Shown in pieces: positions 1 to 64,000 of a stretch of 64,000 bases of DNA; positions within the stretch are counted from its first letter, which is position 1; each line of letters begins with the position of its first letter. The position numbers were made by a program, and so were the translations under genes. The notes beneath the pieces are model-generated. The model saw only the letters and a list, made by a program, of their open reading frames with translations. It did no database searches and was not told the origin of the DNA. This stretch comes from Castellaniella sp. MT123 (GTDB lineage Bacteria > Pseudomonadota > Gammaproteobacteria > Burkholderiales > Burkholderiaceae_B). The stretch spans positions 3,286,001 to 3,350,000 of the forward strand of contig NZ_CP154879.1 of the NCBI RefSeq assembly GCF_039614765.1. The letters are read 5' to 3'.

Positions 1-821
1 GCATCGTCGCGATTTCCGGCGTGGACACCCGCAAACTGACGCGTATTCTGCGGGAACGCGGCGCCCAGGGCGCCTGCATCCTGGTGGGCGAGGACGTGGA
101 ACGGGCCGTCGAATTGGCACGCGGCTTTGGCGGCATGGAAGGCCAGGACCTGGCCCTCAAGGTCACGACATCGAAACCGGGCGCCTGGGTGCAGGGCACC
201 TGGCAGCTGGGGCGCGGGTTCCGCCGCCAGGATCAGGCCGACTACAACGTCGTCGCCTATGACTACGGGATCAAGACCAACATCCTGCGCCTGCTGGCCG
301 ATCGCGGCTGCCGCATCACGCTGGTGCCGGCCACTACCCCGGTGGCCGACATCCTGGCGCAGAATCCGGACGGCGTCTTCCTGTCCAACGGGCCTGGCGA
401 CCCGGCTGCCTGCCAGTATGCGGTCGATACCTGCAAGGCGGTCCTGGATCGAGGCATTCCGCTGTTCGGCATCTGCCTGGGGCAGCAGGTCCTGGGCCTG
501 ACGCTGGGCGGGCGCACAGTCAAGATGAAGACCGGCCACCATGGTGCCAACCATCCGGTGCAGGACCTGGCGACAGGACGCGTGTTCATCACCAGCCAGA
601 ACCACGGCTTTACCGTCGATGGCGCCAGCCTGCCGGCCAATGCCCGCGTCACGCATGTGTCGCTGTTCGACGGCACGCTGCAAGGCTTCGAACTTACCGA
701 CAAGCCGGTGTTCTGTTTTCAGGGGCACCCCGAGGCCAGTCCAGGCCCGCACGACATCCTGGTGCTGTTCGATAAATTCATCGACCTGATGGCGCAGCAC
801 AAAGCCCAGTCGTCCAAATAA
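1..821 (+). CDS. carA: carbamoyl-phosphate synthase small (glutaminase) subunit, 5'-truncated
   Basis: Hydrolyses glutamine and passes ammonia to CarB for carbamoyl phosphate, the precursor of arginine and pyrimidines. The reading frame is open from the window edge (frame of base 3) to TAA at 819-821, so the N-terminal 110 or so residues lie outside. The class I glutamine amidotransferase domain is complete: the oxyanion motif LSNGPGDP, the nucleophile elbow FGICLGQQ with catalytic Cys, and the C-terminal [10 protein letters not shown] carrying the catalytic His and Glu. carB starts 16 bp downstream on the same strand, the usual operon. Family assignment is certain; only the start is missing. 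Confidence 0.97.
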
Positions 822-837
822 CCGATACCGTCTTCCC

Positions 838-3800
838 ATGCCCAAGCGTTCAGACATCAAAAGCATTCTCATCATCGGGGCTGGTCCGATCATCATCGGT
901 CAGGCCTGCGAATTCGACTATTCCGGCGCCCAGGCCTGCAAGGCCCTGAAGGCCGACGGCTTTCGCACCATTCTGGTCAACAGCAACCCGGCCACCATCA
1001 TGACGGATCCGGAAACGGCCGACGTCACCTACATCGAACCCATTACCTGGCAGGCCATCGAAAAGATCATCGAGATCGAAAAGCCAGACGCGGTGCTGCC
1101 CACCATGGGCGGCCAGACGGCGCTGAACTGCGCGCTGGATCTCGATCGCCACGGGGTGCTGCAAAAACACGGCGTCGAGCTGATCGGCGCCAACGCGCAA
1201 GCCATCGAAAAGGCCGAGGACCGCCAGAAATTCAAGGACGCCATGACCTCGATCGGTCTGGAATCCGCCAAATCCGGTGTCGCCCACAGCATGGACGAGG
1301 CCTGGGCGGTGCAGAAGCGCATCGCTGCCGATCTGGGCAATTCGGGCTTCCCGGCCGTCATCCGTCCCAGCTTCACCCTGGGCGGTACGGGCGGGGGCAT
1401 TGCCTACAACGCCGAGGAATTCGAGGTCATCTGCCGTCGAGGCCTGGAAGCCTCGCCCACCCGCGAGCTCCTGATCGAGGAGTCCCTGCTGGGCTGGAAG
1501 GAATTCGAAATGGAAGTCGTGCGCGATCGCGCCGACAACTGCATCATCGTGTGCGCCATCGAGAACCTGGATCCCATGGGTGTGCATACCGGCGATTCGA
1601 TCACGGTGGCCCCGGCGCAGACGCTGACCGACAAGGAATACCAGATCATGCGCAACGCCTCCATCGCGGTGCTGCGCGAGATCGGCGTGGACACGGGTGG
1701 CTCGAACGTGCAGTTCGCGATCAATCCGGCCAACGGCCGCATGATCGTCATCGAGATGAATCCGCGGGTGTCGCGCTCGTCGGCGCTGGCCTCGAAGGCC
1801 ACTGGTTTTCCCATCGCCAAAGTCGCGGCCCGTCTGGCTGTCGGTTATACGCTCGATGAATTGCGCAACGAAATCACCGGTGGCGCCACGCCGGCCTCGT
1901 TCGAACCGACCCTGGACTACGTGGTCGTCAAGGTCCCGCGTTTCGCCTTCGAAAAATTCCCGCAGGCCGATTCGCGCCTGACGACCCAGATGAAGGCCGT
2001 GGGCGAAGTCATGGCCATCGGCCGCACCTTCCAGGAGGCCTTCCAGAAGGCCCTGCGCGGCCTGGAAGTGGGCGTGGACGGCCTGAACCAGAAAACCACC
2101 GATCGCGAGCGCCTGCAGATCGAATTGGGCGAACCTGGCCCCGAACGCATCTGGTACGTGGGTGACGCGTTTGCCCAGGGATTCAGCCTGGACGAGGTCC
2201 ATCAACTGACGAAGATCGATCCGTGGTTCCTCGCGCAGATCAAGGAAATCGTCGATATCGAACTGGCGCTGGAACAGCGCACGCTGTCCGAGATCGATAC
2301 CGAGACGATGCGCCAGCTCAAGCGCCGGGGCTTTTCCGACCGGCGCCTGGCTTTCCTGCTGGATACGACCGAAGCCGAAGTGCGCAAGCTGCGTCACCAG
2401 ATGAACGTGCGTCCGGTCTACAAACGGGTGGATACCTGCGCGGCCGAATTCGCCACGACCACGGCCTACATGTACTCGACCTACGAGGAAGAGGACGAGG
2501 CCGCCCCCACCGACCGCAAGAAGATCGTCGTGCTGGGTGGTGGGCCCAACCGCATCGGCCAGGGCATCGAATTCGACTACTGCTGCGTGCACGCCGCGCT
2601 GGCCCTGCGCGAGGACGGTTTCGAGACCATCATGGTCAACTGCAACCCGGAAACCGTATCCACCGACTACGACACGTCCGACCGTCTGTATTTCGAACCG
2701 CTGACGCTGGAAGACGTGCTGGAGATCGTTCACAAGGAAAACCCCGTCGGTGTGATCGTGCAGTATGGCGGCCAGACCCCGCTGAAGCTGGCTCGCGCGC
2801 TGGAAGCCAATGGCGTGCCGATCATCGGCACCAGCCCCGATTCCATCGACGTGGCCGAGGACCGTGAACGTTTCCAGAAACTGCTGACCAAACTGGGTCT
2901 GCGCCAGCCGGCCAACCGCACGGCACGCACCGAAGGCGAGGCTCTCGCCCTGGCCGGCGAGATCGGCTATCCCCTGGTCGTGCGCCCCAGCTACGTGTTG
3001 GGTGGCCGCGCCATGGAAATCGTGCACGAGCCGCAGGACCTGGAACGCTACATGCGCGAGGCCGTCAAGGTCAGCAACGATTCGCCGGTGCTGCTGGATC
3101 ACTTCCTGAACAATGCGACCGAGGTCGACGTGGACTGCCTGGCCGACGGCGATCAGGTCGTCGTCGGTGGCGTGATGGAACACATCGAGCAGGCCGGCGT
3201 GCACTCGGGCGATTCCGCCTGCAGTCTGCCGCCGTATTCGTTGTCGGCCGAAACGGTGGACGAGATCAAGCGTCAGACGGCGCTGATGGCGCGTGCGTTG
3301 AACGTCAAGGGCCTGATGAACGTGCAGTTTGCCATCCAGGACGGCGACGTCTACGTGCTCGAGGTCAACCCGCGCGCATCCCGCACGGTGCCCTACGTCT
3401 CCAAGGCAACCGGTCGTCAGCTCGCCAAGATCGCCGCGCGCGTCATGGCTGGCCGCACCCTGGCCCAGCAGGGCGTGACCTCGATTCCGGCGCCCGTGCA
3501 TTACTGCGTCAAGGAAGCCGTGTTCCCCTTCGTCAAATTCCCTGGAGTGGACACCATCCTGGGGCCGGAGATGAAGTCCACCGGCGAGGTCATGGGTGTG
3601 GGCGAGTCCTTTGGCGAGGCCTTCGTCAAATCCCAGATCGCCGCAGGCGTCATGCTGCCGGAATCCGGTCGGGTCTTCATCAGCGTACGGGCGCAGGACA
3701 AACCCCGCGCCGTGGAAGTCGCCCGCGGTCTGGCGGCATTGGGCTTCCAGCTGGTGGCCACCCGGGGCACGGCGGCCGTCCTCGAGGCGGCCGGGCTGGC

Positions 3801-4077
3801 GGTGGAAATCGTCAACAAAGTCACGGAAGGCCGCCCCAACATCGTCGACATGATCAAGAACGGCGAGATCGCCATGGTCATCAACACGGTCGAGGAACGC
3901 CGCAATGCCATCGCCGACTCACGCGCCATCCGCACCCAGTCGCTGGCCAACCGCGTAACCTTCTTCACGACCATCGCCGGCGCGCGCGCGGCCGTCGAAG
4001 GGCTGCAGTACATGCGCCACGGCGGCGGTCTGAAGGTCTATGCCCTGCAGGCCATGCACGCGGCAACCGCGGCTTGA
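838..4077 (+). CDS. carB: carbamoyl-phosphate synthase large subunit
   Basis: Makes carbamoyl phosphate from bicarbonate, ammonia and two ATP in complex with CarA. The protein is 1079 residues, against 1073 in E. coli. Two homologous ATP-grasp synthetase halves are visible: residues about 1-400 ([12 protein letters not shown], then [18 protein letters not shown]) and about 555-935 ([11 protein letters not shown], then [18 protein letters not shown]). An oligomerisation segment separates them, and the C-terminal MGS-like allosteric domain (about 936-1079) contains the [13 protein letters not shown] region. ATG at 838 lies 16 bp after carA. In-frame and intact. The same gene pair stands close to greA in related betaproteobacteria; here five or six genes intervene. 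Confidence 0.99.
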
Positions 4078-4083
4078 CGCGCC

Positions 4084-4938
4084 ATGGCGGGCGACAACAT
4101 GACGTCCGCCGCACCTGCCGCCTCGCGCGAACCGCGGGCGGCATCTTCGCCCGTCCCGGCTGATCGGCCCGGACGGGTTTTCGTGACCGGCGCCAGCAGC
4201 GGCATCGGCGCGGCGCTGGCGCGCCAGTACGCGGCGCGTGGCGCGGTGCTCGGCCTGGTCGGTCGCCGGCGTGATGCCTTGCAGGCCCTGTGCGACAGCC
4301 TGCCCGGGCAGGACCATCGGATGTATGTGCTGGACGTGCGGGATCGTCCCGCCCTGCAGGCCGCCGCGCGGGATTTCCTGGCCGGCGGGCCGGTGGACCG
4401 CGTTATCGCCAGCGCCGGCATCAGCGCCGGAACCCTGGCTGGCGAGCCGGAAGACTTTGCGGTATTCCAGGATATCTTCGACACCAACGTGCTGGCCATG
4501 GTCAGTACGTTCGAGCCTTTCATCGCGCCGATGCGCGAATGCCGCCAAGGTGTGCTGGTCGGCATCGGCAGTGTGGCGGGCGTCCGTGGCCTGCCGGGTG
4601 CCGGTGCCTATAGCGGCTCGAAGGCCGCTGTGCGTGCCCTGTGCGAAAGCCTGCGGGTGGAACTCCATGGCACGGGTGTGCGGGTGGTTACCCTGGCGCC
4701 GGGCTTCATCGCCACCCCCATGACGGCGCACAACCCGTATCGCATGCCTTTTCTGATGCCCGTGGACCGTTTCGCCGAGCAGGCCGTGCGCGCCATCGAG
4801 GCGGGCGACCGTTACCGCGTTATTCCCTGGCCCATGGCCTGGGTGGCGCGGCTGCTGCGCATGGTGCCCGATGTGATCTACGACGCGGTGGCGGCAAGGC
4901 GCAAGCGCAAGCCCCGGCGCGGCGGCAGTTCGGAATAA
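4084..4938 (+). CDS. short-chain dehydrogenase/reductase
   Basis: Classical SDR of 284 residues, substrate unknown. The Rossmann motif TGASSGIG is at residues 35-42, followed by the SAG-type motif in IASAGIS, the catalytic Ser in IGSVAG and the YSGSK catalytic Tyr/Lys pair near residue 177. A 30-residue Ala/Pro-rich N-terminal extension precedes the Rossmann fold; ATG at 4099 is an alternative start. The basic C-terminus (RRKRKPRRGG) may contact membrane or nucleic acid. It starts 6 bp after carB stops, so it is probably co-transcribed with carAB. That does not imply a pyrimidine role. The hydrophobic patch near the C-terminus (MAWVARLLRMVPDVIY) suggests lipid-type substrates, which is inference. 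Confidence 0.9.
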   Translation: MAGDNMTSAAPAASREPRAASSPVPADRPGRVFVTGASSGIGAALARQYAARGAVLGLVGRRRDALQALCDSLPGQDHRMYVLDVRDRPALQAAARDFLAGGPVDRVIASAGISAGTLAGEPEDFAVFQDIFDTNVLAMVSTFEPFIAPMRECRQGVLVGIGSVAGVRGLPGAGAYSGSKAAVRALCESLRVELHGTGVRVVTLAPGFIATPMTAHNPYRMPFLMPVDRFAEQAVRAIEAGDRYRVIPWPMAWVARLLRMVPDVIYDAVAARRKRKPRRGGSSE

Positions 4939-4965
4939 AAACCGGGCGCCATCAAGGCGCCCGGT
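4936..4965 (-). terminator. rho-independent terminator of the doxX-like gene
   Basis: A perfect 10-bp stem (ACCGGGCGCC, 4941-4950, with its complement at 4956-4965) has a 5-nt loop. Read on the minus strand it is followed by a T5 tract, so it terminates transcription from the DoxX gene ending at 5029. It lies between convergent genes and may also slow transcription arriving from the SDR gene, but there is no T tract on the plus strand. Confidence 0.8.
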
Positions 4966-5028
4966 GCGGGGAAAAAGGCCGGATGCCCGTCAGGCACCAG
5001 CCTGCCTGGTGTAGACGGGTCGTGTGCC

Positions 5029-5424
5029 TTATTGTTGGCGCCGCGCATCCAGGCTCAGCGCCCCGGCGCCGAACGCCGTGATTTGCAGCAGCCCGCCGGC
5101 AATGGCCAGGTTCTTGAAGAAATGCGTGGACTGGTTCATGTCGCCGAATTGCGAGTGGAAGAACAGGGCGGCCACGACCGTGAAGATGGCCAGAATCAGC
5201 GCGATCAGGCGTGTCCGGTAGCCCAGCACCAGCAGGATTGGCAGGACCACTTCGATGAATACGGTGCCCGCATAGGCAAGTGTCGGTAGGGGAATACCGG
5301 CGGATCCGATATAGCCAATGGTCCCGGCGGGGGCGGCGATCTTGCCGGATACGCCGATCCAGAACAGGACGGCGATCAGGATGCGGCCGATCAGGGAAAG
5401 CGTGTCGTAATTGCGAGTGTTCAT
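5029..5424 (-). CDS. DoxX family membrane protein
   Basis: A 131-residue integral membrane protein with four predicted hydrophobic segments (around LIGRILIAVLFWIGVSG, LAYAGTVFIEVVLPILLVLG, LIALILAIFTVVAALFF and LAIAGGLLQITAFGAGA), the DoxX topology. Family members are poorly characterised and often linked to thiol or quinone redox. I chose ATG at 5424 because AAGGA stands 8 bases upstream; the frame is open 27 bases further but has no ribosome-binding site. It is followed by its own terminator and is probably co-transcribed with the pirin-like gene upstream, under the divergent LysR regulator. Confidence 0.88.
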   Translation of the reverse strand: MNTRNYDTLSLIGRILIAVLFWIGVSGKIAAPAGTIGYIGSAGIPLPTLAYAGTVFIEVVLPILLVLGYRTRLIALILAIFTVVAALFFHSQFGDMNQSTHFFKNLAIAGGLLQITAFGAGALSLDARRQQ

Positions 5425-5531
5425 GGTGTGGGTCCTTGTGGTCAATGTCAAAGTAAAAATGAAGGTAAAAAAACAGTCCGTCCCGGGGGACGGGCTGGGT
5501 GTTCGAATCGATCAGTGGGATGGGTGGGGCG

Positions 5532-6239
5532 CTACATCGCCGCGCTGTCCACCAGCACCAGTTCGGAATCTTCCAGCGCGGTGATGCGCAGGACGGTCTC
5601 GTCCTGGATGGCTGCGCCATCGCGGGCGTCCAGCACCGTGCCGTTGACCTCGATCTTGCCGACGGCCGGGACCAGGTAGCCGGCGCGGCGGGCGTCCTGG
5701 AACGTGTATTCCACCGTGTCGCCTGCCTTCAGCGTGGCCCCAGAAACCCGTGCCCGCGCCCGGATGGGCAGCGCCTCGTCGTCGCCTTCCAGGCCGCTGG
5801 CCAGGGTGACGAACCGGCCCGAACGGTCGGCCTTGGGGAAGGGCTGCGTGCCCCAGCAGGGGGTGCCGCCCTTCTGGTCCGGGAAGATCCAGATCTGGAA
5901 GATCCGGGTCAAGCCGGGTTCCAGGTTGTATTCGGAATGGACGATGCCGGTGCCCGCGCTCATGACCTGGACGTCGCCCGCCAGCGTGCGGCCCTGGTTG
6001 CCCAGATTGTCCTGGTGCGTGATGGCGCCTTCCCGGACGTAGGTGATGATTTCCATGTTGGCGTGCGGATGCGGCGGAAAACCGCTGTTGGGCTGGATCG
6101 TATCGTCGTTCCAGACGCGCAGCGCACCCCAGTGGACCCGTTTGGGGTCGTGGTAGTCCGCAAAAGAAAAATGATGCCGGGTATCGAGCCAGCCGTGCTG
6201 GGCCCCGCCCAGTTCGGCATAGGGACGGCGTTCGATCAT
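5532..6239 (-). CDS. pirin family protein (YhhW-like, possible quercetinase)
   Basis: A 235-residue bicupin of the pirin family. All four metal ligands known from E. coli YhhW are present at the same numbers: His57 and His59 in PPHPHANME, His101 and Glu103 in VHSEYN. YhhW-type pirins show quercetin 2,3-dioxygenase activity in vitro; the natural substrate is unknown. The gene precedes doxX on the minus strand and diverges from a LysR regulator. That three-gene arrangement is common and suggests induction by a small aromatic or electrophile, which is inference. Confidence 0.92.
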   Translation of the reverse strand: MIERRPYAELGGAQHGWLDTRHHFSFADYHDPKRVHWGALRVWNDDTIQPNSGFPPHPHANMEIITYVREGAITHQDNLGNQGRTLAGDVQVMSAGTGIVHSEYNLEPGLTRIFQIWIFPDQKGGTPCWGTQPFPKADRSGRFVTLASGLEGDDEALPIRARARVSGATLKAGDTVEYTFQDARRAGYLVPAVGKIEVNGTVLDARDGAAIQDETVLRITALEDSELVLVDSAAM

Positions 6240-6395
6240 GATGGGTTCCTTGAAACTTGACCAATGCGGATAGTCTACGTAACTTGGATCATGTTGAGAA
6301 TATAAACAATATAATTACATGGTTTCCATTTTTGATATGATTGACTGAGCCTGTGCGATGCCATGAAAGCTTCGAAGCCATGAAAAGGAAATGAC
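6240..6395. promoter_or_regulatory. divergent pirin / lysR control region
   Basis: This 156-bp gap is clearly AT-richer than its surroundings (6290-6345 especially), as expected for two back-to-back promoters and a LysR site. It contains two palindromes: ATGG-TTT-CCAT at 6319-6329 and the perfect 10-mer GCTTCGAAGC at 6369-6378, just before the lysR ribosome-binding site. Either could be the regulator's operator. No exact -35/-10 pair is assigned. Confidence 0.5.
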
Positions 6396-7334
6396 GTGAA
6401 AGGATTGCCCGACCTTGAAGCCTGGGCCTTGTTCGCCAAGGTCGCCGAAACGGGGTCCTTCGCCCGGGCGGCGGCAGCCTGCCAGGTGTCCCAGGCGACG
6501 GTATCCAAAGCGATCAGCCGCCTGGAAGCCCGCATGAAGACGACGCTGATTCATCGCACATCACGTCGTCTGACGCTGACCGACAGCGGCCGGTCGGCAC
6601 TGGATCGCGCCACCCGCATCCTGGAAGAAGGCGAAGCCATCGAAGCAGAAGTCACAGAACAGTCGCAGGCGCTGCGGGGGCGGGTCCGGGTGTCCGCGCC
6701 CATGTCCTTCGGCTTGGCGCGCCTGGCGCCGCTGTTGCCGGGGTTCATGACGACACACCCGGAGGTGCGGCTGGATGTGCAGTTCGATGATGCTCAGGTG
6801 GACCTGGTGGCCGGGGGCTTCGACCTGGCCCTGCGGATCGCCCGGTTGGCGGATTCGAGCCTGCTGGCTCGCCGCCTGTGCGGGGTGCGCATCCTTCTGG
6901 TGGGGGCCCCCGCGTATCTCGATCAGCATGGGCGGCCTCGCCATCCGCAAGACCTGCAGGCCCACCAGGCCTTGCATTATTCTTATGCGCATCATGGGAC
7001 GACCTGGCACTTCCGTCATCCCCGCCTGGGTGAATTTTCGCAGTTCATGGCGGCCCGCTTGCGGGTGAACAACGCCGATGCCTTGATGCCCGCCTTGCGT
7101 GCCGGCCTTGGCCTGGCTCTGCAGCCCGAATTCCTGGTGTGGCAGGATCTGCAGTCCGGCGTGCTGGAAACCGTGATGGCACCGTGGGAAATCGCGCCCC
7201 TTGCACTGCATGCGGTCACGCCGCCAGGGCGCAACCGGCCGGCTCGTGTCCAGGCGTTCATCGATTATTTGCACGATGCTCTGGGGGAAGAGCTTTGGGC
7301 TCAGGACGCGCCGCGTCCCAAATCTGGGGAATAG
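6396..7334 (+). CDS. LysR-type transcriptional regulator
   Basis: A 312-residue LysR protein. The winged HTH occupies about residues 10-65 (SFARAAAACQVSQATVSKAISRLE within it) and the periplasmic-binding-like effector domain the remainder. The start is GTG at 6396, preceded by AAGGA 7 bases upstream. It is divergent from the pirin-doxX pair, the typical position of its targets, so it probably controls them together with itself. The effector is unknown. Confidence 0.93.
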   Translation: MKGLPDLEAWALFAKVAETGSFARAAAACQVSQATVSKAISRLEARMKTTLIHRTSRRLTLTDSGRSALDRATRILEEGEAIEAEVTEQSQALRGRVRVSAPMSFGLARLAPLLPGFMTTHPEVRLDVQFDDAQVDLVAGGFDLALRIARLADSSLLARRLCGVRILLVGAPAYLDQHGRPRHPQDLQAHQALHYSYAHHGTTWHFRHPRLGEFSQFMAARLRVNNADALMPALRAGLGLALQPEFLVWQDLQSGVLETVMAPWEIAPLALHAVTPPGRNRPARVQAFIDYLHDALGEELWAQDAPRPKSGE

Positions 7335-7467
7335 GTGGCGGCCACGCGTTTGCTCCGGCTGGCAGCACTCCTATCCGGGTTGTCTTGCGGTGTGTGCGGG
7401 TGGCACCGTACACTTGCGACGAAATTTCAACCTTCCCCTTCCTGACGGCCCTACGGGCCGAGCCTCC

Positions 7468-8790
7468 ATGTCCGATACCTACTTTCCCCGTTGGCGCCGC
7501 GTTTCAGGCACCGCCGACGGCGCCGTCGTGCAGCCCGATGAAACCATGCCCTTGCCGCAGACCGTGGCCATGGGCGCCCAGCACGTCGTCGCCATGTTCG
7601 GCTCGACCATCCTGGCGCCGCTCATCATGGGCTTCGACCCCAACATGGCGATCCTCATGTCCGGGGTGGGGACACTGATCTTCTTCCTGTTCGTCGGTGG
7701 CCGGGTGCCCAGCTACCTGGGGTCCAGCTTCGCCTTCATCGGCGGCGTGATCGCCGTCAGCGGCTATTCCGGCAGCGGCCCGAACCTGAACATTGGCGTG
7801 GCCCTGGGGGCCATCATCGTGTGCGGCCTGATTTATTCCGGTATTGGCTTGCTGACCATGCTGGCCAATGCCCGCCAGGGGGCGGCCGCCGACTGGATCG
7901 ACCGCTGGATGCCGCCTGTGGTGACCGGTGCCGTCGTGGCCGTGATCGGCCTGAATCTGGCGCCCCTGGCGGCAAAGAACGCCATGGGTGGTTCGCTGTT
8001 CGAGTCGGCCATGGCCCTGCTGACGATCCTGTGCGTGGGCGGCGTGGCTGTCTACACGCGCGGGCTGGTGCAACGGCTGCTGATCCTGGTGGGGCTCCTT
8101 CTGGCCTGCATCCTGTACGCCATCCTGACCAATGGTCTAGGGCTGGGCAAGCCGATCGACGTTTCCGCCATCGTCGCGGCGCCCTGGTTGGGGCTGCCGA
8201 AGCTGACCGCGCCGGTTTTCCAGGCGCATGCCATCAGCGTCATTGCCCCGGTCGCCATCATCCTGGTGGCGGAAAATCTGGGTCACATCAAGGCGGTCAG
8301 CGCCATGACCGGTCAGAACCTGGACCGCTACCTGGGCCGCGCCTTCCTGGGTGACGGGGTGGCAACCATGATCTCGGGTTCGCTGGGCGGCACGGGCGTG
8401 ACCACCTACGCGGAAAACATCGGTGTCATGACCGTCACCAAGATCTATTCCACCCTGGTCTTCGTCGTGGCCGCGCTGGTGGCCCTGCTGCTGGGCTTCT
8501 CGCCCAAGTTCGGCGCCGTGATCCAGGCCATCCCGGCGCCTGTGCTGGGCGGCATGGCGGTGGTTGTGTTCGGTCTGATCGCCATCGCCGGCGCCCGTAT
8601 CTGGGTGGTGAACCAGGTCGATTTCAGCGACAACCGCAACCTGATCGTGGCCGCCGTCACGTTGGTTCTGGGAGCCGGGAATTTCTCTGTGGACATCGGC
8701 GGCTTCAAGCTCGACGGCATCGGCACCGCGACCTTCGGGGCGATCATCCTGTATGCGGTGCTGCGCGGTCGCAAGGCGGCAGCAGCCTGA
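7468..8790 (+). CDS. uracil/xanthine permease (NCS2 family, UraA/RutG-like)
   Basis: A 440-residue NCS2 nucleobase:cation symporter in the inner membrane. Diagnostic segments are [16 protein letters not shown] near the N-terminus, [18 protein letters not shown] in the middle (substrate-binding Glu in AENLG) and [14 protein letters not shown] (second substrate-site motif), with about 14 hydrophobic segments. The pattern is closer to uracil transporters UraA/RutG than to xanthine/urate ones. The frame is open 267 bases further upstream, but conservation begins at ATG 7468. A pyrimidine importer close to carAB is functionally sensible, although no shared regulatory site is visible. Confidence 0.92.
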
Positions 8791-8799
8791 TCGGTGGAT

Positions 8800-8905
8800 G
8801 TCCCTCCGCCCCGGAGGGACCAGTCAAGGAAAACACAGCAGGCTTGCTTTTTCCCGACAGATTGACCACAATAGCCTCAGCACCCCGGTTTTGGCCGGGG
8901 TTTTT
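8800..8905 (+). terminator. double hairpin and intrinsic terminator after the uracil permease
   Basis: Two structures follow the permease. The first is a 9-bp perfect stem (GTCCCTCCG at 8800-8808, complement at 8812-8820, 3-nt loop) without a T tract. The second is CCCCGG (8883-8888) with CCGGGG (8895-8900) followed by T5 (8901-8905), a standard rho-independent terminator. Between them lies about 60 bp with no gene. Confidence 0.75.
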
Positions 8906-9047
8906 CACGAGCGTGCCAGCAGACCACATCGGTCAGGCGCAGGGAATCAAACCCGCCACCCATGGCCCCGAGGGGCCCCACCGGTCAGGCCGCTTCGTTT
9001 CCGGCGACGGGTTTTTTCACCCGATCTTCGTCTTAATCTTGTTGTCA

Positions 9048-9074
9048 GGCGCCCCCGCGCGTGGGGCGTCTTTT
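9048..9074 (+). promoter_or_regulatory. terminator-like hairpin in the greA leader (candidate attenuator)
   Basis: GGCGCCCC (9048-9055) pairs with GGGGCGTC (9063-9070), eight pairs including one G-T, followed directly by T4. It sits only 17 bp upstream of the greA ATG, too close for an ordinary terminator of a distant gene. A transcript starting upstream in 8906-9047 would be attenuated here. E. coli greA also has a leader terminator producing the GraL RNA; similarity of position is what I see, conservation of mechanism is inference. Confidence 0.55.
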
Positions 9075-9091
9075 ACTTTGAGTCAGGAACT

Positions 9092-9568
9092 ATGTCTGCG
9101 ATCCCTTTGACAGCTCGCGGGGCAGAGCGCTTACAAGCTGAATTGCACCGTCTGAAGACAGTCGAGCGCCCCGAAGTCATCAACGCCATCGCCGAGGCGC
9201 GTGCCCAGGGCGACTTGTCCGAAAACGCCGAATATGATGCCGCGCGCGAGCGCCAGGGCTTCATCGAAGGCCGCATCCAGGAACTGGAAGGCACGCTGTC
9301 CAACGCCCAGATCATCAATCCCGCCGATCTGGATGTCCAAGGGCAGGCGGTGTTCGGGGCTACCGTCGAAATCGAGGATCTGGAATCCGGCGAGCGTCTG
9401 ACCTATCAGATCGTCGGCGACCTGGAAGCGGACATCCGTGCCAACATGATTTCCGTCTCCAGCCCGGTCGCCCGTGCCCTCATCGGCAAGAGCGAGGGCG
9501 ATGTCGTCGAAGTGCGCGCCCCTGCCGGCGTGCGGGAATTCGAGGTCTGTTCCGTCAGCTATCAATAA
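9092..9568 (+). CDS. greA: transcription elongation factor GreA
   Basis: Rescues backtracked RNA polymerase by stimulating transcript cleavage through the secondary channel. The protein is 158 residues, identical in length to E. coli GreA. The N-terminal coiled coil contains the signature [16 protein letters not shown] with the acidic tip residues (Asp and Glu of LSENAEYD). The C-terminal FKBP-like domain follows ([14 protein letters not shown]). The frame is open 340 bases upstream, but homology starts at ATG 9092. A terminator-like hairpin lies just before the start and a long bidirectional terminator after the stop. Confidence 0.97.
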
Positions 9569-9590
9569 GGTATTTTCCCGGCAGGACACG

Positions 9591-9643
9591 AAACGGCCCG
9601 GGCCTGCCATCCGATGAATCGTGATGGCAGGCCCGGGCCGTTT
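9591..9643. terminator. bidirectional terminator between greA and yhbY
   Basis: A perfect 21-bp inverted repeat (arms 9591-9611 and 9623-9643) with an 11-nt loop separates the convergent genes. Each arm begins with AAA outside, so either transcript ends in GC-rich stem followed by UUU. The stem is unusually long for a simple terminator. Confidence 0.85.
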
Positions 9644-9658
9644 GCCGATGTGGGCGGC

Positions 9659-10279
9659 TTAGCGTGGATTGCGGTTGCGCCGCGCACCCGCGCGTAGCGA
9701 CAGCGCGCTGCCGCTGCTGCGGCGAGGGATCCCGTGCGCGGCACCGGCCCCTGGCCGGCCCGCGCGGGCGGGCCGGCCCTGGGAATCCGGCCCGCGGTCG
9801 TCCCGCGAGCCCCGGCCTTGTCGGCCGGGCGCGTCTTCCGATGTCGTGCGACGCGACCGAGCATCCGGTTTTTCAGACGAGGACCGGGCTGCTGGCTTGC
9901 CGGCGGCTGGGCGGGCCGCCTGTTTTTTGGGCACGTAGGGTTCGGACTTCTTGCGGATCGCCCGTGTGGCGTTTTCCGCCTCTACGGCAGCCTGTTGCGC
10001 AAGCACGTCGGGACGATAGATAATCAGCGTTTTGCCGAGATGGTGCACTGCGGCGCAGGACAGCGCTTCGCAGATGGCCTCGAGCATCGCTTCGCGATCT
10101 TCGCGCTCTGCCCCGGCCACGCGGACCTTGATCAGTTCATGAGCCGCCAGGCTGCGGTCGATTTCGCCCAGTACGGCGTCGGTCAGGCCGCGATCGCCGA
10201 TCAGGACGACGGGGTGCAGGGGGTGTGCGGCAGCGCGCAGGGTGCTGCGCTGCTGAGAGGTCAGTTCGAGTTTCGGCAT
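9659..10279 (-). CDS. yhbY: YhbY/CRS1-CRM domain RNA-binding protein with long basic tail
   Basis: Residues 1-97 match the single-domain CRM protein YhbY (ribosome-assembly associated): [35 protein letters not shown] and the conserved [10 protein letters not shown]. coli YhbY ends at about residue 97, whereas this protein continues for about 110 residues of Arg/Lys/Ala/Pro/Gly-rich low-complexity sequence, probably disordered and RNA-binding. The start at 10279 is 17 bp from the divergent rlmE start, the classic yhbY/rlmE arrangement. Confidence 0.9.
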
Positions 10280-10296
10280 ACTGGAATTGTACGGGA

Positions 10297-10950
10297 ATGG
10301 CCAAGAAAAAATTCTCCCAAGCCTGGGTGCATCGGCATATTAATGATCCTTACGTCAAAATGGCGCAACAGAAGGGTTATAGGGCGCGCGCAGCCTTCAA
10401 GCTCATCGAAATCCTGGAAGCCGAACGGCTGCTGCGCCGGGGAGATGTGGTCATCGATCTGGGCGCGACGCCCGGCAGCTGGTCGCAGGTTGTGCGCGAG
10501 CGGCTGGCGGCGGCTGGCGGGGCGATCGACGGGCGCATCGTGGCGCTGGATCTGCTCCCCATGGAACCCATCGCCGGCGTCGAATTCATCCAGGGCGACT
10601 TCCGGGACGACGAGGTGCTGCAGCAGTTGCGCGATGGCCTGCGGGGCCAGCCGGTGGACCTTGTGATTTCCGATATGGCCCCCAATTTATCCGGTGTGGC
10701 TTCGGCGGATTCCGCCCGCATCGCCCACGTCTGCGAACTCGCGCTGGAATTCGCCTGCAATCACCTGAAGCCGGATGGCGCGCTGATCGTCAAGGCCTTT
10801 CACGGCAGCGGCTTTTCGCAGATCGTACAGGCCTTCAAACAGCATTTCGTGCGGGTGGTCGAGCGCAAACCCAAGGCGTCGCGGGACGAATCCTCCGAGA
10901 CGTTCCTGGTCGGGCGGGGGCTCAAGGCCCCCCGCGACACGGCGGACTGA
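10297..10950 (+). CDS. rlmE: 23S rRNA (uridine2552-2'-O)-methyltransferase
   Basis: Methylates U2552 of 23S rRNA late in 50S assembly using SAM. The protein is 217 residues. The Rossmann SAM motif is [12 protein letters not shown], and the K-D-K-E catalytic tetrad is visible as K in RARAAFKL, D in ISDMAPN, K in IVKAFHG and E in [11 protein letters not shown] at 10297 is chosen because [14 protein letters not shown] matches the family N-terminus; the longer frame runs into yhbY. It is followed by ftsH, as in many proteobacteria. Confidence 0.96.
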
Positions 10951-11081
10951 CCGCCTGCCGGCCCTCTGCGGCCAGCGGGTGGATTCAGGTAGAATGAAGC
11001 ATTGACGTATTTGTCAGCTTGTTGTAACCGCACACGGGGGCGGGTGACAGGCCGGCAGCAGTAAAACCCAGGAGGTTGGCT

Positions 11082-12986
11082 TTGAACAACTCGTTTTCCA
11101 AGATCGCGGTCTGGCTGGTGATCGCGCTCGTGCTCTTTACGGTGTTCAAACAGTTCGACGGGCGTCCCGTTTCGGGCTCCGACACCGTGACCTACACGCA
11201 GTTCATGAACGACGCGCGTGCCGGCCGGATCAACAAGGTCGACATCCAGGGCGATACCATCTACGTCACGCCCGACTCCGGTCGTGCCTATAGCCTGACC
11301 TCGCCCGGCGATCTGTGGATGGTCCCCGAACTGGTGAAAGACGGCGTGCAGGTGTCCGGCAAGGCCCGCGAAGAACCGTCCTTCCTGACCAGCCTGTTCA
11401 TTTCCTGGTTCCCGATGCTGTTGCTGATCGGGGTGTGGATTTTCTTCATGCGCCAGATGCAGGGCGGCGGAAAGGGCGGGGCGTTCAGCTTCGGAAAATC
11501 CCGCGCCCGCATGATGGATGAAAACAACAACAACATCACCTTTGCGGATGTCGCCGGCTGCGACGAGGCCAAGGAAGACGTCCAGGAACTGGTCGACTTC
11601 CTGCGCGATCCCACCAAATTCCAGCGCCTGGGCGGGCGTATTCCGCGCGGCGTGCTGATGGTCGGCCCTCCGGGCACGGGTAAAACACTGCTGGCCAAGG
11701 CCATCGCCGGCGAGGCGAAGGTCCCGTTCTTCAGCATTTCCGGTTCCGACTTCGTCGAAATGTTCGTCGGCGTGGGCGCGGCCCGCGTGCGCGACATGTT
11801 CGAGAACGCGAAAAAGCAATCTCCCTGCATCATCTTCATCGATGAAATCGATGCGGTGGGCCGTCAGCGCGGCGCCGGCCTGGGTGGTGGCAACGACGAA
11901 CGCGAACAGACGCTGAACCAGTTGCTGGTGGAAATGGACGGTTTCGAGACCGGCCAGGGTGTGCTGGTCATTGCCGCCACCAACCGTCCCGATGTGCTGG
12001 ATCCGGCGCTGTTGCGTCCGGGCCGCTTCGATCGCCAGGTGGTCGTCTCGCTGCCCGACATCCGCGGGCGCGAACAGATCCTGAAGGTCCACATGCGCAA
12101 GGTCCCCATTGCGCAGGACGTGGACGCCAACGTGCTGGCACGTGGCACACCCGGTTTTTCCGGTGCCGACCTGGCCAACCTGATCAACGAGGGTGCCCTG
12201 TTCGCCGCCCGGCGTAATGGCCGTACGGTCGACATGAGCGATCTGGAAAAAGCCAAGGACAAGATCATCATGGGGGCCGAGCGCCGTTCCCTGATCATGC
12301 CCGAGGAAGAGCGCCGCAATACCGCCTATCATGAATCGGGTCATGCCCTGGTGGCGCGCATGCTGCCCAAGACCGACCCCGTCCACAAAGTCACCATCAT
12401 TCCACGCGGCCGCGCGCTGGGGGTGACCATGCAGTTGCCCGAAAACGATCGCTACAGCATGGACAAGGACCGGCTGCTCAACACCATCGCCGTGCTCTTC
12501 GGGGGTCGCATCGCCGAAGAAGTCTTCATGCACCAGATGACGACGGGCGCCTCGAACGATTTCGAGCGCGCCACCGCGATCGCCCGCGACATCGTGACCC
12601 GCTATGGCATGACGGATTCGCTGGGCCCCGTGGTGTACGCCGAGAACGAAGGTGAAGTCTTCCTGGGACGCAGCGTGACGAAAACCACGCACGTGTCCGA
12701 GGCCACCATGCAGAAGGTCGATTCGGAAATCCGCAGCATCATCGATGAACAATATCGTGTGGCCCGAGACCTGATCGAATCCAACCAGGACAAAATGCAC
12801 GCCATGGCCAACGCCCTGCTCGAATGGGAAACCATCGATGTCGAGCAGATCGACGACATCATGGCGGGCCGCCCACCACGCGCGCCGCATCCGCCGTCGT
12901 CGGGCAACGACACGCCGCAGACGCCGCCGTCGTCCGGCCAGCCTGCCGCCAATCAGGACAAAGGTCCTGCCACCACTCCCGTCTGA
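11082..12986 (+). CDS. ftsH: ATP-dependent zinc metalloprotease FtsH
   Basis: A membrane-anchored AAA+ protease that degrades damaged membrane proteins and regulators such as sigma-32 and LpxC. It is 634 residues long. TM1 is at about residues 6-22 and TM2 near 105-122; Walker A GPPGTGKT is near residue 194, Walker B FIDEID follows, and the SRH has RPGRFDRQ. The zinc site HESGH lies near 417. The start is taken as TTG at 11082 because GGAGG (11071-11075) stands 6 bases before it; TTG at 11076 would leave no spacing. The Pro-rich C-terminal tail is typical of Burkholderiales. TAGAAT at 10990-10995 is a possible -10 upstream. Confidence 0.97.
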
Positions 12987-13006
12987 CCGGATCTTACGGA
13001 TCATTC

Positions 13007-13846
13007 ATGCAGTCATTTCTTCAGTGCGGGCGTTTCCAGCTGTCTCTGGAACGCCCGCTGGTGATGGGGATCGTCAACGTCACCCCCGACTCGTTTTCCG
13101 ACGGCAATACCCATTTTCGGACGGATGAGGCTGTGGCGCACGGGCTGCGTCTCATCGACGAGGGTGCCGACCTGCTGGATATCGGTGGCGAATCCACCCG
13201 GCCCGGCGCCCAGGCCGTCACGGTGGACGAGGAACTGCGCCGCGTCCTGCCGGTGATCCAGGGGCTTGCCGAATGTGGGGTGCCTCTGTCCATCGATACC
13301 TGCAAGCCGGAAGTCATGCGGGCGTCCGTGCTGGCCGGTGCCGACATGATCAACGACATCGGCGGCTTCACGGTGCCCGGGGCCATCGACGCGGTGCGGG
13401 ATTCCGCCTGCGGCCTGTGCCTGATGCACATGCTCGGCGAACCCCGCACCATGCAGCAGGATCCGGACTACGGTGATGTGGTGGCGGAAGTCCGGGACTA
13501 TCTGGCAAACGGGGCCCGGCGTCTGCGCGATGCGGGGGTGTCGGCGGACCGGATCGTGCTCGATCCCGGGTTTGGCTTTGGCAAGACAGTGGCGCACAAT
13601 TACGCCTTACTGCGCCAGTTGCCGCAGGTCATGGGGGACGAATACCCCAGCCTCATCGGCTTATCGCGTAAATCCATGATCGGCGCGGTGACCGGGCGTC
13701 CGGCCGACCGGCGGCTCGGGGGCAGCGTTGCCGCCGCCCTGGCAGGCGCGATGCGGGGGGCTCACATCCTGCGTGTCCATGATGTGGCCGATACCGTGGA
13801 TGCCCTGCGGGTCTGGTCGGCCGTTGAACAAGGAGTCCGTGCATGA
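13007..13846 (+). CDS. folP: dihydropteroate synthase
   Basis: Condenses p-aminobenzoate with dihydropterin pyrophosphate in folate synthesis; the sulfonamide target. The protein is 279 residues with a TIM-barrel fold. Motifs are [15 protein letters not shown] at residue 20, GGESTRPGA, and the C-terminal pterin/pABA loops ([19 protein letters not shown]). ATG at 13007 follows ftsH by 20 bp. Its TGA overlaps the glmM ATG (ATGA at 13843-13846), so the two are translationally coupled. Confidence 0.97.
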
Positions 13847-15183
13847 CCGCACGTCGATATTTCGGGACCGACGGGGTCCGGGGCATTGTCGGGGGTGACC
13901 GCATCAATGCCGAGTTCGCCTTGCGCCTGGGCTATGCCGCTGGCCGTGTGCTCGCTCAGGACGCCGTGACGACCGGCCGCCCGACGGTGGTCATCGGAAA
14001 AGACACGCGCATTTCCGGCTACATGCTGGAATCCGCGCTCGAGGCGGGTCTGTCGGCCGCAGGGGTCGATGTGCTCCTGGCCGGTCCCATCCCGACGCCC
14101 GCAGTGGCTTACCTGACGCGTGCCTGGCGCCTGGCCGCCGGCATCGTCATCAGCGCGTCGCATAATCCTCATTACGACAACGGCATCAAGTTCTTCTCTT
14201 CGGCGGGCGCCAAGCTGCCCGATGAAACCGAAGCCGCCATCGAAGCCATGATCGAGCAGCCGGTCGGCTGTGCCGATTCGGCGGGACTTGGGCGTGCGCG
14301 CCGCATCAGCGACGCGGCGGGCCGCTACATCGAATTCTGCAAGAGCACGTTTCCCAACGAACTCGATCTGCAGGGGCTGAAGATCGTGGTGGATGCCGCG
14401 AACGGCGCCGCCTATCACATCGCGCCTCATGTCTTCCGTGAACTGGGCGCGGACGTGAGCGTCATTGGTTGCGAGCCGGACGGCTTCAACATCAACGAGA
14501 AGGTCGGTGCTACCCACCCGGAAACGCTGGTGGCCGCCGTGGCGGCCCAGGGCGCCGATCTGGGCATCGCTCTGGATGGGGACGCCGACCGTCTGCAGAT
14601 GGTGGACGCCACTGGCCGGTTGTACAACGGCGACGAACTGCTCTACGCGATCGTGCGCGATCGGGCACGGACGCAACCGATCGATGGCGTCGTCGGTACG
14701 TTGATGACCAATTACGGCTTCGAGCGCCGGATGATCGAACTGGGGATTCCCTTCGAACGGGCGCGTGTGGGTGACCGCTACGTGCTCGAACTGCTGCATC
14801 AGCATGGCTGGCTGTTTGGGGGCGAAAGCTCCGGCCATCTGCTGTGTCTGGACCGGCATACCACTGGCGACGGGATCGTGGCCGCCCTGCAGGTGCTGGC
14901 CGCGATTCGCCACGCGCGGGCGCCGCTGGCCGATCTGGTGGCCGACCTGACCATGTATGCGCAGAAAATGGTGAATGTACCCTTGGCGCCGGGTCTGGAC
15001 TGGCAGTCCCATGCTGGCCTGCAGGCCGCGTCCCGCGCGGTGCGGACCACGCTGGGCGATCGCGGCCGGGTGCTGATCCGTGCTTCCGGCACCGAGCCCA
15101 AGCTTCGCCTCATGGTCGAGGCCGACGATCCCGCGTTGGCCGAAGAAGGCGTGCGCCAGCTTGTGGCCGTCAAACTCACCTGA
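13843..15183 (+). CDS. glmM: phosphoglucosamine mutase
   Basis: Interconverts glucosamine-6-P and glucosamine-1-P for UDP-GlcNAc, peptidoglycan and LPS. The protein is 446 residues. The phosphoserine loop is [13 protein letters not shown] near residue 103, the Mg site DGDADR near 245, the sugar loop GGESSGH, and the phosphate-binding [10 protein letters not shown] near the C-terminus. It follows the conserved ftsH-folP-glmM order and overlaps folP by 4 bp. Confidence 0.98.
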
Positions 15184-15256
15184 GTCCACGCTGTCGCATG
15201 AGTGACATATCGTTCGGGCACAATAGTCTCCATTTCCTGGACTTCCGGAGACTCCC

Positions 15257-16054
15257 ATGCTGGCCTGCCAGCCTCTGCTGCAACCGCAACCGCATCCGCA
15301 CCCGATGGAACTGATCGACTGGCCTGGGGTCGAGGCTGGCGGCCTGACCCTGAGTATCGCCCGGGCCCCAGCCGAGCTGGAGGAACTCCAGCGCCTGCGC
15401 TTTCGAGTCTTCACCGAGGACATGGGCGCGTATTTTCCAGAGGCGGAAGGCGACCGCGATGTGGACCACTTCGATCCCTGGTGCATGCACTTCATGGTGC
15501 GTGACGCGCAGTCCGGGCAGGTCGTAGGCACCTACCGGATGCTGACGCCCGAAGCCGCCCGGCGTGCCGGCACCTATTATTCCGCTTCGGAATTCGACCT
15601 GGAGCCGCTGCGGATGCTGATGCCCCAGCTGGTGGAGATCGGGCGATCCTGCGTCGATGCGCGGTTTCGCGACGGCACGGCCATCATGTTGCTGTGGTCG
15701 GGGCTGGCGCAGGTCATGAGGCAGGGTGGCTACCGCTATATGCTGGGCTGCGCCAGTGTCAGCCTTCGGGATAACGGAGTGACCGCGTCGGAAGTCTGGC
15801 GCAAGGCGCAGGATCTGATGGCGCGGCACCCCGATGCGCCGCGCATCCAGCCTCTGCATCCGTATCCGCTCGATCGGCTGGACAGCACGCTGCCGGCCCG
15901 GGTGCCTCCGCTGATCAAGGGCTATCTGAAGGTGGGCGCGACGATCTGCGGAGCCCCGGCCTGGGATCCGGATTTCCACACGGCGGATTTTCCGATCCTG
16001 CTGGATCTGGAATGGCTGGAAGAGCGCTATCGGCGGCACTTCGGGATGCCGTAA
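15257..16054 (+). CDS. GNAT-type N-acyltransferase (OlsB-like, ornithine lipid synthesis)
   Basis: A 265-residue protein of the OlsB/hemolysin acyltransferase family (acyl-ACP-dependent GNAT fold). The signature is QRLRFRVFTEDMGAYFPE at about residue 45 and EIGRSCVDARFRDG near 135, the OlsB core. Family members transfer 3-hydroxyacyl chains to ornithine to give lyso-ornithine lipid, the first step of phosphate-free membrane lipid synthesis. No olsA-type gene is adjacent. GGAG 6 bases before ATG 15257 fixes the start. It stands beside ppx, ppk and pst, which fits phosphate economy, although no Pho box is seen before it. Confidence 0.82.
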   Translation: MLACQPLLQPQPHPHPMELIDWPGVEAGGLTLSIARAPAELEELQRLRFRVFTEDMGAYFPEAEGDRDVDHFDPWCMHFMVRDAQSGQVVGTYRMLTPEAARRAGTYYSASEFDLEPLRMLMPQLVEIGRSCVDARFRDGTAIMLLWSGLAQVMRQGGYRYMLGCASVSLRDNGVTASEVWRKAQDLMARHPDAPRIQPLHPYPLDRLDSTLPARVPPLIKGYLKVGATICGAPAWDPDFHTADFPILLDLEWLEERYRRHFGMP

Positions 16055-16058
16055 AAAC

Positions 16059-17549
16059 CTATTTTTTGCTGATTTCCAGCATGAAGCCGGCCTTGCGCCA
16101 GACCTCGACCTCGGTCTTCAACAGAAAGCCGCTCAGGGGGTGGGAATCCAGCCAGTCGCCGTTTACCGACAGGGTGACGGTCTGGCTATTGGCGCGGATG
16201 CCGAAAGGCAATGTATCGACGGGTTCGCGGCGCCGCAGCAACAGCACGGCCAGACGCAGGCAGCACAGGGCCAGCCATTGCGTATGGTCGGGTTCGAAGT
16301 GACGGACTTTGGTCAGCCGGCCCTGGTGTCCCAGGGCCAGGAACGCCAGCAAATGCTGGTCGTCGCGGGAAAATCCCGGCATGTCGGCGTGTTCCAGGAT
16401 GTAGGCGCTGTGCTTGTGGTAATCGTTGCGGGCGATGGCCAGGCCGACCTCGTGCAGTTGGGCGGTCCAGGCCAGCGCGCGGCGCAGTTCGGATATCCCC
16501 GCCAGGGGCGGGAACTCCAACTGGTCGAACAGCCGCAGTGCGATATTGCGCACGTGATTGGCCTGTTTGGCGTCCAGCTGATAGCGGCTGCTCATCTGGC
16601 GGGCTGTCTCGTCGCGCCGGTCATGGTGCGAGTCCCGGCCCAGCAGGTCATGCAGGACGCCGACGCGCAGCGCGCCTTCGCCGGCGTTCATGTGTTCGAT
16701 GCCCAGTTCCTGGAACGCGGCGATCATGATGGCCAGACCGCCCGCCAGGACGGGAGCGCGTTCCGGCTTCAGGCCGGCCCAGTCCTGCAGGCGCGCTTCG
16801 CCGGCCTGGATGAGGGCGGTGGACAGGCGTTCCAGGCCGTCGAGGGTGATGTCGTCCGGGCTGAGCCCGTTTTCGACCAGGATGGCCAGCAGGCCCTTGG
16901 CCGTGCCCGATGAACCGTAGGCCTCTTGCCAGCCGATGCGCCGGTAGGTGCTGGTGATGGATTCCATGGTGCTGCGCGCCGCCAGGATGGCTTGGTGCAT
17001 GCGTGCCTTGGTGATGCGGCCATGCGGGAAGAATTTCCGGGTCAAGCTTGTGCAGCCCAGTTGCAGGGATGCCAGCTGTTGCGGCTGCTCGCCCTGGCCG
17101 ATGATGAATTCGGTGGAGCCCCCGCCGATGTCGATCACCAGGCGCCGATGCGGCGAGGGAGGCAGATATTGACTCACGCCCAGGTAGATCAGGCGGGCTT
17201 CCTCCTGGCCGGAGATGATTTCGATGGGAAAACCCAGGGCATGTTCGGCCTCGGGCAGGATCTCGGCGGCGTTGCGGGCCACGCGGAAGGTGTTGGTGGC
17301 GACGGCGCGCACATTGTCGGGAGAGAAACCCTTCAGCCGTTCGCCGAAGCGCCGCAGGGCAGCCAGCGCCTGGGCGATGGTGGGCGCGTTGATGCGCTGG
17401 TACTCGTCCAGGCCGCTGGCCAGGGCCACCAGTTCGCGGAGTTTGTCTTCTGTATAGATCTGAACCGCGCCGCCATGGCGCACAATTCGTCCGATGGACA
17501 GTCGAAAAGTGTTGGATCCGAGGTCGATCGATGCCAGCCGGTCGTCCAT
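16059..17549 (-). CDS. ppx: exopolyphosphatase / GppA-type phosphatase
   Basis: Hydrolyses terminal phosphates of polyphosphate (or pppGpp). The protein is 496 residues. The N-terminal ASKHA fold has SIDLGSNTFRL at residue 8, ATNTFRVARN, the catalytic-base region SGQEEARLIYLGV and DIGGGSTEF; the C-terminal half is an HD-like all-helical domain. It is divergent from ppk with 67 bp between starts, the usual polyphosphate pair. Ppx and GppA cannot be separated by eye; context favours Ppx. Confidence 0.93.
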   Translation of the reverse strand: MDDRLASIDLGSNTFRLSIGRIVRHGGAVQIYTEDKLRELVALASGLDEYQRINAPTIAQALAALRRFGERLKGFSPDNVRAVATNTFRVARNAAEILPEAEHALGFPIEIISGQEEARLIYLGVSQYLPPSPHRRLVIDIGGGSTEFIIGQGEQPQQLASLQLGCTSLTRKFFPHGRITKARMHQAILAARSTMESITSTYRRIGWQEAYGSSGTAKGLLAILVENGLSPDDITLDGLERLSTALIQAGEARLQDWAGLKPERAPVLAGGLAIMIAAFQELGIEHMNAGEGALRVGVLHDLLGRDSHHDRRDETARQMSSRYQLDAKQANHVRNIALRLFDQLEFPPLAGISELRRALAWTAQLHEVGLAIARNDYHKHSAYILEHADMPGFSRDDQHLLAFLALGHQGRLTKVRHFEPDHTQWLALCCLRLAVLLLRRREPVDTLPFGIRANSQTVTLSVNGDWLDSHPLSGFLLKTEVEVWRKAGFMLEISKK

Positions 17550-17616
17550 GAGGTTACCCGAGAGTGTTGCACTGTGCGATTATAGTGGCCGATTCATGAC
17601 AGGAACTGGAGTCCCC

Positions 17617-19686
17617 ATGCGAGGCGCGGAAGAAACGCCAACCCTTTTGAACCGCGAACTGTCGGTCCTGAAGTTCAACGAGCGGGTATTGTCCATGGCC
17701 GAACGCCCGGATGTGCCCGTGCTCGAACGCCTGCGATATCTCTGCATCGTGGGGTCCAACCTGGACGAGTTCTTCGAAATCCGGATGGCCAGCTTGAAAG
17801 AGCAGCAGCGCCAGACGCCCGAATTACGGAGTGCCGACGGGATGACGCCCGGCGAGGCCTTCGACCGCGTGCAACGGGCGGCTCATGTGCTGGTCGACCG
17901 GCAAAACCGCCTGCTGACGGGTGAAGTCATGCCCCGGCTCATGGAAGTGGGCGTGGGTCTGATCTATTCCACCGGCTGGACGGATTTGCAGCGGGAATGG
18001 GCCTACGGGGTGTTCCTGCGTGACGTGATGCCGCTGCTGACCCCGATCGGCCTGGATCCGGCGCATCCCTTCCCCCGGGTCTACAACAAGAGCCTGAATT
18101 TCATCGTGTCCCTCAGCGGCGAGGACGCCTTCGGCCGCGAGGGCCACATCGCCATCGTGCAGGCGCCTCGCGCTCTGCCGCGCATGGTCAAGGTGCCGCC
18201 CGAGATCTCCGGGATCCCCGACGGGTTCATGTTGCTCACCACGCTGATCAATGCCTTCGTGGGCGATCTGTTCCCCGGCATGAACGTGCAGGGCTGCTAT
18301 CAATGGCGGGTCACCCGCAACAGCGACCTGTTCGTCGACGAGGAAGAAATCACCAATCTGCGGCAGGCGCTGCAGGGCGAACTCTCGCAGCGCAATTTCG
18401 GCGCCTCGGTGCGGCTTGAGATCGCCCATGCGCTGCCCCCGGACTTGGAACTCTTCCTGCAACGGGAATTCAACCTGGGGCCGGCCGATACCTATCGGGT
18501 CAATGGTCCGGTGAATCTGACCCGCCTCATGCAGCTGTGCAACCGGGTCAGCCGGCCCGACCTGGAATACCCGGTGTTCCGTCCCCGGATTCCGGCGCCG
18601 TTCGATGGCGACATGCAGCGCCCGGAGACCCTGTTCGCGGCGATTGCCGCCCGCGATCACCTGTTGCATCATCCCTACCAGTCTTTTCAGCCGGTCCTCA
18701 TGTTTTTGCAGGCGGCGGCGCTGGACCCCCAGGTGGTGGCAATCAAACAGACCATCTATCGCACGGGCGAGGACTCCGAACTGATGGGGCTGCTGCTGTC
18801 GGCCGCCCGTGCTGGCAAGGAAGTCACCGTGGTGGTGGAACTCATGGCGCGTTTCGATGAACAGACCAACATCAACTGGGCCGCCCGCCTGGAAGAAGTC
18901 GGCGCGCATGTCAGCTACGGCGTCGTGGGGCACAAGACCCATGCCAAGATGGCCCTGGTCCTGCGGCGCGAGGATGGCCGCATCCGGCGCTACGGGCATC
19001 TGGGAACCGGCAACTATCACCAGCGCACGGCCAAACTCTATACCGACTTCGGTCTGCTGACCGCCAACCAGGCGATCTGCGAGGACATGGATCAGGTTTT
19101 TTCCCTGCTGACCGGACTGGGTGCGCGCCGCGAACTGAAACTGCTGTTGCAGTCTCCATTCACGCTGCATGAAACCGTGCTCAACCTGATCCGCTCGGAA
19201 ACCGAGTTCGCGCGCGCCGGCAAGCGGGCCCGAATCCGCGCCAAGATGAATTCCCTGCTGGAACCCACCGTCATCAAGGCCCTGTACGCGGCCAGCCAGG
19301 CCGGCGTGCGCATCGATCTGATCGTGCGCGGGGCCTGTGCGCTGCAGGCGGGGGTGCCCGGTTTGTCGGAAAACATCCAGGTGCGCTCGATCATCGGCCG
19401 CTTCCTGGAGCATTCCCGGGTATTCTATTTCTATCAGGATGGCGCCGAACCGCTGTATCTGTCCTCGGCGGACTGGATGGACCGTAATTTCCTGCGCCGG
19501 GTCGAACTGGCCTTCCCGGTGCTGGACAAGACCTTGCGCCGCCGTGTGATCGACGAGTCCTTCACGTTCGCCTGGCGCGACAATCAGCTGGCCTGGGCCG
19601 CCCAGCCGGACGGTCGCTACCAGCGCGTGCGCAACCGCCGGCCGGCGTTCAATCTGCATCAATATTTGATGGCGCGGCTGGGGTGA
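17617..19686 (+). CDS. ppk: polyphosphate kinase 1
   Basis: Polymerises ATP gamma-phosphate into inorganic polyphosphate. The protein is 689 residues (E. coli 688). N-terminal LLNRELSVLKFNERVL, the catalytic histidine loop VGHKTHAKMALV near residue 440 (phospho-His) and two PLD-like domains are visible (GTGNYHQRTAKLYTDFGL; SSADWMDRNFLRRVE). Start: GGAG stands 5 bases before ATG 17617; the in-frame ATG at 17596 has no ribosome-binding site. Divergent from ppx and upstream of pst. Confidence 0.96.
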   Translation: MRGAEETPTLLNRELSVLKFNERVLSMAERPDVPVLERLRYLCIVGSNLDEFFEIRMASLKEQQRQTPELRSADGMTPGEAFDRVQRAAHVLVDRQNRLLTGEVMPRLMEVGVGLIYSTGWTDLQREWAYGVFLRDVMPLLTPIGLDPAHPFPRVYNKSLNFIVSLSGEDAFGREGHIAIVQAPRALPRMVKVPPEISGIPDGFMLLTTLINAFVGDLFPGMNVQGCYQWRVTRNSDLFVDEEEITNLRQALQGELSQRNFGASVRLEIAHALPPDLELFLQREFNLGPADTYRVNGPVNLTRLMQLCNRVSRPDLEYPVFRPRIPAPFDGDMQRPETLFAAIAARDHLLHHPYQSFQPVLMFLQAAALDPQVVAIKQTIYRTGEDSELMGLLLSAARAGKEVTVVVELMARFDEQTNINWAARLEEVGAHVSYGVVGHKTHAKMALVLRREDGRIRRYGHLGTGNYHQRTAKLYTDFGLLTANQAICEDMDQVFSLLTGLGARRELKLLLQSPFTLHETVLNLIRSETEFARAGKRARIRAKMNSLLEPTVIKALYAASQAGVRIDLIVRGACALQAGVPGLSENIQVRSIIGRFLEHSRVFYFYQDGAEPLYLSSADWMDRNFLRRVELAFPVLDKTLRRRVIDESFTFAWRDNQLAWAAQPDGRYQRVRNRRPAFNLHQYLMARLG

Positions 19687-19738
19687 TTTCGGACATATGA
19701 CAGCCCCTGCGGGCCGCGAGTTGGAAGGGGGCGTCAGT

Positions 19739-19772
19739 CTGTCATCAAACTGTCACACGGTATCTTTACCAT
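19739..19772 (+). promoter_or_regulatory. Pho box and promoter of the pst operon
   Basis: Two direct CTGTCA repeats 11 bp apart (CTGTCATCAAA at 19739-19749, CTGTCAC at 19750-19756) match the PhoB consensus almost exactly. A -10 candidate TACCAT (19767-19772) follows after 10 bp, the spacing seen in E. coli phoA. It predicts PhoB-dependent activation under phosphate limitation, initiating about 50 bp before pstS. Confidence 0.88.
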
Positions 19773-19830
19773 GCAGTCCTGACGGATGTGGAATCCGTCA
19801 CATTTGATCATCCACACAGGAATTTTCCAT

Positions 19831-20877
19831 ATGTTGAAACGGATGCTGGTTCAATGCGCAACGGGCCTGACGCTGATGGCGGCTGCAGGCGCGTCGGCGT
19901 TTGCCGCCGACCTGACGGGGGCCGGCGCCTCTTTCCCCTACCCAATCTATGCGAAGTGGGCCGCCAAATATCAGGAAACCAGCGGCAATCGCATCAATTA
20001 TCAGTCCATCGGTTCGGGCGGCGGTCAGCAGCAGATCATCGCCAAGACGGTCGACTTCGGCGCTTCGGACGATCCGATGAAGCCCGATGATCTGCAGAAG
20101 CATGGTCTGGTCCAGTTCCCGGCGGTCATCGGCGGCACAGTGCCGGTCGTCAACGTCGAGGGGATCAAGGCTGGGCAACTCAAGCTCACCGGCCCGGTTT
20201 TGGCCGATATCTTCCTGGGCAAGATCAAGAAGTGGAACGATCCCGCGATCGCGGGCCTGAATTCGGGCCTGACGCTGCCGGCCAAGGACATCGTGGTGGT
20301 GCACCGGTCCGATGGTTCGGGCACGACCTTTGGCTGGACGAATTACCTGTCCCAGGTCTCCCCGGCCTGGAAGGAACAAGTCGGTCAAGGCAAGGCTGTG
20401 AAGTGGCCCACGGGTCAGGGCGGCAAGGGCAACGAAGGCGTCTCCGCCTACGTGCGTCAGCTGGCCAACTCGATCGGCTATGTGGAATACGCCTACGCTC
20501 ACCAGAATGGGCTGGCCTGGGCGCAGCTGCAAAACCGGGACGGCAAGTTCGTGCAGCCGGCTCAGAAGGCTTTTGCCGCAGCCGCGAGCCATGCCGACTG
20601 GTCGTCGGCGCCTGGCATGGGGTTGGTGCTCAACAATGAGCCCGGCGCCGATTCCTGGCCTGTGACGTCCGCAACCTTCATCCTGGTGCATGCCAAGCAG
20701 CCCAACGTGAAGCAGGCGCACGAAGTGCTGGCTTTCTTCGACTGGGCCTGGAAGAATGGCGGCGACATGGCGCGCGATCTGGATTACGTGCCGCTGCCGG
20801 ATTCGGTGACGAAGCAGATTCGCGACCTCTGGGCCGAGAAGATCAAGGGTGAGGACGGCAAGGCTGTCTGGCCCTGA
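19831..20877 (+). CDS. pstS: periplasmic phosphate-binding protein PstS
   Basis: High-affinity phosphate capture for the Pst ABC transporter. The protein is 348 residues with a Sec signal peptide (cleavage near ASAFA-ADLTG, residues 22-30). Phosphate-contact motifs are present: TGAGASFPYP, GSGGGQQQI, DFGASD and HRSDGSGTT. AGGAA lies 8-9 bases before ATG 19831; the frame opens 45 bases earlier but that part is not signal-like. It is first in the pst operon behind the Pho box. Confidence 0.97.
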   Translation: MLKRMLVQCATGLTLMAAAGASAFAADLTGAGASFPYPIYAKWAAKYQETSGNRINYQSIGSGGGQQQIIAKTVDFGASDDPMKPDDLQKHGLVQFPAVIGGTVPVVNVEGIKAGQLKLTGPVLADIFLGKIKKWNDPAIAGLNSGLTLPAKDIVVVHRSDGSGTTFGWTNYLSQVSPAWKEQVGQGKAVKWPTGQGGKGNEGVSAYVRQLANSIGYVEYAYAHQNGLAWAQLQNRDGKFVQPAQKAFAAAASHADWSSAPGMGLVLNNEPGADSWPVTSATFILVHAKQPNVKQAHEVLAFFDWAWKNGGDMARDLDYVPLPDSVTKQIRDLWAEKIKGEDGKAVWP

Positions 20878-20900
20878 TCGTAGCGGACGATCCGTATGAG

Positions 20901-20959
20901 GGCTGACCCCCCATGGGTCAGCCGGTGTAAATCCAGGGCGGCTGACAGCCGCCCTGTTT
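20901..20959 (+). promoter_or_regulatory. tandem intercistronic hairpins between pstS and pstC
   Basis: Two perfect stems lie in the 158-bp gap: GGCTGACCC (20901-20909) with 20915-20923, and CAGGGCGGCT (20934-20943) with 20947-20956 followed by TTT. In pst operons such structures stabilise the pstS message or partly terminate, so that PstS exceeds the membrane components. Structures are seen; the role is inferred. Confidence 0.65.
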
Positions 20960-21035
20960 GTGGGAAAATACTGGTTTTTGAAGTCCGATCGGGGCGGCTG
21001 TTTCCTTGTGCCCCGTGACCACGGAACCTTTCTTC

Positions 21036-21971
21036 ATGATCAATAAACAACGCAATCTCTTGGTTGACGCGGGATTCCGACACCTGACCCGGGCATTTGC
21101 GTTTCTGGTCTTCATCCTGCTGGCGGGCATCATGGTGTCCCTGATTTACGGCAGTCGAGGCACGATCGTCCAGTACGGTTTCGCCTTTTTGTGGACCAAT
21201 GATTGGGATCCGGTTCGTCAGCATTTCGGGGCCCTGGTGCCGATCCTGGGGACCGTCCTGAGCGCGCTGCTGGCCTTGCTGATCGCTGTTCCGGTGTCCT
21301 TCGGTATTGCCATGTTCCTGACGGAACTGGCCCCGGCCTGGGTGCGTCGGCCCTTGGGGACCGCCATCGAAATGCTGGCCGCGATCCCATCCATCATCTA
21401 TGGCATGTGGGGACTGTTCGTCTTCGTGCCGCTGTTCCAGGAATACGTGCAACCCGGCATCGTCGATCTGGCCGACGGCGTCCCCATCCTGGAAAATCTG
21501 TTTGCCGGCCCGCCGATGGGTATCGGCCTGTTCACCGCGGGGCTGATCCTGTCCATCATGATCATTCCGTTCATCACGGCCGTGATGCGCGACGTGTTCG
21601 AGCAGGTGCCCGCGCTGCTGAAGGAATCCGCCTACGGACTGGGCAGCACCACCTGGGAGGTCGTCTGGAAAGTCGTGCTGCCATACACCAAGCACGGCGT
21701 CATTGGCGGTATCATGCTGGGACTTGGACGGGCGCTGGGCGAGACCATGGCGGTCACCTTCGTGATCGGCAACGCCTTCAATCTGCCGACCTCGCTCTTT
21801 TCGCCTTCCAATTCCATCGCATCAGCCCTGGCCAACGAATTCAACGAGGCCGGCGGCCTGCAGAAATCCGCCTTGCTGGAACTCGGCTTGATCCTGTTCC
21901 TGATCACCACGGTCGTCCTGGCCTTGTCCAAGTTCATGCTGTTGCAACTGTCGCGCAAAGAAGGCGCCTGA
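21036..21971 (+). CDS. pstC: phosphate ABC transporter permease PstC
   Basis: Inner-membrane channel subunit of 311 residues with about six TM segments. Family motifs: [23 protein letters not shown] and the ABC-coupling EAA loop ([19 protein letters not shown]), then [12 protein letters not shown]. Start at ATG 21036; GGAA lies 10 bases upstream. pstA begins 13 bp after the stop. Confidence 0.96.
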
Positions 21972-21984
21972 TACCGAATTGCCC

Positions 21985-22845
21985 ATGCCCGTTTCCGACT
22001 CTTCCATCGTCCAGAGCAACCCGATCTATCGCCGCCGTCGGCGGTTCAACCGCATGATGCTCGGTCTGTCCGGGCTGGCGCTTGGGTCTGGCCTGTTCTG
22101 GCTGGCATGGATCATCGCCACGCTGCTCCTCAAGGGCGGCAGCGCGCTGTCCTTCGCCCTGGTGCTGGAAAGCACGCCCCCGCCGGGGCAGACCGGCGGC
22201 CTGCTGAACGCCATCGTCGGCAGCGTGCTGATGTCGGCGGTGGGCACACTGATCGGCACGCCGATCGGCGTGCTGGCGGGAACCTATCTGGCCGAATACG
22301 GCCGCCGGGGCTGGCTGGCCCCCGCCACACGGTTCCTGAACGACGTCCTGCTGTCGGCGCCCTCGATCGTGATCGGCCTGTTCATCTACGCGGTCTATGT
22401 GGCGCAGGCCGGCCACTATTCCGGCTGGGCCGGCGCCTTCGCGCTGGCGATCCTGGTGATCCCCGTGGTCGTGCGGACGACCGACAACATGCTCTGCCTG
22501 GTGCCCAACAGCCTGCGTGAAGCCGCCGCCGCCCTGGGCTGCCCGCAGTGGCGCGTGGTGGTGTTCATCTGCTATCGCGCCGCGCGATCGGGCATTATCA
22601 CCGGCATCCTGCTGGCGGTGGCCCGGATCGCCGGGGAAACGGCGCCGCTGCTGTTCACGGCCCTGAATAATCAGTTCATGTCGCTGAACATGAATGCTCC
22701 GATCGCCAACTTGCCGGTGGTCATCTTCCAGTATGCGGCCAGCCCCTTCGAGGACTGGAACCGGCTGGCCTGGGCCGGCGCGGCGTTGATCACCCTGCTG
22801 GTGCTGGGGATCAACATCGTGGCCCGCAGCCTGTTTCGTAAATAA
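21985..22845 (+). CDS. pstA: phosphate ABC transporter permease PstA
   Basis: Partner permease of PstC, 286 residues. Motifs: [28 protein letters not shown], the EAA loop [16 protein letters not shown], and [22 protein letters not shown] 21985 is preferred to the in-frame TTG 6 bases earlier. Between pstC and pstB in the standard order. Confidence 0.96.
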
Positions 22846-22863
22846 TCCGTCTTGATTCCGACC

Positions 22864-23646
22864 ATGAACCCGCATCCGACCGTCGCTCCAGAACGCACCA
22901 AGATCGCCGTGCGTCACCTGAATTTCTATTACGGCAGCTTCCATGCCCTGCGCGACATCAACATGAACGTCGCGGAAAACAAGGTCACGGCTTTCATCGG
23001 TCCGTCGGGGTGTGGCAAATCCACCTTGTTGCGGACCATGAATCGCATGTTCGATCTCTACCCCGGTCAGCGCGCCGAGGGCACCATCGAACTGGATGGC
23101 GAGAACCTGCTGAATTCCCGCCTGGATATTTCCCTGATCCGGGCCAAGGTCGGCATGGTGTTCCAGAAGCCCACGCCGTTTCCCATGAGCATCTACGACA
23201 ACATCGCTTTTGGTGTGCGTCTGTTCGAGCGGCTCAGCAAGGGCGAAATGGACGAGCGGGTGGAATGGGCCCTGACCAAGGCAGCGCTCTGGAACGAGGT
23301 CAAGGACAAACTCGGCCAGAGCGGCAACAGCCTGTCCGGTGGCCAGCAGCAGCGGTTGTGCATCGCCCGCGGGGTCGCCATCAAACCCGAAGTCCTGCTG
23401 CTCGACGAGCCGTGTTCGGCGCTGGACCCGATCTCCACGGCCAAGGTCGAGGAACTGATCACCGAACTGAAGGATGACTACACGGTCGTGATTGTCACCC
23501 ACAACATGCAGCAGGCGGCGCGCTGCTCCGATTACACCGCCTATATGTACCTGGGCGAGCTGATGGAGTTCGGCCCGACGGATCAGATCTTCGTGAAGCC
23601 CACCCGCAAGGAAACCGAGGACTACATCACGGGAAGGTTTGGATGA
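22864..23646 (+). CDS. pstB: phosphate ABC transporter ATP-binding protein PstB
   Basis: ATPase of the Pst system, 260 residues. Walker [11 protein letters not shown]-loop [11 protein letters not shown], signature [14 protein letters not shown], Walker [13 protein letters not shown] and H-loop VTHNM are all present. ATG 22864 is preferred to an in-frame TTG at 22852. The usual next gene, phoU, is absent; instead a large hairpin begins in the stop-codon region. Confidence 0.97.
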
Positions 23647-23713
23647 TTCTGGACATGGCACAGCCCCTGCGGGCTGTGCCACGCCAGAATCATCGGAGCG
23701 CCTTGCAAGGCGC
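23642..23713 (+). terminator. composite hairpin overlapping the pstB stop codon
   Basis: An 11-bp outer stem (GATGATTCTGG 23642-23652 with 23684-23694) encloses a perfect 10-bp inner stem (GGCACAGCCC 23657-23666 with 23671-23680, loop CTGC). A 16-bp palindrome GCGCCTTGCAAGGCGC follows at 23698-23713. The outer stem starts inside the last sense codon of pstB and includes its TGA. No T tract follows, so it may be a stability element or a rho-assisted terminator. Confidence 0.7.
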
Positions 23714-23817
23714 GAGGTGGGGAGCTGCCACAGTTTGAGAAGGCAGTGTCAATGTTCATTTCGCATTCATCGCCTTCCTGCTACTGTACGGGCATCCGAC
23801 CTCGGAGGAGTCCTGTC

Positions 23818-24183
23818 ATGCGACGTCGCAGTGTGCTGGCCGGTGTGCTGGCCCTCGGCCTGTGGGCGACGGGCGCGCCGGCCCACAATCATGACCGCGC
23901 ACAGGCGGAACGCCTGCAGCAACTCGGCAAAGTCCTGCCCCTGCAGGACGTCCTGGCGCGGGTCGCCAAGGACTACCCGGGCCAGGTCCTGAAGGTCGAA
24001 TTCGAGGAAGAGGACGGCCAGGGCGATTGCGCGGGTGCGCCGCCGTGCGAGGGTCCGTGGGTGTACGAACTCAAGATTCTTCAGGATCAGGGTCGTCTGA
24101 TCAAGATCAGGGTCGATGCGCACACGGGCCGGATATCATCGGTGGGGCGCCGCCCCCTGCGCGGCGAGGAAAGACATCGATGA
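23818..24183 (+). CDS. PepSY domain periplasmic protein
   Basis: A 121-residue secreted protein with a signal peptide (MRRRSVLAGVLALGLWATGAPA, cleavage near APA-HN) and a PepSY-like domain (LQDVLARVAKDYPGQVLKVEFEEE ... WVYELKIL ... KIRVDAHTGRI). Two Cys in DCAGAPPCEG may form a disulfide. GGAGGAG stands 8 bases before ATG 23818. Its stop overlaps the response-regulator ATG (ATGA), so it belongs to the same operon; PepSY proteins often pair with PhoPQ-like systems as periplasmic modulators. Two TTCAT repeats 11 bp apart (23755, 23766) upstream could be an autoregulatory site. Confidence 0.85.
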   Translation: MRRRSVLAGVLALGLWATGAPAHNHDRAQAERLQQLGKVLPLQDVLARVAKDYPGQVLKVEFEEEDGQGDCAGAPPCEGPWVYELKILQDQGRLIKIRVDAHTGRISSVGRRPLRGEERHR

Positions 24184-24848
24184 GACTATTGGTTGCCGAA
24201 GACGAGCCATTGCTCGCGTCCCAGCTGAAGGTCGCGCTGGAATCCGCTGGTTACGTGGCTGACGTGGCGCATGACGGATTGGACGCCCAGCATCAGGGGC
24301 TGAGCGAACCCTACGATCTGGTCGTGCTGGACCTGGGCTTGCCGGGGCGTGACGGCTTGTCGGTGCTGCGGGCCTGGCGCGAGGCCGGCCGCATCATGCC
24401 GGTGCTGATCCTGACCGCCCGCGATAATTGGCACGACAAGGTTGCCGGGATCGATGCGGGCGCCGACGACTATCTGACCAAGCCCTTCCACCTGGAAGAG
24501 CTGCAGGCGCGAGTGCGCGCCCTGCTGCGGCGGGCCGGGGGGCATGCCTCGACCGACATCCGCTGCGGGCCTCTGCTGCTGGATACCCGCCAGTCGCGAG
24601 TGCTGCTGGGCGATGCGCCGCTGGAACTGACCAGCCATGAATACCGCGTCCTGGCCTATCTGATGATGCACCAGGGGGAAGTCATCTCCCGCAGCCAGCT
24701 GGTCGAGCATATCTATGCGCAGGACTTCGACCGGGATTCCAATACGATCGAAGTTTTCATCGCCCGCCTGCGACGCAAGATCCCGGCCGAACTGATCCAG
24801 ACAGTGCGCGGGCTGGGATATCGGCTGGCCGCCACACCCCCATCATGA
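24180..24848 (+). CDS. OmpR/PhoB-family response regulator (PhoP/QseB-like)
   Basis: A 222-residue regulator with receiver domain 1-115 (acidic pocket EDE at 7-9, phospho-acceptor Asp51 in VLDLGLPGRDG, Thr in LTARD, Lys in YLTKPF) and a C-terminal winged HTH (LTSHEYRVLAYLMMHQGEVISRSQL, then RLRRKI, VRGLGYRL). ATG at 24180 overlaps the preceding stop, and its own stop overlaps the kinase ATG (24845). It is probably autoregulated with the PepSY gene. Confidence 0.95.
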   Translation: MRLLVAEDEPLLASQLKVALESAGYVADVAHDGLDAQHQGLSEPYDLVVLDLGLPGRDGLSVLRAWREAGRIMPVLILTARDNWHDKVAGIDAGADDYLTKPFHLEELQARVRALLRRAGGHASTDIRCGPLLLDTRQSRVLLGDAPLELTSHEYRVLAYLMMHQGEVISRSQLVEHIYAQDFDRDSNTIEVFIARLRRKIPAELIQTVRGLGYRLAATPPS

Positions 24849-26218
24849 AGCCGCTGGAGGCGCGCTATCGGTCCCTGCGCCTGCGTCTGCTGGCGGGTGT
24901 GTTGGCCTGGGCGCTGCTCAGTGTGGCGGTGGCGGGGTGGGGGATCCAGCAGCTGTTTCGCCAGCACATCCTGGCGCAGTTGCAATCCGAACTCAACATC
25001 CATCTGGACCAGCTCACGGCGCAGCTGCAGATCAGCGATGACGGGCAGGTCTCGCTCGCGTCCCCGCCCAGCGACCCGCGCTTCACCCACCCGTACTCGG
25101 GGCTCTATTGGCAGATCTCCGTTCCGGCCCAGAATGGACGGCCGGCGGAGCAGCTGCGGTCCCGCTCGTTGTGGGATGCGCGCCTGCCCGTTCTGTATCC
25201 GTACCTGACGCCAGGCCAGGACCTGCGGACCCAGGCACCGGGGCCGGGCGGCACCGAACTGCAGCTGCGCGTTCGCGAAGTCGAGCCGGCTGACGGCCCT
25301 TATGAAGATCTGGTGCTGTCGGTGGCGGCCGACCAGGCCCTGCTGGCCGAGCCGATCAGCCGGTTCAACCAGATGCTGGGGATGGCCTTGGGCGTGCTCG
25401 TGCTGGGGATGGCGTTCGCGGCCTGGATGCAGGTGGGGTATGGATTGCGGCCCCTGGCGCGTCTGCGCCAGCGTCTGGCGGACTTGCGCCAAGGGCGGGC
25501 GGAACGGATCGAAGGGGTGTTCCCGACCGAGGTTCAGCCGCTGGTCGATGATTTCAATCAGGTGTTGCATCGCAATGCCCAGGGCCTGGAACGCGCCCGC
25601 CAGCAGGCTGGCAATCTGGCGCATGCCCTGAAGACGCCGTTGGCCGTCATGGCCAATGCGGCGGCGGCGGCTGATCCGGCGCTGCCGCGCCTGATCACCG
25701 AACAGGTGGATGCCGCGCGCCGTCAGGTGGACTACCACCTGGCCCATGCGCGGGCGGCTGCGGCGGTCCGCATGACCGGGCTGCGCAGCCCGATCCTGCC
25801 TTTGCTGCAAGGCCTGGTGCGTGTGATGGTCCGCGTGCATGCCGAGCGCAATCTGACTTATGACCTGAGTGGGGTGGCGGACGATCTCGCCTTCCGGGGA
25901 GAATCCCAGGACTTCCAGGAAATGCTGGGCAATATCCTGGACAATGCGGGCAAGTGGGCGCGCAAGCGGGTCCGGGTTTCGGCCCGCAGCCTGGATGGCG
26001 AACTGGAAATCCGGGTAGAGGACGATGGTCCGGGGCTCAGCCCCGAGCGGGCGGAAGCGGTTTTCGAGCGGGGCAAGCGCGCTGACGAGCGCACGCCGGG
26101 CTCAGGGTTGGGATTGGGGATCGTGCGCGATCTGGCCGACCTGTATGGCGGATGGGCCCGGATCGAAACCAGTGAACTGGGCGGCGCCTGTGTGGTGGTG
26201 ACGCTGCCCGCCGCCTAG
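24845..26218 (+). CDS. sensor histidine kinase (PhoQ-like)
   Basis: A 457-residue membrane kinase with TM1 at about residues 15-37, a periplasmic sensor of about 140 residues and TM2 near 177-198. A HAMP-like linker, an H-box NLAHALKTPLAVM (phospho-His near residue 260) and the HATPase with N-box NILDNAGKWA, G1 DDGPGL and G2 GSGLGLGI follow. The H-box variant AHALKTPL is characteristic of PhoQ/QseC-like kinases. Signal unknown; cations or cationic peptides are plausible by family. Confidence 0.95.
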   Translation: MKPLEARYRSLRLRLLAGVLAWALLSVAVAGWGIQQLFRQHILAQLQSELNIHLDQLTAQLQISDDGQVSLASPPSDPRFTHPYSGLYWQISVPAQNGRPAEQLRSRSLWDARLPVLYPYLTPGQDLRTQAPGPGGTELQLRVREVEPADGPYEDLVLSVAADQALLAEPISRFNQMLGMALGVLVLGMAFAAWMQVGYGLRPLARLRQRLADLRQGRAERIEGVFPTEVQPLVDDFNQVLHRNAQGLERARQQAGNLAHALKTPLAVMANAAAAADPALPRLITEQVDAARRQVDYHLAHARAAAAVRMTGLRSPILPLLQGLVRVMVRVHAERNLTYDLSGVADDLAFRGESQDFQEMLGNILDNAGKWARKRVRVSARSLDGELEIRVEDDGPGLSPERAEAVFERGKRADERTPGSGLGLGIVRDLADLYGGWARIETSELGGACVVVTLPAA

Positions 26219-26241
26219 CGGGCCCGCGTGTCGGTGCTGAA

Positions 26242-26649
26242 TCAGTTGCAGCGGCCGTTGCGTCCGCCCAGGCTGTAGGCACCGGCGCCCAGCAGCGCGA
26301 CCACGAGGCCCGTGAACAGGTACATGCCTTGCAGTTCCATCGCCCAGCCGCCGCTCTTGCCCAGCGTGAGCAGGTCGTGGGCGTGGACGAGCCCGAAGGC
26401 GAACAGCATGTTGATGGCAATGAGGATGCCGCCCAGGCGCGCCCAGAGGCCCAGGATCACCAGGATAGGCGCAAGGACTTCGCCGATATAGACGCCATAA
26501 GACACGAAACCCGGCAGGCCGTGCCCCTGAAGCATGCCGCCGATCCAGCCGATGCCGCTGTCCAGTTTGGACAGGCCATGCAGCAGGACCAGGATGCCTA
26601 GAACCAGACGCAGGATGAGTTTGCCAAGATCATCGGTGGTGGAAGACAT
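26242..26649 (-). CDS. DoxX family membrane protein
   Basis: A 135-residue protein with four TM segments (LILRLVLGILVLLHGLSKL, VSYGVYIGEVLAPILVILG, LGGILIAINMLFAFGL, LTGLVVALLGAGAYSLGG-type). DoxX/YphA-like; redox-related role only by family. AAGGAA lies 5 bases before ATG 26649. That ribosome-binding site lies against the attL copy of the integrated element, so before integration this gene stood directly behind tRNA-Pro on the same strand. Convergent with the kinase. Confidence 0.88.
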   Translation of the reverse strand: MSSTTDDLGKLILRLVLGILVLLHGLSKLDSGIGWIGGMLQGHGLPGFVSYGVYIGEVLAPILVILGLWARLGGILIAINMLFAFGLVHAHDLLTLGKSGGWAMELQGMYLFTGLVVALLGAGAYSLGGRNGRCN

Positions 26650-26656
26650 GCGGGTT

Positions 26657-26717
26657 CCTTGATTGTGTTGGTCGGGGCGACATGATTCGAACATGCTACC
26701 CTCTGCTCCCAAAGCAG
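26657..26717 (-). repeat. attL: duplicated 3' half of tRNA-Pro
   Basis: This matches 44986-45046 at 58 of 61 positions, with exact blocks of 29 bp (26668-26696) and 20 bp (26698-26717). It covers tRNA-Pro from the anticodon stem to the CCA end (26669-26717) plus 12 bp beyond. Identity stops at the 5' side of the anticodon stem, the crossover region typical of tyrosine integrases using an anticodon-loop site. The base at 26697 differs from the intact tRNA. Confidence 0.9.
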
Positions 26718-26844
26718 TTAAATACTACATTCTTGGGAATTGGTGTACATTGATAGAAACAAGGCATAGCCTTTATTCATGCGGCTCTTGTACTAGATTA
26801 GTGTCTCCATGATGTGACAACAAGCACTATCTAGCCTCATATTT

Positions 26845-26867
26845 TTGTCCTACGAGTGTCCTACGGA
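26845..26867 (+). repeat. left integrase arm-type site
   Basis: Two GTCCTAC motifs (26847-26853 and 26858-26864) are spaced 11 bp and lie in a 23-bp block ending CTACGGA. The same block with two differences is at 44921-44943, in the same orientation, near attR. Paired, helically phased repeats flanking att sites are what integrase N-terminal arm-binding domains recognise. This copy overlaps the int ribosome-binding site (GGAG 26865-26868), so integrase could repress its own translation or transcription. Confidence 0.75.
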
Positions 26868-26876
26868 GTGCTGACT

Positions 26877-28292
26877 ATGGGAAAAAAGACGGTCAAAGAG
26901 CTGAATGCGCTCAGGCCCGCAGCCAAGCCGTATGAGCTTGCGGTCGATACTGGCCTGTACCTGCGTGTTGCCACTGACGGCATGCGGCAATGGTTCGTGA
27001 AGTATACCGTTCTGGGGCGTCGTCGGGTGGCGCGGCTATCGTGTCCCTATGGCGATGGCCCGGGGAAAATGTCGCTTGCCGATGCGACTGCCGAGAATGC
27101 GCGGATTCGAGCTCTTGCCCGTAACGGCATAGATTTTCAGGTGCAGCGCGAGGAGGAGCGTCAGACCAAGGCAGAAGAGAAGCGAGCGCAGGAGGCTGCG
27201 GCGAAAGTGGCGCAGTTGGCTGCAAAGACGGTGCGGGACTTGTATGGCGCTTGGATCGTGGATGGCGTGGCCCGCAAGGATGGCAACAAGGACTTGCGCC
27301 GCCAGTTTGAGAAAGACGTGCTGCCAGCCATTGGAAGCATCGAGCTACGAAAGCTCTCGGGCGGCGACATTCTCTCCCTGCTGCGTGCCCAGACAGAGCG
27401 CGGCATCATCCGGCAGGCGATCATCACCTATGGGAATGTGAGTCACATGCTCAAGTGGGGCCGCGAGCGCAAGCCCTGGAATCGGCTACTCGAGGACGGC
27501 AACCCGGCTAAGCTGGTCGATATGGACTTGCTGATCCCCACCGACTACGAGGATGAACGCACCCGCATTCTGACGTCGGCGGAAATCGGGGAGCTTGCCG
27601 ACATCTTCCGGAACATGGATGCGAGCTATGCGGATGCCCCGGATCGTCGAGCAGCCGTGCATCCGGTGGATACTAAAACACGCATTGCTCTGTGGCTGTG
27701 CCTGAGTACGGTATGCCGCATCGGCGAACTGCTGAGGTCCCGCTGGGAACATGTGGACCTGGATGCGGGCACCTGGTTTATCCCGCTCGAAAATGTGAAG
27801 GGACACCGCGGCAAGAAAAATCCGCAGACGGTCTATCTGTCCGACTTCGCCTTGCGGCAGTTCAAGGCCCTGCACGAAATCACGGGTGATAGCGCCTGGT
27901 GCTTCCCAGCGAGGAACCAGCGCGCCGGAGATGCCCACGTCTGCCTGAGATCCGTGTCAAAGCAGGTGGGCGACCGCCAGATCCGATTCAAGGATCGCAG
28001 CAAACCTTTGCGGGGCCGCGCCTTTGATGATTCGCTGGTGCTTGCTGGCGGCGAGCGCGGCGATTGGACGCCTCACGACCTGAGACGCACCGGTGCGACG
28101 ATGATGCAGGCGCTGGGCGTGTCGTTGGACACGATTGACCGTTGCCAGAATCACCTGCTGGCGGGCCGAGTACGGCGTGTCTACCTGCGACACGACTATG
28201 AGGCCGAGAAGACTGCCGCATGGCAGGTGTTGGGTGACCGGCTGGATGCCATCCTGGCGGGCGCCGCTGACATCGTGCAGCCGCGTGCGTGA
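26877..28292 (+). CDS. int: tyrosine integrase (P4-like, DUF4102 arm-binding domain)
   Basis: A 471-residue site-specific recombinase. The N-terminal arm-binding domain is about residues 1-100 (LYLRVATDGMRQWFVKYT), followed by a charged coiled coil of Glu/Arg/Ala residues (100-125). The core-binding domain comes next, then the catalytic domain with R in STVCRIGELLRSRWE, the K/beta-hairpin region, HDLRRTGATMM box II, and the C-terminal Tyr region VYLRHDYEAEK. GGAG 8 bases before ATG 26877 sets the start. It lies 160 bp inside attL and reads inward. Confidence 0.95.
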   Translation: MGKKTVKELNALRPAAKPYELAVDTGLYLRVATDGMRQWFVKYTVLGRRRVARLSCPYGDGPGKMSLADATAENARIRALARNGIDFQVQREEERQTKAEEKRAQEAAAKVAQLAAKTVRDLYGAWIVDGVARKDGNKDLRRQFEKDVLPAIGSIELRKLSGGDILSLLRAQTERGIIRQAIITYGNVSHMLKWGRERKPWNRLLEDGNPAKLVDMDLLIPTDYEDERTRILTSAEIGELADIFRNMDASYADAPDRRAAVHPVDTKTRIALWLCLSTVCRIGELLRSRWEHVDLDAGTWFIPLENVKGHRGKKNPQTVYLSDFALRQFKALHEITGDSAWCFPARNQRAGDAHVCLRSVSKQVGDRQIRFKDRSKPLRGRAFDDSLVLAGGERGDWTPHDLRRTGATMMQALGVSLDTIDRCQNHLLAGRVRRVYLRHDYEAEKTAAWQVLGDRLDAILAGAADIVQPRA

Positions 28293-28312
28293 ATTTTTTT
28301 GTCCCTAGACCC

Positions 28313-28389
28313 AACTGTGTAAACTGCGCAAAGTCCGAAATGCATAAAAATATGCGTCAAGGGTGAACTGCGCAAACTGGGTAAAGTCC
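28313..28389 (+). other. candidate replication origin: two 24-bp boxes flanking an AT-rich hairpin
   Basis: Box B at 28366-28389 reads AACTGCGCA, AACTGGGTA, AAGTCC. Box A at 28313-28336 has AACTGTGTA, AACTGCGCA, AAGTCC. Each is two 9-bp subunits plus a hexamer. Between them is an AT-rich stretch with GCATA-AAAA-TATGC. Box B recurs exactly, inverted, at 41902-41925 and with one change at 42001-42024 in the replication operon. Repeated boxes with an AT-rich element resemble iterons bound by a satellite replication protein. Downstream, 28390-28694 holds no gene I can support. Confidence 0.6.
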
Positions 28390-28694
28390 CTGCGGTTGAT
28401 GCGAGGTCGTGTCGTCGAGCATGGAGAATCCGCACTAAGCGGCAGGGTCCAGAGTGGTGCCCTATGATCCTGGATCTGGCCGAAAACCCGCATCAATGCT
28501 TGCTTCTGGGTGGTGCCTAAGCTGGGGGGCGGAGGTGAGCAGGAGAGGTTGACGAGCGGGCGGTCGTGACGATCGGAGGCGTGGTCAACTATGGCGCGCA
28601 AATTCGATACGCGTGTCGTGACGGCAAGATCATCGCTGAAATGGCGAGCAGCGCACAGGAATTAATAGTGTCTGGAGCTCCGGCGCCAGGCATG

Positions 28695-28719
28695 AAAAAG
28701 CCCTCCGAAAGGGAGGGCT
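28695..28719 (-). terminator. rho-independent terminator of the DUF1828 cassette
   Basis: Stem AGCCCTCC (28699-28706) with GGAGGGCT (28712-28719) has a GAAAG loop; on the minus strand it runs into TTTTT. It lies 33 bp beyond the stop of the 28752-29501 gene and ends that minus-strand operon before the origin-like repeats. Confidence 0.9.
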
Positions 28720-28751
28720 GGACAGGGCGGGGGCGGACGCCTGCTGATGGG

Positions 28752-29501
28752 CTAGTTCACTGTCTCGGTAGCATGCGATACCTTGATCAATCGCGTCATG
28801 GGCATCACAGTCGCCATGCTCGTGAGAATGATGCCCTCAGTCTCTGCTGCTTTAGGATCATTCCGGTCTTCGATGATGACCCTGAATTTGATGTTCGGCT
28901 GCGCACCGGCGATGTCGACCATCTTCTTAAGAGCGCTACCGACCGAGATTGGGTGAGGATTGATGGCGATGACCGCTTCGCCTTCCATCATGAAGTCAAG
29001 CGCGTACTCCGTCTTCGACATGCCTGTGAAATGCGGGGCCGTTGTCACCCGGTCCCGACCTTTCCACGCAATTAGGTGCATGGCGACGTCTTCGACAAAT
29101 AGACTGATGTCCGGGCTCGTGCCTTCGCTTTCCCGTTCCCGCTGCGCGACAGCGAGAAGGCCGCTGATGTACTTGGCGAACGCGGCTTTGGAGTCACCCT
29201 CGTTCGCCCAGATTTCGATTACGTTTTGGTCATTCAACGTAAGGCCGAAAGGCTCAATCGCATTTCTGATGAACCGAGTGTTCATCTTCCCCTCGTCGTC
29301 TCCGAGCCCTCTGCCCAAAAAATGAAAGACGGTCTCGTTGTCGTCAAAGAACCGAATTTGCTGGCCGGACCGTTCGATGAACACGGGCAGGCCTTCACCA
29401 TCATTGAAGGTGAAAGCCGTTTCGATGAGGGCCAGGCTGCCGTTCTCGTTGAGGGAGTGACAAGCGTAGCCTAGAAGATCTGGTAGATGTTGACACGTCA
29501 T
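28752..29501 (-). CDS. DUF1828/DUF1829-like protein
   Basis: 249 residues. The N-terminal part (about 25-125: ETAFTFNDGEGLPVFI, IRFFDDNETVFHFLG) has the layout of DUF1828, and the C-terminal part (about 140-245: YALDFMMEGEAVIAINPHP, IEDRNDPKAAETEG) that of DUF1829. The pair is frequent in mobile elements and has no established function. It overlaps the upstream gene by 4 bp (ATGA, 29498-29501), so the two are coupled. Position beside the integrase and strand opposite to the replication genes mark it as cargo. An anti-phage or toxin-antitoxin-like role is possible but unproven. Family assigned from memory of its pattern. Confidence 0.7.
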   Translation of the reverse strand: MTCQHLPDLLGYACHSLNENGSLALIETAFTFNDGEGLPVFIERSGQQIRFFDDNETVFHFLGRGLGDDEGKMNTRFIRNAIEPFGLTLNDQNVIEIWANEGDSKAAFAKYISGLLAVAQRERESEGTSPDISLFVEDVAMHLIAWKGRDRVTTAPHFTGMSKTEYALDFMMEGEAVIAINPHPISVGSALKKMVDIAGAQPNIKFRVIIEDRNDPKAAETEGIILTSMATVMPMTRLIKVSHATETVN

Positions 29502-29959
29502 GATGGCCTCAGCCGGAAGTCGAGAGGGCTTCCCAGGTCTGGACGAAATTCTATATTAGTCTGCTGGATGAATCGCGCCAAGACCTCATCGAAGCCCCAA
29601 GCAGCCCACGTCGCATCCCCGGCCTCGCGGTGGCGCCCAATGTGCTCGTGCGGCATCTGGTGCTGGTCCTTCAGGGCCCGAGGAAACACCTTGATTTCGA
29701 GCTGGTACACGCGGCCGTCGAGGGGCCTGCGGCGCATGACGGAAAACTTGTAATGTGTGATCTTGGTCTTCTGGGAGACCTTTACGAACATCTCCACATA
29801 AAGATTCGTTCTCGCGCCGTCCGCGTCAAGCAGTCCACAACAAATCCTGTGGGCTTCCGGCGATGCCTTCGTGGTTTCCCAGTCGCCGTAGTCTTCGCAG
29901 GCGTGCCTCACTGCAAGCAGAGCGCGGGCATCGGCCTCAGGCACATCGTTTAGATTCAA
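29498..29959 (-). CDS. hypothetical protein, partner of the DUF1828 protein
   Basis: 153 residues, unrecognised. It contains many aromatic/His residues and a plausible alpha/beta core (TNLYVEMFVKVSQKTKITHYKF, GRVYQLEIKVFPRALKD, HEHIGRHREAG). The start is TTG at 29959, supported by GGAG 6 bases upstream; no ATG fits. Translationally coupled to the DUF1828 gene, with which it forms a two-gene unit closed by a strong terminator. Function unknown. Confidence 0.7.
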   Translation of the reverse strand: MNLNDVPEADARALLAVRHACEDYGDWETTKASPEAHRICCGLLDADGARTNLYVEMFVKVSQKTKITHYKFSVMRRRPLDGRVYQLEIKVFPRALKDQHQMPHEHIGRHREAGDATWAAWGFDEVLARFIQQTNIEFRPDLGSPLDFRLRPS

Positions 29960-30007
29960 TCAGCGCTCCACGTTCGTTCCTACACCCCAACCCCCCACCA
30001 GAAGGCG

Positions 30008-30196
30008 CTACCTGCGAAGCACAGGCCAGTTTGCAAACGCAAACACCCAAAGCGCGATCAGGTTCACTACCGGAATGAATGCCAAGATGACCCAGGCCTT
30101 GCTGTACCCGGCCTTTTCCAAAATGATCGCTGCCGGGATCCCGATCAGTACGAGATAGCCTACAAGCGAAAACAACATTCCTGAGCCGTTCATCAT
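30008..30196 (-). CDS. small two-TM membrane protein
   Basis: 62 residues with two hydrophobic segments (LFSLVGYLVLIGIPAAIIL at 8-26 and AWVILAFIPVVNLIALWVFAF at 34-54) and a short basic end. An AGGGGG stretch precedes the double ATG at 30191-30196. It is 48 bp upstream of the DUF1828 cassette on the same strand and may be its first gene. A 13-bp repeat CACCAGAAGGCGC flanks it (29996-30008 and 30244-30256). Roles such as superinfection exclusion or abortive infection effector are speculation. Confidence 0.65.
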   Translation of the reverse strand: MMNGSGMLFSLVGYLVLIGIPAAIILEKAGYSKAWVILAFIPVVNLIALWVFAFANWPVLRR

Positions 30197-30398
30197 TTGC
30201 GGTACCCCCTCTCAGTGCCCACCGGGCCTACAGTTCAAAGCCACACCAGAAGGCGCAGCCATCCGTTCCATGACTCGGATGGATTCTTTTAGGATCATGT
30301 TGAGAGCACAGCCTGTCCACTGCTATCGGTGGCAGTTTCTTCAACAGGATGTAACTTGCGCCGTCATGATACAGCGCAAGTGATCACAGTGAGAAGGC
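30197..30398. other. intergenic region with two hairpins
   Basis: No gene. Hairpin 1: CCATCCG (30259-30265) with CGGATGG (30276-30282), followed by ATTCTTTT, terminator-like on the plus strand. Hairpin 2: ACTTGCGC (30354-30361) with GCGCAAGT (30374-30381). The promoter of the minus-strand cassette should lie here; no convincing -35/-10 pair was found. Confidence 0.5.
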
Positions 30399-30581
30399 AT
30401 GCTTCCGTCCTCTGGCCGCTACTACGTCAGTGAGTACCCGGGAGTTAGCGTCGTGCGAGTGCGGCTCCTTTGGCTGGAGAGGGGCGCCTGGTGCTTGGTG
30501 ACGGGTGTGGAGGTCGAGGCCCAGAGCGTGGCGCGATTTGCCGTGGACACTGGCGAATTGTTTTTTTGCACAGTACCGTGA
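30399..30581 (+). CDS. doubtful small protein
   Basis: 60 codons (YVSEYPGVSVVRVRLLWLERG and on). There is no good ribosome-binding site at proper spacing (AAGG abuts the ATG) and no recognisable domain. A longer minus-strand frame over the same stretch (30384-30674) looks less protein-like. Listed because it fills the gap where a toxin partner of the downstream HTH gene would be expected; it does not resemble HigB/RelE. Confidence 0.25.
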   Translation: MLPSSGRYYVSEYPGVSVVRVRLLWLERGAWCLVTGVEVEAQSVARFAVDTGELFFCTVP

Positions 30582-30583
30582 CA

Positions 30584-30601
30584 TATAATTCACCTGTGAA
30601 T
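30584..30601 (+). promoter_or_regulatory. -10 box with overlapping palindromic operator
   Basis: A perfect TATAAT (30584-30589) overlaps the perfect 14-bp palindrome ATTCAC-CT-GTGAAT (30588-30601). A T-rich stretch (30561-30567) sits where the -35 would be. It drives the 30673-30915 regulator, which probably binds this operator to repress itself. Confidence 0.6.
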
Positions 30602-30672
30602 ATGGCCAGGTGTTGTGGTCGACTGCCCGGTTGGAGTAGCGGTCGATGCGGCGCGGGCTTCGTGGATGCTGC

Positions 30673-30915
30673 ATGGTGGACGATCAGAGCGATACAGGAT
30701 CAGCCGGGAAGCGCCTGGCATTTCTAGCGACTTTGCGCCGTATGGCTAGGTCTCAAGGCATGTGCGCTGTGGCTGCCCGGGCGGGCATCCCGCGTGAGAC
30801 CCTATTTCGTGCCTTATCGCCGGCGGGCAACCCCACTGCGAAGACCTTGTTTGCAGTGGTGGACAGTGTGGGGATGCAGCTGACGTTGACCCGCATCAGA
30901 CGCACGAAGGACTGA
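30673..30915 (+). CDS. HigA/HI1420-type HTH antitoxin-like regulator, orphan
   Basis: 80 residues. The core CAVAARAGIPRETLFRALSPAGNPTAKTLFAVVDSVGMQL-type segment matches the HTH of HI1420-family antidotes (..RETLYRALS..GNP..T). Typical members have about 20 more N-terminal residues and lie directly downstream of a RelE/HigB-like toxin, which is not present here. It may have become a stand-alone repressor of its own palindromic promoter. An alternative in-frame ATG is at 30646. Confidence 0.7.
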   Translation: MVDDQSDTGSAGKRLAFLATLRRMARSQGMCAVAARAGIPRETLFRALSPAGNPTAKTLFAVVDSVGMQLTLTRIRRTKD

Positions 30916-31010
30916 AGCTAACAGAGTACGCCAGTGCCTAGCCCGAGAGGGTGAAAATGCCGGTCCTGCTCAGCCGGCCTGGCGCTGGCACCTTTATTGC
31001 ATGGTGATGC

Positions 31011-31610
31011 ATGTCTTGGCTTTCTGACGGAGTTGAAGTGCCGGTCGTTCCGGGCCGCTATCGGATGCGCGAGGCGGCGACTCATATTGCGGTGGCTTGT
31101 GGGGCTCCAGACCTGAAGAACCAGACGATGGATGAGCTCTCGCAATCGGCCGACGATGGCACCCTGCCTGTGTTCTTGAACGGTCAGCTGAAACGGTACA
31201 GATATCGGCGCGGCGCTCCTGGGGGGCTCCTGATTCGCGAGTCTCTGGAGGTGTATGGCGACGACCTCAATGAGTGGCTCGTGGTAAACGAACCCCACTG
31301 TGAGTTCAGATTTCCGGTTGCTGTGGATGCGAGCCGCCAACATGAAAGCCCGGGGGAGCGTCGCGCGCGCTGGCTGGCCATGCTGGAGAAGGAACAAGAC
31401 CGTAACGGCCGCCGGGGAGGCTTGCAGCGCGTTTTTGAAGCCGAGAAGATGAACCACCCGAGGCTTGACCGTTCCTACATGGGGAAGGAGATCGAGAAGG
31501 CGCGGCGCGAACGTGCTGAGGTCGGATCAGTCCCTCGAGCTCGTGAGGCCCACGATCCGTTTGGCCGCGCCGTAATTCGCCACGGCGCTGATGATCGGCT
31601 GGTGCAATAG
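31011..31610 (+). CDS. satellite protein sharing an N-terminal domain with the 35612-36688 protein
   Basis: 199 residues, function unknown. Residues about 15-105 (GRYRMREAATHIA ... DGTLPVFLNGQLKRYRYR ... VYGDDLNEWL ... FRFP) align with residues 28-115 of the 35612 gene product (GRYRLGMAAHIIA ... SGELAVYLPDEPSQRYRHD ... DLNAWI ... FRFE). The C-terminal part is a charged helical segment with DRSYMGKEIEKARRERAE, which resembles small HTH/DNA-binding tails. Ribosome-binding site is weak. Confidence 0.7.
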   Translation: MSWLSDGVEVPVVPGRYRMREAATHIAVACGAPDLKNQTMDELSQSADDGTLPVFLNGQLKRYRYRRGAPGGLLIRESLEVYGDDLNEWLVVNEPHCEFRFPVAVDASRQHESPGERRARWLAMLEKEQDRNGRRGGLQRVFEAEKMNHPRLDRSYMGKEIEKARRERAEVGSVPRAREAHDPFGRAVIRHGADDRLVQ

Positions 31611-31654
31611 CGTCGTTCAAGTACCCCAAACATACTCCGAAGTACCCGATGCTC

Positions 31655-31691
31655 ACCCCGCCCTCCTATGAGAGGAGCGGGGTAATTTTTT
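31655..31691 (+). terminator. rho-independent terminator
   Basis: Outer stem ACCCCG (31655-31660) with CGGGGT (31678-31683) and inner stem CTCCT (31663-31667) with AGGAG (31673-31677), with a two-base CC bulge, followed by AATTTTTT. Ends the 31011 transcript ahead of the HTH/tape-measure unit. Confidence 0.88.
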
Positions 31692-31760
31692 GGGTCTTGA
31701 CGAGTAAGCATACCCGTAGCGCCAAATATCGTTGTAATTCAATGATTGAGGGTGAATATC

Positions 31761-31952
31761 GTGGATTTGCCGACATTCGGATATACGACCAGTGCGCTGG
31801 CCACGCAGGCCGGCTGCAACGCTGAAAGCATTCGGGCGGCACTTTCTCGGCGTGGAAATTGGGCCGGGATCAAGCCGCGCAAGTTGCCCAATGGCAGGCT
31901 GCTTTGGCCAACGGCGGCGGTTAAGAAATTGCTTGGGGAAGACGCTCGATGA
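31761..31952 (+). CDS. small HTH DNA-binding protein
   Basis: 63 residues from GTG 31761 (GAGG 9 bases upstream; GTG 31752 and TTG 31746 are alternatives). TSALATQAGCNAESIRAALSRRG is a helix-turn-helix, followed by a basic wing (KPRKLPNGRLLWPTAAVKKLL) as in MerR/excisionase-type proteins. Likely a local regulator or excisionase of the element. It precedes the tape-measure gene by 42 bp. Confidence 0.65.
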   Translation: MDLPTFGYTTSALATQAGCNAESIRAALSRRGNWAGIKPRKLPNGRLLWPTAAVKKLLGEDAR

Positions 31953-31994
31953 CTTTCTCAACGATGAAATATCAATGCCTGGAACGAGGCAATC

Positions 31995-34004
31995 ATGGCA
32001 ACTGATCTGACATTTCGCATCTCTGCGATCGACAATGCCTCACGCGTCGCCGAACGGGTACAGCGGTCATTCTCGAATGTGTCGGCGCCCCTGGACAAGA
32101 TGACGGGCAAATTCAGGACGGTGGGCCGAAGCGGTGTTGCAGCAATCTCGCGGGCTGAGGCTGCACTGGGCAAAATCGCCAACACGGCACGCGTGGCATC
32201 GGATCGGATAGCGTCCATCGTGCCGGGCATGACTGCGCTCACGGGTCTTGTGGGCGGCGCGGGGGGTATTGGTGCGTTGGCCGAACGCTGGGGGAATCTG
32301 GGCTTTCATCTGAAGACCACCTCCCGAATGCTGGGTATGTCTGCCCAAGGCTTGCAGGCGTGGCACTTCGCGGCACAGCGTGCCGGCGTCACCGCCCAGC
32401 AGTTTGACCAGAGTGTGATGTCATCGCAGAACACCATCCGGATGGCGGCCTACGGTGGCAACCCGCAGGCCATGATGTTGCTCAACCGCCTGGGTGTGAA
32501 CATCTCACACGGCAAGAACGGCGCGATCGACTACCAGAAGACTCAGGCCGACATCATGACGGCGCTGGGCCGGATACGAGATCCGGTGGGCCAGCGCACG
32601 GCAGCCGAGTCGCTGGGCATGGGCGGCATTCTTCCCATGATCCAGCGCGGCACATACGATCAGGATCGACGCCAAGCTATCGCGGATGGCTACGCACCCA
32701 GTCCTGCAGCAATCCAGCGAGCTGCGCAGTTCCGCGACATCATGTTCGGCTTCAACACCCAGATGTCGGACCTTGGGAACACGATCGGCATCACGCTCAC
32801 GCCTATTCTGGAGCCCATGGTGCGCAACCTCACCACATGGCTCAACAGCCACCGCTTGGCAATCGCGCAGGCTTTCGGTGACGCCGTGAAGAAGTTCTCC
32901 GACTGGATCACGAGCGTGAACTGGGGCGACCTGTGGGATAAGGTCAATAGCATCGTTGACAAGTTCGGTGGCTGGGGGGCGGTGCTGCGCGACATCGTGG
33001 CAATCAAATTCGCGTCTGTCGTGGCAGGCTGGGTCGCGCCCATCGCGGCGCTGGCCGCAAACCTGCTTATTGCCAAAAAAGCCGCCGGAGCGATAAAGGG
33101 GATGGCGGGCGGTGTGGCGGTGGCAGAAGGTGCAGGCGCACCGGGCGGCGGCATGGGTTTACTCGGAAAGATTGGTATAACGTGGCTCGCCTCAGACATT
33201 GCCTTACAGGTTGCCCGCGCCCTTGGGCTGCCAGATACCAACACCGCCAAGGGTAACGAAGACACGGCGCGCGGCAACTGGCTGAAAGCATCGTTCGACC
33301 TTCCGGCCGGGGACTTCCTCTCCGCAGGATTCAAGCGTGTATTCGGAGCCGGGCACCCCATCGGCATACGCAGCAACAACCCGCTCAATATCCTGCGCAA
33401 AGGTCAGGAGCGTACCTACGCAACACCGGAGGCCGGCATATCAGCGGCAGTCTCCAACCTGCGGACAGGGTACAGGGGCCTCACCGTTGCGCAGATTGCC
33501 GACAAGTGGACGGGTGGCGCGAGAACCGGCAACACGCCTGAGCAGATGCGCAACTATATAGGGTTGCTCACTCGCGGTACCGGCTTGGCCGCGGGCGATC
33601 GGCCAGACCTTGATGACCAGAAGATTGTGTCCGGCCTCATAAAGGCGCAGATCCGGGCGGAGAACGGAGAGCAACCGTACACGGATGAGACGATACAGGC
33701 CGGGGTGCGAGCCGGCATAGCGGGAAGCGGTACCGTATCAAACCCTACTGCGACTGCTCGCGCGGCGACTGGTGATACCACGTCGGGTGCGGACCAAGGC
33801 GTCACCCCGGCGACCACGACGAATGATCAGTCGATCCGTCAGATCCAGGCATTGGAGGGCAGCATCGTGGCAACCAAAGAGCTGACCGCCGCGTTGCGTG
33901 ATAAGGGCATCATCTCGGGCCCGCCGCAATCCGGCACTCCGAATTTTGGCATCCCAGGCTTGCCGACCGCCGTGCGCTATCAAATGCTGGGAGCCATGCC
34001 GTGA
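31995..34004 (+). CDS. orphan tail tape-measure protein with peptidoglycan-hydrolase-like C-terminal region
   Basis: 669 residues. Residues 1-240 look like phage tape-measure N-termini (TDLTFRISAIDNASRVAERVQ, then LGMSAQGLQAWHFAAQRAGV and NTIRMAAYGGNPQAMMLLNRLGV). A hydrophobic stretch follows at about 330-385. Residues about 450-575 (IGIRSNNPLNILRKGQE, ATPEAGISAAVSNL, ADKWTG) resemble the NNPGNI-type lysozyme-like module of phage structural proteins. Ends in a Thr/Gly-rich linker and tail. No other tail gene is nearby. The leader CCTGGAACGAGGC recurs before the 35612 gene. It could be a relic, or a protein swapped into a helper's tail. Confidence 0.85.
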   Translation: MATDLTFRISAIDNASRVAERVQRSFSNVSAPLDKMTGKFRTVGRSGVAAISRAEAALGKIANTARVASDRIASIVPGMTALTGLVGGAGGIGALAERWGNLGFHLKTTSRMLGMSAQGLQAWHFAAQRAGVTAQQFDQSVMSSQNTIRMAAYGGNPQAMMLLNRLGVNISHGKNGAIDYQKTQADIMTALGRIRDPVGQRTAAESLGMGGILPMIQRGTYDQDRRQAIADGYAPSPAAIQRAAQFRDIMFGFNTQMSDLGNTIGITLTPILEPMVRNLTTWLNSHRLAIAQAFGDAVKKFSDWITSVNWGDLWDKVNSIVDKFGGWGAVLRDIVAIKFASVVAGWVAPIAALAANLLIAKKAAGAIKGMAGGVAVAEGAGAPGGGMGLLGKIGITWLASDIALQVARALGLPDTNTAKGNEDTARGNWLKASFDLPAGDFLSAGFKRVFGAGHPIGIRSNNPLNILRKGQERTYATPEAGISAAVSNLRTGYRGLTVAQIADKWTGGARTGNTPEQMRNYIGLLTRGTGLAAGDRPDLDDQKIVSGLIKAQIRAENGEQPYTDETIQAGVRAGIAGSGTVSNPTATARAATGDTTSGADQGVTPATTTNDQSIRQIQALEGSIVATKELTAALRDKGIISGPPQSGTPNFGIPGLPTAVRYQMLGAMP

Positions 34005-34075
34005 GGGTGATTGATGGAACGTACCGGGTCGATGCGTGGCCCATCATTGATGTGACTGAGAGGAATCAAGAATGA
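34001..34075 (+). CDS. 24-residue coupled mini-frame after the tape-measure gene
   Basis: GTG 34001 overlaps the tape-measure stop (GTGA), and its TGA overlaps the next ATG (34072). The peptide begins MRVIDGTYRVDAWPI and has no resemblance to a full gene. It may be the truncated N-terminus of the tail gene that once followed the tape measure, or a translational coupling device. Confidence 0.35.
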   Translation: MRVIDGTYRVDAWPIIDVTERNQE

Positions 34076-34536
34076 TGATTACGATGACGCAATACAAGCC
34101 GCAACTCAAACAGAGCGTTACCAAGCCTCGTGTGAAGCTGCAGACGACTGGCGCGGCAACCGTGGGCAAGAAGCCCCGGCTGAAACTCGTGCAGCCGGGG
34201 CACATGTCTACTGGCCGCGAGGCAGGATTCACGACCTTGCTGGGTGAGCAGAGGTCCGCCAGTGCGGCAGCTGGAGCGGCCCGTGCAACTCGCGACAAGG
34301 AGCGGGCCCGCTGCGCCCGGATCGTCAAGCATGGCATTGAAGTGGGGCGGGTGATCCAGGCCGGAATTATGGCATTCGACATGGATATTTCGGCCCGAGC
34401 CGCCATTGATGCGTTGGATGTGGTCTGCATCGACGCGCGCAAACCACTCAGCCTCGGCGCGGGCGGCGACGGGCAGCCGCTCACGGTCGCGCAGCGGATC
34501 ATCATGGCCGGCAAGCACCGCCGTGGCGAAGCCTAA
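34072..34536 (+). CDS. hypothetical basic protein
   Basis: 154 residues, N-terminal half basic and Gln/Thr/Lys-rich without obvious fold. The C-terminal part (RARCARIVKHGIEVGRVIQAGIMAFDMDISARAAIDAL) is amphipathic helix, with faint likeness to scaffold/protease C-termini of phages. GAGAGGAATCAAGA precedes the double ATG. Same transcript as the tape-measure gene. I do not recognise it. Confidence 0.65.
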   Translation: MMITMTQYKPQLKQSVTKPRVKLQTTGAATVGKKPRLKLVQPGHMSTGREAGFTTLLGEQRSASAAAGAARATRDKERARCARIVKHGIEVGRVIQAGIMAFDMDISARAAIDALDVVCIDARKPLSLGAGGDGQPLTVAQRIIMAGKHRRGEA

Positions 34537-34573
34537 TCCAGTCCCTATTCGATAACCTGCGGAGAAAAACAGC

Positions 34574-35230
34574 ATGAGCAAGACCAAGAGCCGCCTCCAG
34601 ATTGCCCGCGATCGTGTCGCCGACATCGAGGCAAAGATTGAACGTTGCGACGAGAAGATTGCCAGTGTGACTAGCGCTACGGCGGAACTCGATGACCTTC
34701 TGAAAGAGCGTGATGAAATCATCGCACGCGCATTCATTGATGGGTCATCGCCAGACACGTCTGATTGTGATCAACGCATCGCGGCCGTGAAGAAGTCAAA
34801 CGCTGAGGTACTGGCTCAGGCACAGATTGCGCAGAACGCCCGTGCGATCCTGGATACGCAGCTCGCTGAGGCCAACGGTGAGTTTCACGCTGCTGAAGAG
34901 GAAAGGAATATCGCTTACTGGAAGTTATTGTCGGAGGAGCGTGGCCGCGCCTGTTCCGAATACAACGCTGCGCTCAATACCATGCGGGAGTGCCTGAATC
35001 GCATGGACATTGTGAGTGGCCTTTCAGGTCTCTACAAGGTTCCTAAGAGTGTCTCAGCATTGGCGCGAATACCAGGAAGTGAAAACATAAAGCGAGTCCT
35101 CGATCAGTACCTGTGTGATTCGGATCTTCACCGTGTTTCGTTTGATCGTGGATATGTGGATGATGAAACGAAGAAGCATTGGTCTGAAGTGCATGCGGAC
35201 GTCGTCCAGCGCCTCGGCCTTGATGGCTGA
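34574..35230 (+). CDS. coiled-coil hypothetical protein
   Basis: 218 residues; residues about 1-130 form an acidic long coiled coil (RVADIEAKIERCDEKIASV, LAEANGEFHAAEEERNIAYWKLL). The C-terminal 80 residues look globular (LYKVPKSVSALARIPGSENI). GGAG lies 9 bases before the ATG. Base composition is lower in GC than the flanking core genes. No family recognised. Confidence 0.65.
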   Translation: MSKTKSRLQIARDRVADIEAKIERCDEKIASVTSATAELDDLLKERDEIIARAFIDGSSPDTSDCDQRIAAVKKSNAEVLAQAQIAQNARAILDTQLAEANGEFHAAEEERNIAYWKLLSEERGRACSEYNAALNTMRECLNRMDIVSGLSGLYKVPKSVSALARIPGSENIKRVLDQYLCDSDLHRVSFDRGYVDDETKKHWSEVHADVVQRLGLDG

Positions 35231-35611
35231 TGCGTTGGTGGTGGCCGCCTTGGGCAGTGCTGGGCCGCTGACCATCCGGCCCCCGGGGTCAAGGGTCCCG
35301 TTTTGGTTAAAAAGCCATGCGGGCATTGCGCGCCGCGTTTTTTGACCAGCTACACATCCTCGGATTTGGGTAACAGGTAACACGCATTGGCGTGGTTGGA
35401 AGGGTGCTTCTTGCCCGCATTTCAAATGCGAGTGACAGTGCGCGCGAGCGGTGGCATTGGTCAGCGCGGATCCTCGTGCTGAGCCTCGCACCGGAATGCA
35501 CGATAATTAGACTTTGCCAGCGTCTAGGCTGATCCCCGAAAAGCCGGATACGTTCACCGGCGTGACGCTGGCTCCTATTTCCCGAACGTAGCGACCTGGA
35601 ACGAGGCGCGC
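35231..35611. other. 381-bp non-coding segment with the first 32-bp repeat
   Basis: No supported gene. The 32-bp sequence at 35319-35350, starting GCGGGCATTGCG and ending TTTTTTGACCAGC, is identical to 43093-43124. It contains GCGG...CCGC followed by T6 and could be a weak terminator for the 34574 transcript. The rest has no clear promoter. The leader CCTGGAACGAGGC (35595-35607) before the next ATG repeats the one at 31978-31990. Confidence 0.6.
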
Positions 35612-36688
35612 ATGAAACTTTCAGAGTTGGACATTGCCGCGGCTGCGGGATGTCTGCAGCAGTGGAAACACGTCAAATCGTCGGGCCGCTATCGCCTCGG
35701 GATGGCTGCTCACATCATTGCTGCCGCCGTCGATTCGCCGTACACAGAATCTCGCATCAATGCATTGATGGAGTCGGCGCTTTCGGGGGAGTTGGCTGTT
35801 TATCTTCCTGACGAACCCTCACAACGCTATAGACATGACCCGAATATTCCCGGCGCAGAGCTTCGACGCGTCACGATGGAGGCCAAACCGGAAGACCTCA
35901 ATGCGTGGATTCGCAGCCACGAGCCCGGCAACAAGTTCAGGTTTGAAAGGCCACCTGCTGAGGATGAATCTGATCCGCTGTGGAAGCGCGACCTCGCGCT
36001 GTGGAGAACGTTAAACCATGTACAGGCGGCATGTGTACTTATGGGGCTTGACCCGTACGATAGATCCAGTTACCTCAAGTCGGAACGAATGCGTGACACG
36101 GTGCTGAAAGCCATCGAGGATGGCGAGATCGAGTTTGAGCACAGCGGCATGGAGCGTGGAGATGTGATTCTCGCAAAGTCGCTCGCGGCCTGGTGCGACA
36201 GGAATGGTATCCCGTGGCCGCTGCCTTGGAACTTCGAGGAGACGCAGGAGGTCACCGAGGCGGAACTGCGGCATGAGAATAATAGTCTGCGGCGGAGCCT
36301 GACGGCAGCACAGGAAAAGGTCGAGCGTCTGGAGTCTGAAGTATCCGGTCTGAACTCCAGGATTTCCAGCGACAACGGCTATGTCGATAAATACGAGGCC
36401 AAAATACTCCGCCTGGAATCTGAGCTTGCCCAGGCCAAGATCAGTCATCCGAACGGCGATGCCACGTTCTCGACCGATCACAAACTGCTGAAGCAAATCG
36501 GTGCACTGGCCCTGCTGTTGTCGGAAAAATCGAGCAGGTACAAAAGCGGCGACAAGCCGAACGGCAGCCAGATTGCAGCCGGCGTGGATGACATAGTGAA
36601 GGCCATGCCAGACGCGAACGCACGCGGTCTTGGAGATTCCAGCATTCGCGCCAGTATCAGCGAGGGGCTGAAACTGTTGGCGAGTTGA
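35612..36688 (+). CDS. satellite protein with RYR-type N-terminal domain and coiled coil
   Basis: 358 residues. N-terminal domain (about 28-115) is homologous to that of the 31011 protein. The middle part (about 125-215: LALWRTLNHVQAACVLMGLDP, LAAWCDRNGIPWPLPW) looks like a second helical domain. Residues about 220-285 form a coiled coil (LRRSLTAAQEKVERLESEV), and the C-terminal 70 residues (LLKQIGALALLLSE ... GLGDSSIRASISEGL) form a conserved-looking helical domain. It immediately precedes the alpA operator region. Perhaps a regulatory or helper-sensing protein; that is inference. Confidence 0.7.
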   Translation: MKLSELDIAAAAGCLQQWKHVKSSGRYRLGMAAHIIAAAVDSPYTESRINALMESALSGELAVYLPDEPSQRYRHDPNIPGAELRRVTMEAKPEDLNAWIRSHEPGNKFRFERPPAEDESDPLWKRDLALWRTLNHVQAACVLMGLDPYDRSSYLKSERMRDTVLKAIEDGEIEFEHSGMERGDVILAKSLAAWCDRNGIPWPLPWNFEETQEVTEAELRHENNSLRRSLTAAQEKVERLESEVSGLNSRISSDNGYVDKYEAKILRLESELAQAKISHPNGDATFSTDHKLLKQIGALALLLSEKSSRYKSGDKPNGSQIAAGVDDIVKAMPDANARGLGDSSIRASISEGLKLLAS

Positions 36689-36690
36689 GT

Positions 36691-36735
36691 TTGCCAGTGG
36701 CAAAAACTTTTTGCCAAAACGTGCCACCTGGCAAG
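36691..36735 (+). promoter_or_regulatory. TTGCCA/TGGCAA operator cluster upstream of alpA
   Basis: Three sites lie in 45 bp: palindrome TTGCCAGTGGCAA (36691-36703), a half site TTGCCA (36711-36716) and palindrome TGCCA-CC-TGGCA (36722-36733). They begin 2 bp after the stop of the 35612 gene and end 57 bp before the alpA ATG, so they are well placed to control the alpA-rha-primase transcript. The binding protein is unknown. Confidence 0.7.
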
Positions 36736-36792
36736 AGGCGGTGCCCGTAATCAGTAGCCTATGTTCATGTTCAATTCCCATCGAGGGACAAC

Positions 36793-37074
36793 ATGACAAA
36801 GCAAGCTACACAAGCCGACACCCGGCGCATCACGCAGGCGCAAGCACGCGCCGCATATTCGGCCACCAGTATTGACGATGGCGACCGCCTCATCACAGAC
36901 CGCGAAGTGTCCCGCCTCTTGGGCGCTTCGCGTTCGTGGCCGTGGAAGCTGGTCCGTGATGGCCGGTTTCCGCAACCGATTCGACTCTCTGCACGTTGTA
37001 CGCGCTGGCGTCTGTCAGACGTGCGTGCCTATATGGCCGACCCCCAAGGCTGGGTCGCCAGCATGGGGGCCTGA
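36793..37074 (+). CDS. AlpA family transcriptional regulator
   Basis: 93 residues. Residues 33-90 (RLITDREVSRLLGASRSWPWKLV, FPQPIRLSARCTRWRLSDVRAYM) match the MerR-like AlpA HTH. An N-terminal 30-residue tail precedes it. In P4 and in Gram-negative PICIs, AlpA-type proteins activate the satellite's integration or replication genes; here it is first in the long plus-strand operon running to 42985. Expressed from the TTGCCA-controlled region. Confidence 0.9.
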   Translation: MTKQATQADTRRITQAQARAAYSATSIDDGDRLITDREVSRLLGASRSWPWKLVRDGRFPQPIRLSARCTRWRLSDVRAYMADPQGWVASMGA

Positions 37075-37079
37075 CCATC

Positions 37080-37760
37080 ATGCAGACGACCATGAAAATG
37101 GGCCGCGACTCCGGCAAGAGCGCGACCCCGACGACCGGGAAAGATTCTATCACCCTCTCGGGCACTGCGGCCGAACCACGCATCGATTCCCGCCAGCTCG
37201 CGCAGTACTTGGGTAATCAGCATGAAAGCGTCGTGAAGTTGCTGACCGCCTATGCGGATGACTTCCAGGAACTTGGGGTTTTCAGATTTCAAATCGGGAA
37301 ACCTGCCAGCGCTGCCGGCGGACGCCCCGAACGCTATGCCTTGCTGAACGAGGACCAGGCCTATCTGCTGCTGACCTACAGCCGCAACACCAAGCGCGTA
37401 CGTGAACTGAAGGTGCTCCTTGTCATGGCGTTTCGTGAGGCCCGCCAGCGCGTCGATTTGCACAGCGCCGAATACCTACCCACCTACCACGACCTGCACG
37501 ACGAGATCGCCCGGCTCGCCCGCAATTCCGGCAATGCGCGGTTCGTGCACCTGAACGTGAACCGCGCCATCAATCAGACGGTGGGGGTCGAATCCGGAAG
37601 CCGCAAGTACCTGAGCGTAGCGCGTCAGTCCATCTTGGTGGTGGCGCAGTCTATCGCGGCCCAAGCGATGGCCGGAGCGCACGGCCACCACGAAGGCTAC
37701 CAACGGGCCAAGGCCGCATTGCAGCGGCTGGAAACTGCCCTGATCGGGGGCGCTGCGTGA
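37080..37760 (+). CDS. Rha family phage regulatory protein
   Basis: 226 residues. The Rha domain (about 30-115: PRIDSRQLAQYLGNQHESVVKLL, RPERYALLNEDQAYLLLTYSRNT, VRELKVLLVMAFREAR) is well conserved. The C-terminal part may bind DNA. Rha proteins interfere with phage growth in some hosts (phi80, P22). ATG 37080 is 6 bp after alpA stops. Its stop overlaps the next ATG (TGATG). Confidence 0.88.
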   Translation: MQTTMKMGRDSGKSATPTTGKDSITLSGTAAEPRIDSRQLAQYLGNQHESVVKLLTAYADDFQELGVFRFQIGKPASAAGGRPERYALLNEDQAYLLLTYSRNTKRVRELKVLLVMAFREARQRVDLHSAEYLPTYHDLHDEIARLARNSGNARFVHLNVNRAINQTVGVESGSRKYLSVARQSILVVAQSIAAQAMAGAHGHHEGYQRAKAALQRLETALIGGAA

Positions 37761-37999
37761 TGCCGACCGACAACCGCTCCACCAGTGCCGACAGCCAGCG
37801 CGCGCGGATCATGCAGGCGCTCACCACCGGCCCCAAGACCAGCTATGAACTGCGGCGCATCGGCTGCTACCAGTGCCCCACCCGCGTCCTGGAGTTACGG
37901 CGCATGGGCCACGACATCCGCACCCAGCGCGTGAGCATCTGGGATGCGGACGGCTACCGTCATTGCGGCGTGGCGCTGTATTCGCTGGGGGGCGTGTGA
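37760..37999 (+). CDS. winged-helix protein (HTH_39-like)
   Basis: 79 residues. RARIMQALTTGPKTSYELRRIGCYQCPTRVLELRR-type pattern of a winged HTH, followed by a wing (GHDIRTQRVSIWDADGYRH). Such proteins are common in phage early operons. Overlaps the rha stop (TGATG), and its own stop overlaps the next ATG at 37999. Confidence 0.75.
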   Translation: MPTDNRSTSADSQRARIMQALTTGPKTSYELRRIGCYQCPTRVLELRRMGHDIRTQRVSIWDADGYRHCGVALYSLGGV

Positions 38000-38226
38000 T
38001 GGACAACGCCATGACCAAACACGAGGGATTCATTCTCGACACTGTGCTGCCCGTCATCATGGGGCAGGCCCGTGCCTTGAACTGCGACCCCCTGGAAGCG
38101 GCATTGGCTGTATTCATGTCGCTGGGTACGCTGCTGCTGACCCGTGGCTATACCCCTGATTCCCTATTGCAGGCGATCCGGGCCAGCGCAGCAACCACCC
38201 ATGACGCACCGGGGGGCCTGCAATGA
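37999..38226 (+). CDS. hypothetical small protein
   Basis: 75 residues, mainly helical and acidic-to-neutral (LDTVLPVIMGQARALNCDPLEAALAVFMSLG within it). No family recognised. Coupled by a TGATG overlap to the upstream gene and ending just before the C4-like RNA region. Confidence 0.65.
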   Translation: MDNAMTKHEGFILDTVLPVIMGQARALNCDPLEAALAVFMSLGTLLLTRGYTPDSLLQAIRASAATTHDAPGGLQ

Positions 38227-38321
38227 TGCGACTTGCACAACCCTGCGTGGTGCCTCAGAATATCCCTGTGCCGAAAACAACCGGCACCGGGTTTAGCAGC
38301 CTGTTTTGCTTACGGCGAGTG

Positions 38322-38469
38322 AACCGCCGCCCCATGGCGGTTTTTCATTTGCAAGCCATGTCACCTATGGGCGGCAGTGGCGGGGGTGCCTTCGGGCACG
38401 CTGGTACTCGTAAGCGCCAGTCTGCTAACCCCGCCATTTGCTGCCCACCATCGTTTAGCAGCGATGTGG
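38322..38469 (+). ncRNA. C4-like antisense RNA region
   Basis: AACCGCC/GGCGGTT (38322-38342) followed by TTT is an upstream hairpin. The core runs 38369-38446: GGGCGGCAG pairs with TTGCTGCCC and GGCGGGG with CCCCGCC. These enclose a GTGCC-TTCG-GGCAC hairpin (38386-38399) and a CTGG...CCAG hairpin (38401-38420). A further hairpin CATCG...CGATG (38449-38465) follows. This three-way layout matches the C4 antisense RNA of P1/P7/P4-type elements, which controls the gene downstream. GTTTAGCAGC occurs both before (38291-38300) and after the core (38453-38462). Continuous reading frames over it (from 38223) are probably not translated. Confidence 0.65.
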
Positions 38470-38498
38470 GCGGTTCAACCGCTTACGGAGGCCATGAC

Positions 38499-38888
38499 AT
38501 GGCTGCATTACCCATCCCTGCGCGTTCTGCGCAAACCTTCCCCCAAACCGAAAAAGCGGCCCGCCGTGCTGCGCGGCAATGGTTCGCTGGCGCTACCCGG
38601 CCATCCCTGGCTTGCTGGCGCGATGATCGCCGCAGCGCCCATTGTTCCGGCTTGCCTGCGGTCCATGGCCGTGCGGATGTCTTCAATCAGGCATTTGCCC
38701 AGGAACTGGCCACCATCATTGCTGACGGCTGCACGGGATCGATTCCGACAGCTGCCGCAGTAGCCGCTGGTGAAGTCCTGAATGCTTCGGGTGCGGATGT
38801 TTCGGTGACCCCTGGCCGCTTTGCCTGGGAAGACGGCAGCGAACAGCGCGGCTACCTGATCATCTTCAAAGGGGGCCGTCATGAATAG
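38499..38888 (+). CDS. hypothetical protein downstream of C4-like RNA
   Basis: 129 residues from ATG 38499, with GGAGG (38487-38491) 7 bases upstream. A second ATG at 38494 opens another frame (to 38763) but with only 2 bases of spacing. The C-terminal part (FNQAFAQELATIIADGCTG, GEVLNASGADVSVTPG, QRGYLIIFKGG) looks protein-like; the N-terminal part is basic and low complexity. Position matches ash/icd-type genes controlled by C4 RNA. Overlaps the next gene by 8 bp. Confidence 0.6.
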   Translation: MAALPIPARSAQTFPQTEKAARRAARQWFAGATRPSLACWRDDRRSAHCSGLPAVHGRADVFNQAFAQELATIIADGCTGSIPTAAAVAAGEVLNASGADVSVTPGRFAWEDGSEQRGYLIIFKGGRHE

Positions 38889-39120
38889 CCAGATCCTCAA
38901 TGCCCGTACCCCCGGCACCACGCTATGGCGTTTTCACGGTTACCGCAAATCAGCAGCTGGCTTTGTTTGCGAAGTGATCACCCCCGACGGCACGCACATT
39001 CATGAGCCCCTGGTGCTGTTCGTTCGGAACGTCTCGGGTCGAGACGAATGGGATAACGATCCTGAGGACATTGCGGCCATGCTGGAGCTGGCTCGTGTGA
39101 GGGGGATGCGTCATGAGTAA
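38881..39120 (+). CDS. hypothetical small protein
   Basis: 79 residues, beta-rich N-terminal half (TTLWRFHGYRKSAAGFVCEVI) and acidic helical C-terminus (DPEDIAAMLELARVRG). Tightly overlapped on both sides. No family recognised. Confidence 0.65.
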   Translation: MNSQILNARTPGTTLWRFHGYRKSAAGFVCEVITPDGTHIHEPLVLFVRNVSGRDEWDNDPEDIAAMLELARVRGMRHE

Positions 39121-39325
39121 GCAACTTGAACAGGTCCGCCTCTTCGCCAATCGGATCGAGGAACAACGGGAAGGCGTCATGTCCATGCTGGCCGGGGTCA
39201 GTGCGCTTCTCGGTTCGGGCGATACGTTCAATGCCGTGAATCTGCTGGTGCAGGCCATGGATTACCTGGGTGACACGGCAAGCCTACAGGCGTTGCGCAA
39301 AGCGGCGGGGGGCGGCAATGACTGA
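39113..39325 (+). CDS. hypothetical small helical protein
   Basis: 70 residues, almost all amphipathic helix (LEQVRLFANRIEEQREGVM, FNAVNLLVQAMDYLG). Starts inside the preceding gene and overlaps the primase start by 8 bp. Unknown. Confidence 0.65.
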   Translation: MSKQLEQVRLFANRIEEQREGVMSMLAGVSALLGSGDTFNAVNLLVQAMDYLGDTASLQALRKAAGGGND

Positions 39326-40265
39326 TTACCGATCTCTGCAATCCGCCCTGGCCGCCGGCGGCCTGATCCCCGGTGACATCGAGGCGGGGAGTCTGCGCCG
39401 ATGCCGGGTTGAGGGCGACCGATCAGGGAAAAAGTCGGGCGCGTATCGGCTGTTCGATGATGAGGTGGCGACCTGCATTTGGTGGAACTGGAAAACCTCA
39501 GCCACGGGCGTATGGGTGTCATCCGAGCGCCCCCTATCGGATGCCGACCGCAGCCGGCACCGGCAATTGATTGAGCAGGCCAAGCGGGAGCGCCAACAAG
39601 CGCAGGCTACCGAGTGGAAGCGCAACCGGGAGTACCTAACCCGGCTGTGGGGCCGCGCCCAGCCCCTGACGGCTTCATGTGTGGGGGGTGTCTACCTGGA
39701 TCGGCGCGGGCTGGATGTGCCGGTCACCGACGCATTGCGGTTCGTGCCGAAGCTCGACTATTGGCATGACGCGGTGCTGCTGGGCGCCTTCCCGGCCATG
39801 CTGGCGGCCGTCACCGACCAGGCCGGGGTGCTAGTGAATGTGCATCGTACCTACCTGTCATCGGATGGCCACAAGGCTGACGTGCCGGCCGTGAAGAAAC
39901 TGTGTAAGTCGGCGGGGGTGATGGCGGGCGCGTCCATCAAGTTGGGCGCGCCGGTCCTGCGACCCGATGGCAGGCCCGGTCTTGGCATTGCGGAGGGCAT
40001 TGAGACGGCGATCGCTGCCAGCATCCTCTTCGGAGTGCCCACCTGGTCCTGCATCTCGGCGCACGGCTTGGAGACGTTCACCCCGCCGCCAGAGGTTCGC
40101 AACTTATATGTGTTCGCGGACCACGATGAAAGCGGCGTTGGCCAGCACGCAGCGCGGAAAGTTGCGCCGCGGCTGGCGGCTCAGGGCCTCACGGTGCGCA
40201 TTCTCATGCCGGACGCGGTGGGGGATTGGAGCGATGAATTGCAGGTTCGGAGGGCGATTGTATGA
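39318..40265 (+). CDS. Toprim-domain primase-like protein
   Basis: 315 residues. Toprim motifs are clear in the C-terminal half: LGIAEGIETAIAASILFG (catalytic Glu), then LYVFADHDESGVGQHAA (D-x-D-x-SG) and a final SDELQ acidic patch. The N-terminal half (VATCIWWNWKTSATGVW; LTRLWGRAQPLT; YLDRRGLDVP) matches the DUF7146-type region found before Toprim in satellite primases; no CHC2 zinc motif is visible. ATGA overlap couples it to the DUF3987 gene. Together they likely prime and unwind at the origin-like repeats. Confidence 0.88.
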   Translation: MTDYRSLQSALAAGGLIPGDIEAGSLRRCRVEGDRSGKKSGAYRLFDDEVATCIWWNWKTSATGVWVSSERPLSDADRSRHRQLIEQAKRERQQAQATEWKRNREYLTRLWGRAQPLTASCVGGVYLDRRGLDVPVTDALRFVPKLDYWHDAVLLGAFPAMLAAVTDQAGVLVNVHRTYLSSDGHKADVPAVKKLCKSAGVMAGASIKLGAPVLRPDGRPGLGIAEGIETAIAASILFGVPTWSCISAHGLETFTPPPEVRNLYVFADHDESGVGQHAARKVAPRLAAQGLTVRILMPDAVGDWSDELQVRRAIV

Positions 40266-41818
40266 GCGAAGCATTGCTGGTTGATCCCGCTAGCGTAAGC
40301 GGCGGTTTGCTGGATGCTGATTCTGCGCAGTCCACTATGGACGTGACGCCGCAGCCGCTGCCGAGCTTGCCAGCTGTGCCTGATTTCCCATTGGAGTTGC
40401 TGCCGAACGATTTGATGGCGTGGATCGGTGATGCTGCCGACCGCGCGAAATTTCGTCCTGACTTTGCAGCGGTGGCATGCATGTCGGCATTGGGAAGTGT
40501 GATTGGGCGCAAATTAGGTATTCGCCTCAAGCGGCGCGATGACTGGACGGAGTACGCAAATGTCTGGGGGGCGCTGATCGGCCCACCTTCCGCGCTCAAG
40601 TCCCCCGCCATGCGTGCGGCGCTCAAACCATTCAAGGCATTGCAGGCGGCTGCGGACGCTGACCACGCGCAGGCTTTGAAGGACTACACGGTAGAGGCCG
40701 AGACCTTCAAGTTGCGCAAAAAGGCGCGGAAAGATCGTGCCTCAAAGGCACTTAGATCTGATCCTGATGCCGACGTCGACTTGGCCGACTTGGAGCCGCC
40801 AGAAGAGCCGGTTGCCCGTACATACTGGACCTCAAATGTCAACGAGGCGAGCTTGGGCGTGCTGCTGGAAAAAAAACCGAATGGCCTCTTGATCGAGCGC
40901 GACGAAGTCACGTCGTTACTCGCGGGCTTGGAAGATGATCAGCGCGCCGACCTGCGCGGCATGTTGCTCTCGGGCTGGTCTGGCAATGAAGGCTACCGAT
41001 TTGACCGCATAGGGCGCGACGTCACCTACTTGCCGAAATTCGCCGTGTCACTGGTGGGCGGCATCCAGCCCGGGCCGCTCGAGCGGTATGTGCGCAGCGC
41101 CTTTTCTGGCGAGCGCGCCGACGGACTCTTGCAGCGATTCCAGCTCCTCACCTGGCCGGACGCCGAGGATTTCAAGTACGAAGACCGCTACCCTGACGGT
41201 GACGCCCGCAAAGCTGCGGCCGCGCTTTTTGAGCGTGCCGACACGTTCGACCCGGAGGCGATTGGTAGTCACGACAACTATGGCGATGAACCGCCGTTCG
41301 TGCGGCTCTCTGACGGTGCCCAGGCCCTTTTCGTCGAATGGTACACGGTCTTCATGAAGGAGCGCCGCCAGGTTGAAGGTGAGGGAGTTGAAAGTGGTCC
41401 CTTATCCGCACACTTTGGAAAGTACCCTGGTCTCCTGGGCAAGCTCGCACTCATCCTGCACGTTGCCGACGACGGCGCGGCGCGCATGGTCTCTGAGATC
41501 ACAATGACAAAAGCCCTTGCGTGGTTGCAGTACCTGGAGCCTCACGCGCGGCGGGTGTACCACGTCGTGGATGTTCCGGAGACCGGGGCTGCAAGACTGC
41601 TGCTCGCTCGCTTGCAGAGTGGCGCACTGCCTACAACCTTCAAGTCGTGGCAAATCTCGCGCAAGTGCTGGCATGGCTTAGGCGATGCAGCCGTGGTCAA
41701 ACGTGCCTGTCGGTTGCTTCATGAGTACGGATGGCTCATCGAGCTTGAGGCGGGCGGCGCCACTGGCGGGCGGCCTGCCGATCCGGTGTATGCGGTTTCA
41801 CCGGCCGTAAGGGTGTAG
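40262..41818 (+). CDS. DUF3987 helicase-like replication protein
   Basis: 518 residues. The DUF3987 core spans about residues 40-470: ELLPNDLMAWIGDAADRAKFRPDF, the degenerate Walker A GPPSALKSPAMRAAL, a Lys-rich coiled region, then ERDEVTSLLAGLE and LLSGWSGNEGYRFDRIGRD. Family members accompany phage/plasmid primases and are thought to act as replicative helicases, though the P-loop is atypical. The C-terminal part (LASCHEYGWLIELE-like wing) may bind DNA. Follows the Toprim gene with a 4-bp overlap. Confidence 0.85.
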   Translation: MSEALLVDPASVSGGLLDADSAQSTMDVTPQPLPSLPAVPDFPLELLPNDLMAWIGDAADRAKFRPDFAAVACMSALGSVIGRKLGIRLKRRDDWTEYANVWGALIGPPSALKSPAMRAALKPFKALQAAADADHAQALKDYTVEAETFKLRKKARKDRASKALRSDPDADVDLADLEPPEEPVARTYWTSNVNEASLGVLLEKKPNGLLIERDEVTSLLAGLEDDQRADLRGMLLSGWSGNEGYRFDRIGRDVTYLPKFAVSLVGGIQPGPLERYVRSAFSGERADGLLQRFQLLTWPDAEDFKYEDRYPDGDARKAAAALFERADTFDPEAIGSHDNYGDEPPFVRLSDGAQALFVEWYTVFMKERRQVEGEGVESGPLSAHFGKYPGLLGKLALILHVADDGAARMVSEITMTKALAWLQYLEPHARRVYHVVDVPETGAARLLLARLQSGALPTTFKSWQISRKCWHGLGDAAVVKRACRLLHEYGWLIELEAGGATGGRPADPVYAVSPAVRV

Positions 41819-41821
41819 TCG

Positions 41822-42361
41822 ATGAAAGACTATCTCGCGCTGCTGGGTACCCTGAATCAGAAAAGGTACGCGCTAAATGGCGACTGCGTAAACCGTGCAA
41901 AGGACTTTACCCAGTTTGCGCAGTTGCCACCTAGCACAGAAAAAAGTGATTTCCAGGGGCCAGACGGTAAGTCAGCAATCCCGGCTGCATCTCCAGACGA
42001 GGCCTTTACCCAGTTTGCGCAGTTGCCCCTTAGTGCAAAAAAAGTGAATGTGCACGCCGTCGTGGACCTTGCGAAACCAGGCACCGGGTCGGTTGCGACG
42101 ACTGCGGTGGCCACGGTGAATGACTCGTCGCTACGCACCCAGGTACGCACGGATATGGCGGTCGGCAGGTCAGCTATCCCGCGATCTGATCTAGCTCGCG
42201 CCATCAAGTGGCGCCCCGTGGCGGACGCCTATTATCGGCACCATTTCGGATGTCTCCAATGCATTGCGGCCGGCCAAAACGAGCATCTGGTCCGCTGCTT
42301 CACCGGCATGCTCCTGTGGGATGCGCTACAGAGCAGCCATTCGCAAGACACAGGAGGGTAA
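41822..42361 (+). CDS. repeat-containing protein with C-terminal Cys/His motif; gene carries origin-type boxes
   Basis: 179 residues. Two copies of FTQFAQLP (about residues 31 and 62) are encoded exactly where 24-bp boxes lie on the complementary strand. Residues 1-110 look low complexity. The C-terminus (WRPVADAYYRHHFGCLQCIAAGQ ... RCFTGMLLWDAL) has a CxxC/Cys zinc-like motif common in phage early proteins. It begins 3 bp after the DUF3987 stop. The coding sequence therefore doubles as a cis-acting site. Confidence 0.7.
   Translation: MKDYLALLGTLNQKRYALNGDCVNRAKDFTQFAQLPPSTEKSDFQGPDGKSAIPAASPDEAFTQFAQLPLSAKKVNVHAVVDLAKPGTGSVATTAVATVNDSSLRTQVRTDMAVGRSAIPRSDLARAIKWRPVADAYYRHHFGCLQCIAAGQNEHLVRCFTGMLLWDALQSSHSQDTGG
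41882..42024 (-). repeat. inverted 24-bp origin-type boxes
   Basis: On the minus strand 41902-41925 reads AACTGCGCA, AACTGGGTA, AAGTCC, identical to 28366-28389. 42001-42024 is the same with one change (AAGGCC). A diverged copy on the plus strand (41882-41905) overlaps the first, making an inverted pair centred near 41903. The exact pair is 13.5 kb apart and in opposite orientation. Confidence 0.7.
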
Positions 42362-42366
42362 GCGCG

Positions 42367-42702
42367 ATGATTGACGCATTGATACAGGGCAAGCTCTACG
42401 GGACACCCAAGACTGGCATCGGGAAGAATAGCAACCCCTATACCACGGCGCTGCTGCGCGTGGCGACGGCGGCCGGGGACATGCTCATGTGCAGCGTCAT
42501 CTGCTTTGACGAGGCCGCGCAGTGCGTCCTGCAGGCGCTTGGCGATGGTGACTCAGTGGCGGTGACCGGCACCCTAACCCCGAAGGTCTACCAGGCGAAG
42601 GATGGTACATCGAGGCCAGCCCTGGATCTAGTGGCGCAGGCGGTAATGACGCCGTACCAGGTCACGCGCAAGCGGCAGGCGGTGGAGCAGATCCATGAAT
42701 GA
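42367..42702 (+). CDS. single-stranded DNA-binding (OB-fold) protein
   Basis: 111 residues. The pattern MIDALIQGKLYGTPKTGIGKNSNPY, then MLMCSVICFDEAAQCVLQALGDGDSVAVTGTL, matches small phage SSB-like OB folds (G-x-V-x-G-T). No acidic C-terminal tail of the canonical SSB. ATG 42367 is 5 bp after the previous stop. Belongs to the replication module. Confidence 0.82.
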   Translation: MIDALIQGKLYGTPKTGIGKNSNPYTTALLRVATAAGDMLMCSVICFDEAAQCVLQALGDGDSVAVTGTLTPKVYQAKDGTSRPALDLVAQAVMTPYQVTRKRQAVEQIHE

Positions 42703-42985
42703 TTTGATGATCGCCTGTCCCACCGGCAAGCAACGAAGCGACGGTGACCCCGCTATGCGGGTATTGCTGCTGGCGATGCGCTGGGCACGGGCACGGGATG
42801 CGCGTCTGGTGGCGCAGAAAGCAAAGCGGGATGCAGAGGGGCGCGGCATTCTCTATGCCATGCGATCCGGTACCGATCAGACACTGACGGCAACACGGCG
42901 TGAAGAAGCACGGGCCAAGCGGCTGCTACTGGCTGCGTGCAAGACGATGATGGCGAGCCAACAGGTGGACGTAATCGATGTGTGA
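42695..42985 (+). CDS. hypothetical basic protein
   Basis: 96 residues, helical and Arg/Lys/Ala-rich (MRVLLLAMRWARARDARLVAQ). It ends the replication operon and is followed by the cos-like region. Overlaps the SSB gene by 8 bp. Unknown function; DNA-binding is plausible from charge. Confidence 0.65.
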   Translation: MNDLMIACPTGKQRSDGDPAMRVLLLAMRWARARDARLVAQKAKRDAEGRGILYAMRSGTDQTLTATRREEARAKRLLLAACKTMMASQQVDVIDV

Positions 42986-43169
42986 GAAAACACGCTACAA
43001 GCGTGGGCGAGCGGTGACCGTCAGGCGAGGGCGTCTCGGGGAATCCTGGGGTTATCCCTGTGCGAGGGTCCTTCCCAGGGGGGGTCTAGCACGCGGGCAT
43101 TGCGCGCCGCGTTTTTTGACCAGCGATAGGGATTGAAAATTGGTTTCAGGTTTCAAGTGAGGTTTCAGC
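42986..43169 (+). promoter_or_regulatory. cos-like region upstream of the small terminase gene
   Basis: No gene in these 184 bp. It holds a hairpin CACGCT-ACA-AGCGTG (42991-43005), a GC-rich tract with several G-runs (43025-43085), the second copy of the 32-bp repeat (43093-43124) and three GGTTTCA motifs (43142, 43149, 43161). Three more copies lie inside the gene (43355, and inverted at 43376 and 43388). In cos phages the terminase binding sites lie beside terS, so these may be TerS sites (cosB-like); the nick site is not assigned. Confidence 0.5.
43093..43124 (+). repeat. second copy of 32-bp exact direct repeat
   Basis: Identical over 32 bp to 35319-35350, same orientation, 7.77 kb apart. 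Both copies follow the last gene of a plus-strand cluster. It includes GCGG...CCGC then T6. Confidence 0.9.
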
Positions 43170-43778
43170 ATGGCATTGGTCTCGAAGTCGGAATACGCGC
43201 GGATGCATGGCGTTTCGCATACGGCGGTGAACAAGTGGCAACGGGCCGGATGGCTTGTGATGCAAGGCTCTCGCGTGGACGTGGACGCATCAGATGCGAA
43301 GCTCGTGCGATACCGCAATAGCGCCGATGGTCGGGCCTCGAAGTCACGCGGAAAGGTTTCAAAAAGGCCGAAACCTGAAACCGAAGTTGAAACCGTCGTG
43401 CCCGTGGTCGAGCTTCTCCCTGGTGAGTCGGTGGACGCCGCCGCTGAGCGTCTGACCGCCGGTACGACGATAGACCTGCAGATACCGGTCGAGGAAGCGA
43501 AGCGCATCAAAGAGGTGTACCTCGCGCTCTTGAACCGTTTGGACTATGAGCAGAAGTCTGGTGCACTTATCGAGCTGGCGGCCGCTGAACAAGTCGTCTT
43601 TGGCGCGTTCCGTGCACAGCGCGATTCGTGGCTCAACTGGCCGGTTCGGTTCGGGCCGATGGTGGCTGCTGACCTCGGTATCGAGGAGAGCGACCGCGTG
43701 ACTGCCATACTCACGGATTACGTCCATCGGCAGCTTGAACAGCTTAGCAGTCCAGACGTGGACTTCACAGCGTCGTAG
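43170..43778 (+). CDS. terS: small terminase subunit (Nu1-like)
   Basis: 202 residues. N-terminal HTH (SKSEYARMHGVSHTAVNKWQ) is a Nu1-type DNA-binding head. A charged linker with Lys/Glu follows. The C-terminal half (EAKRIKEVYLALLNRLDYEQ, AAAEQVVFGAFRAQRDSWLNWPV, LTDYVHRQLEQL) matches terminase small-subunit oligomerisation regions. GAGG 7 bases before ATG 43170. No large terminase follows, as in satellites that redirect a helper's TerL to their own DNA. Alternative: an unrelated phage HTH protein; the C-terminal match makes this less likely. Confidence 0.82.
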   Translation: MALVSKSEYARMHGVSHTAVNKWQRAGWLVMQGSRVDVDASDAKLVRYRNSADGRASKSRGKVSKRPKPETEVETVVPVVELLPGESVDAAAERLTAGTTIDLQIPVEEAKRIKEVYLALLNRLDYEQKSGALIELAAAEQVVFGAFRAQRDSWLNWPVRFGPMVAADLGIEESDRVTAILTDYVHRQLEQLSSPDVDFTAS

Positions 43779-43860
43779 GTTCACGATCTGAAGGCCTCGG
43801 TACGCAGCTTGCGGTACGCACGGAAAAGGCCATCACGGAGCCTGTGGCGCACCGCCGGTA

Positions 43861-43889
43861 TTGGGCGGCGACGCGCATATACTTACAAT
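43861..43889 (+). promoter_or_regulatory. candidate sigma-70 promoter
   Basis: TTGGGC (43861-43866), 17-bp spacer, TACAAT (43884-43889), 27 bp before the ATG at 43917. It would transcribe the small membrane-protein gene separately from terS. Confidence 0.5.
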
Positions 43890-43916
43890 TGCGGCAAGTG
43901 CCGCGAAAGGCGCGTC

Positions 43917-44342
43917 ATGAGCAATGTGTTGAGGTTTCCTGCCCGGCATCCGGTGATGACACTCGTCGTCGTGGCGTTGCTCGGGTTCTATGGCCTGTCG
44001 CCAGCGCCCAGCCTACGCGATGTCGCGTGCTATGCAATCGGCTGTCCGCTGAGTGCGGAATCCGCACAGGCGAATGTCCTGCCGCTTCTGCGGCAGAAGT
44101 TCGCAACGGCTCCGCTGGATCGATTCGGCTTCACTGTCGAGGACACGCGCCTCATCCACAAGCAGGGCAATGAGTACACCGGAGTCGCAAACGTGAAGAC
44201 GCGTGACGGCTCGGTTGAGCAGGTCCCAATCGACGTCATGTACGACGGGAAGACCGTCATGTACACGATCTCGGCAGGCGGCGTGTCGGCCCTTGTGGGA
44301 AGTGTGTTCGCACAGACTTTCAAGGATGCTCTTGGCCAGTAA
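43917..44342 (+). CDS. small secreted or membrane-anchored protein
   Basis: 141 residues. An N-terminal hydrophobic helix (VMTLVVVALLGFYGLSPAPS, about residues 13-32) anchors or exports a domain with two Cys (VACYAIGCP) and a beta-rich end (EYTGVANVKTRDGSVEQVPIDV). GAAAGG lies 6 bases before ATG 43917; longer in-frame starts lack support. Unknown role; surface modification or lysogenic conversion is possible. Confidence 0.7.
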   Translation: MSNVLRFPARHPVMTLVVVALLGFYGLSPAPSLRDVACYAIGCPLSAESAQANVLPLLRQKFATAPLDRFGFTVEDTRLIHKQGNEYTGVANVKTRDGSVEQVPIDVMYDGKTVMYTISAGGVSALVGSVFAQTFKDALGQ

Positions 44343-44496
44343 GAGGCAGTGCAAGAGCAGGGTGGACAATTTTGATACGGTAGCGCGACAAGTCGTCTGC
44401 AACGCTCGGAGGGCAGCGCGGGTCGTGGGACTTGCTGTTGCGGCTGGTGCCGGGTTCGTCCATCAACGGTGGATGAACAATAAACCCATCCCTTGA
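44326..44496 (+). CDS. possible small basic membrane peptide
   Basis: 56 codons from ATG 44326, overlapping the previous gene. A weak hydrophobic stretch (VVGLAVAAGAGFVH) follows a basic segment. GTG 44362 is an alternative start. No homology recognised. Confidence 0.3.
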   Translation: MLLASKRQCKSRVDNFDTVARQVVCNARRAARVVGLAVAAGAGFVHQRWMNNKPIP

Positions 44497-44997
44497 TTCG
44501 CCGCTATACCGACTCTCTCAAACAGTTCATGGGGTGCGATTTGCAATCCACCCCTTTAAGACGGCCGGCGACGGCGCGATCGATAGCGCACCCCCCCTCA
44601 CGCACTACTAGATTAAGCGCTGGCGGGGGCCCCTCACGCCTAACTGTGGGTTTCGGAGTGTGCCGCGATGGTGCTGGTCTCCCCGATTGTGTGCATTGCG
44701 CCATGAGCAGTGCGCAATGCGTTTTGCGCAAAGCATCAGTGGTGACGGCTGTTCGTAGTGAAGGAAGAGCCTGGCAACCACCTGGTGCTCGCAATACGAC
44801 GATTCGCGTCGGAGCATCGCCGTGCAGCTTGGGAGCTGCTGAAAGGTGAAAGGCCCCGATTATGGGGTAGAGCCGCAGTGGCTGGTCAGAGGATGCCGAA
44901 AGAGGGCTAGCGTTTGCCGATTGTCCTACCTGTGTCCTACGGAAGGTCAGACCTACGGGAGATCAAAAACCGGAAATTCGTAGTCCCTTGATTCTAT
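44497..44997. other. right end of the element, non-coding, with right arm-type site
   Basis: I see no gene in these 500 bp. Paired GTCCTAC motifs at 44923-44929 and 44934-44940 (block 44921-44943) repeat the left arm site with two differences, 43 bp inside attR. Confidence 0.7.
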
Positions 44998-45046
44998 TGG
45001 TCGGGGCGACATGATTCGAACATGCGACCCTCTGCTCCCAAAGCAG
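44986..45046 (-). repeat. attR (within tRNA-Pro)
   Basis: Matches attL at 26657-26717 except at 44994, 44996 and 45026. It supplies the 3' half of the intact tRNA-Pro, so integration restores the tRNA. Confidence 0.9.
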
Positions 45047-45074
45047 ATGCGCTACCAGGCTGCGCTACGCCCCG
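44998..45074 (-). tRNA. tRNA-Pro(TGG)
   Basis: 77 nt including encoded CCA (44998-45000). Acceptor CGGGGCG pairs with CGCCCCG; the anticodon arm CTGCT-TTGGGAG-AGCAG region gives anticodon TGG; T-arm has GTTCGAATC. Integration target of the satellite. Confidence 0.95.
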
Positions 45075-45114
45075 ACTGAAATCAGAACGGAAAATTCTAC
45101 CATGATCGTCAAGG

Positions 45115-47013
45115 TCACCCGGGCGTGACGCGACGCAGCTCGGGCAGCGTATGCGCCTGATGGCGATAGGCCCAGGTGGGCCAGAGCGCGTGGGCCAGGG
45201 CGATCCGGCCCAGTTCGGGGTCGGTGTCCAGCGGCGTGTAGGTGTCCGGCGCGGCATAGCGAAAGAAGATCGGCGCCTGGTGTGGTTCCAGCACGGCCAG
45301 CGTGTCTTCGCGCAGGTAGCCGTAGTGGTCCTCGTACTGCATCATGGCGCGTCCGCCCGTGCCCGGGCGGGTCAGGTCGTGGCCGATCATGGGGTGGGCG
45401 TCGTCGATGCCGATCAGCGACAGCAGGGTGGTGGGCAGATCGATCTGACTGATGACGCGGGAGTCCTGCCGTGGTTCGACCCCGGCGCCCAGGATCAGGG
45501 CGGGGATGTGGAAATGCCGCAGAGGGATGCGCTGGGCGCCACCCACGCGGGCGTCGTGATCCGCGACAATCAGGAACACGGTGTCTCGCCAGTAGTCGCT
45601 GGCGCGCGCCTGTTCGAAGAAACGGCCGATGGCCCAGTCCGCATACCGGACCGAGTTCTGGACAGTGGCCGGGTTCCCGTCGACCGGGATGCGTCCGGCC
45701 GGATATTCCCAGGGCGTGTGATTGGTGACGGAAAATGCCAGATGCAGGGTGGGCTGATCGCGCGACTGCGACAGCAGTGCGTGCAGCTTGTCGAACATGT
45801 CCTCGTCGCTGGCGCCCCAGGTACCCACGAAAGCGGGGGATTCAAACGTCGGCAGATCGTGCAGTTCGTCGAAACCGTTGCCCAGGAAGAAGCTCTTCAT
45901 GTTGTCGAAATGGGCTTCGCCGCCATAGATGAATCGCGAACGGTAGCCGTGGCGGCGCAGCAGCTGGGCCAGGGTGAAGAAATGGCTTTGCGCGTCGGTC
46001 AGTCGCAGCGCGGCATCGGACAGAGTGGGGGGGAAGCCGGCGGTCACAGCTTCCAGGCCGCGTACTGACCGGGTGCCGGTGGCGTAAGCCCGGGTGAAGT
46101 TCCAGCCTGTCGCCGCCAGCGTGTCCAGGCAGGGTGTCAACCCCGCGCCCCCCAGATTGCCGACGTACTGCGCACCCAGGCTTTCCTCGACGATCAGCAC
46201 CAGATTGCGGGGTCTCGCGGGCCGCTGGCTGGCGGGCTGGGGATGCAGGGTCGGCAGTTCCGGCGGACCGGGCGGGATGCCGGCCTGTTCGCGGATGATG
46301 GTGTGCAGGGTATCGTCGGGCAGATCGCCGTAGACGTCCGCCGCCGACCGTTCATTCTTGATGGCGTACAGGGCGAACAGCACGCTGTACAGGGAATTCA
46401 GCGGCAGGGTATTGAGCAGGCTGTCTCCGCACCAGGCAACGGAGGCGGGGTTGATGGGGCGGTGGCCCAGCGAGCCGCGGATGGCCAGGATGATGGCTGC
46501 CCCGATCACGAAGGTCAGGACGATGCGCCAGGGCCAGGCGGGCAGGGGATCGGGTGTCGCGTTCGCAAACAGGACATGGCCCAGCCAGGCAGCCAGCGTC
46601 AGGACGATCACGGCGGCCGCCAGCACGGGCTTGTAGCCTTTCCAGAGCATGCCGAAGACTTCCTTCGGGTACTTCAGGTAGTCCAGGTACAGGCGGTTGG
46701 GTCGGCTGTCGTATTCCTGGATGAATTGCGGGGTGGAGATTTCCAGCAGGACGAACAGCAGCCAGACGATCTGCAGCCAGATCCCGGCCGCGAGGATGGC
46801 GCCTGGCTGATCGGCCAGCCAGGGGGCGAGCAGAGCCGGAACGCCCGCCCACATCGCAACCTGGTTCAGGTCGATGCGCAGTCCCCAGCGCAGGATGGGC
46901 CAGGGGCCGCCCGCCGCCTTCACGCGGGGCCAGAGCCAGAGGGTCAGCAGCAGACGGCTGCCCGTCAGCAGGATCAGGAGGGCCAGAATGAAAATGCCGA
47001 TCTGGGTGAACAT
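45115..47013 (-). CDS. LTA synthase/OpgB-type sulfatase-fold phosphotransferase
   Basis: 632 residues. Five or so N-terminal TM segments (IGIFILALLILLTGSRLLL and on, to about residue 190), then a periplasmic sulfatase-like domain: metal site VLIVEESLGA, nucleophile Thr in AYATGTRSVRGLEAV, later GGEAHFDNM, FLIVADHDARVG and HIPALILG. Family enzymes transfer phosphoglycerol or phosphoethanolamine from phospholipid to glycans (periplasmic glucans in Gram-negatives). ATG 47013 with AAGGAA upstream. Follows pldA on the same strand by 37 bp. Confidence 0.88.
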   Translation of the reverse strand: MFTQIGIFILALLILLTGSRLLLTLWLWPRVKAAGGPWPILRWGLRIDLNQVAMWAGVPALLAPWLADQPGAILAAGIWLQIVWLLFVLLEISTPQFIQEYDSRPNRLYLDYLKYPKEVFGMLWKGYKPVLAAAVIVLTLAAWLGHVLFANATPDPLPAWPWRIVLTFVIGAAIILAIRGSLGHRPINPASVAWCGDSLLNTLPLNSLYSVLFALYAIKNERSAADVYGDLPDDTLHTIIREQAGIPPGPPELPTLHPQPASQRPARPRNLVLIVEESLGAQYVGNLGGAGLTPCLDTLAATGWNFTRAYATGTRSVRGLEAVTAGFPPTLSDAALRLTDAQSHFFTLAQLLRRHGYRSRFIYGGEAHFDNMKSFFLGNGFDELHDLPTFESPAFVGTWGASDEDMFDKLHALLSQSRDQPTLHLAFSVTNHTPWEYPAGRIPVDGNPATVQNSVRYADWAIGRFFEQARASDYWRDTVFLIVADHDARVGGAQRIPLRHFHIPALILGAGVEPRQDSRVISQIDLPTTLLSLIGIDDAHPMIGHDLTRPGTGGRAMMQYEDHYGYLREDTLAVLEPHQAPIFFRYAAPDTYTPLDTDPELGRIALAHALWPTWAYRHQAHTLPELRRVTPG

Positions 47014-47050
47014 GCGTCGTGAATTCCTTAAGTGGCCGGTTGAGTCCGAC

Positions 47051-48322
47051 TCACGGGACCAGGGCGATGCCGATCCGCAATTGCGGATCGTACTTGCGGT
47101 CGTAGCCCAGCAGGGTCTCGCCGTAACCACGGAAGTATTGCACGTACAGGTAGCCGTTCATGTTCAGGAAGGTGCGTCTGAGCGGCCAGGCGGCTTCCAG
47201 CTGCGTGGCATTGCGCCCGCCGGTTCCCTGGCGGTACAGCCCCGACAGGACCAGCCCGTCGTCCTGCGCCCAGCGCAGCTTCCAGTCCACGCGCCCCAGT
47301 GAATCCGGATAATGCATGTCGTGGTCGGTCCCGACGTAGGCCTTGAACCGGGGCAGGAAGCTCAGTGTGCTGCCGCCGTCGAACCGGTGGTTGAACTCGG
47401 GCTGGACGTAGAAGTCGTTCAGCGAGCGGGAAGCGTCGCCGTCCTTGCCGTTGGACTTGTGCTCCAGGCCCGCGTTCAGGCCCAGCGACCAGCGCTTGTT
47501 GGCGGTTTCCCACAGCGCGTCGCGCGCCCAGAAGAGACTGGGATTGTAGGTCGTGTCCACGAAGGGGATGGAATCCGAATGCAAATCCCAGAGCGAAGTC
47601 TGCGTGTAGCCGAAATACCAGTTGTCCATGAAGTGCGGCTTGGCCGGGTCTTCGGGGCTGAACAGGCGGTACTTGAAACTGACCTGGAACCGGGCGGTGG
47701 CGCCATCGGTGCGGCCCGCGATGAAGTAGATCGGGTCGTAGGGTGAGATCGCGTTGCGAAAGGTGTCGAAGGGCGATAGGCCGCTCGATGCCGTTGTGGC
47801 CCCGCGTTGGGCGGCTGTTGGGCTTGCCGTCGATGCGGCCAGGCCCGAAGCGAGTCTGCCTGGTGGCGTTATTGCGCTGGTGGAACCGGCCGCCAGCGAC
47901 GGGCTGCCCGCGGCTGGCGCTTGGGTTTCGCCGACCCGCAGCGCCAATAAGGTGTCGGCTGCGCCGTCCAGCCGCAGGGTGAGCAGGCCGTGCGCATCCG
48001 CCGGGACCGATCCGCTCCAGATCATGCGGGTGAAGGTATTGACCGGCAGATCCACGGCATCGGACGAGGTTCGCAGCTGAAAGTGCGCCGGCGTGGTGTG
48101 GCCCCGCGCGTCGATCCACTGACCGTTCAATTCGCGCGCGATCGGGCTGGCCAGCGGGTTGCCGGTGTCGTTGGCCAGCAGCCCTTGGATGTCGATGACG
48201 GCGCCCGGCGCGGCCTGCGCGCTGGACAGCCGCAGGACCAGTTCGGCCTGGGCGACAGGAGCCATGGTCAGCAGCAACAGGGCCGACAGGAAGAACAGGC
48301 GAACAAGGCGCGAAGCGTGCAT
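47051..48322 (-). CDS. pldA: outer-membrane phospholipase A
   Basis: 423 residues with signal peptide (LFFLSALLLLTMAPVAQA). About 170 residues of extra N-terminal domain precede the OMPLA barrel, longer than E. coli PldA (289). Barrel motifs: YTQTSLWDLHSDSIPF, YNPSLFW, catalytic His/Ser in GLEHKSNGKDGD, and Asn in SRSLNDFYVQ. It hydrolyses phospholipids that reach the outer leaflet. Linked to the LtaS-type gene, both acting on envelope lipids. Confidence 0.9.
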   Translation of the reverse strand: MHASRLVRLFFLSALLLLTMAPVAQAELVLRLSSAQAAPGAVIDIQGLLANDTGNPLASPIARELNGQWIDARGHTTPAHFQLRTSSDAVDLPVNTFTRMIWSGSVPADAHGLLTLRLDGAADTLLALRVGETQAPAAGSPSLAAGSTSAITPPGRLASGLAASTASPTAAQRGATTASSGLSPFDTFRNAISPYDPIYFIAGRTDGATARFQVSFKYRLFSPEDPAKPHFMDNWYFGYTQTSLWDLHSDSIPFVDTTYNPSLFWARDALWETANKRWSLGLNAGLEHKSNGKDGDASRSLNDFYVQPEFNHRFDGGSTLSFLPRFKAYVGTDHDMHYPDSLGRVDWKLRWAQDDGLVLSGLYRQGTGGRNATQLEAAWPLRRTFLNMNGYLYVQYFRGYGETLLGYDRKYDPQLRIGIALVP

Positions 48323-48410
48323 TGAAATCAGGATGGCGGACTATGCGCGAAACTGTAGCATCTGTGCCATTCAGCCTAACGCGTCGCCGCCACAAATACC
48401 CGGAGAATCG

Positions 48411-48802
48411 GTAACAGAACGGATCCGTCGGCGAGGGGATCAAGCCGGCCTCGCACAGACATTGCAAGTGCATCGACATCAGGGCGGGATCCTCATCGCG
48501 CAACACCCTGTCGACGAGGCCCGCGCGCAGCTGCGACGTTACCAGCGCCAGGTGGCGAACGATCTCAACGCCTTGCGCCTGCTGGTCGGTGGGCCTCTGC
48601 CCACCGATTTGCCGTCGGGTCTGAATATCCAGGATGTCGTCCTGGCCCAGATGTCCTGGATGCGCAACGGCTGCTGTTTGCTTCACAGCAACGATTGATC
48701 ACGGACCGGCTTGCGCAACTGAGCAGCGAGATCGCCCTGTACAAGGCCCTGGGCGGCGGCTGGCAGGAAATGGCCCTGACGGCAGCGGGCGCGGGACGGT
48801 GA
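48411..48802 (+). pseudogene. remnant of a TolC/OprM-family efflux channel gene
   Basis: Frame 3 (about 48470-48650) reads [31 protein letters not shown], a NodT/OprM segment. Frame 2 from 48653 to TGA 48800-48802 reads [15 protein letters not shown] ... [11 protein letters not shown], the family C-terminus. About 200 residues between these are deleted and the N-terminal half is missing. A short repeat (GATGTC..CCTGG) lies at the junction near 48632-48660. No partner RND pump genes remain. Confidence 0.8.
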
Positions 48803-48890
48803 GAACATCGACTAACCGGATTGCACGTTAGAATTCAGGGTTCACAGGCAGGAAACAGGCGCCGCACGCGGTGCCCCATACCCTGCCTGA

Positions 48891-48967
48891 CCGCCCTTAG
48901 CTCAGTTGGATAGAGCAACGGCCTTCTAAGCCGTAGGTCACTGGTTCGAATCCAGTAGGGCGGACCA
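48891..48967 (+). tRNA. tRNA-Arg(TCT)
   Basis: 77 nt including CCA. Acceptor CCGCCCT/AGGGCGG is perfect; the anticodon arm ACGGC-CTTCTAA-GCCGT gives TCT; T-arm CTGG-TTCGAAT-CCAG. Confidence 0.96.
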
Positions 48968-49037
48968 AAAGCCTACAGTCCGGGGCGCTCCTCAAGGCTC
49001 TTGTGCACGAGTGTGCTGTAGAGATGAATGAACGGTG

Positions 49038-50141
49038 TCATGTGGCGGATTCCCCGGCTTGCGGCAGCGTCTGCTGGAGCGACTGAAACGTGCGCTCGAC
49101 CATTTCCCGGTCAACGTTCCGGGTGATAAAGACCACGCGCGAACGGTGGTCTTCGCTCGGCCAGGCAGGCAGTAGCGCGGGCGGATGGAAGACGTGCTGC
49201 ACGCCATGCACGACGATCGGCTGCTCGTTGCCCTCCACGTTGAGGATGCCCTTAACGCGAAGGATGTCGTTGCCCAGGGAGCTCGTCAGCAGTTCGAGCC
49301 AAGTGGCCAGCACGTCCTTGGGTATCGGATCATCGATGCGGTAGCAGAACGCACGGATATGGTCATCGTGGCGATTCACGTCATGGCGATCGTGCGCGTG
49401 GCCGTGACTGTGCTCATGGACTTCGTGATCGTGATCATGCGACGACGTATAGGCTTCTTCTCGCAGCCAGCGTGCAACGTTGGGGCTTTTACCATCCGTG
49501 GAAAAAAGTCCAAGATGCAGTACTTTCCGCGGGGCGATCTCGCCGTTGCACACATCCCAGCGTGGGGCAGCCGGGTTGATGCCATCCAGCCGGCGCATCA
49601 ACGAATTGCATTGGCCATCAGTGACCAGATCGGCCTTGGTCAGCAACAGTACGTCAGCCACGGCCGCCTGCTTGACTGCCTCTGGGTGCTGGTCGAGGGT
49701 GTGCATCCCCGTGGCCATGTCCACGGTCGCCACGATACCGTCGAGCCGGTACTTGGGTGCGATCCACGGATGGTTCATCAACGTGTGGATGATCGGAGCC
49801 GGATCGGCCAGGCCCGTGGTCTCGATCAGCACGCGCCGGAACTGTCGCTGGCCGTTGCGCGAAAAGCGCCACGTGATGTCACGCAAGGTTTTGACCAGGT
49901 CGCTACGAGTCGTACAGCACAGGCAGCCGCTACTCATCTCCAGGACCTGGTTTTCGGTACTGTGGGCGACGAGCAGATGGTCCAGCGCCATTTCACCGAA
50001 CTCATTGATGATGACCAACGCGTCGGCCAGTTCGGGCCGGCTTACTAGATGGTTGAGTACGGTGGTCTTGCCACTGCCCAGGAAGCCCGTCAGCAAAGTC
50101 ACGGGGATCAAATTGGATGAAGCTTCGGCAGTAGTCGTCAT
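49038..50141 (-). CDS. CobW/COG0523 G3E-family GTPase, putative metallochaperone
   Basis: 367 residues. Walker [14 protein letters not shown], metal motif SGCLCCTT (CxCC), Walker B region [10 protein letters not shown] and the base motif TKADL are present. A His/Asp-rich loop of about 35 residues ([15 protein letters not shown] part) sits between the GTPase and C-terminal CobW_C domains. Such proteins transfer Zn or Co to client enzymes. ATG 50141 has AAGGAGTC upstream; no obvious Zur box was found in 50142-50452. Isolated gene. Confidence 0.92.
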
Positions 50142-50452
50142 GCACAGACTCCTTCGTGTATCGGAGCAAAGCTGTCGCTGTTTGCTGGATTTGGTTGAGG
50201 TAAATCCAGGACCCGGCATTCTACGCTGGATGGTGGCAATGCACGGCACCTTGGGCACAGTCATTACGAGTGAGCCGCCGGCTGGTACTCGCAGGGCGAT
50301 GATGACGACGATTAAGGTCATGCTCTAGCGCGTCTTGGGACTTTCCCTGATCCGGTGCCGCTTTAACAGGAATGTAAGGTCTCCGTAAGTCCCGGCCTCT
50401 AATTTGCGCGACAGACAAAGAGAAACATCCCCATCACCCGCAGGAGGCCGAC
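50142..50452. promoter_or_regulatory. intergenic region between the COG0523 gene and yjcH
   Basis: No gene in 311 bp. It must hold divergent promoters of the GTPase gene (minus) and yjcH-actP (plus). Short repeats of CCGTAAG type occur near 50370-50390. No sigma-54 or Zur consensus seen. Confidence 0.5.
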
Positions 50453-50755
50453 ATGGGAGACAAACAGACGCAATCCATTGTGTCCAACCCGAAATATCAA
50501 TATTTGCGCCGCACACGGCTGCGCTTTGGCTGGACCCTGACTGTGTTCATGCTGATCGTGTATTACGCCTTCATCGGCGTGATCGCGTTCGATAAGGAAC
50601 TCTTCGCCCTGAAATTGGGCGAGGGCGTTATGACCTGGGGCATCCCGGTGGGGTTCGGCCTCATCGTGTTCAGCGTGCTGATCACCGGTCTGTACGTGCG
50701 CCGCGCCAACAGTGAATTCGATCGCCTGACGCGCGAAATCGTCCAGGAGGCCTGA
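50453..50755 (+). CDS. yjcH: DUF485 membrane protein YjcH
   Basis: 100 residues, two TM segments ([43 protein letters not shown]) and the N-terminal [11 protein letters not shown] motif of DUF485. Always precedes actP, as here (1 bp gap). Confidence 0.94.
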
Positions 50756-50756
50756 G

Positions 50757-52475
50757 ATGACCCGCATCACTTTACGCGCACTGGGTGCGCTGGCCCTAGC
50801 GGGCATGGCCGGATCGGTGTATGCCGCCGGCGGCGACCTGGGCGAACTGCAGCGCCAGCCGACCAACTGGACCGCCATCATCATGTTCGGCGTGTTCGTT
50901 CTGTTTACTCTGTGGATCACGAAATGGGCAGCCAGCCGCACCCGGTCCACAGCCGATTTTTACACGGCGGGAGGTGGCATCACCGGCTTCCAGAACGGCC
51001 TGGCGATCGCCGGCGACTACATGTCCGCCGCGTCTTTCCTGGGGATTTCGGCAGCCGTCATGATCAATGGCTATGACGGCCTGATCTATTCCATCGGCTT
51101 TCTGGTCGGCTGGCCGATCCTGACCTTCCTGATGGCGGAACGCCTGCGCAACCTCGGCAAGTTCACCTTTGCCGACGTGGCGGCCTATCGCTTCAAACAG
51201 GGACCGATCCGCGCATTTGCCGCGTCGGGCACCCTGGTGGTCGTGGCCTTCTACCTGATCGCCCAGATGGTGGGTGCCGGCCAGCTGATCAAGCTGCTGT
51301 TCGGTCTGGAATACTGGATCGCGGTGGTCGTGGTCGGCGTGCTGATGATGATCTATGTGCTGTTTGGCGGCATGACGGCCACCACCTGGGTGCAGATCAT
51401 CAAGGCCGCCATGCTGCTGGCCGGGGCGACTTTCATGGCCCTGATGGTGCTGGCGCATTACGGCTTCTCGCCCGAGCGCCTGTTCGCCGCCGCCGTGGAG
51501 GTCAAGACCCTGGCAGCCATGAATGCGGGCAAGGACGCCGCGCAGGCGACGACGCTGGGTCATTCGATCATGGGGCCGGGCAACTTCATCAAGGACCCGA
51601 TCAGCGCCATTTCCTTCGGCATGGCGCTGATGTTCGGCACAGCCGGCCTGCCGCACATCCTGATGCGCTTCTTCACCGTGCCCGATGCCCGCGAAGCCCG
51701 TAAATCCGTGTTCTGGGCCACGTCCTGGATCGGCTACTTCTACATCCTGACCTTCATCATCGGTTTTGGCGCGATCGTCATGGTGTCCACCAATCCGCAG
51801 TTCCTGGATGCGGCGGGCGCCCTGATCGGCGGCGGGAACATGGCGGCCGTTCACCTGGCCAATGCCGTGGGCGGCAATGTGTTCCTGGGTTTCATGTCGG
51901 CTGTGGCCTTTGCCACGATCCTGGCGGTGGTGGCCGGGCTGACGCTGTCGGGCACATCGGCCGTATCGCACGACATCTATGCGACGCTCGTCAGGAAAGG
52001 CGACGCATCGCGCCGCGACGAGATGCGGGTGGCCAAGATCACAACGGTGATTCTGGGCATTATCGCCGTGATCCTGGGCATCGCCTTTGAAAAGCAGAAC
52101 ATCGCCTTCATGGTGTCCCTGGCCTTCGCGGTGGCCGCCTCGGCGAACTTCCCGGTGCTGTTCATGTCGGTGCTGTGGAAGGGCTGCACCACGCGCGGTG
52201 CCATGATCGGCGGCTTCGCCGGCCTGATCAGCGCGGTGGGGCTGACCGTCGTGTCGCCGTCGGTCTGGGAAGTGACCCTGGGTCACCCGGCCGGGTCGGC
52301 CTGGTTTCCCTATGCGTCGCCGGCGCTGTTTTCCATGACCATCGGCTTCGTGTCGATCTGGCTGTTCTCGGTGACGGATCGCAGCGAACGCGCCCGCATC
52401 GACCGGGCTGGCTTCGAGGCGCAGACCGTACGCAGCGAAACGGGTATCGGCGCGGCGGCGGCCAGCGCGCATTGA
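50757..52475 (+). CDS. actP: cation/acetate symporter
   Basis: 572 residues, SSS family with about 13 TM segments and an N-terminal leader ([14 protein letters not shown]). Motifs: [33 protein letters not shown]-type start, [17 protein letters not shown], and [17 protein letters not shown]. Imports acetate, propionate or similar short acids with Na+/H+. Starts one base after the yjcH stop; followed by a terminator. Confidence 0.95.
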
Positions 52476-52499
52476 TCCTTTCTTGACCGCAACATCCTT

Positions 52500-52527
52500 C
52501 ATCGGCCCTTCGGGGCCGATGTCTTTT
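52500..52527 (+). terminator. rho-independent terminator of yjcH-actP
   Basis: CATCGGCCC (52500-52508), TTCG loop, GGGCCGATG (52513-52521), then TCTTTT. A stable UUCG tetraloop hairpin. Confidence 0.93.
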
Positions 52528-52582
52528 GAGTCCCGCTGGCGGGCGTATCATGAACCATCCCGAACCTCCCGGAACCTGACGC

Positions 52583-53788
52583 ATGGCGAGCCCCTTGACC
52601 AATATCCCCGATTCCGCCGCCTGGCACGAACAAACGCTGGTGCTGCATGGCGACGCGGCCTGCCACCATGACGCCGCGGTGGTGCCGCCGATCCATTACA
52701 GCGCAACCTTCCGGGCGGAATCAGCTGAACAGTTTTCCGCCCTGGCGACCACGGTGCGCCCGGCGACTTTCTATACGCGTCATGGAAATCCCGTGAACAA
52801 GCACGTGGAAGCCATCCTGGCGGGGCTGGAAGGCACGGAAACGGCGCTGCTGACAGGGTCCGGCATGGGGGCCATCTGCACGACGATCCTGGCCCTGCTG
52901 CAGGCGGGCGACCACGTCGTCGCGCAGCAGCGCCATTACATGAGCACGTCGAAGCTGTTTTCCGAGGTGCTCACCCGCTACGGCGTGCAGGTCAGTTTTT
53001 TCGACCAGACGGATCTGGACAGCCTGCGGGCCGTCCTGCGGCCGGATACGAAACTGATCATGGTCGAAACGCCCGTCAATCCCAGCCTGTCGATCACCGA
53101 TCTGGCGGCGGTGGCCGAAATCGCCCGGTCCCGGGGCATTCTGACCGTGGCGGACAATACCTTTGCATCGCCGCTGAACCAGCAGCCGCACGCCTTGGGC
53201 ATCGACATCGTCGTGCACAGCGCGACGAAATATCTGGGTGGACACAGCGACATCATGGCGGGCGCCATCTGCTGCAGCCATGCCCTGGCCGAAAAGATCT
53301 GGCGGATGCATGTGACGCTGGGCGCCGTTCTGTCGCCCATGGATGCCTGGCTGCTGCTGCGTGGCCTGCGTACCCTGTCGCTGCGCGTGGAACGCATCAA
53401 CGCCAATGCCCTGGCGATCGCGCGCTGGCTGGAAGGCCGGCCCGAAATCGAGCAGGTACTGTATCCGGGGCTGGAAAGTCACGCCCAGCACGCGCTGGCG
53501 GCGCGCCAGATGAAAGGGTTCGGGGCGATCGTCGCGTATTCGATCCGGGGCGGCTATGCCCAGACCCAGCGTTTCGTGTCGGCGCTGAAACTCGCCACCC
53601 AGGCGGTCAGCCTGGGCGGGGTGGAAACCCTGGCGGTGCATACCGCGTCCATGTGGGCCAGTTCGATGACCGAAGCCGACATGCGGGCCGCCGGCATCGA
53701 GCCTAATTTTGTGCGCATGTCGGTGGGGGTGGAACACGTGGACGACCTGAAGGCAGATCTGGCGCAGGCGCTGGAACAGTCGAGATAA
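52583..53788 (+). CDS. trans-sulfuration family PLP enzyme (MetB/MetC/MGL type)
   Basis: 401 residues. Family pattern: PIHYSATF, FYTRHGNPVNKHVE, GSGMGAICTT, PLP-Asp in VADNTFASPL, PLP-Lys in VVHSATKYLGGHSD, and SLGGVETL near the C-terminus. The YTRHGNP variant occurs in cystathionine beta/gamma-lyases, synthases and methionine gamma-lyases; the exact reaction cannot be assigned by eye. A stand-alone gene. Confidence 0.9.
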   Translation: MASPLTNIPDSAAWHEQTLVLHGDAACHHDAAVVPPIHYSATFRAESAEQFSALATTVRPATFYTRHGNPVNKHVEAILAGLEGTETALLTGSGMGAICTTILALLQAGDHVVAQQRHYMSTSKLFSEVLTRYGVQVSFFDQTDLDSLRAVLRPDTKLIMVETPVNPSLSITDLAAVAEIARSRGILTVADNTFASPLNQQPHALGIDIVVHSATKYLGGHSDIMAGAICCSHALAEKIWRMHVTLGAVLSPMDAWLLLRGLRTLSLRVERINANALAIARWLEGRPEIEQVLYPGLESHAQHALAARQMKGFGAIVAYSIRGGYAQTQRFVSALKLATQAVSLGGVETLAVHTASMWASSMTEADMRAAGIEPNFVRMSVGVEHVDDLKADLAQALEQSR

Positions 53789-53819
53789 CGCCGGATCGGG
53801 GACGGGCGGGCTCCGGGCC

Positions 53820-54299
53820 TTAGTTCAGGCCGGCCTTGTCCAGGCCGAAAGCCTTGTCCGACGACCCGGGCACCGGGCGGAACGCCACGCCCAGCCTGTT
53901 CCAGCCATTGATCCCGACGATCAGGAACGACAGGTCGGCCAGTTCCTTTTCGGAAAGGTGTTCACGGACCCGATGGAACAGTTCGTCGGAGATGCCGTGG
54001 GGCGGCAGTTGCGTCAGCGCCTCGGTCCATTCCAGGATGGCCTTTTCCTTCGCGTCGAACAGAGGCGATTCGCGCCAGACGGCGACGTGATGCAGGCGCA
54101 GTTCACGCTCGCCGGCCAGTTTGCCTTCCTTGACGTGCATGTCCACGCAGAACGCGCAGCCGTTCAGCTGTGACGCGCGCAGCGTGACCAGATAGCCGAT
54201 CTTGGCCAGAAAGGGGTTCTTGTGCAGAGTCTGGCTGAAGTCCGAGTATTTCTGGGCGGCTTCGGGTGATAGCTGGAAGTAATTCAGACGCTGGGTCAT
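53820..54299 (-). CDS. carboxymuconolactone decarboxylase / AhpD-like protein
   Basis: 159 residues. The redox motif NGCAFCVDMHVKEGK carries the CxxC...H triad of AhpD-like alkylhydroperoxidases. Helical core ELRLHHVAVWRESPLFDAKEKAILEWTEALT is typical. Likely peroxide or electrophile detoxification. Convergent with the PLP enzyme gene; the start at 54299 follows the usual family N-terminus. Confidence 0.92.
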   Translation of the reverse strand: MTQRLNYFQLSPEAAQKYSDFSQTLHKNPFLAKIGYLVTLRASQLNGCAFCVDMHVKEGKLAGERELRLHHVAVWRESPLFDAKEKAILEWTEALTQLPPHGISDELFHRVREHLSEKELADLSFLIVGINGWNRLGVAFRPVPGSSDKAFGLDKAGLN

Positions 54300-54398
54300 G
54301 ATGCGGGTCCAAAAAGGTCAGTCAAAAAATGGAACATCTTGTATTGTGAACCGTTTTGGTCCTGTTTGCTGCCGGGATGCCGCGTGGAACCCATCTGG

Positions 54399-55853
54399 CT
54401 ACAGATACGGGCTGGCCAGCCAGATGATGCGGTTGCGCAGCTGCTTCAGAAACGGGATGGCCTGCAAGTATTCCTGCGTGACGGGATCGGATTGTTCGAT
54501 CTCGCGGTCGATGCGCGCGGCAATCCGGCCCGCCATGACCGGATCGTAGATTTCCATGTCCAGTTCGAAATTCAGGCGCAGGCTGCGGGGGTCCAGGTTG
54601 GATGAGCCGACGTAAGACCAGCCATCGTCGATGGTCAGCAGTTTGGAGTGGTCGAAATTTCCCCGGCTGCGCCAGACCCGGCAGCCGGCGGCTATCACCT
54701 GGGCCAGTTGCGCGGTCATGGCGTAGTTCACCAGACGCAGGTTGTTGCGGCCCGGAATGACGATGTCCACCTGGATGCCGCGTCGCGCGGCGGTGTTCAG
54801 CGCTCCCATCAAGGTCTGGTCGGGCAGGAAGTAGGGCGACTGGATGCGCACGTGGCGCTGGGCCACGGCCAGCGCGCCCAACAGTACGCTGTGCGTGGCG
54901 GCGATGAACCGGTCGGGGCTGGAACGGATACAGCGGGCCGGCACCTGCGGCTGCGGGGCGCTGGGTGAGATCCGGCACCAGTCTTCGATGCGCAGGCGTT
55001 CGCGGGTGGCGAATTCCCAGTCATTGGCAAAGACAGCGAACAGCTGTGTGGCGACCGGGCCTTCGACGCGGAAATGGGTGTCGCGGGCGGCATGGCGCCC
55101 CGCCAGTGACGACATGAAGCTTTCGCGGATGTTCATCCCGCCCATGAACCCCAGATGCCCGTCGATGAAGAGGATCTTGCGGTGACTGCGCAGATTGGCG
55201 TACGGCATGCGCAGGCCCAGCAGATTCGACATGAAAAGTTCAGTGTGGATCCCGTGGCGGCGCAGCAGGTGGACGATGGGTGGGTGCGAATACTTCGCGC
55301 CCACCGAATCGATCAGCACCCGGACGGCCACGCCGCGTTCGTGCGCACGCTGCAGGGCTTGCGCGAACTGTAGCCCGATCCGGTCATGGTCGAAGATGTA
55401 GCTTTGCAGCGCGATGCAGTGCGCCGCGGAATCGATGGCCTGCAGCATGGCGGGATAGGCCTCGTCGCCGCTGTCCAGGAGGGTAATGTGATTGCCGTCG
55501 TGCAGTGGGAAGCGGCTGATGCGGTCGCCCAGCACGCGCAAGGACGTGAACTGAGCGCCTGCCAGGGATGCCACGTCATGGAAGGGTTCGCGCGCGTGGT
55601 TGACGTAGTCCTTGATCAGGCGGCTGCGCTGGGTGGACAACTGGTCGTGGCGGATACGGTTGATGCCGGCCACCAGATACAGGAACGGGCCCAGTAACGG
55701 CGACATCAGGATCACGCCGACCCAGGCGATGGCGGCGCGCACGTCGTTCTTGTTCATGGCCGCATGGATGGCCGTGAAGGCGCCGATGATCAGCGAGACG
55801 ACCGCGACCAGGTGCGGCCAGTAGGTGAGCAGGAAGTGCGAGACCACCTGCAT
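54399..55853 (-). CDS. cls: cardiolipin synthase (phospholipase D family)
   Basis: 484 residues. Two N-terminal TM segments (LVAVVSLIIGAFTAIHA; VILMSPLLGPFLYLVAG), then two PLD HKD motifs: SHRKILFIDG (near residue 226) and DHSKLLTIDD (near 405). Condenses phosphatidylglycerol (or PG with PE) to cardiolipin. Downstream of a small hypothetical gene with a 3-bp gap. Confidence 0.93.
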   Translation of the reverse strand: MQVVSHFLLTYWPHLVAVVSLIIGAFTAIHAAMNKNDVRAAIAWVGVILMSPLLGPFLYLVAGINRIRHDQLSTQRSRLIKDYVNHAREPFHDVASLAGAQFTSLRVLGDRISRFPLHDGNHITLLDSGDEAYPAMLQAIDSAAHCIALQSYIFDHDRIGLQFAQALQRAHERGVAVRVLIDSVGAKYSHPPIVHLLRRHGIHTELFMSNLLGLRMPYANLRSHRKILFIDGHLGFMGGMNIRESFMSSLAGRHAARDTHFRVEGPVATQLFAVFANDWEFATRERLRIEDWCRISPSAPQPQVPARCIRSSPDRFIAATHSVLLGALAVAQRHVRIQSPYFLPDQTLMGALNTAARRGIQVDIVIPGRNNLRLVNYAMTAQLAQVIAAGCRVWRSRGNFDHSKLLTIDDGWSYVGSSNLDPRSLRLNFELDMEIYDPVMAGRIAARIDREIEQSDPVTQEYLQAIPFLKQLRNRIIWLASPYL

Positions 55854-55856
55854 GGG

Positions 55857-56108
55857 TCAGGATCCGTCCTGGGCCGGCCGATGGCGGATGGAATCCAGCC
55901 AGTCCGGGTTCGGCGCACCCGTGCCCGCGTATTGCTGATTGCGGGAGTTCGACCGCCAGACGCCGCCGCCGATGCCGGGCAGCGGTTCGGTGCGATACCA
56001 GTACCACTGGCCATCCGCATCCTGGGCGGCCCAGTCCCAGCCTTCGGGGGCGGTGGACCAGTCGGGCGCGTCCTGGGCGGGCGCGTGGGGGGCGGAAGGC
56101 GTAGTCAT
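55857..56108 (-). CDS. hypothetical Trp/Pro-rich small protein
   Basis: 83 residues, soluble, low complexity N-terminus and several Trp/Tyr (EGWDWAAQDADGQWYWYRTE). No family recognised. Coupled to cls by a 3-bp gap, so probably co-expressed. Confidence 0.65.
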   Translation of the reverse strand: MTTPSAPHAPAQDAPDWSTAPEGWDWAAQDADGQWYWYRTEPLPGIGGGVWRSNSRNQQYAGTGAPNPDWLDSIRHRPAQDGS

Positions 56109-56184
56109 GGGTCCCCTGGTGGAAAGCGGCCGGGATGGCGGGCCGCCGCGGATCGACAGGATGCCTGCCCGCGCATGTTCGGAA

Positions 56185-56613
56185 CTAGTCGGCAGTCACC
56201 AGATTCTGACGAATCTTGTCATAACCCAGATTGAAAAGAAAGCCGTAGGGCAGGTAGAACAGCACGAAGCCGATGTCCAGGATCAGGGCCTGCCAAAGCG
56301 AGATGTCCAGCCACCAGGCGACAAAGGGGATGGCGATGATGATGAGGCCGCCTTCGAAGCCGCAGGCGTGACCGATGCGCACCCAGTAGGTGCGATCAAA
56401 TCCCAAGCGGGCCTGTGCGCGGTCGAACAGCCAGTTATAGAGCATGTTCCAGACCACCGCGATCATGGCAATGACGGCGGTCAGGATGCCCATGCTGAGC
56501 ATGGGGTGGCCTGTGATCCAGGCTGCCAGGGGCGCTGAGATGCCGATGGCAAGGATCTCGAACGCGAACGCATGAAAGACGCGTTCGGATAGCGATCGAT
56601 GGTGAATCTGCAT
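56185..56613 (-). CDS. PACE-family (bacterial transmembrane pair) efflux protein
   Basis: 142 residues with four TM helices in two BTP repeats: ERVFHAFAFEILAIGISAPLA (first repeat) and RIGHACGFEGGLIIIAIPFVA (second repeat), each with a membrane-embedded Glu. AceI-like PACE transporters export chlorhexidine and other biocides. Upstream of the cls pair on the same strand but 76 bp away. Confidence 0.88.
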   Translation of the reverse strand: MQIHHRSLSERVFHAFAFEILAIGISAPLAAWITGHPMLSMGILTAVIAMIAVVWNMLYNWLFDRAQARLGFDRTYWVRIGHACGFEGGLIIIAIPFVAWWLDISLWQALILDIGFVLFYLPYGFLFNLGYDKIRQNLVTAD

Positions 56614-56704
56614 GGTGGAATTTTAGCGATGGAGGTGGTGTCGTCACCACGTTCATCTGTCGCAGACGGGGTCGTCCCTGTCTGGCCGGGAAAGCGGGGG
56701 GATA

Positions 56705-56781
56705 TGGGGTGACCGATGGGGCTCGAACCCACGACAACCGGAATCACAATCCGGGACTCTACCAACTGAGCTACGGTCACC
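56705..56781 (-). tRNA. tRNA-His(GTG)
   Basis: 77 nt including CCA and the extra 5' G (position -1, at 56781) opposite C73. Acceptor GTGACCG/CGGTCAC; anticodon arm CCGGA-TTGTGAT-TCCGG; T-arm GTTCGAGCC. Confidence 0.96.
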
Positions 56782-56940
56782 ACAGAAAGAAGGAAGATTC
56801 TAGCATGCCAGAAAACCTTTTGCAGGACTGGGGGCCTGCTCTTGATTGCCCGCGCGTTTTGGGTCATGTTATCGGCTTGATGGATTTCAATGGGCCGGGC
56901 CGGTGTCGGCTGGGCCTCTCCTCCAAAAAAGGAACCGTTC

Positions 56941-57567
56941 ATGGCACAGATCTTCGTCGTCCATCCTGAAAACCCGCAGTCCCGGCTGTTGCAGCAAGCC
57001 GGCGAACTGCTGTCGCAGGGGGGGCTGGTGGCCGTTCCGACCGATTCCAGCTATGCCGTCGTGGCGCGGCTGGACGACAAGTCGGCAGCCGAAGGCCTGC
57101 GTCGGCTGCGGGGGCTGGACGAACGCCACCACCTGACGCTGTTGTGCCGCGATCTGGCGGAAATCAGCCATTTCGCCAAGGTCGAGAACACCCACTATCG
57201 CCTGCTGAAGCTGGCTACCCCCGGGCCCTGGACCTTCATCCTGGAAGCCACCAAGGAAGTCCCGCGGCGGGTTTCGCACCCCTCGCGCAAGACCATCGGC
57301 ATCCGGGTGCCGGACCATCGGGTGACGCGGGCACTGATCGATGCGGTGGGCTCGCCCCTGCTGTCCACCACGCTCATCCCGGAAGGCGAAACCCTGCCGC
57401 TCAACGACGCGCAGGACATCCTGGCGCGCTATCAGCATGATCTGGCCGCGATCGTCGACGGCGGCGCCTGCCCCTTCGATTCCACCACCGTCATCGATCT
57501 GACCGGCGCGGTTCCGCAGGTCGTGCGGGTGGGGCGGGGCGACCCGGCCACGCTGGGCTTGCAATAG
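56941..57567 (+). CDS. YciO/Sua5 family threonylcarbamoyl-AMP synthase-like protein
   Basis: 208 residues. YrdC-type fold: GGLVAVPTDSSYAVVARLDD, RLRGLDERHHLTLLCRDL, ATPGPWTFILEATKEVPRR and DSTTVIDLTG. YciO is a Sua5 paralogue with weak or uncertain t6A activity. AAGGAA stands before ATG 56941. Next gene is a site-2-type protease, a common neighbour. Confidence 0.92.
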   Translation: MAQIFVVHPENPQSRLLQQAGELLSQGGLVAVPTDSSYAVVARLDDKSAAEGLRRLRGLDERHHLTLLCRDLAEISHFAKVENTHYRLLKLATPGPWTFILEATKEVPRRVSHPSRKTIGIRVPDHRVTRALIDAVGSPLLSTTLIPEGETLPLNDAQDILARYQHDLAAIVDGGACPFDSTTVIDLTGAVPQVVRVGRGDPATLGLQ

Positions 57568-57621
57568 CGGTTATGCTTGCGAGGATTGCCGGCGCGGGCC
57601 GGCATCCACGCAAGCTCTCCC

Positions 57622-58275
57622 ATGGATCAACTCATCCAGACCATCGCGGTCTATGCCTTGCCCGTGCTGTTCGCCATCACGCTGCACGAGGCGGCGCATG
57701 GCTATGTCGCCCGCTTCTTTGGCGACCCGACCGCGCAGCAGGCCGGTCGCATCAGCCTGAATCCGCTGCGCCACATCGATCCCGTGGGCACGATCGTGGT
57801 GCCGCTGGTCCTGCTGTTCGTCACGCGTTTCATGGGGGGCGGACTGCTGTTTGGCTGGGCCAAGCCGGTGCCGGTCGACTGGAGCCGCCTGCGCCGTCCC
57901 AAGCAGGACATGCTGTGGGTGGCGCTGGCCGGCCCCGCGTCCAATCTGTTCATGGCGATCGTCTGGGTCCTGCTCTGGCGCCTGATGCTGTCGATGGGCC
58001 TGATCCAGAGTGGCAGCGACTTCTGGTCCCGGATGGCGTATGCCGGGGTGCAGGTGAACCTGATCCTCATGGCGCTCAATCTCATTCCCCTGCCGCCCCT
58101 GGACGGCGGGCGCATCGTCTTCAGTTTGTTGCCGCCGCGCATGGCCTGGCAGTATGGCCGGATCGAGCCCTACGGGCTGGTGATCCTGGTCGTGCTGATG
58201 ATGACCGGCTGGCTCTCGCCGCTGATGGCGCCCCTGCTGCAGTTAGGCGGATGGATCGTCAACCGATTTTTATAG
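57622..58275 (+). CDS. site-2-protease-type membrane metalloprotease (M50)
   Basis: 217 residues, about five TM helices. Zinc site HEAAHGYVA (HExxH) near residue 22 and the third ligand in NLIPLPPLDGGRI near residue 160. Compact S2P without PDZ, of the kind that may cleave membrane-bound regulators; targets unknown. ATG 57622 chosen; a longer frame lacks homology. Confidence 0.9.
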   Translation: MDQLIQTIAVYALPVLFAITLHEAAHGYVARFFGDPTAQQAGRISLNPLRHIDPVGTIVVPLVLLFVTRFMGGGLLFGWAKPVPVDWSRLRRPKQDMLWVALAGPASNLFMAIVWVLLWRLMLSMGLIQSGSDFWSRMAYAGVQVNLILMALNLIPLPPLDGGRIVFSLLPPRMAWQYGRIEPYGLVILVVLMMTGWLSPLMAPLLQLGGWIVNRFL

Positions 58276-58313
58276 ATTGGCGACGCGAATCCGGTAAACT
58301 TGGTTTTTTATTT

Positions 58314-58340
58314 CGCCTGGGATATTGCCCGGGCGTTTTT
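58314..58340 (+). terminator. terminator-like hairpin before dapA
   Basis: CGCCTGGG (58314-58321) pairs with CCCGGGCG (58328-58335), eight pairs with one T-G, 6-nt loop, then T5. It lies 17 bp before the dapA ATG, so it can end the protease transcript or attenuate dapA. Confidence 0.7.
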
Positions 58341-58357
58341 CGGAGACATTCCTCATC

Positions 58358-59260
58358 ATGGCCGGCGCGGATTCATCCCTTCCAGTCTTTCAGGGCAGCA
58401 TGGTGGCCCTGGTTACGCCCATGCATCCCGACGGGCAACTGGACCTGGAGGCCTTTCGAAAACTGATCGACTGGCATGTCGGGCAGGGCACCGATGCCCT
58501 CGTGATCGTCGGCACGTCCGGCGAATCGCCGACCGTGACGGTGCAGGAACAAGCCGAACTCATCGAGCTGGCCGTGCGTCACGCCGATGGGCGCATCCCC
58601 ATCATCGCCGGGACGGGCGGCAATTCCACGGCCGAAGCCATCGAATTGCAGCGCCATGCCTACGCGGCGGGCGCGGCGGCGGGCCTGACGGTCGTGCCGT
58701 ACTACAACAAGCCCACCCAGGAAGGCCTGTACCAGCATTTCCGGGCGATCGCCGAATCCGTCGAATTGCCCAGCATCCTGTACAACGTGCCCGGCCGCAC
58801 CGTGGCTGACCTGTCCAACGAAACCATCCTGCGCCTGGCGCAGGTGCCCGGCATCATCGGGGTGAAGGACGCCACCGGCAATATCGCCCGCGGCGCCCAG
58901 CTGATCGCGGACGCCCCGGCGGGGTTCCATGTCATCAGTGGCGACGACCCGACTGCCGCCGCGCTGATCCTGCTGGGCGGCCGGGGCAATATCTCCGTCA
59001 CCGCCAATGTCGCGCCCCGGCTGATGCACGAATTGTGCGCGGCCGCGCTGCGGGGCGACGTACCCGAGACCCGGCGTCTGAACACCGTGCTCGCGACGCT
59101 GAACCGGGTGCTCTTCCTGGAAGCCAACCCCATCCCCGTGAAGTGGGCTGTGGCCGAGATGGGCCTGACCCGGTTAGGCTATCGCCTGCCCCTGACGCCC
59201 TTGTCCGATTCCTACCGCGCCGTGGTGCGCCAAGCCTTGATTGATGCAGGTTGCCTCTGA
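58358..59260 (+). CDS. dapA: 4-hydroxy-tetrahydrodipicolinate synthase
   Basis: Condenses pyruvate and aspartate semialdehyde for lysine/DAP synthesis. 300 residues. Motifs: [33 protein letters not shown], catalytic Tyr in [10 protein letters not shown] and Schiff-base Lys in [11 protein letters not shown] 58358 matches the family start. bamC follows by 1 bp. Confidence 0.97.
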
Positions 59261-59261
59261 C

Positions 59262-60395
59262 ATGATGATGAAACGCAAGCCGATTTTCTGGACTGGGCTG
59301 ACCCTGGCCGGTCTGGTGGCCCTGTCCGGTTGCTCGACCATGAGCCAGTTGACCGGGCAGTCCGAGTCCATCGAATACAAGAGCACGGTCACGGGCGATC
59401 CCCTGGTGGTTCCGCCGGATCTGACCCAGGCCAGCGACAATACGCACTACAAGGCCCCGGCAGGCACGGCGCGGCTCAGCGATTATGCGGCCAGCCAGCG
59501 TGCCCAGGGCAGTGTCAGCCCCGCCGACCGGGTACTGCCGCAGGCGCCGGGCATTCAGGTCATGCGGGATGGCACCCTGCGCTGGCTGGTTGTCAGCGAG
59601 CCGGCCCAGACCCTGTACCCCAAGCTCATCGAATTCTGGGGTGAGCAGGGCTTCACGATTCAGTCCCAGAATCCCCAGACCGGCCTGATCGAAACCGATT
59701 GGGCGGAAAACCGCGCGAAGATCCCCGAAGGCTGGCTGCGCAGTGCGCTGGGCAGCATCCTGGATCAGGTCTTCGACAGCGGCGAACGCGATCGCTTCTC
59801 CACCCGCATCGAACGGGTCAACGACAAGACCGAAGTGTATGTCACCCACCAGCACATGGTGGAAACGCCGACCACGGACGGCGCGGCTTTCAAATGGGTC
59901 TTCGGCAAGGAAGACCCGGGCCTGAACGCCGCGATGCTGGCGCGCATGATGGTCTATCTGGGCACCGACCAGAAAAAGGCCGCCACCGACATCAAGAACG
60001 CCACGCGTGATACGGGTCCGGGCACCACGGCCCAGCTGGCCGCCGGTCAGGCGTCCCTGGTGGTGAACGAAGCCTTCGACCGCGCCTGGCGGCGTGTGGG
60101 GGTGGCCATCGATTCCGCCCGCTTCACGGTCGAGGACCGCAACCGCAACCAGGGCGACTATTACATCCGGTATCTGGACACCGACACTGGCCAAAAGATC
60201 GAGCAGCAGACCATCTTCGGCCGTATGTTTGGCTCGCGCAACAGCGCCGAACCGCTCAAACTGCGCATCCATGTGGCCCAGCAGGGCAACGGCAGCGAGG
60301 TCTCCGTGCTGGATCAGAACGGCAAGCAGCTCACGGACGCGACCGCCCGCCGAATCCTGACCGTGCTGGACAAAAACCTGAAGGAAATCCAGTAG
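59262..60395 (+). CDS. bamC: outer membrane assembly lipoprotein BamC
   Basis: 377 residues. Lipobox LVALSGC-STM near residue 24 (signal peptide with basic MMMKRK start), an N-terminal unstructured segment contacting BamD (VVPPDLTQASDN), and two helix-grip domains. Accessory of the BAM complex. Three ATGs at 59262-59270; the first is used. dapA-bamC is a conserved pair. A strong terminator follows. Confidence 0.92.
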   Translation: MMMKRKPIFWTGLTLAGLVALSGCSTMSQLTGQSESIEYKSTVTGDPLVVPPDLTQASDNTHYKAPAGTARLSDYAASQRAQGSVSPADRVLPQAPGIQVMRDGTLRWLVVSEPAQTLYPKLIEFWGEQGFTIQSQNPQTGLIETDWAENRAKIPEGWLRSALGSILDQVFDSGERDRFSTRIERVNDKTEVYVTHQHMVETPTTDGAAFKWVFGKEDPGLNAAMLARMMVYLGTDQKKAATDIKNATRDTGPGTTAQLAAGQASLVVNEAFDRAWRRVGVAIDSARFTVEDRNRNQGDYYIRYLDTDTGQKIEQQTIFGRMFGSRNSAEPLKLRIHVAQQGNGSEVSVLDQNGKQLTDATARRILTVLDKNLKEIQ

Positions 60396-60441
60396 TTGGC
60401 TGATGGCCGGCCGCGTTCCGGCCAGTTTGCTAGATCCCTTG

Positions 60442-60470
60442 AAGTCCTGCCCGCCGGCAGGACTTTTTTT
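60442..60470 (+). terminator. rho-independent terminator after bamC
   Basis: Perfect 10-bp stem AAGTCCTGCC (60442-60451) with 60456-60465, loop CGCC, followed by further Ts to 60470. Confidence 0.95.
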
Positions 60471-60647
60471 ATTTCACCATGACGTTAGCACCGAATTTGG
60501 CTGACGTTCGCTGAGACTCGCCACAACGAGTTTTCCTAGGGAACAAGCGGGTTCACCATATGCCGGTGCTTTCCGTAACCCGCTCCGCTTTTCCTTCGCT
60601 TGGCTCCCAGCCGACACCTGGAAATCGGAGTTTCTCTAGGAGTCGTC

Positions 60648-61856
60648 ATGGCCAAGATCAAGATTACCAAGTCCGCAGTCGATGCGGCACAACCCCAGGC
60701 GCAGCCCGTCGAACTGCGCGATACGCTGGTGCCCGGCTTCCTGTGCAAGATTACACCAGCAGGTCGTAAGGTGTTCATGCTCCAGTACCGCACGAATGCG
60801 GGCGAGCGGCGCAAGCCCGCTTTGGGCTTATACGGGGAACTGACCGTCGAACAGGCCCGCTCGCTGGCCCAGAACTGGCTGGCCGAGGTTCGCCGGGGCG
60901 GCGATCCCGGCGGTGACAAGGCACAGGCGCGCCAAGCACCCACAATCAAGGAGCTGTGTACGAAGTTCATGGAGGATTACTCCAAGCAGCGCAACAAACC
61001 CAGCACCCAGAAGGGCTATCAGGCGGTCATCGACCGCTGCATCGTCCCAATGCTGGGGCGCATGAAGGTTCAGGACGTGAAGCGGCCGGACGTGGCCTCT
61101 GCAATGAAGAAGATGGCCCACAAACCCGCCGAGGCAAACCGCGCCTTCAGTGTAATGCGCAAGATGTTCAACTTGGCCGAGGTCTGGGGACACCGGACCG
61201 ATGGCACGAATCCCTGCCGCCATGTTCCGATGTTCCCGGCGGGCAAATCCACACACCTCATCAGCGACGAGGAAATGGGCAAGCTGTTCCGGCACCTTGA
61301 CCAGTTGGAGACCGAGGGTCCGGAGTCCGGCGTCATCCCGTTGGCGATCCGCTTGCAGTTCGAGTTCGCAGCCCGCCGCTCCGAAATTGTCCTGCTCGAA
61401 TGGGCATGGGTCGATCTGGAGCAACGGCGCGTGGTCTGGCCCGACAGCAAAACCGGCGGCATGTCCAAGCCCATAGGCGAAGAAGCCTATCGGCTGCTTT
61501 CGACAGCGCCCCGTTACGACGGCTCTCCCTACGTGCTGCCTTCGCCGCGCAACCCAATGAAGCACCTTACCACCGGTGAGTATTACGGCGGTTGGAGCCG
61601 CGCCCTGAAAGCCGCCGGGGTGACACACGTCGGCACGCACGGTATCCGCCATCGTTCGGCCACAGACATCGCCAACTCGGGCATTCCGGTGAAGGTGGGC
61701 ATGATGCTCACCGCGCACAAGACCGTGGCGATGTTCATGCGCTATGTCCACACCGAGGATGGCCCTGTGCGGCAAGCAGCCGAACTGGTGGCGAACCGGC
61801 GCAAGACGGTGGTGGAAGCGCAGTGGGAGAAAGCAGAACAAGGAGCCACGACGTGA
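60648..61856 (+). CDS. tyrosine integrase (DUF4102 type), second island
   Basis: 402 residues, distinct from the satellite integrase. Arm-binding domain 1-95 (LVPGFLCKITPAGRKVFMLQYR), core-binding about 105-200 (TIKELCTKFMEDYSKQ), catalytic domain with R in EFAARRSEIVLLEW, HGIRHRSATDIANS (HxxR) and YVHTEDGPVRQAAE (Tyr). AGGAG lies 6 bases before ATG 60648. Its TGA overlaps the next GTG. Confidence 0.94.
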   Translation: MAKIKITKSAVDAAQPQAQPVELRDTLVPGFLCKITPAGRKVFMLQYRTNAGERRKPALGLYGELTVEQARSLAQNWLAEVRRGGDPGGDKAQARQAPTIKELCTKFMEDYSKQRNKPSTQKGYQAVIDRCIVPMLGRMKVQDVKRPDVASAMKKMAHKPAEANRAFSVMRKMFNLAEVWGHRTDGTNPCRHVPMFPAGKSTHLISDEEMGKLFRHLDQLETEGPESGVIPLAIRLQFEFAARRSEIVLLEWAWVDLEQRRVVWPDSKTGGMSKPIGEEAYRLLSTAPRYDGSPYVLPSPRNPMKHLTTGEYYGGWSRALKAAGVTHVGTHGIRHRSATDIANSGIPVKVGMMLTAHKTVAMFMRYVHTEDGPVRQAAELVANRRKTVVEAQWEKAEQGATT

Positions 61857-62923
61857 CCCGGATTAAGACACCTGCTTCCCCCGCAGCAGCGCCGGGGGCG
61901 TTGCTGGGGGATATCCGGTCGCTGATCGATGCCGCGCGCCGGCGCGCGACGGCCGCCGTAAACAGCGAGCTATCCATGCTCTACTGGCGCATCGGTCAGC
62001 GCATCCATACGCAGGTGCTGTCAGGCCAGCGCGCCGAGTACGGTGAGGAAGTCGTGGCGACGCTGGCAGAACAGTTGGTGTGGGACTATGGCAACAGTTT
62101 CACGGAAAAGAACCTGCGGCGAATGGTGCAGTTCGCCATAGTTTTCCCGGATGAACAGATTGTCGTATCACTGATACGACAATTGAGCTGGACCCACTTC
62201 ATTGCCCTGATCCCGCTCAAAGACCCGTTACAGCGGGAATACTACGCCCAAATATGCAGCCTTGAAGGCTGGAGCGTGCGTACCCTGCGCGAGCGGATCG
62301 ACTCGATGCTTTACGAGCGTACCACGCTGTCGCAGCAGCCGGACGTGCTGATTTCGCAGGAGTTGGCGGCTTTGCGTGATGCGCAGCGCATGTCACCCAG
62401 CCTGGTCATGCGCGATCCCTACATCCTTGATTTTCTCGGCCTACGGGACACCTGGCAGGAGTCTGACTTGGAGTCGGCCATTATTCGCGAAATGGAATCC
62501 TTCCTGCTGGAGCTGGGCATGGGCTTCACCTTCGTCGCCCGGCAGAAGCGCATCCAGTTGGATGGCGAAGATTTTCACCTGGACCTGCTGTTCTACAACC
62601 GCAAGTTGCGCCGGTTGGTTGCCGTGGAGTTGAAGGTGGGTGAGTTCAAGGCGGCCTACAAGGGACAAATGGAACTCTATCTGCGCTGGCTGGATAAATT
62701 CGAGCGTGAACCGGATGAGGCGTCGCCGCTGGGCATCATTCTTTGCACAGGCAAGAAGTCTGAGCAGATCGAACTGCTGGAATTGGACAAGGCCGGCATC
62801 CACGTTGCAGAGTACCTGACAACCTTGCCGCCACGGGAACTGTTGGCTGAACGGCTACAGCAAGCGACCGCCCGTGCTCGATTGCAGATTCAACAGCGCA
62901 ACGATGGCAAAGAGAAGCGCTGA
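61853..62923 (+). CDS. DUF1016/YhcG family PDDEXK nuclease
   Basis: 356 residues. N-terminal DUF1016 helical domain (SELSMLYWRIGQRIHTQVL, TEKNLRRMVQFAIVFP, LSWTHFIALIPL) and C-terminal PDDEXK fold: FHLDLLFYNRKLRRLVAVELKVG (D and E-x-K) then GQMELYLRWLDKF. Start is GTG 61853 with AAGGAG upstream, overlapping the integrase stop. Family members accompany integrases and restriction systems, and are proposed to be defence nucleases. Confidence 0.92.
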   Translation: MTRIKTPASPAAAPGALLGDIRSLIDAARRRATAAVNSELSMLYWRIGQRIHTQVLSGQRAEYGEEVVATLAEQLVWDYGNSFTEKNLRRMVQFAIVFPDEQIVVSLIRQLSWTHFIALIPLKDPLQREYYAQICSLEGWSVRTLRERIDSMLYERTTLSQQPDVLISQELAALRDAQRMSPSLVMRDPYILDFLGLRDTWQESDLESAIIREMESFLLELGMGFTFVARQKRIQLDGEDFHLDLLFYNRKLRRLVAVELKVGEFKAAYKGQMELYLRWLDKFEREPDEASPLGIILCTGKKSEQIELLELDKAGIHVAEYLTTLPPRELLAERLQQATARARLQIQQRNDGKEKR

Positions 62924-63025
62924 TCCGGGGCGCCAAGTCGACCACCGTCAATACACGCGAAACACTTGCACTGACCGACGCAAGACCGGCGCCGATTAAT
63001 GATCGACATGGCAATCTGCGGGGCC

Positions 63026-64000
63026 TTATAAGTCCCTTCTTGTGTGGGGAACTTGGCCAGCGGTCAACACGGCAACGCAACGATCAGCAAAGGCGATTGG
63101 CACCGCAAGCGCACCCAGATGCTGGGCGCGCGTCAAGCCAACGTAGAGCACGCGCTTGGCCTCAGCATCGGTGCGGGCTTCCCAAGATTCAAACAGGGCT
63201 TCGCCTCGATTTTCAGGGGCGCGATTGGGTGGGATCACGACGCACACGGCGCCGTACTCATGGCCTTTTGCCTCGTGAATCTTGGCGCACGTGAGGCTGA
63301 GATCGGCCGGCAGTTGAAGGTGGTTCGACCATTGCGCATTGGTTGGCCGCCGAAAGAAATTACGCACGGTCACGCCGGCCGGCAGCGGCAGGTTCAGTCG
63401 TTCCGCCTCCACATGCACACGTGCTATCCAGGCGAGCCGATCAGCGTCGGCATTCCCACAGGCCTTGGGAAGGCTCATAAGGAAACTCAGCGCACGTCTT
63501 CGATGTGCTCGCCGATCCAGGCCAACGCGTTCGACGGTGCGCAACAGATGCTCGCTCTCCTGGCGCAACCTCATGAGGTCCAGCAATAACGTCTCCACCG
63601 CCAGAACTACAGCTTCCCTCGATCGCGCCGTTGCGGCAGGTGACCAGAACTCTGCCGTTTTGCGAGCCAGCGACTCGACCCGCGAGCTTCCGTTCGAATC
63701 GCTGGGAACCACGCCGGCGGCACGCTGTGCGACCGCGCCCGAATGCGCCAGGACGATCGCATTTGCTGAATCCAAGTTAAGTTCAGCAATCCGATCAAGG
63801 AAAGCCCGACCGATCATCGCCGTCGGACTTCGACCGCCGTACGTCAGAAGCAAGACTGGATGCGCAACATTCGCGGTGTGGCCGACAGACTGATCCACCT
63901 GGCCAGCGCTTCTGAAGGTGGCAGCTAATCGGCAGACCGCAGGGCTGCTACGGAAATTGCCCGTTAACCCTAGACGCGAATCAACGAGATACGTTTCTTT
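63026..64000 (-). CDS. UvrD-like helicase, C-terminal part (gene continues beyond the window)
   Basis: The frame is open from the right edge to TAA (63026-63028), 324 codons. Reading from the edge, GNFRSSPAVCRLAATFR is superfamily 1 motif IV, TCAKIHEAKGHEYGAVCVV is motif V, and RVLYVGLTRAQH is motif VI. Motifs I-III with the Walker A must lie outside. Compact UvrD-like proteins next to OLD-type nucleases form Gabija-type defence modules; the partner, if any, would be to the right. Convergent with the DUF1016 gene. Confidence 0.85.
   Translation of the reverse strand, partial: KETYLVDSRLGLTGNFRSSPAVCRLAATFRSAGQVDQSVGHTANVAHPVLLLTYGGRSPTAMIGRAFLDRIAELNLDSANAIVLAHSGAVAQRAAGVVPSDSNGSSRVESLARKTAEFWSPAATARSREAVVLAVETLLLDLMRLRQESEHLLRTVERVGLDRRAHRRRALSFLMSLPKACGNADADRLAWIARVHVEAERLNLPLPAGVTVRNFFRRPTNAQWSNHLQLPADLSLTCAKIHEAKGHEYGAVCVVIPPNRAPENRGEALFESWEARTDAEAKRVLYVGLTRAQHLGALAVPIAFADRCVAVLTAGQVPHTRRDL

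Follow-up and report, generated by a model that had tools for sequence, protein, structure and literature searches.

The GGTTTCA repeats clustered around the start of terS very probably (a probability of roughly 0.9) form the TerS-recognition part, or cosB, of a lambda/N15-type cos site (cos1) that belongs to a phage satellite integrated within the window, meaning the whole 64-kb stretch of DNA analysed here. The preliminary description had proposed TerS-binding, cosB-like sites at this location; comparison with related sequences now supports that reading through a cohesive end determined at the same place in a homologous phage (BZS1), a fixed distance between repeats and cohesive end in 91 of 91 typed loci, a repeat type that tracks the DNA-binding domain of TerS, and a DNA-level constraint on the copies within the gene. 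A second cos site with the same predicted end and a different repeat lies elsewhere in the satellite.

Composition of the repeat array

An exact-match scan recovered the six GGTTTCA copies first reported (direct at 43142, 43149, 43161, and 43355; inverted at 43376 and 43388), their span of 253 bp (43142-43394), and the two 12-bp spacings (43149 to 43161 and 43376 to 43388). Absent from that first account were the 7-bp spacing at which the copies at 43142 and 43149 abut, and CGAAACC at 43369-43375, a copy with one mismatch that abuts the copy at 43376; both clusters therefore contain a 7-bp tandem pair. The components of cos1 are ordered as a cosQ-like GGGTCC, the cohesive end, a spacer, the R3 tandem pair, another copy at the ribosome-binding site, and an inverted cluster within terS (bp positions are counted from the cohesive end):

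43066-43071 (+): cosQ-like GGGTCC of cos1, 31 nt before the predicted nick
43097-43108 (+): cosN of cos1, predicted 12-nt cohesive end GCATTGCGCGCC, identical to the BZS1 5' end
43142-43155 (+): R3-equivalent of cos1, tandem GGTTTCA pair, bp 46-59
43161-43167 (+): third GGTTTCA, bp 65-71, overlapping the end of the Shine-Dalgarno-like GAGG of terS (43159-43162)
43170-43778 (+): terS, 202-aa small terminase subunit (phrog_57, E=1.5e-27), with a predicted N-terminal winged HTH, a flexible linker, and a C-terminal domain
43355-43361 (+): in-gene GGTTTCA in the terS linker, exact copy, bp 259-265
43369-43394 (-): inverted cluster in the terS linker, CGAAACC at 43369 (one mismatch), TGAAACC at 43376, and TGAAACC at 43388, bp 273-298

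Six copies of GGTTTCA were reached in none of 20,000 dinucleotide shuffles of 42986-43400 (mean 0.07, largest 3); when any 7-mer was allowed, six copies appeared in 3 of 2,000 shuffles of the same interval. The 7-mers CAGCTGC and CAGCCAG likewise reach six per 253 bp somewhere in the window, and 4 of 100 whole-window shuffles contained at least 11 copies of GGTTTCA, the window itself holding 11 exact copies, 6 of them in the array (43142-43394). Copy count alone is therefore not decisive; the decisive evidence for the array is its conservation in relatives.

Predicted cohesive end and layout of cos1

The position of the cos1 end at 43097-43108 is predicted by homology to that of Serratia phage vB_SspM_BZS1. 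According to the available text of the BZS1 report, its 12-nt 5' cohesive end, GCATTGCGCGCC, was predicted with PhageTerm, and the prediction was compared with the product of a PCR spanning the joined ends (PMC7556043). The BZS1 record opens with the GCATTGCGCGCC bases, and its repeats begin at bp 48. BZS1 and Citrobacter phage phiNP share with cos1 an identical 12-nt end sequence, a homologous TerS, and the layout of the array; unlike the satellite, both are complete phages with terL and capsid genes, and their repeats are GGTAACA. A 34-nt stretch of cos1 (43091-43124) is identical in a Castellaniella phage (L003). In lambda, a sequence check places GGGTCC, a word that we take to be lambda cosQ, 30 nt before the nick; a literature search found no paper on cosQ as GGGTCC.

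The arrangement resembles that of lambda-like cos sites, and of N15 in particular, in its cosQ, its predicted 12-nt 5' cohesive end, and an R3 at about bp 48-65. In the accessible portions of the published accounts, R3 occupies bp 50-65 in lambda and about bp 48-60 in N15, whose TerS gene also contains an inverted rR2 (bp 249-260) (PMC9026076, PMC4669245). The tandem pair of cos1 occupies the corresponding R3 position (bp 46-59), and further R sites, as in lambda/N15-type cos, follow at bp 65-71 and as in-gene copies to bp 298; the inverted site within terS (bp 273-298 here) matches the simple N15 cosB of R3 plus inverted rR2. As in lambda and N15, terS lies directly downstream and its product is a predicted winged-HTH protein; those same accounts, as far as their available text goes, also tie repeat specificity to the N-terminal domain of TerS (PMC9026076, PMC4669245). 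Unlike in lambda and N15, the R units here are words of 7-8 bp that, for three of the five repeat types, stand as tandem pairs at most loci, and unlike N15, cos1 has several in-gene sites rather than one and the cohesive end GCATTGCGCGCC. No match to the IHF consensus WATCAANNNNTTR within one mismatch was found between 42384 and 44486, and a lambda-type bend is therefore not supported; while this differs from lambda, the N15-type cosB likewise has no IHF site in the parts of the reports available (PMC9026076, PMC4669245).

Conservation and geometry among relatives

In nine viral loci (L004-L012) whose TerS is 56-62% identical to that of the satellite, GGTTTCA occurs inside terS in all nine and also before terS in eight, the ninth locus beginning at terS itself; it was not found in that region of the other 18 of the 27 TerS-relative loci. 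Loss of the motif from homologous elements, named earlier as an outcome that would refute the reading, was thus not what was seen: GGTTTCA persists in close relatives, and most of the more distant relatives recovered have a different repeat with the same geometry.

When viral contigs were scanned for the 17-nt cos core, at least 120 stretches matched. Among the matches listed, 113 distinct regions downstream of the core were surveyed, with no prior, for their commonest 7-mer, which was GGTAACA in 39, TGTCCCA in 38, TGTTCGC in 8, GGTTTCA in 5, and TGTCCGC in 2. Other words were commonest in the remaining 21; a few of these are the same repeats in another phase, and many of the 21 regions are chance core matches in host genes. 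TerS accompanies 111 of the 152 core matches among those listed (86 of the 111 being distinct), and the remaining 41 are accounted for by contig ends, chance core matches within host genes, genes that are broken or went unrecognised, and the second cos site of the window. The distinct TerS set, together with BZS1 and five phages that combine GGTTTCA with a variant core, less one locus (L078), makes up the 91 typed loci. In every one of these among the matches listed, the first repeat begins at bp 45-48; the locus counts include many near-copies and omit the broken terS of L074 and L114. Of the 121 distinct upstream regions among the matches listed, 104 have GGGTCC 30-31 nt ahead of the nick, one has it at 16 nt, and 16 lack it.

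This fixed distance bears on an alternative in which the array is mainly a terS operator, with TerS acting as a repressor of terS by binding over the ribosome-binding site or a promoter. The overlap of the site at 43161-43167 with the Shine-Dalgarno-like GAGG favors such a role, as does the presence of GAGGTAACAGATG at the same place in BZS1. In long-leader relatives, however, the first repeat stays at bp 45-48 while terS starts about 190-280 bp from cosN, so that the fixed reference point is cosN and not the start codon. An operator as the main function is accordingly improbable; autoregulation of terS in addition to packaging, as the preliminary description had also suggested, is possible given the position of the third repeat.

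The same loci speak to a further alternative, that the repeats are replication-origin iterons to which the element's own primase and helicase bind and that they lie beside terS by chance. Iteron arrays look similar to arrays of this kind, the satellite does encode a primase and a DUF3987 helicase, and the repeats of long-leader relatives flank an AT-rich stretch. Yet the helicase was found in none of eight phage records with the same repeat (a search with no positive control, in records that are possibly fragments), the copies gather at cos (8 of 10 in a 46.6-kb record, among the matches listed), the distance from cosN is fixed, and the repeat type follows the TerS N-domain. Replication iterons, which we regard as very improbable, were set aside on the clustering of copies at cos, their fixed distance from the cohesive end, and the tracking of the N-domain.

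The pattern of repeats beside cos is not universal. Ten of 268 genomes of the host family bear a TerS; none of the ten has GGTAACA repeats, seven have other typed repeats, and three have none. The distant host-family TerS of G020, G258, and G195 are accompanied by no cos core, no GGGTCC, and no such repeat, and at two loci, L082 and L123, the cos core is accompanied by a different TerS and by none of the repeats. A locus on the minus strand of L078 (8288) carries the same cos core, TTCACAC-like words, and a TerS helix MSRRAFYNW, with no sequence past the gene; TTCACAC is possibly a sixth repeat type. Containing none of the five words, L078 was left out of the geometry and tree counts, and it contributes no counted pair to the codon test described below. 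In a phage within G026 (L199, 19330-19720), GGTTTCA repeats occur with a divergent cosN and a leader that has extra copies before terS.

Repeat type and the TerS DNA-binding domain

One of the five repeat types could be assigned to 85 of 86 distinct TerS among the matches listed, the exception being L078. The recognition-helix sequences differ by type: VSHTAV with GGTTTCA, VSRKT with GGTAACA, V[DN]RKT with TGTCCCA, CDEKQV with TGTCCGCA, and CSDTLV with TGTTCGCA. BZS1 and L097, whose TerS are 73% identical in the C-domain and 46% in the N-domain, have different repeats; BZS1 and L015, 76% identical in the N-domain and 32% in the C-domain, have the same repeat. These pairs indicate that TerS domains have been swapped. 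On an N-domain tree of 79 distinct TerS, repeat type needs 4 changes, the minimum for five types, as against 8 on the C-domain tree of the same 79 proteins. A single GGTAACA clade on the C-domain tree is rejected (p-AU 5.7e-7); a single clade is not rejected for the smaller TGTCCGCA (p 0.756) and GGTTTCA (p 0.839) groups, the tests covering these three types and being unfinished for TGTCCCA and TGTTCGCA.

On these comparisons, repeat type follows the DNA-binding domain of TerS and not its C-terminal domain, and the sequence evidence as a whole strongly supports the cosB-like reading. Upstream repeats, HTH, and linker repeats sit next to one another, and their joint inheritance could mimic some of the covariation. 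The relationship would amount to a recognition code, spanning at least five TerS classes, in which the word beside one conserved cohesive end predicts the TerS class able to start packaging.

An AlphaFold model of the satellite TerS has a mean pLDDT of 70.5 and a pTM of 0.28, with residues 1-40 at a pLDDT of about 82-85. Its best structural matches are phage TerS DNA-binding domains, all with Z under 7 (7lw0, Z 6.9; 6hn7_B, a TerS, Z 6.8; 7lxs, Z 6.7; 7lwr, Z 6.6), and it matches gpNu1 (1j9i) at Z 5.5; Z scores up to 6.9 lie below the level that excludes a common arrangement. Foldseek searches with the model gave E 0.1 at best, and the sequence profile is weak (E 0.29-0.95 for RppC and TerS chains).

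Constraint on the in-gene repeats

The repeats within terS fall in the linker of the protein, which raises the alternative that they are by-products of a repetitive peptide rather than DNA sites. TerS linkers are indeed of low complexity, made of Gly-Asn-x or Glu-Thr repeats, and a codon test of TGTTCGCA-type linkers was not significant (6 of 15, P 0.26). In three other types, however, the codons are nearly fixed: Gly-Asn is spelled GGTAAC in 121 of 122 pairs of GGTAACA-type linkers, against 22% expected; GGTTTCA-type linkers spell Glu-Thr as GAAACC in 20 of 23 pairs and Val-Ser as GTTTCA in 8 of 8; and TGTCCGCA-type linkers spell Ala-Asp as GCGGAC in 7 of 7. The linkers are related, so the P values of these tests overstate the case. 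A single 7-mer, moreover, codes for Val-Ser forwards and for Glu-Thr backwards, and the second cluster of the GGTAACA type sits before terS in some phages and inside it in others; in TGTCCCA-type loci, the second cluster is almost wholly before terS. An origin of the in-gene copies as linker by-products is scarcely credible in the face of these observations, and in the constrained types, the conserved thing looks like a DNA function rather than a peptide sequence.

The satellite and its likely helper

The element is bounded by 64-nt direct repeats that are 94% identical (26654-26717 and 44983-45046, 18,329 bp apart):

26654-45046 (strand not assigned): integrated satellite, 18.3 kb, bounded by the 64-nt direct repeat, which includes the 3' end of tRNA-Pro
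26856-28292: integrase
31995-34004 (+): tape-measure protein (phrog_2276), 57% identical over its first 368 aa to the tape measure of a conspecific prophage
34072-34536 (+): 154-aa protein, its C-terminal half matching the C-terminus of a prophage head-region protein (phrog_6382)
39270-41818 (+): replication module, Toprim primase (39270-40265) and DUF3987 helicase (40262-41818)
44998-45074: tRNA-Pro, with the right-hand repeat at its 3' end

AlpA and Rha regulators and an SSB are also encoded. A 44-nt direct repeat (86%) lies at window positions 41901-42043, inside the ORF at 41822-42361. As is characteristic of phage satellites, the element is integrated and encodes an integrase and replication proteins, and no gene for TerL, portal, or capsid was detected in it. 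Ten queries, seven of them BZS1 head proteins and three TerL, found no match in the 64-kb window at E 1e-3, whereas 9 of these 10 queries (all except p09) matched the prophage of the conspecific genome G117, which served as a positive control. No TerL was found within 20 kb of the satellite terS; among the matches listed, 82 of 86 terS loci have a TerL match, and in 3 the contig ends within 125 bp. With no detectable terL in the satellite, TerL must be borrowed.

The tape measure is an unusual possession, since to our knowledge satellites usually have no tail genes; past residue 368, most of its sequence differs from that of the conspecific prophage. In the 154-aa protein, 44 of 89 aligned columns are identical to the prophage protein, which is encoded between protease and head-decoration genes. 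CpmB changes capsid size in SaPIs, and by analogy the 154-aa protein may be a scaffold fragment that alters capsid size. Gram-negative PICIs are defined as having no phage structural genes and an alpA near int; because the element has a tape-measure gene and a head-protein fragment, and its alpA is far from int (8.5 kb), it is not classed here as a PICI.

The helper is likely to be a phage like the prophage of the conspecific genome. Three of 44 ORFs of the G117 prophage (at least 100 aa, overlapping frames included) match the window, namely TerS, the head-region protein, and the tape measure; the C-domains of the two TerS are 63% identical over 109 aa. The Castellaniella phage locus L003, which we infer belongs to the G117 prophage, is of the TGTCCGCA repeat type. 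The satellite and the local phage thus appear to share a cohesive end, the part of TerS expected to hold TerL, and two morphogenesis parts; judged by sequence, the satellite's DNA-binding domain and repeats differ from those of the phage.

These correspondences are consistent with a mechanism in which a dimer of the satellite's own TerS would bind the R3 pair, probably pairing it with the in-gene inverted cluster, while its C-terminal domain would recruit the TerL of a helper phage. The helper TerL would then nick cosN at 43097-43108 and package satellite DNA rightward through terS. As proposed here, a satellite-coded TerS directing the packaging of its own DNA would resemble that of SaPIs with their own TerS, as described in the available text on those islands (PMC6092414); those SaPIs are headful (pac) systems, and the present one is a cos system.

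Only two exact cos cores were identified in the host genome, both in the satellite, and the 40 kb around another partial copy of the gene at 35612 (L205, L206) yielded neither a TerL match nor a core; the genome was therefore not found to hold a resident helper sharing this end. The core is present in 3 of 369 genomes of a class-wide sample and in 9 of 268 genomes of the host family, the satellite's own genome being included in both and some matches being due to chance in the family count. The satellite spacer has no exact match in viral contigs, blastn of 40000-45000 against phage records found nothing, and no relative of gene 35612 was found in viral contigs or in the 267 other genomes of the family. 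No paper joining a satellite, a small terminase, a cos site, and a tape measure emerged from a literature search.

A second cos site

The satellite contains another copy of the cos signature, cos2:

35293-35298 (+): cosQ-like GGGTCC of cos2, 30 nt before the predicted nick
35323-35334 (+): cosN of cos2, with the same predicted cohesive end GCATTGCGCGCC; core copy, 97% over 35 nt
35369-35382 (+): R3-equivalent of cos2, tandem GGTAACA pair, bp 47-60

This pair makes up all of the cos2 repeats, with no further R sites, and tblastn with 92 TerS sequences found no terS match in the following 1.5 kb. Since cos2 has the same end and GGTAACA repeats, the satellite has two cos sites of different predicted TerS specificity. 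Cleavage at cos2 could end packaging irrespective of the repeats there, and a TerS of the GGTAACA class might also start packaging from it. Among the loci seen, many of which end early, cos2 alone combines the full signature and enough downstream sequence with no trace of terS. The orphan region has no exact match in viral contigs, and a literature search apparently turned up no paper linking GGTAACA to terminase specificity.

The two cos sites were probably brought together by a fusion of two satellites. The genes at 31011-31610 and 35612-36688 are paralogous (39% identity over 97 aa), with a third, partial paralogue match elsewhere in the genome (G000:C1:1431103-1431303). A sister satellite, L184 (a 19.4-kb record), has late genes, an integrase, a cos, and a terS with GGTAACG-like in-gene repeats; no TerL match was found in its record, in a search that had no positive control. 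It is from the 31011/35612 paralogues and the gene order of L184 that the window element appears to be such a fusion.

Whether cos2 is a fossil of that fusion, with no present role, is a question on which the evidence is evenly poised. The missing terS and the paralogues and gene order that suggest fusion fit a relic, and precedent is found in the Gram-negative PICI EcCICFT073, where, in the portions of the reports available, deletion of cos2 raised transfer instead of lowering it (PMC6092414) and cos1 alone was essential (PMC6739421). On the other side, cos2 retains an intact GGGTCC, cohesive end, 32-nt stretch of core, and pair of GGTAACA repeats; the EcCICFT073 authors, in the available text, call both of its cos sites functional (PMC6092414), and in lambda-like phages, the end of packaging is described as independent of repeat type in the part of the source at hand (PMC4669245).

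The competing proposal, that both sites work, cos1 (GGTTTCA) for the satellite's own TerS and cos2 (GGTAACA) for the TerS class of helpers, is tentative and on balance unlikely; by analogy, the rise in EcCICFT073 transfer after removal of cos2 may be counted against it. Under this proposal, the satellite could be packaged either by its own TerS with a helper TerL or directly by GGTAACA-type helpers. The calculated cos-to-cos spacings are 7,774 and 10,555 bp round the 18,329-bp circle; with unequal spacings and an ending that does not depend on the repeat, the packaged DNA could, for example, run from cos2 through two complete circles and on to cos1, a length of 44,432 bp that is close to the 44,995 bp of the BZS1 genome.

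The closest parallel to a satellite with two sites is EcCICFT073, with a helper-like cosQ/cosN, a cosB of its own, and two cos sites with different cosB, as given in the accessible text (PMC9026076, PMC6092414, PMC6739421). In the parts available, its authors ask why some islands carry two cos sites (PMC6092414, PMC6739421); a literature search on satellites with two such sites turned up one review. Two working sites here, if real, would offer a concrete answer to that published question of why some islands keep two different cos sites. The Rpp protein of EcCICFT073 acts solely in combination with the TerS of its helper, whereas the satellite described here has a full-length TerS; unlike in EcCICFT073, both repeat types are recognisable. 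What is new in the present element is the second cos, together with two predicted specificities that can each be named and tested.

Two features of the L184 record may be noted in their own right. Its region at 10090-17931 contains a tape measure, a baseplate hub (phrog_177), and an integrase (15936-16952), followed by cos and terS, and two ORFs at 1264-2399 resemble an IS.
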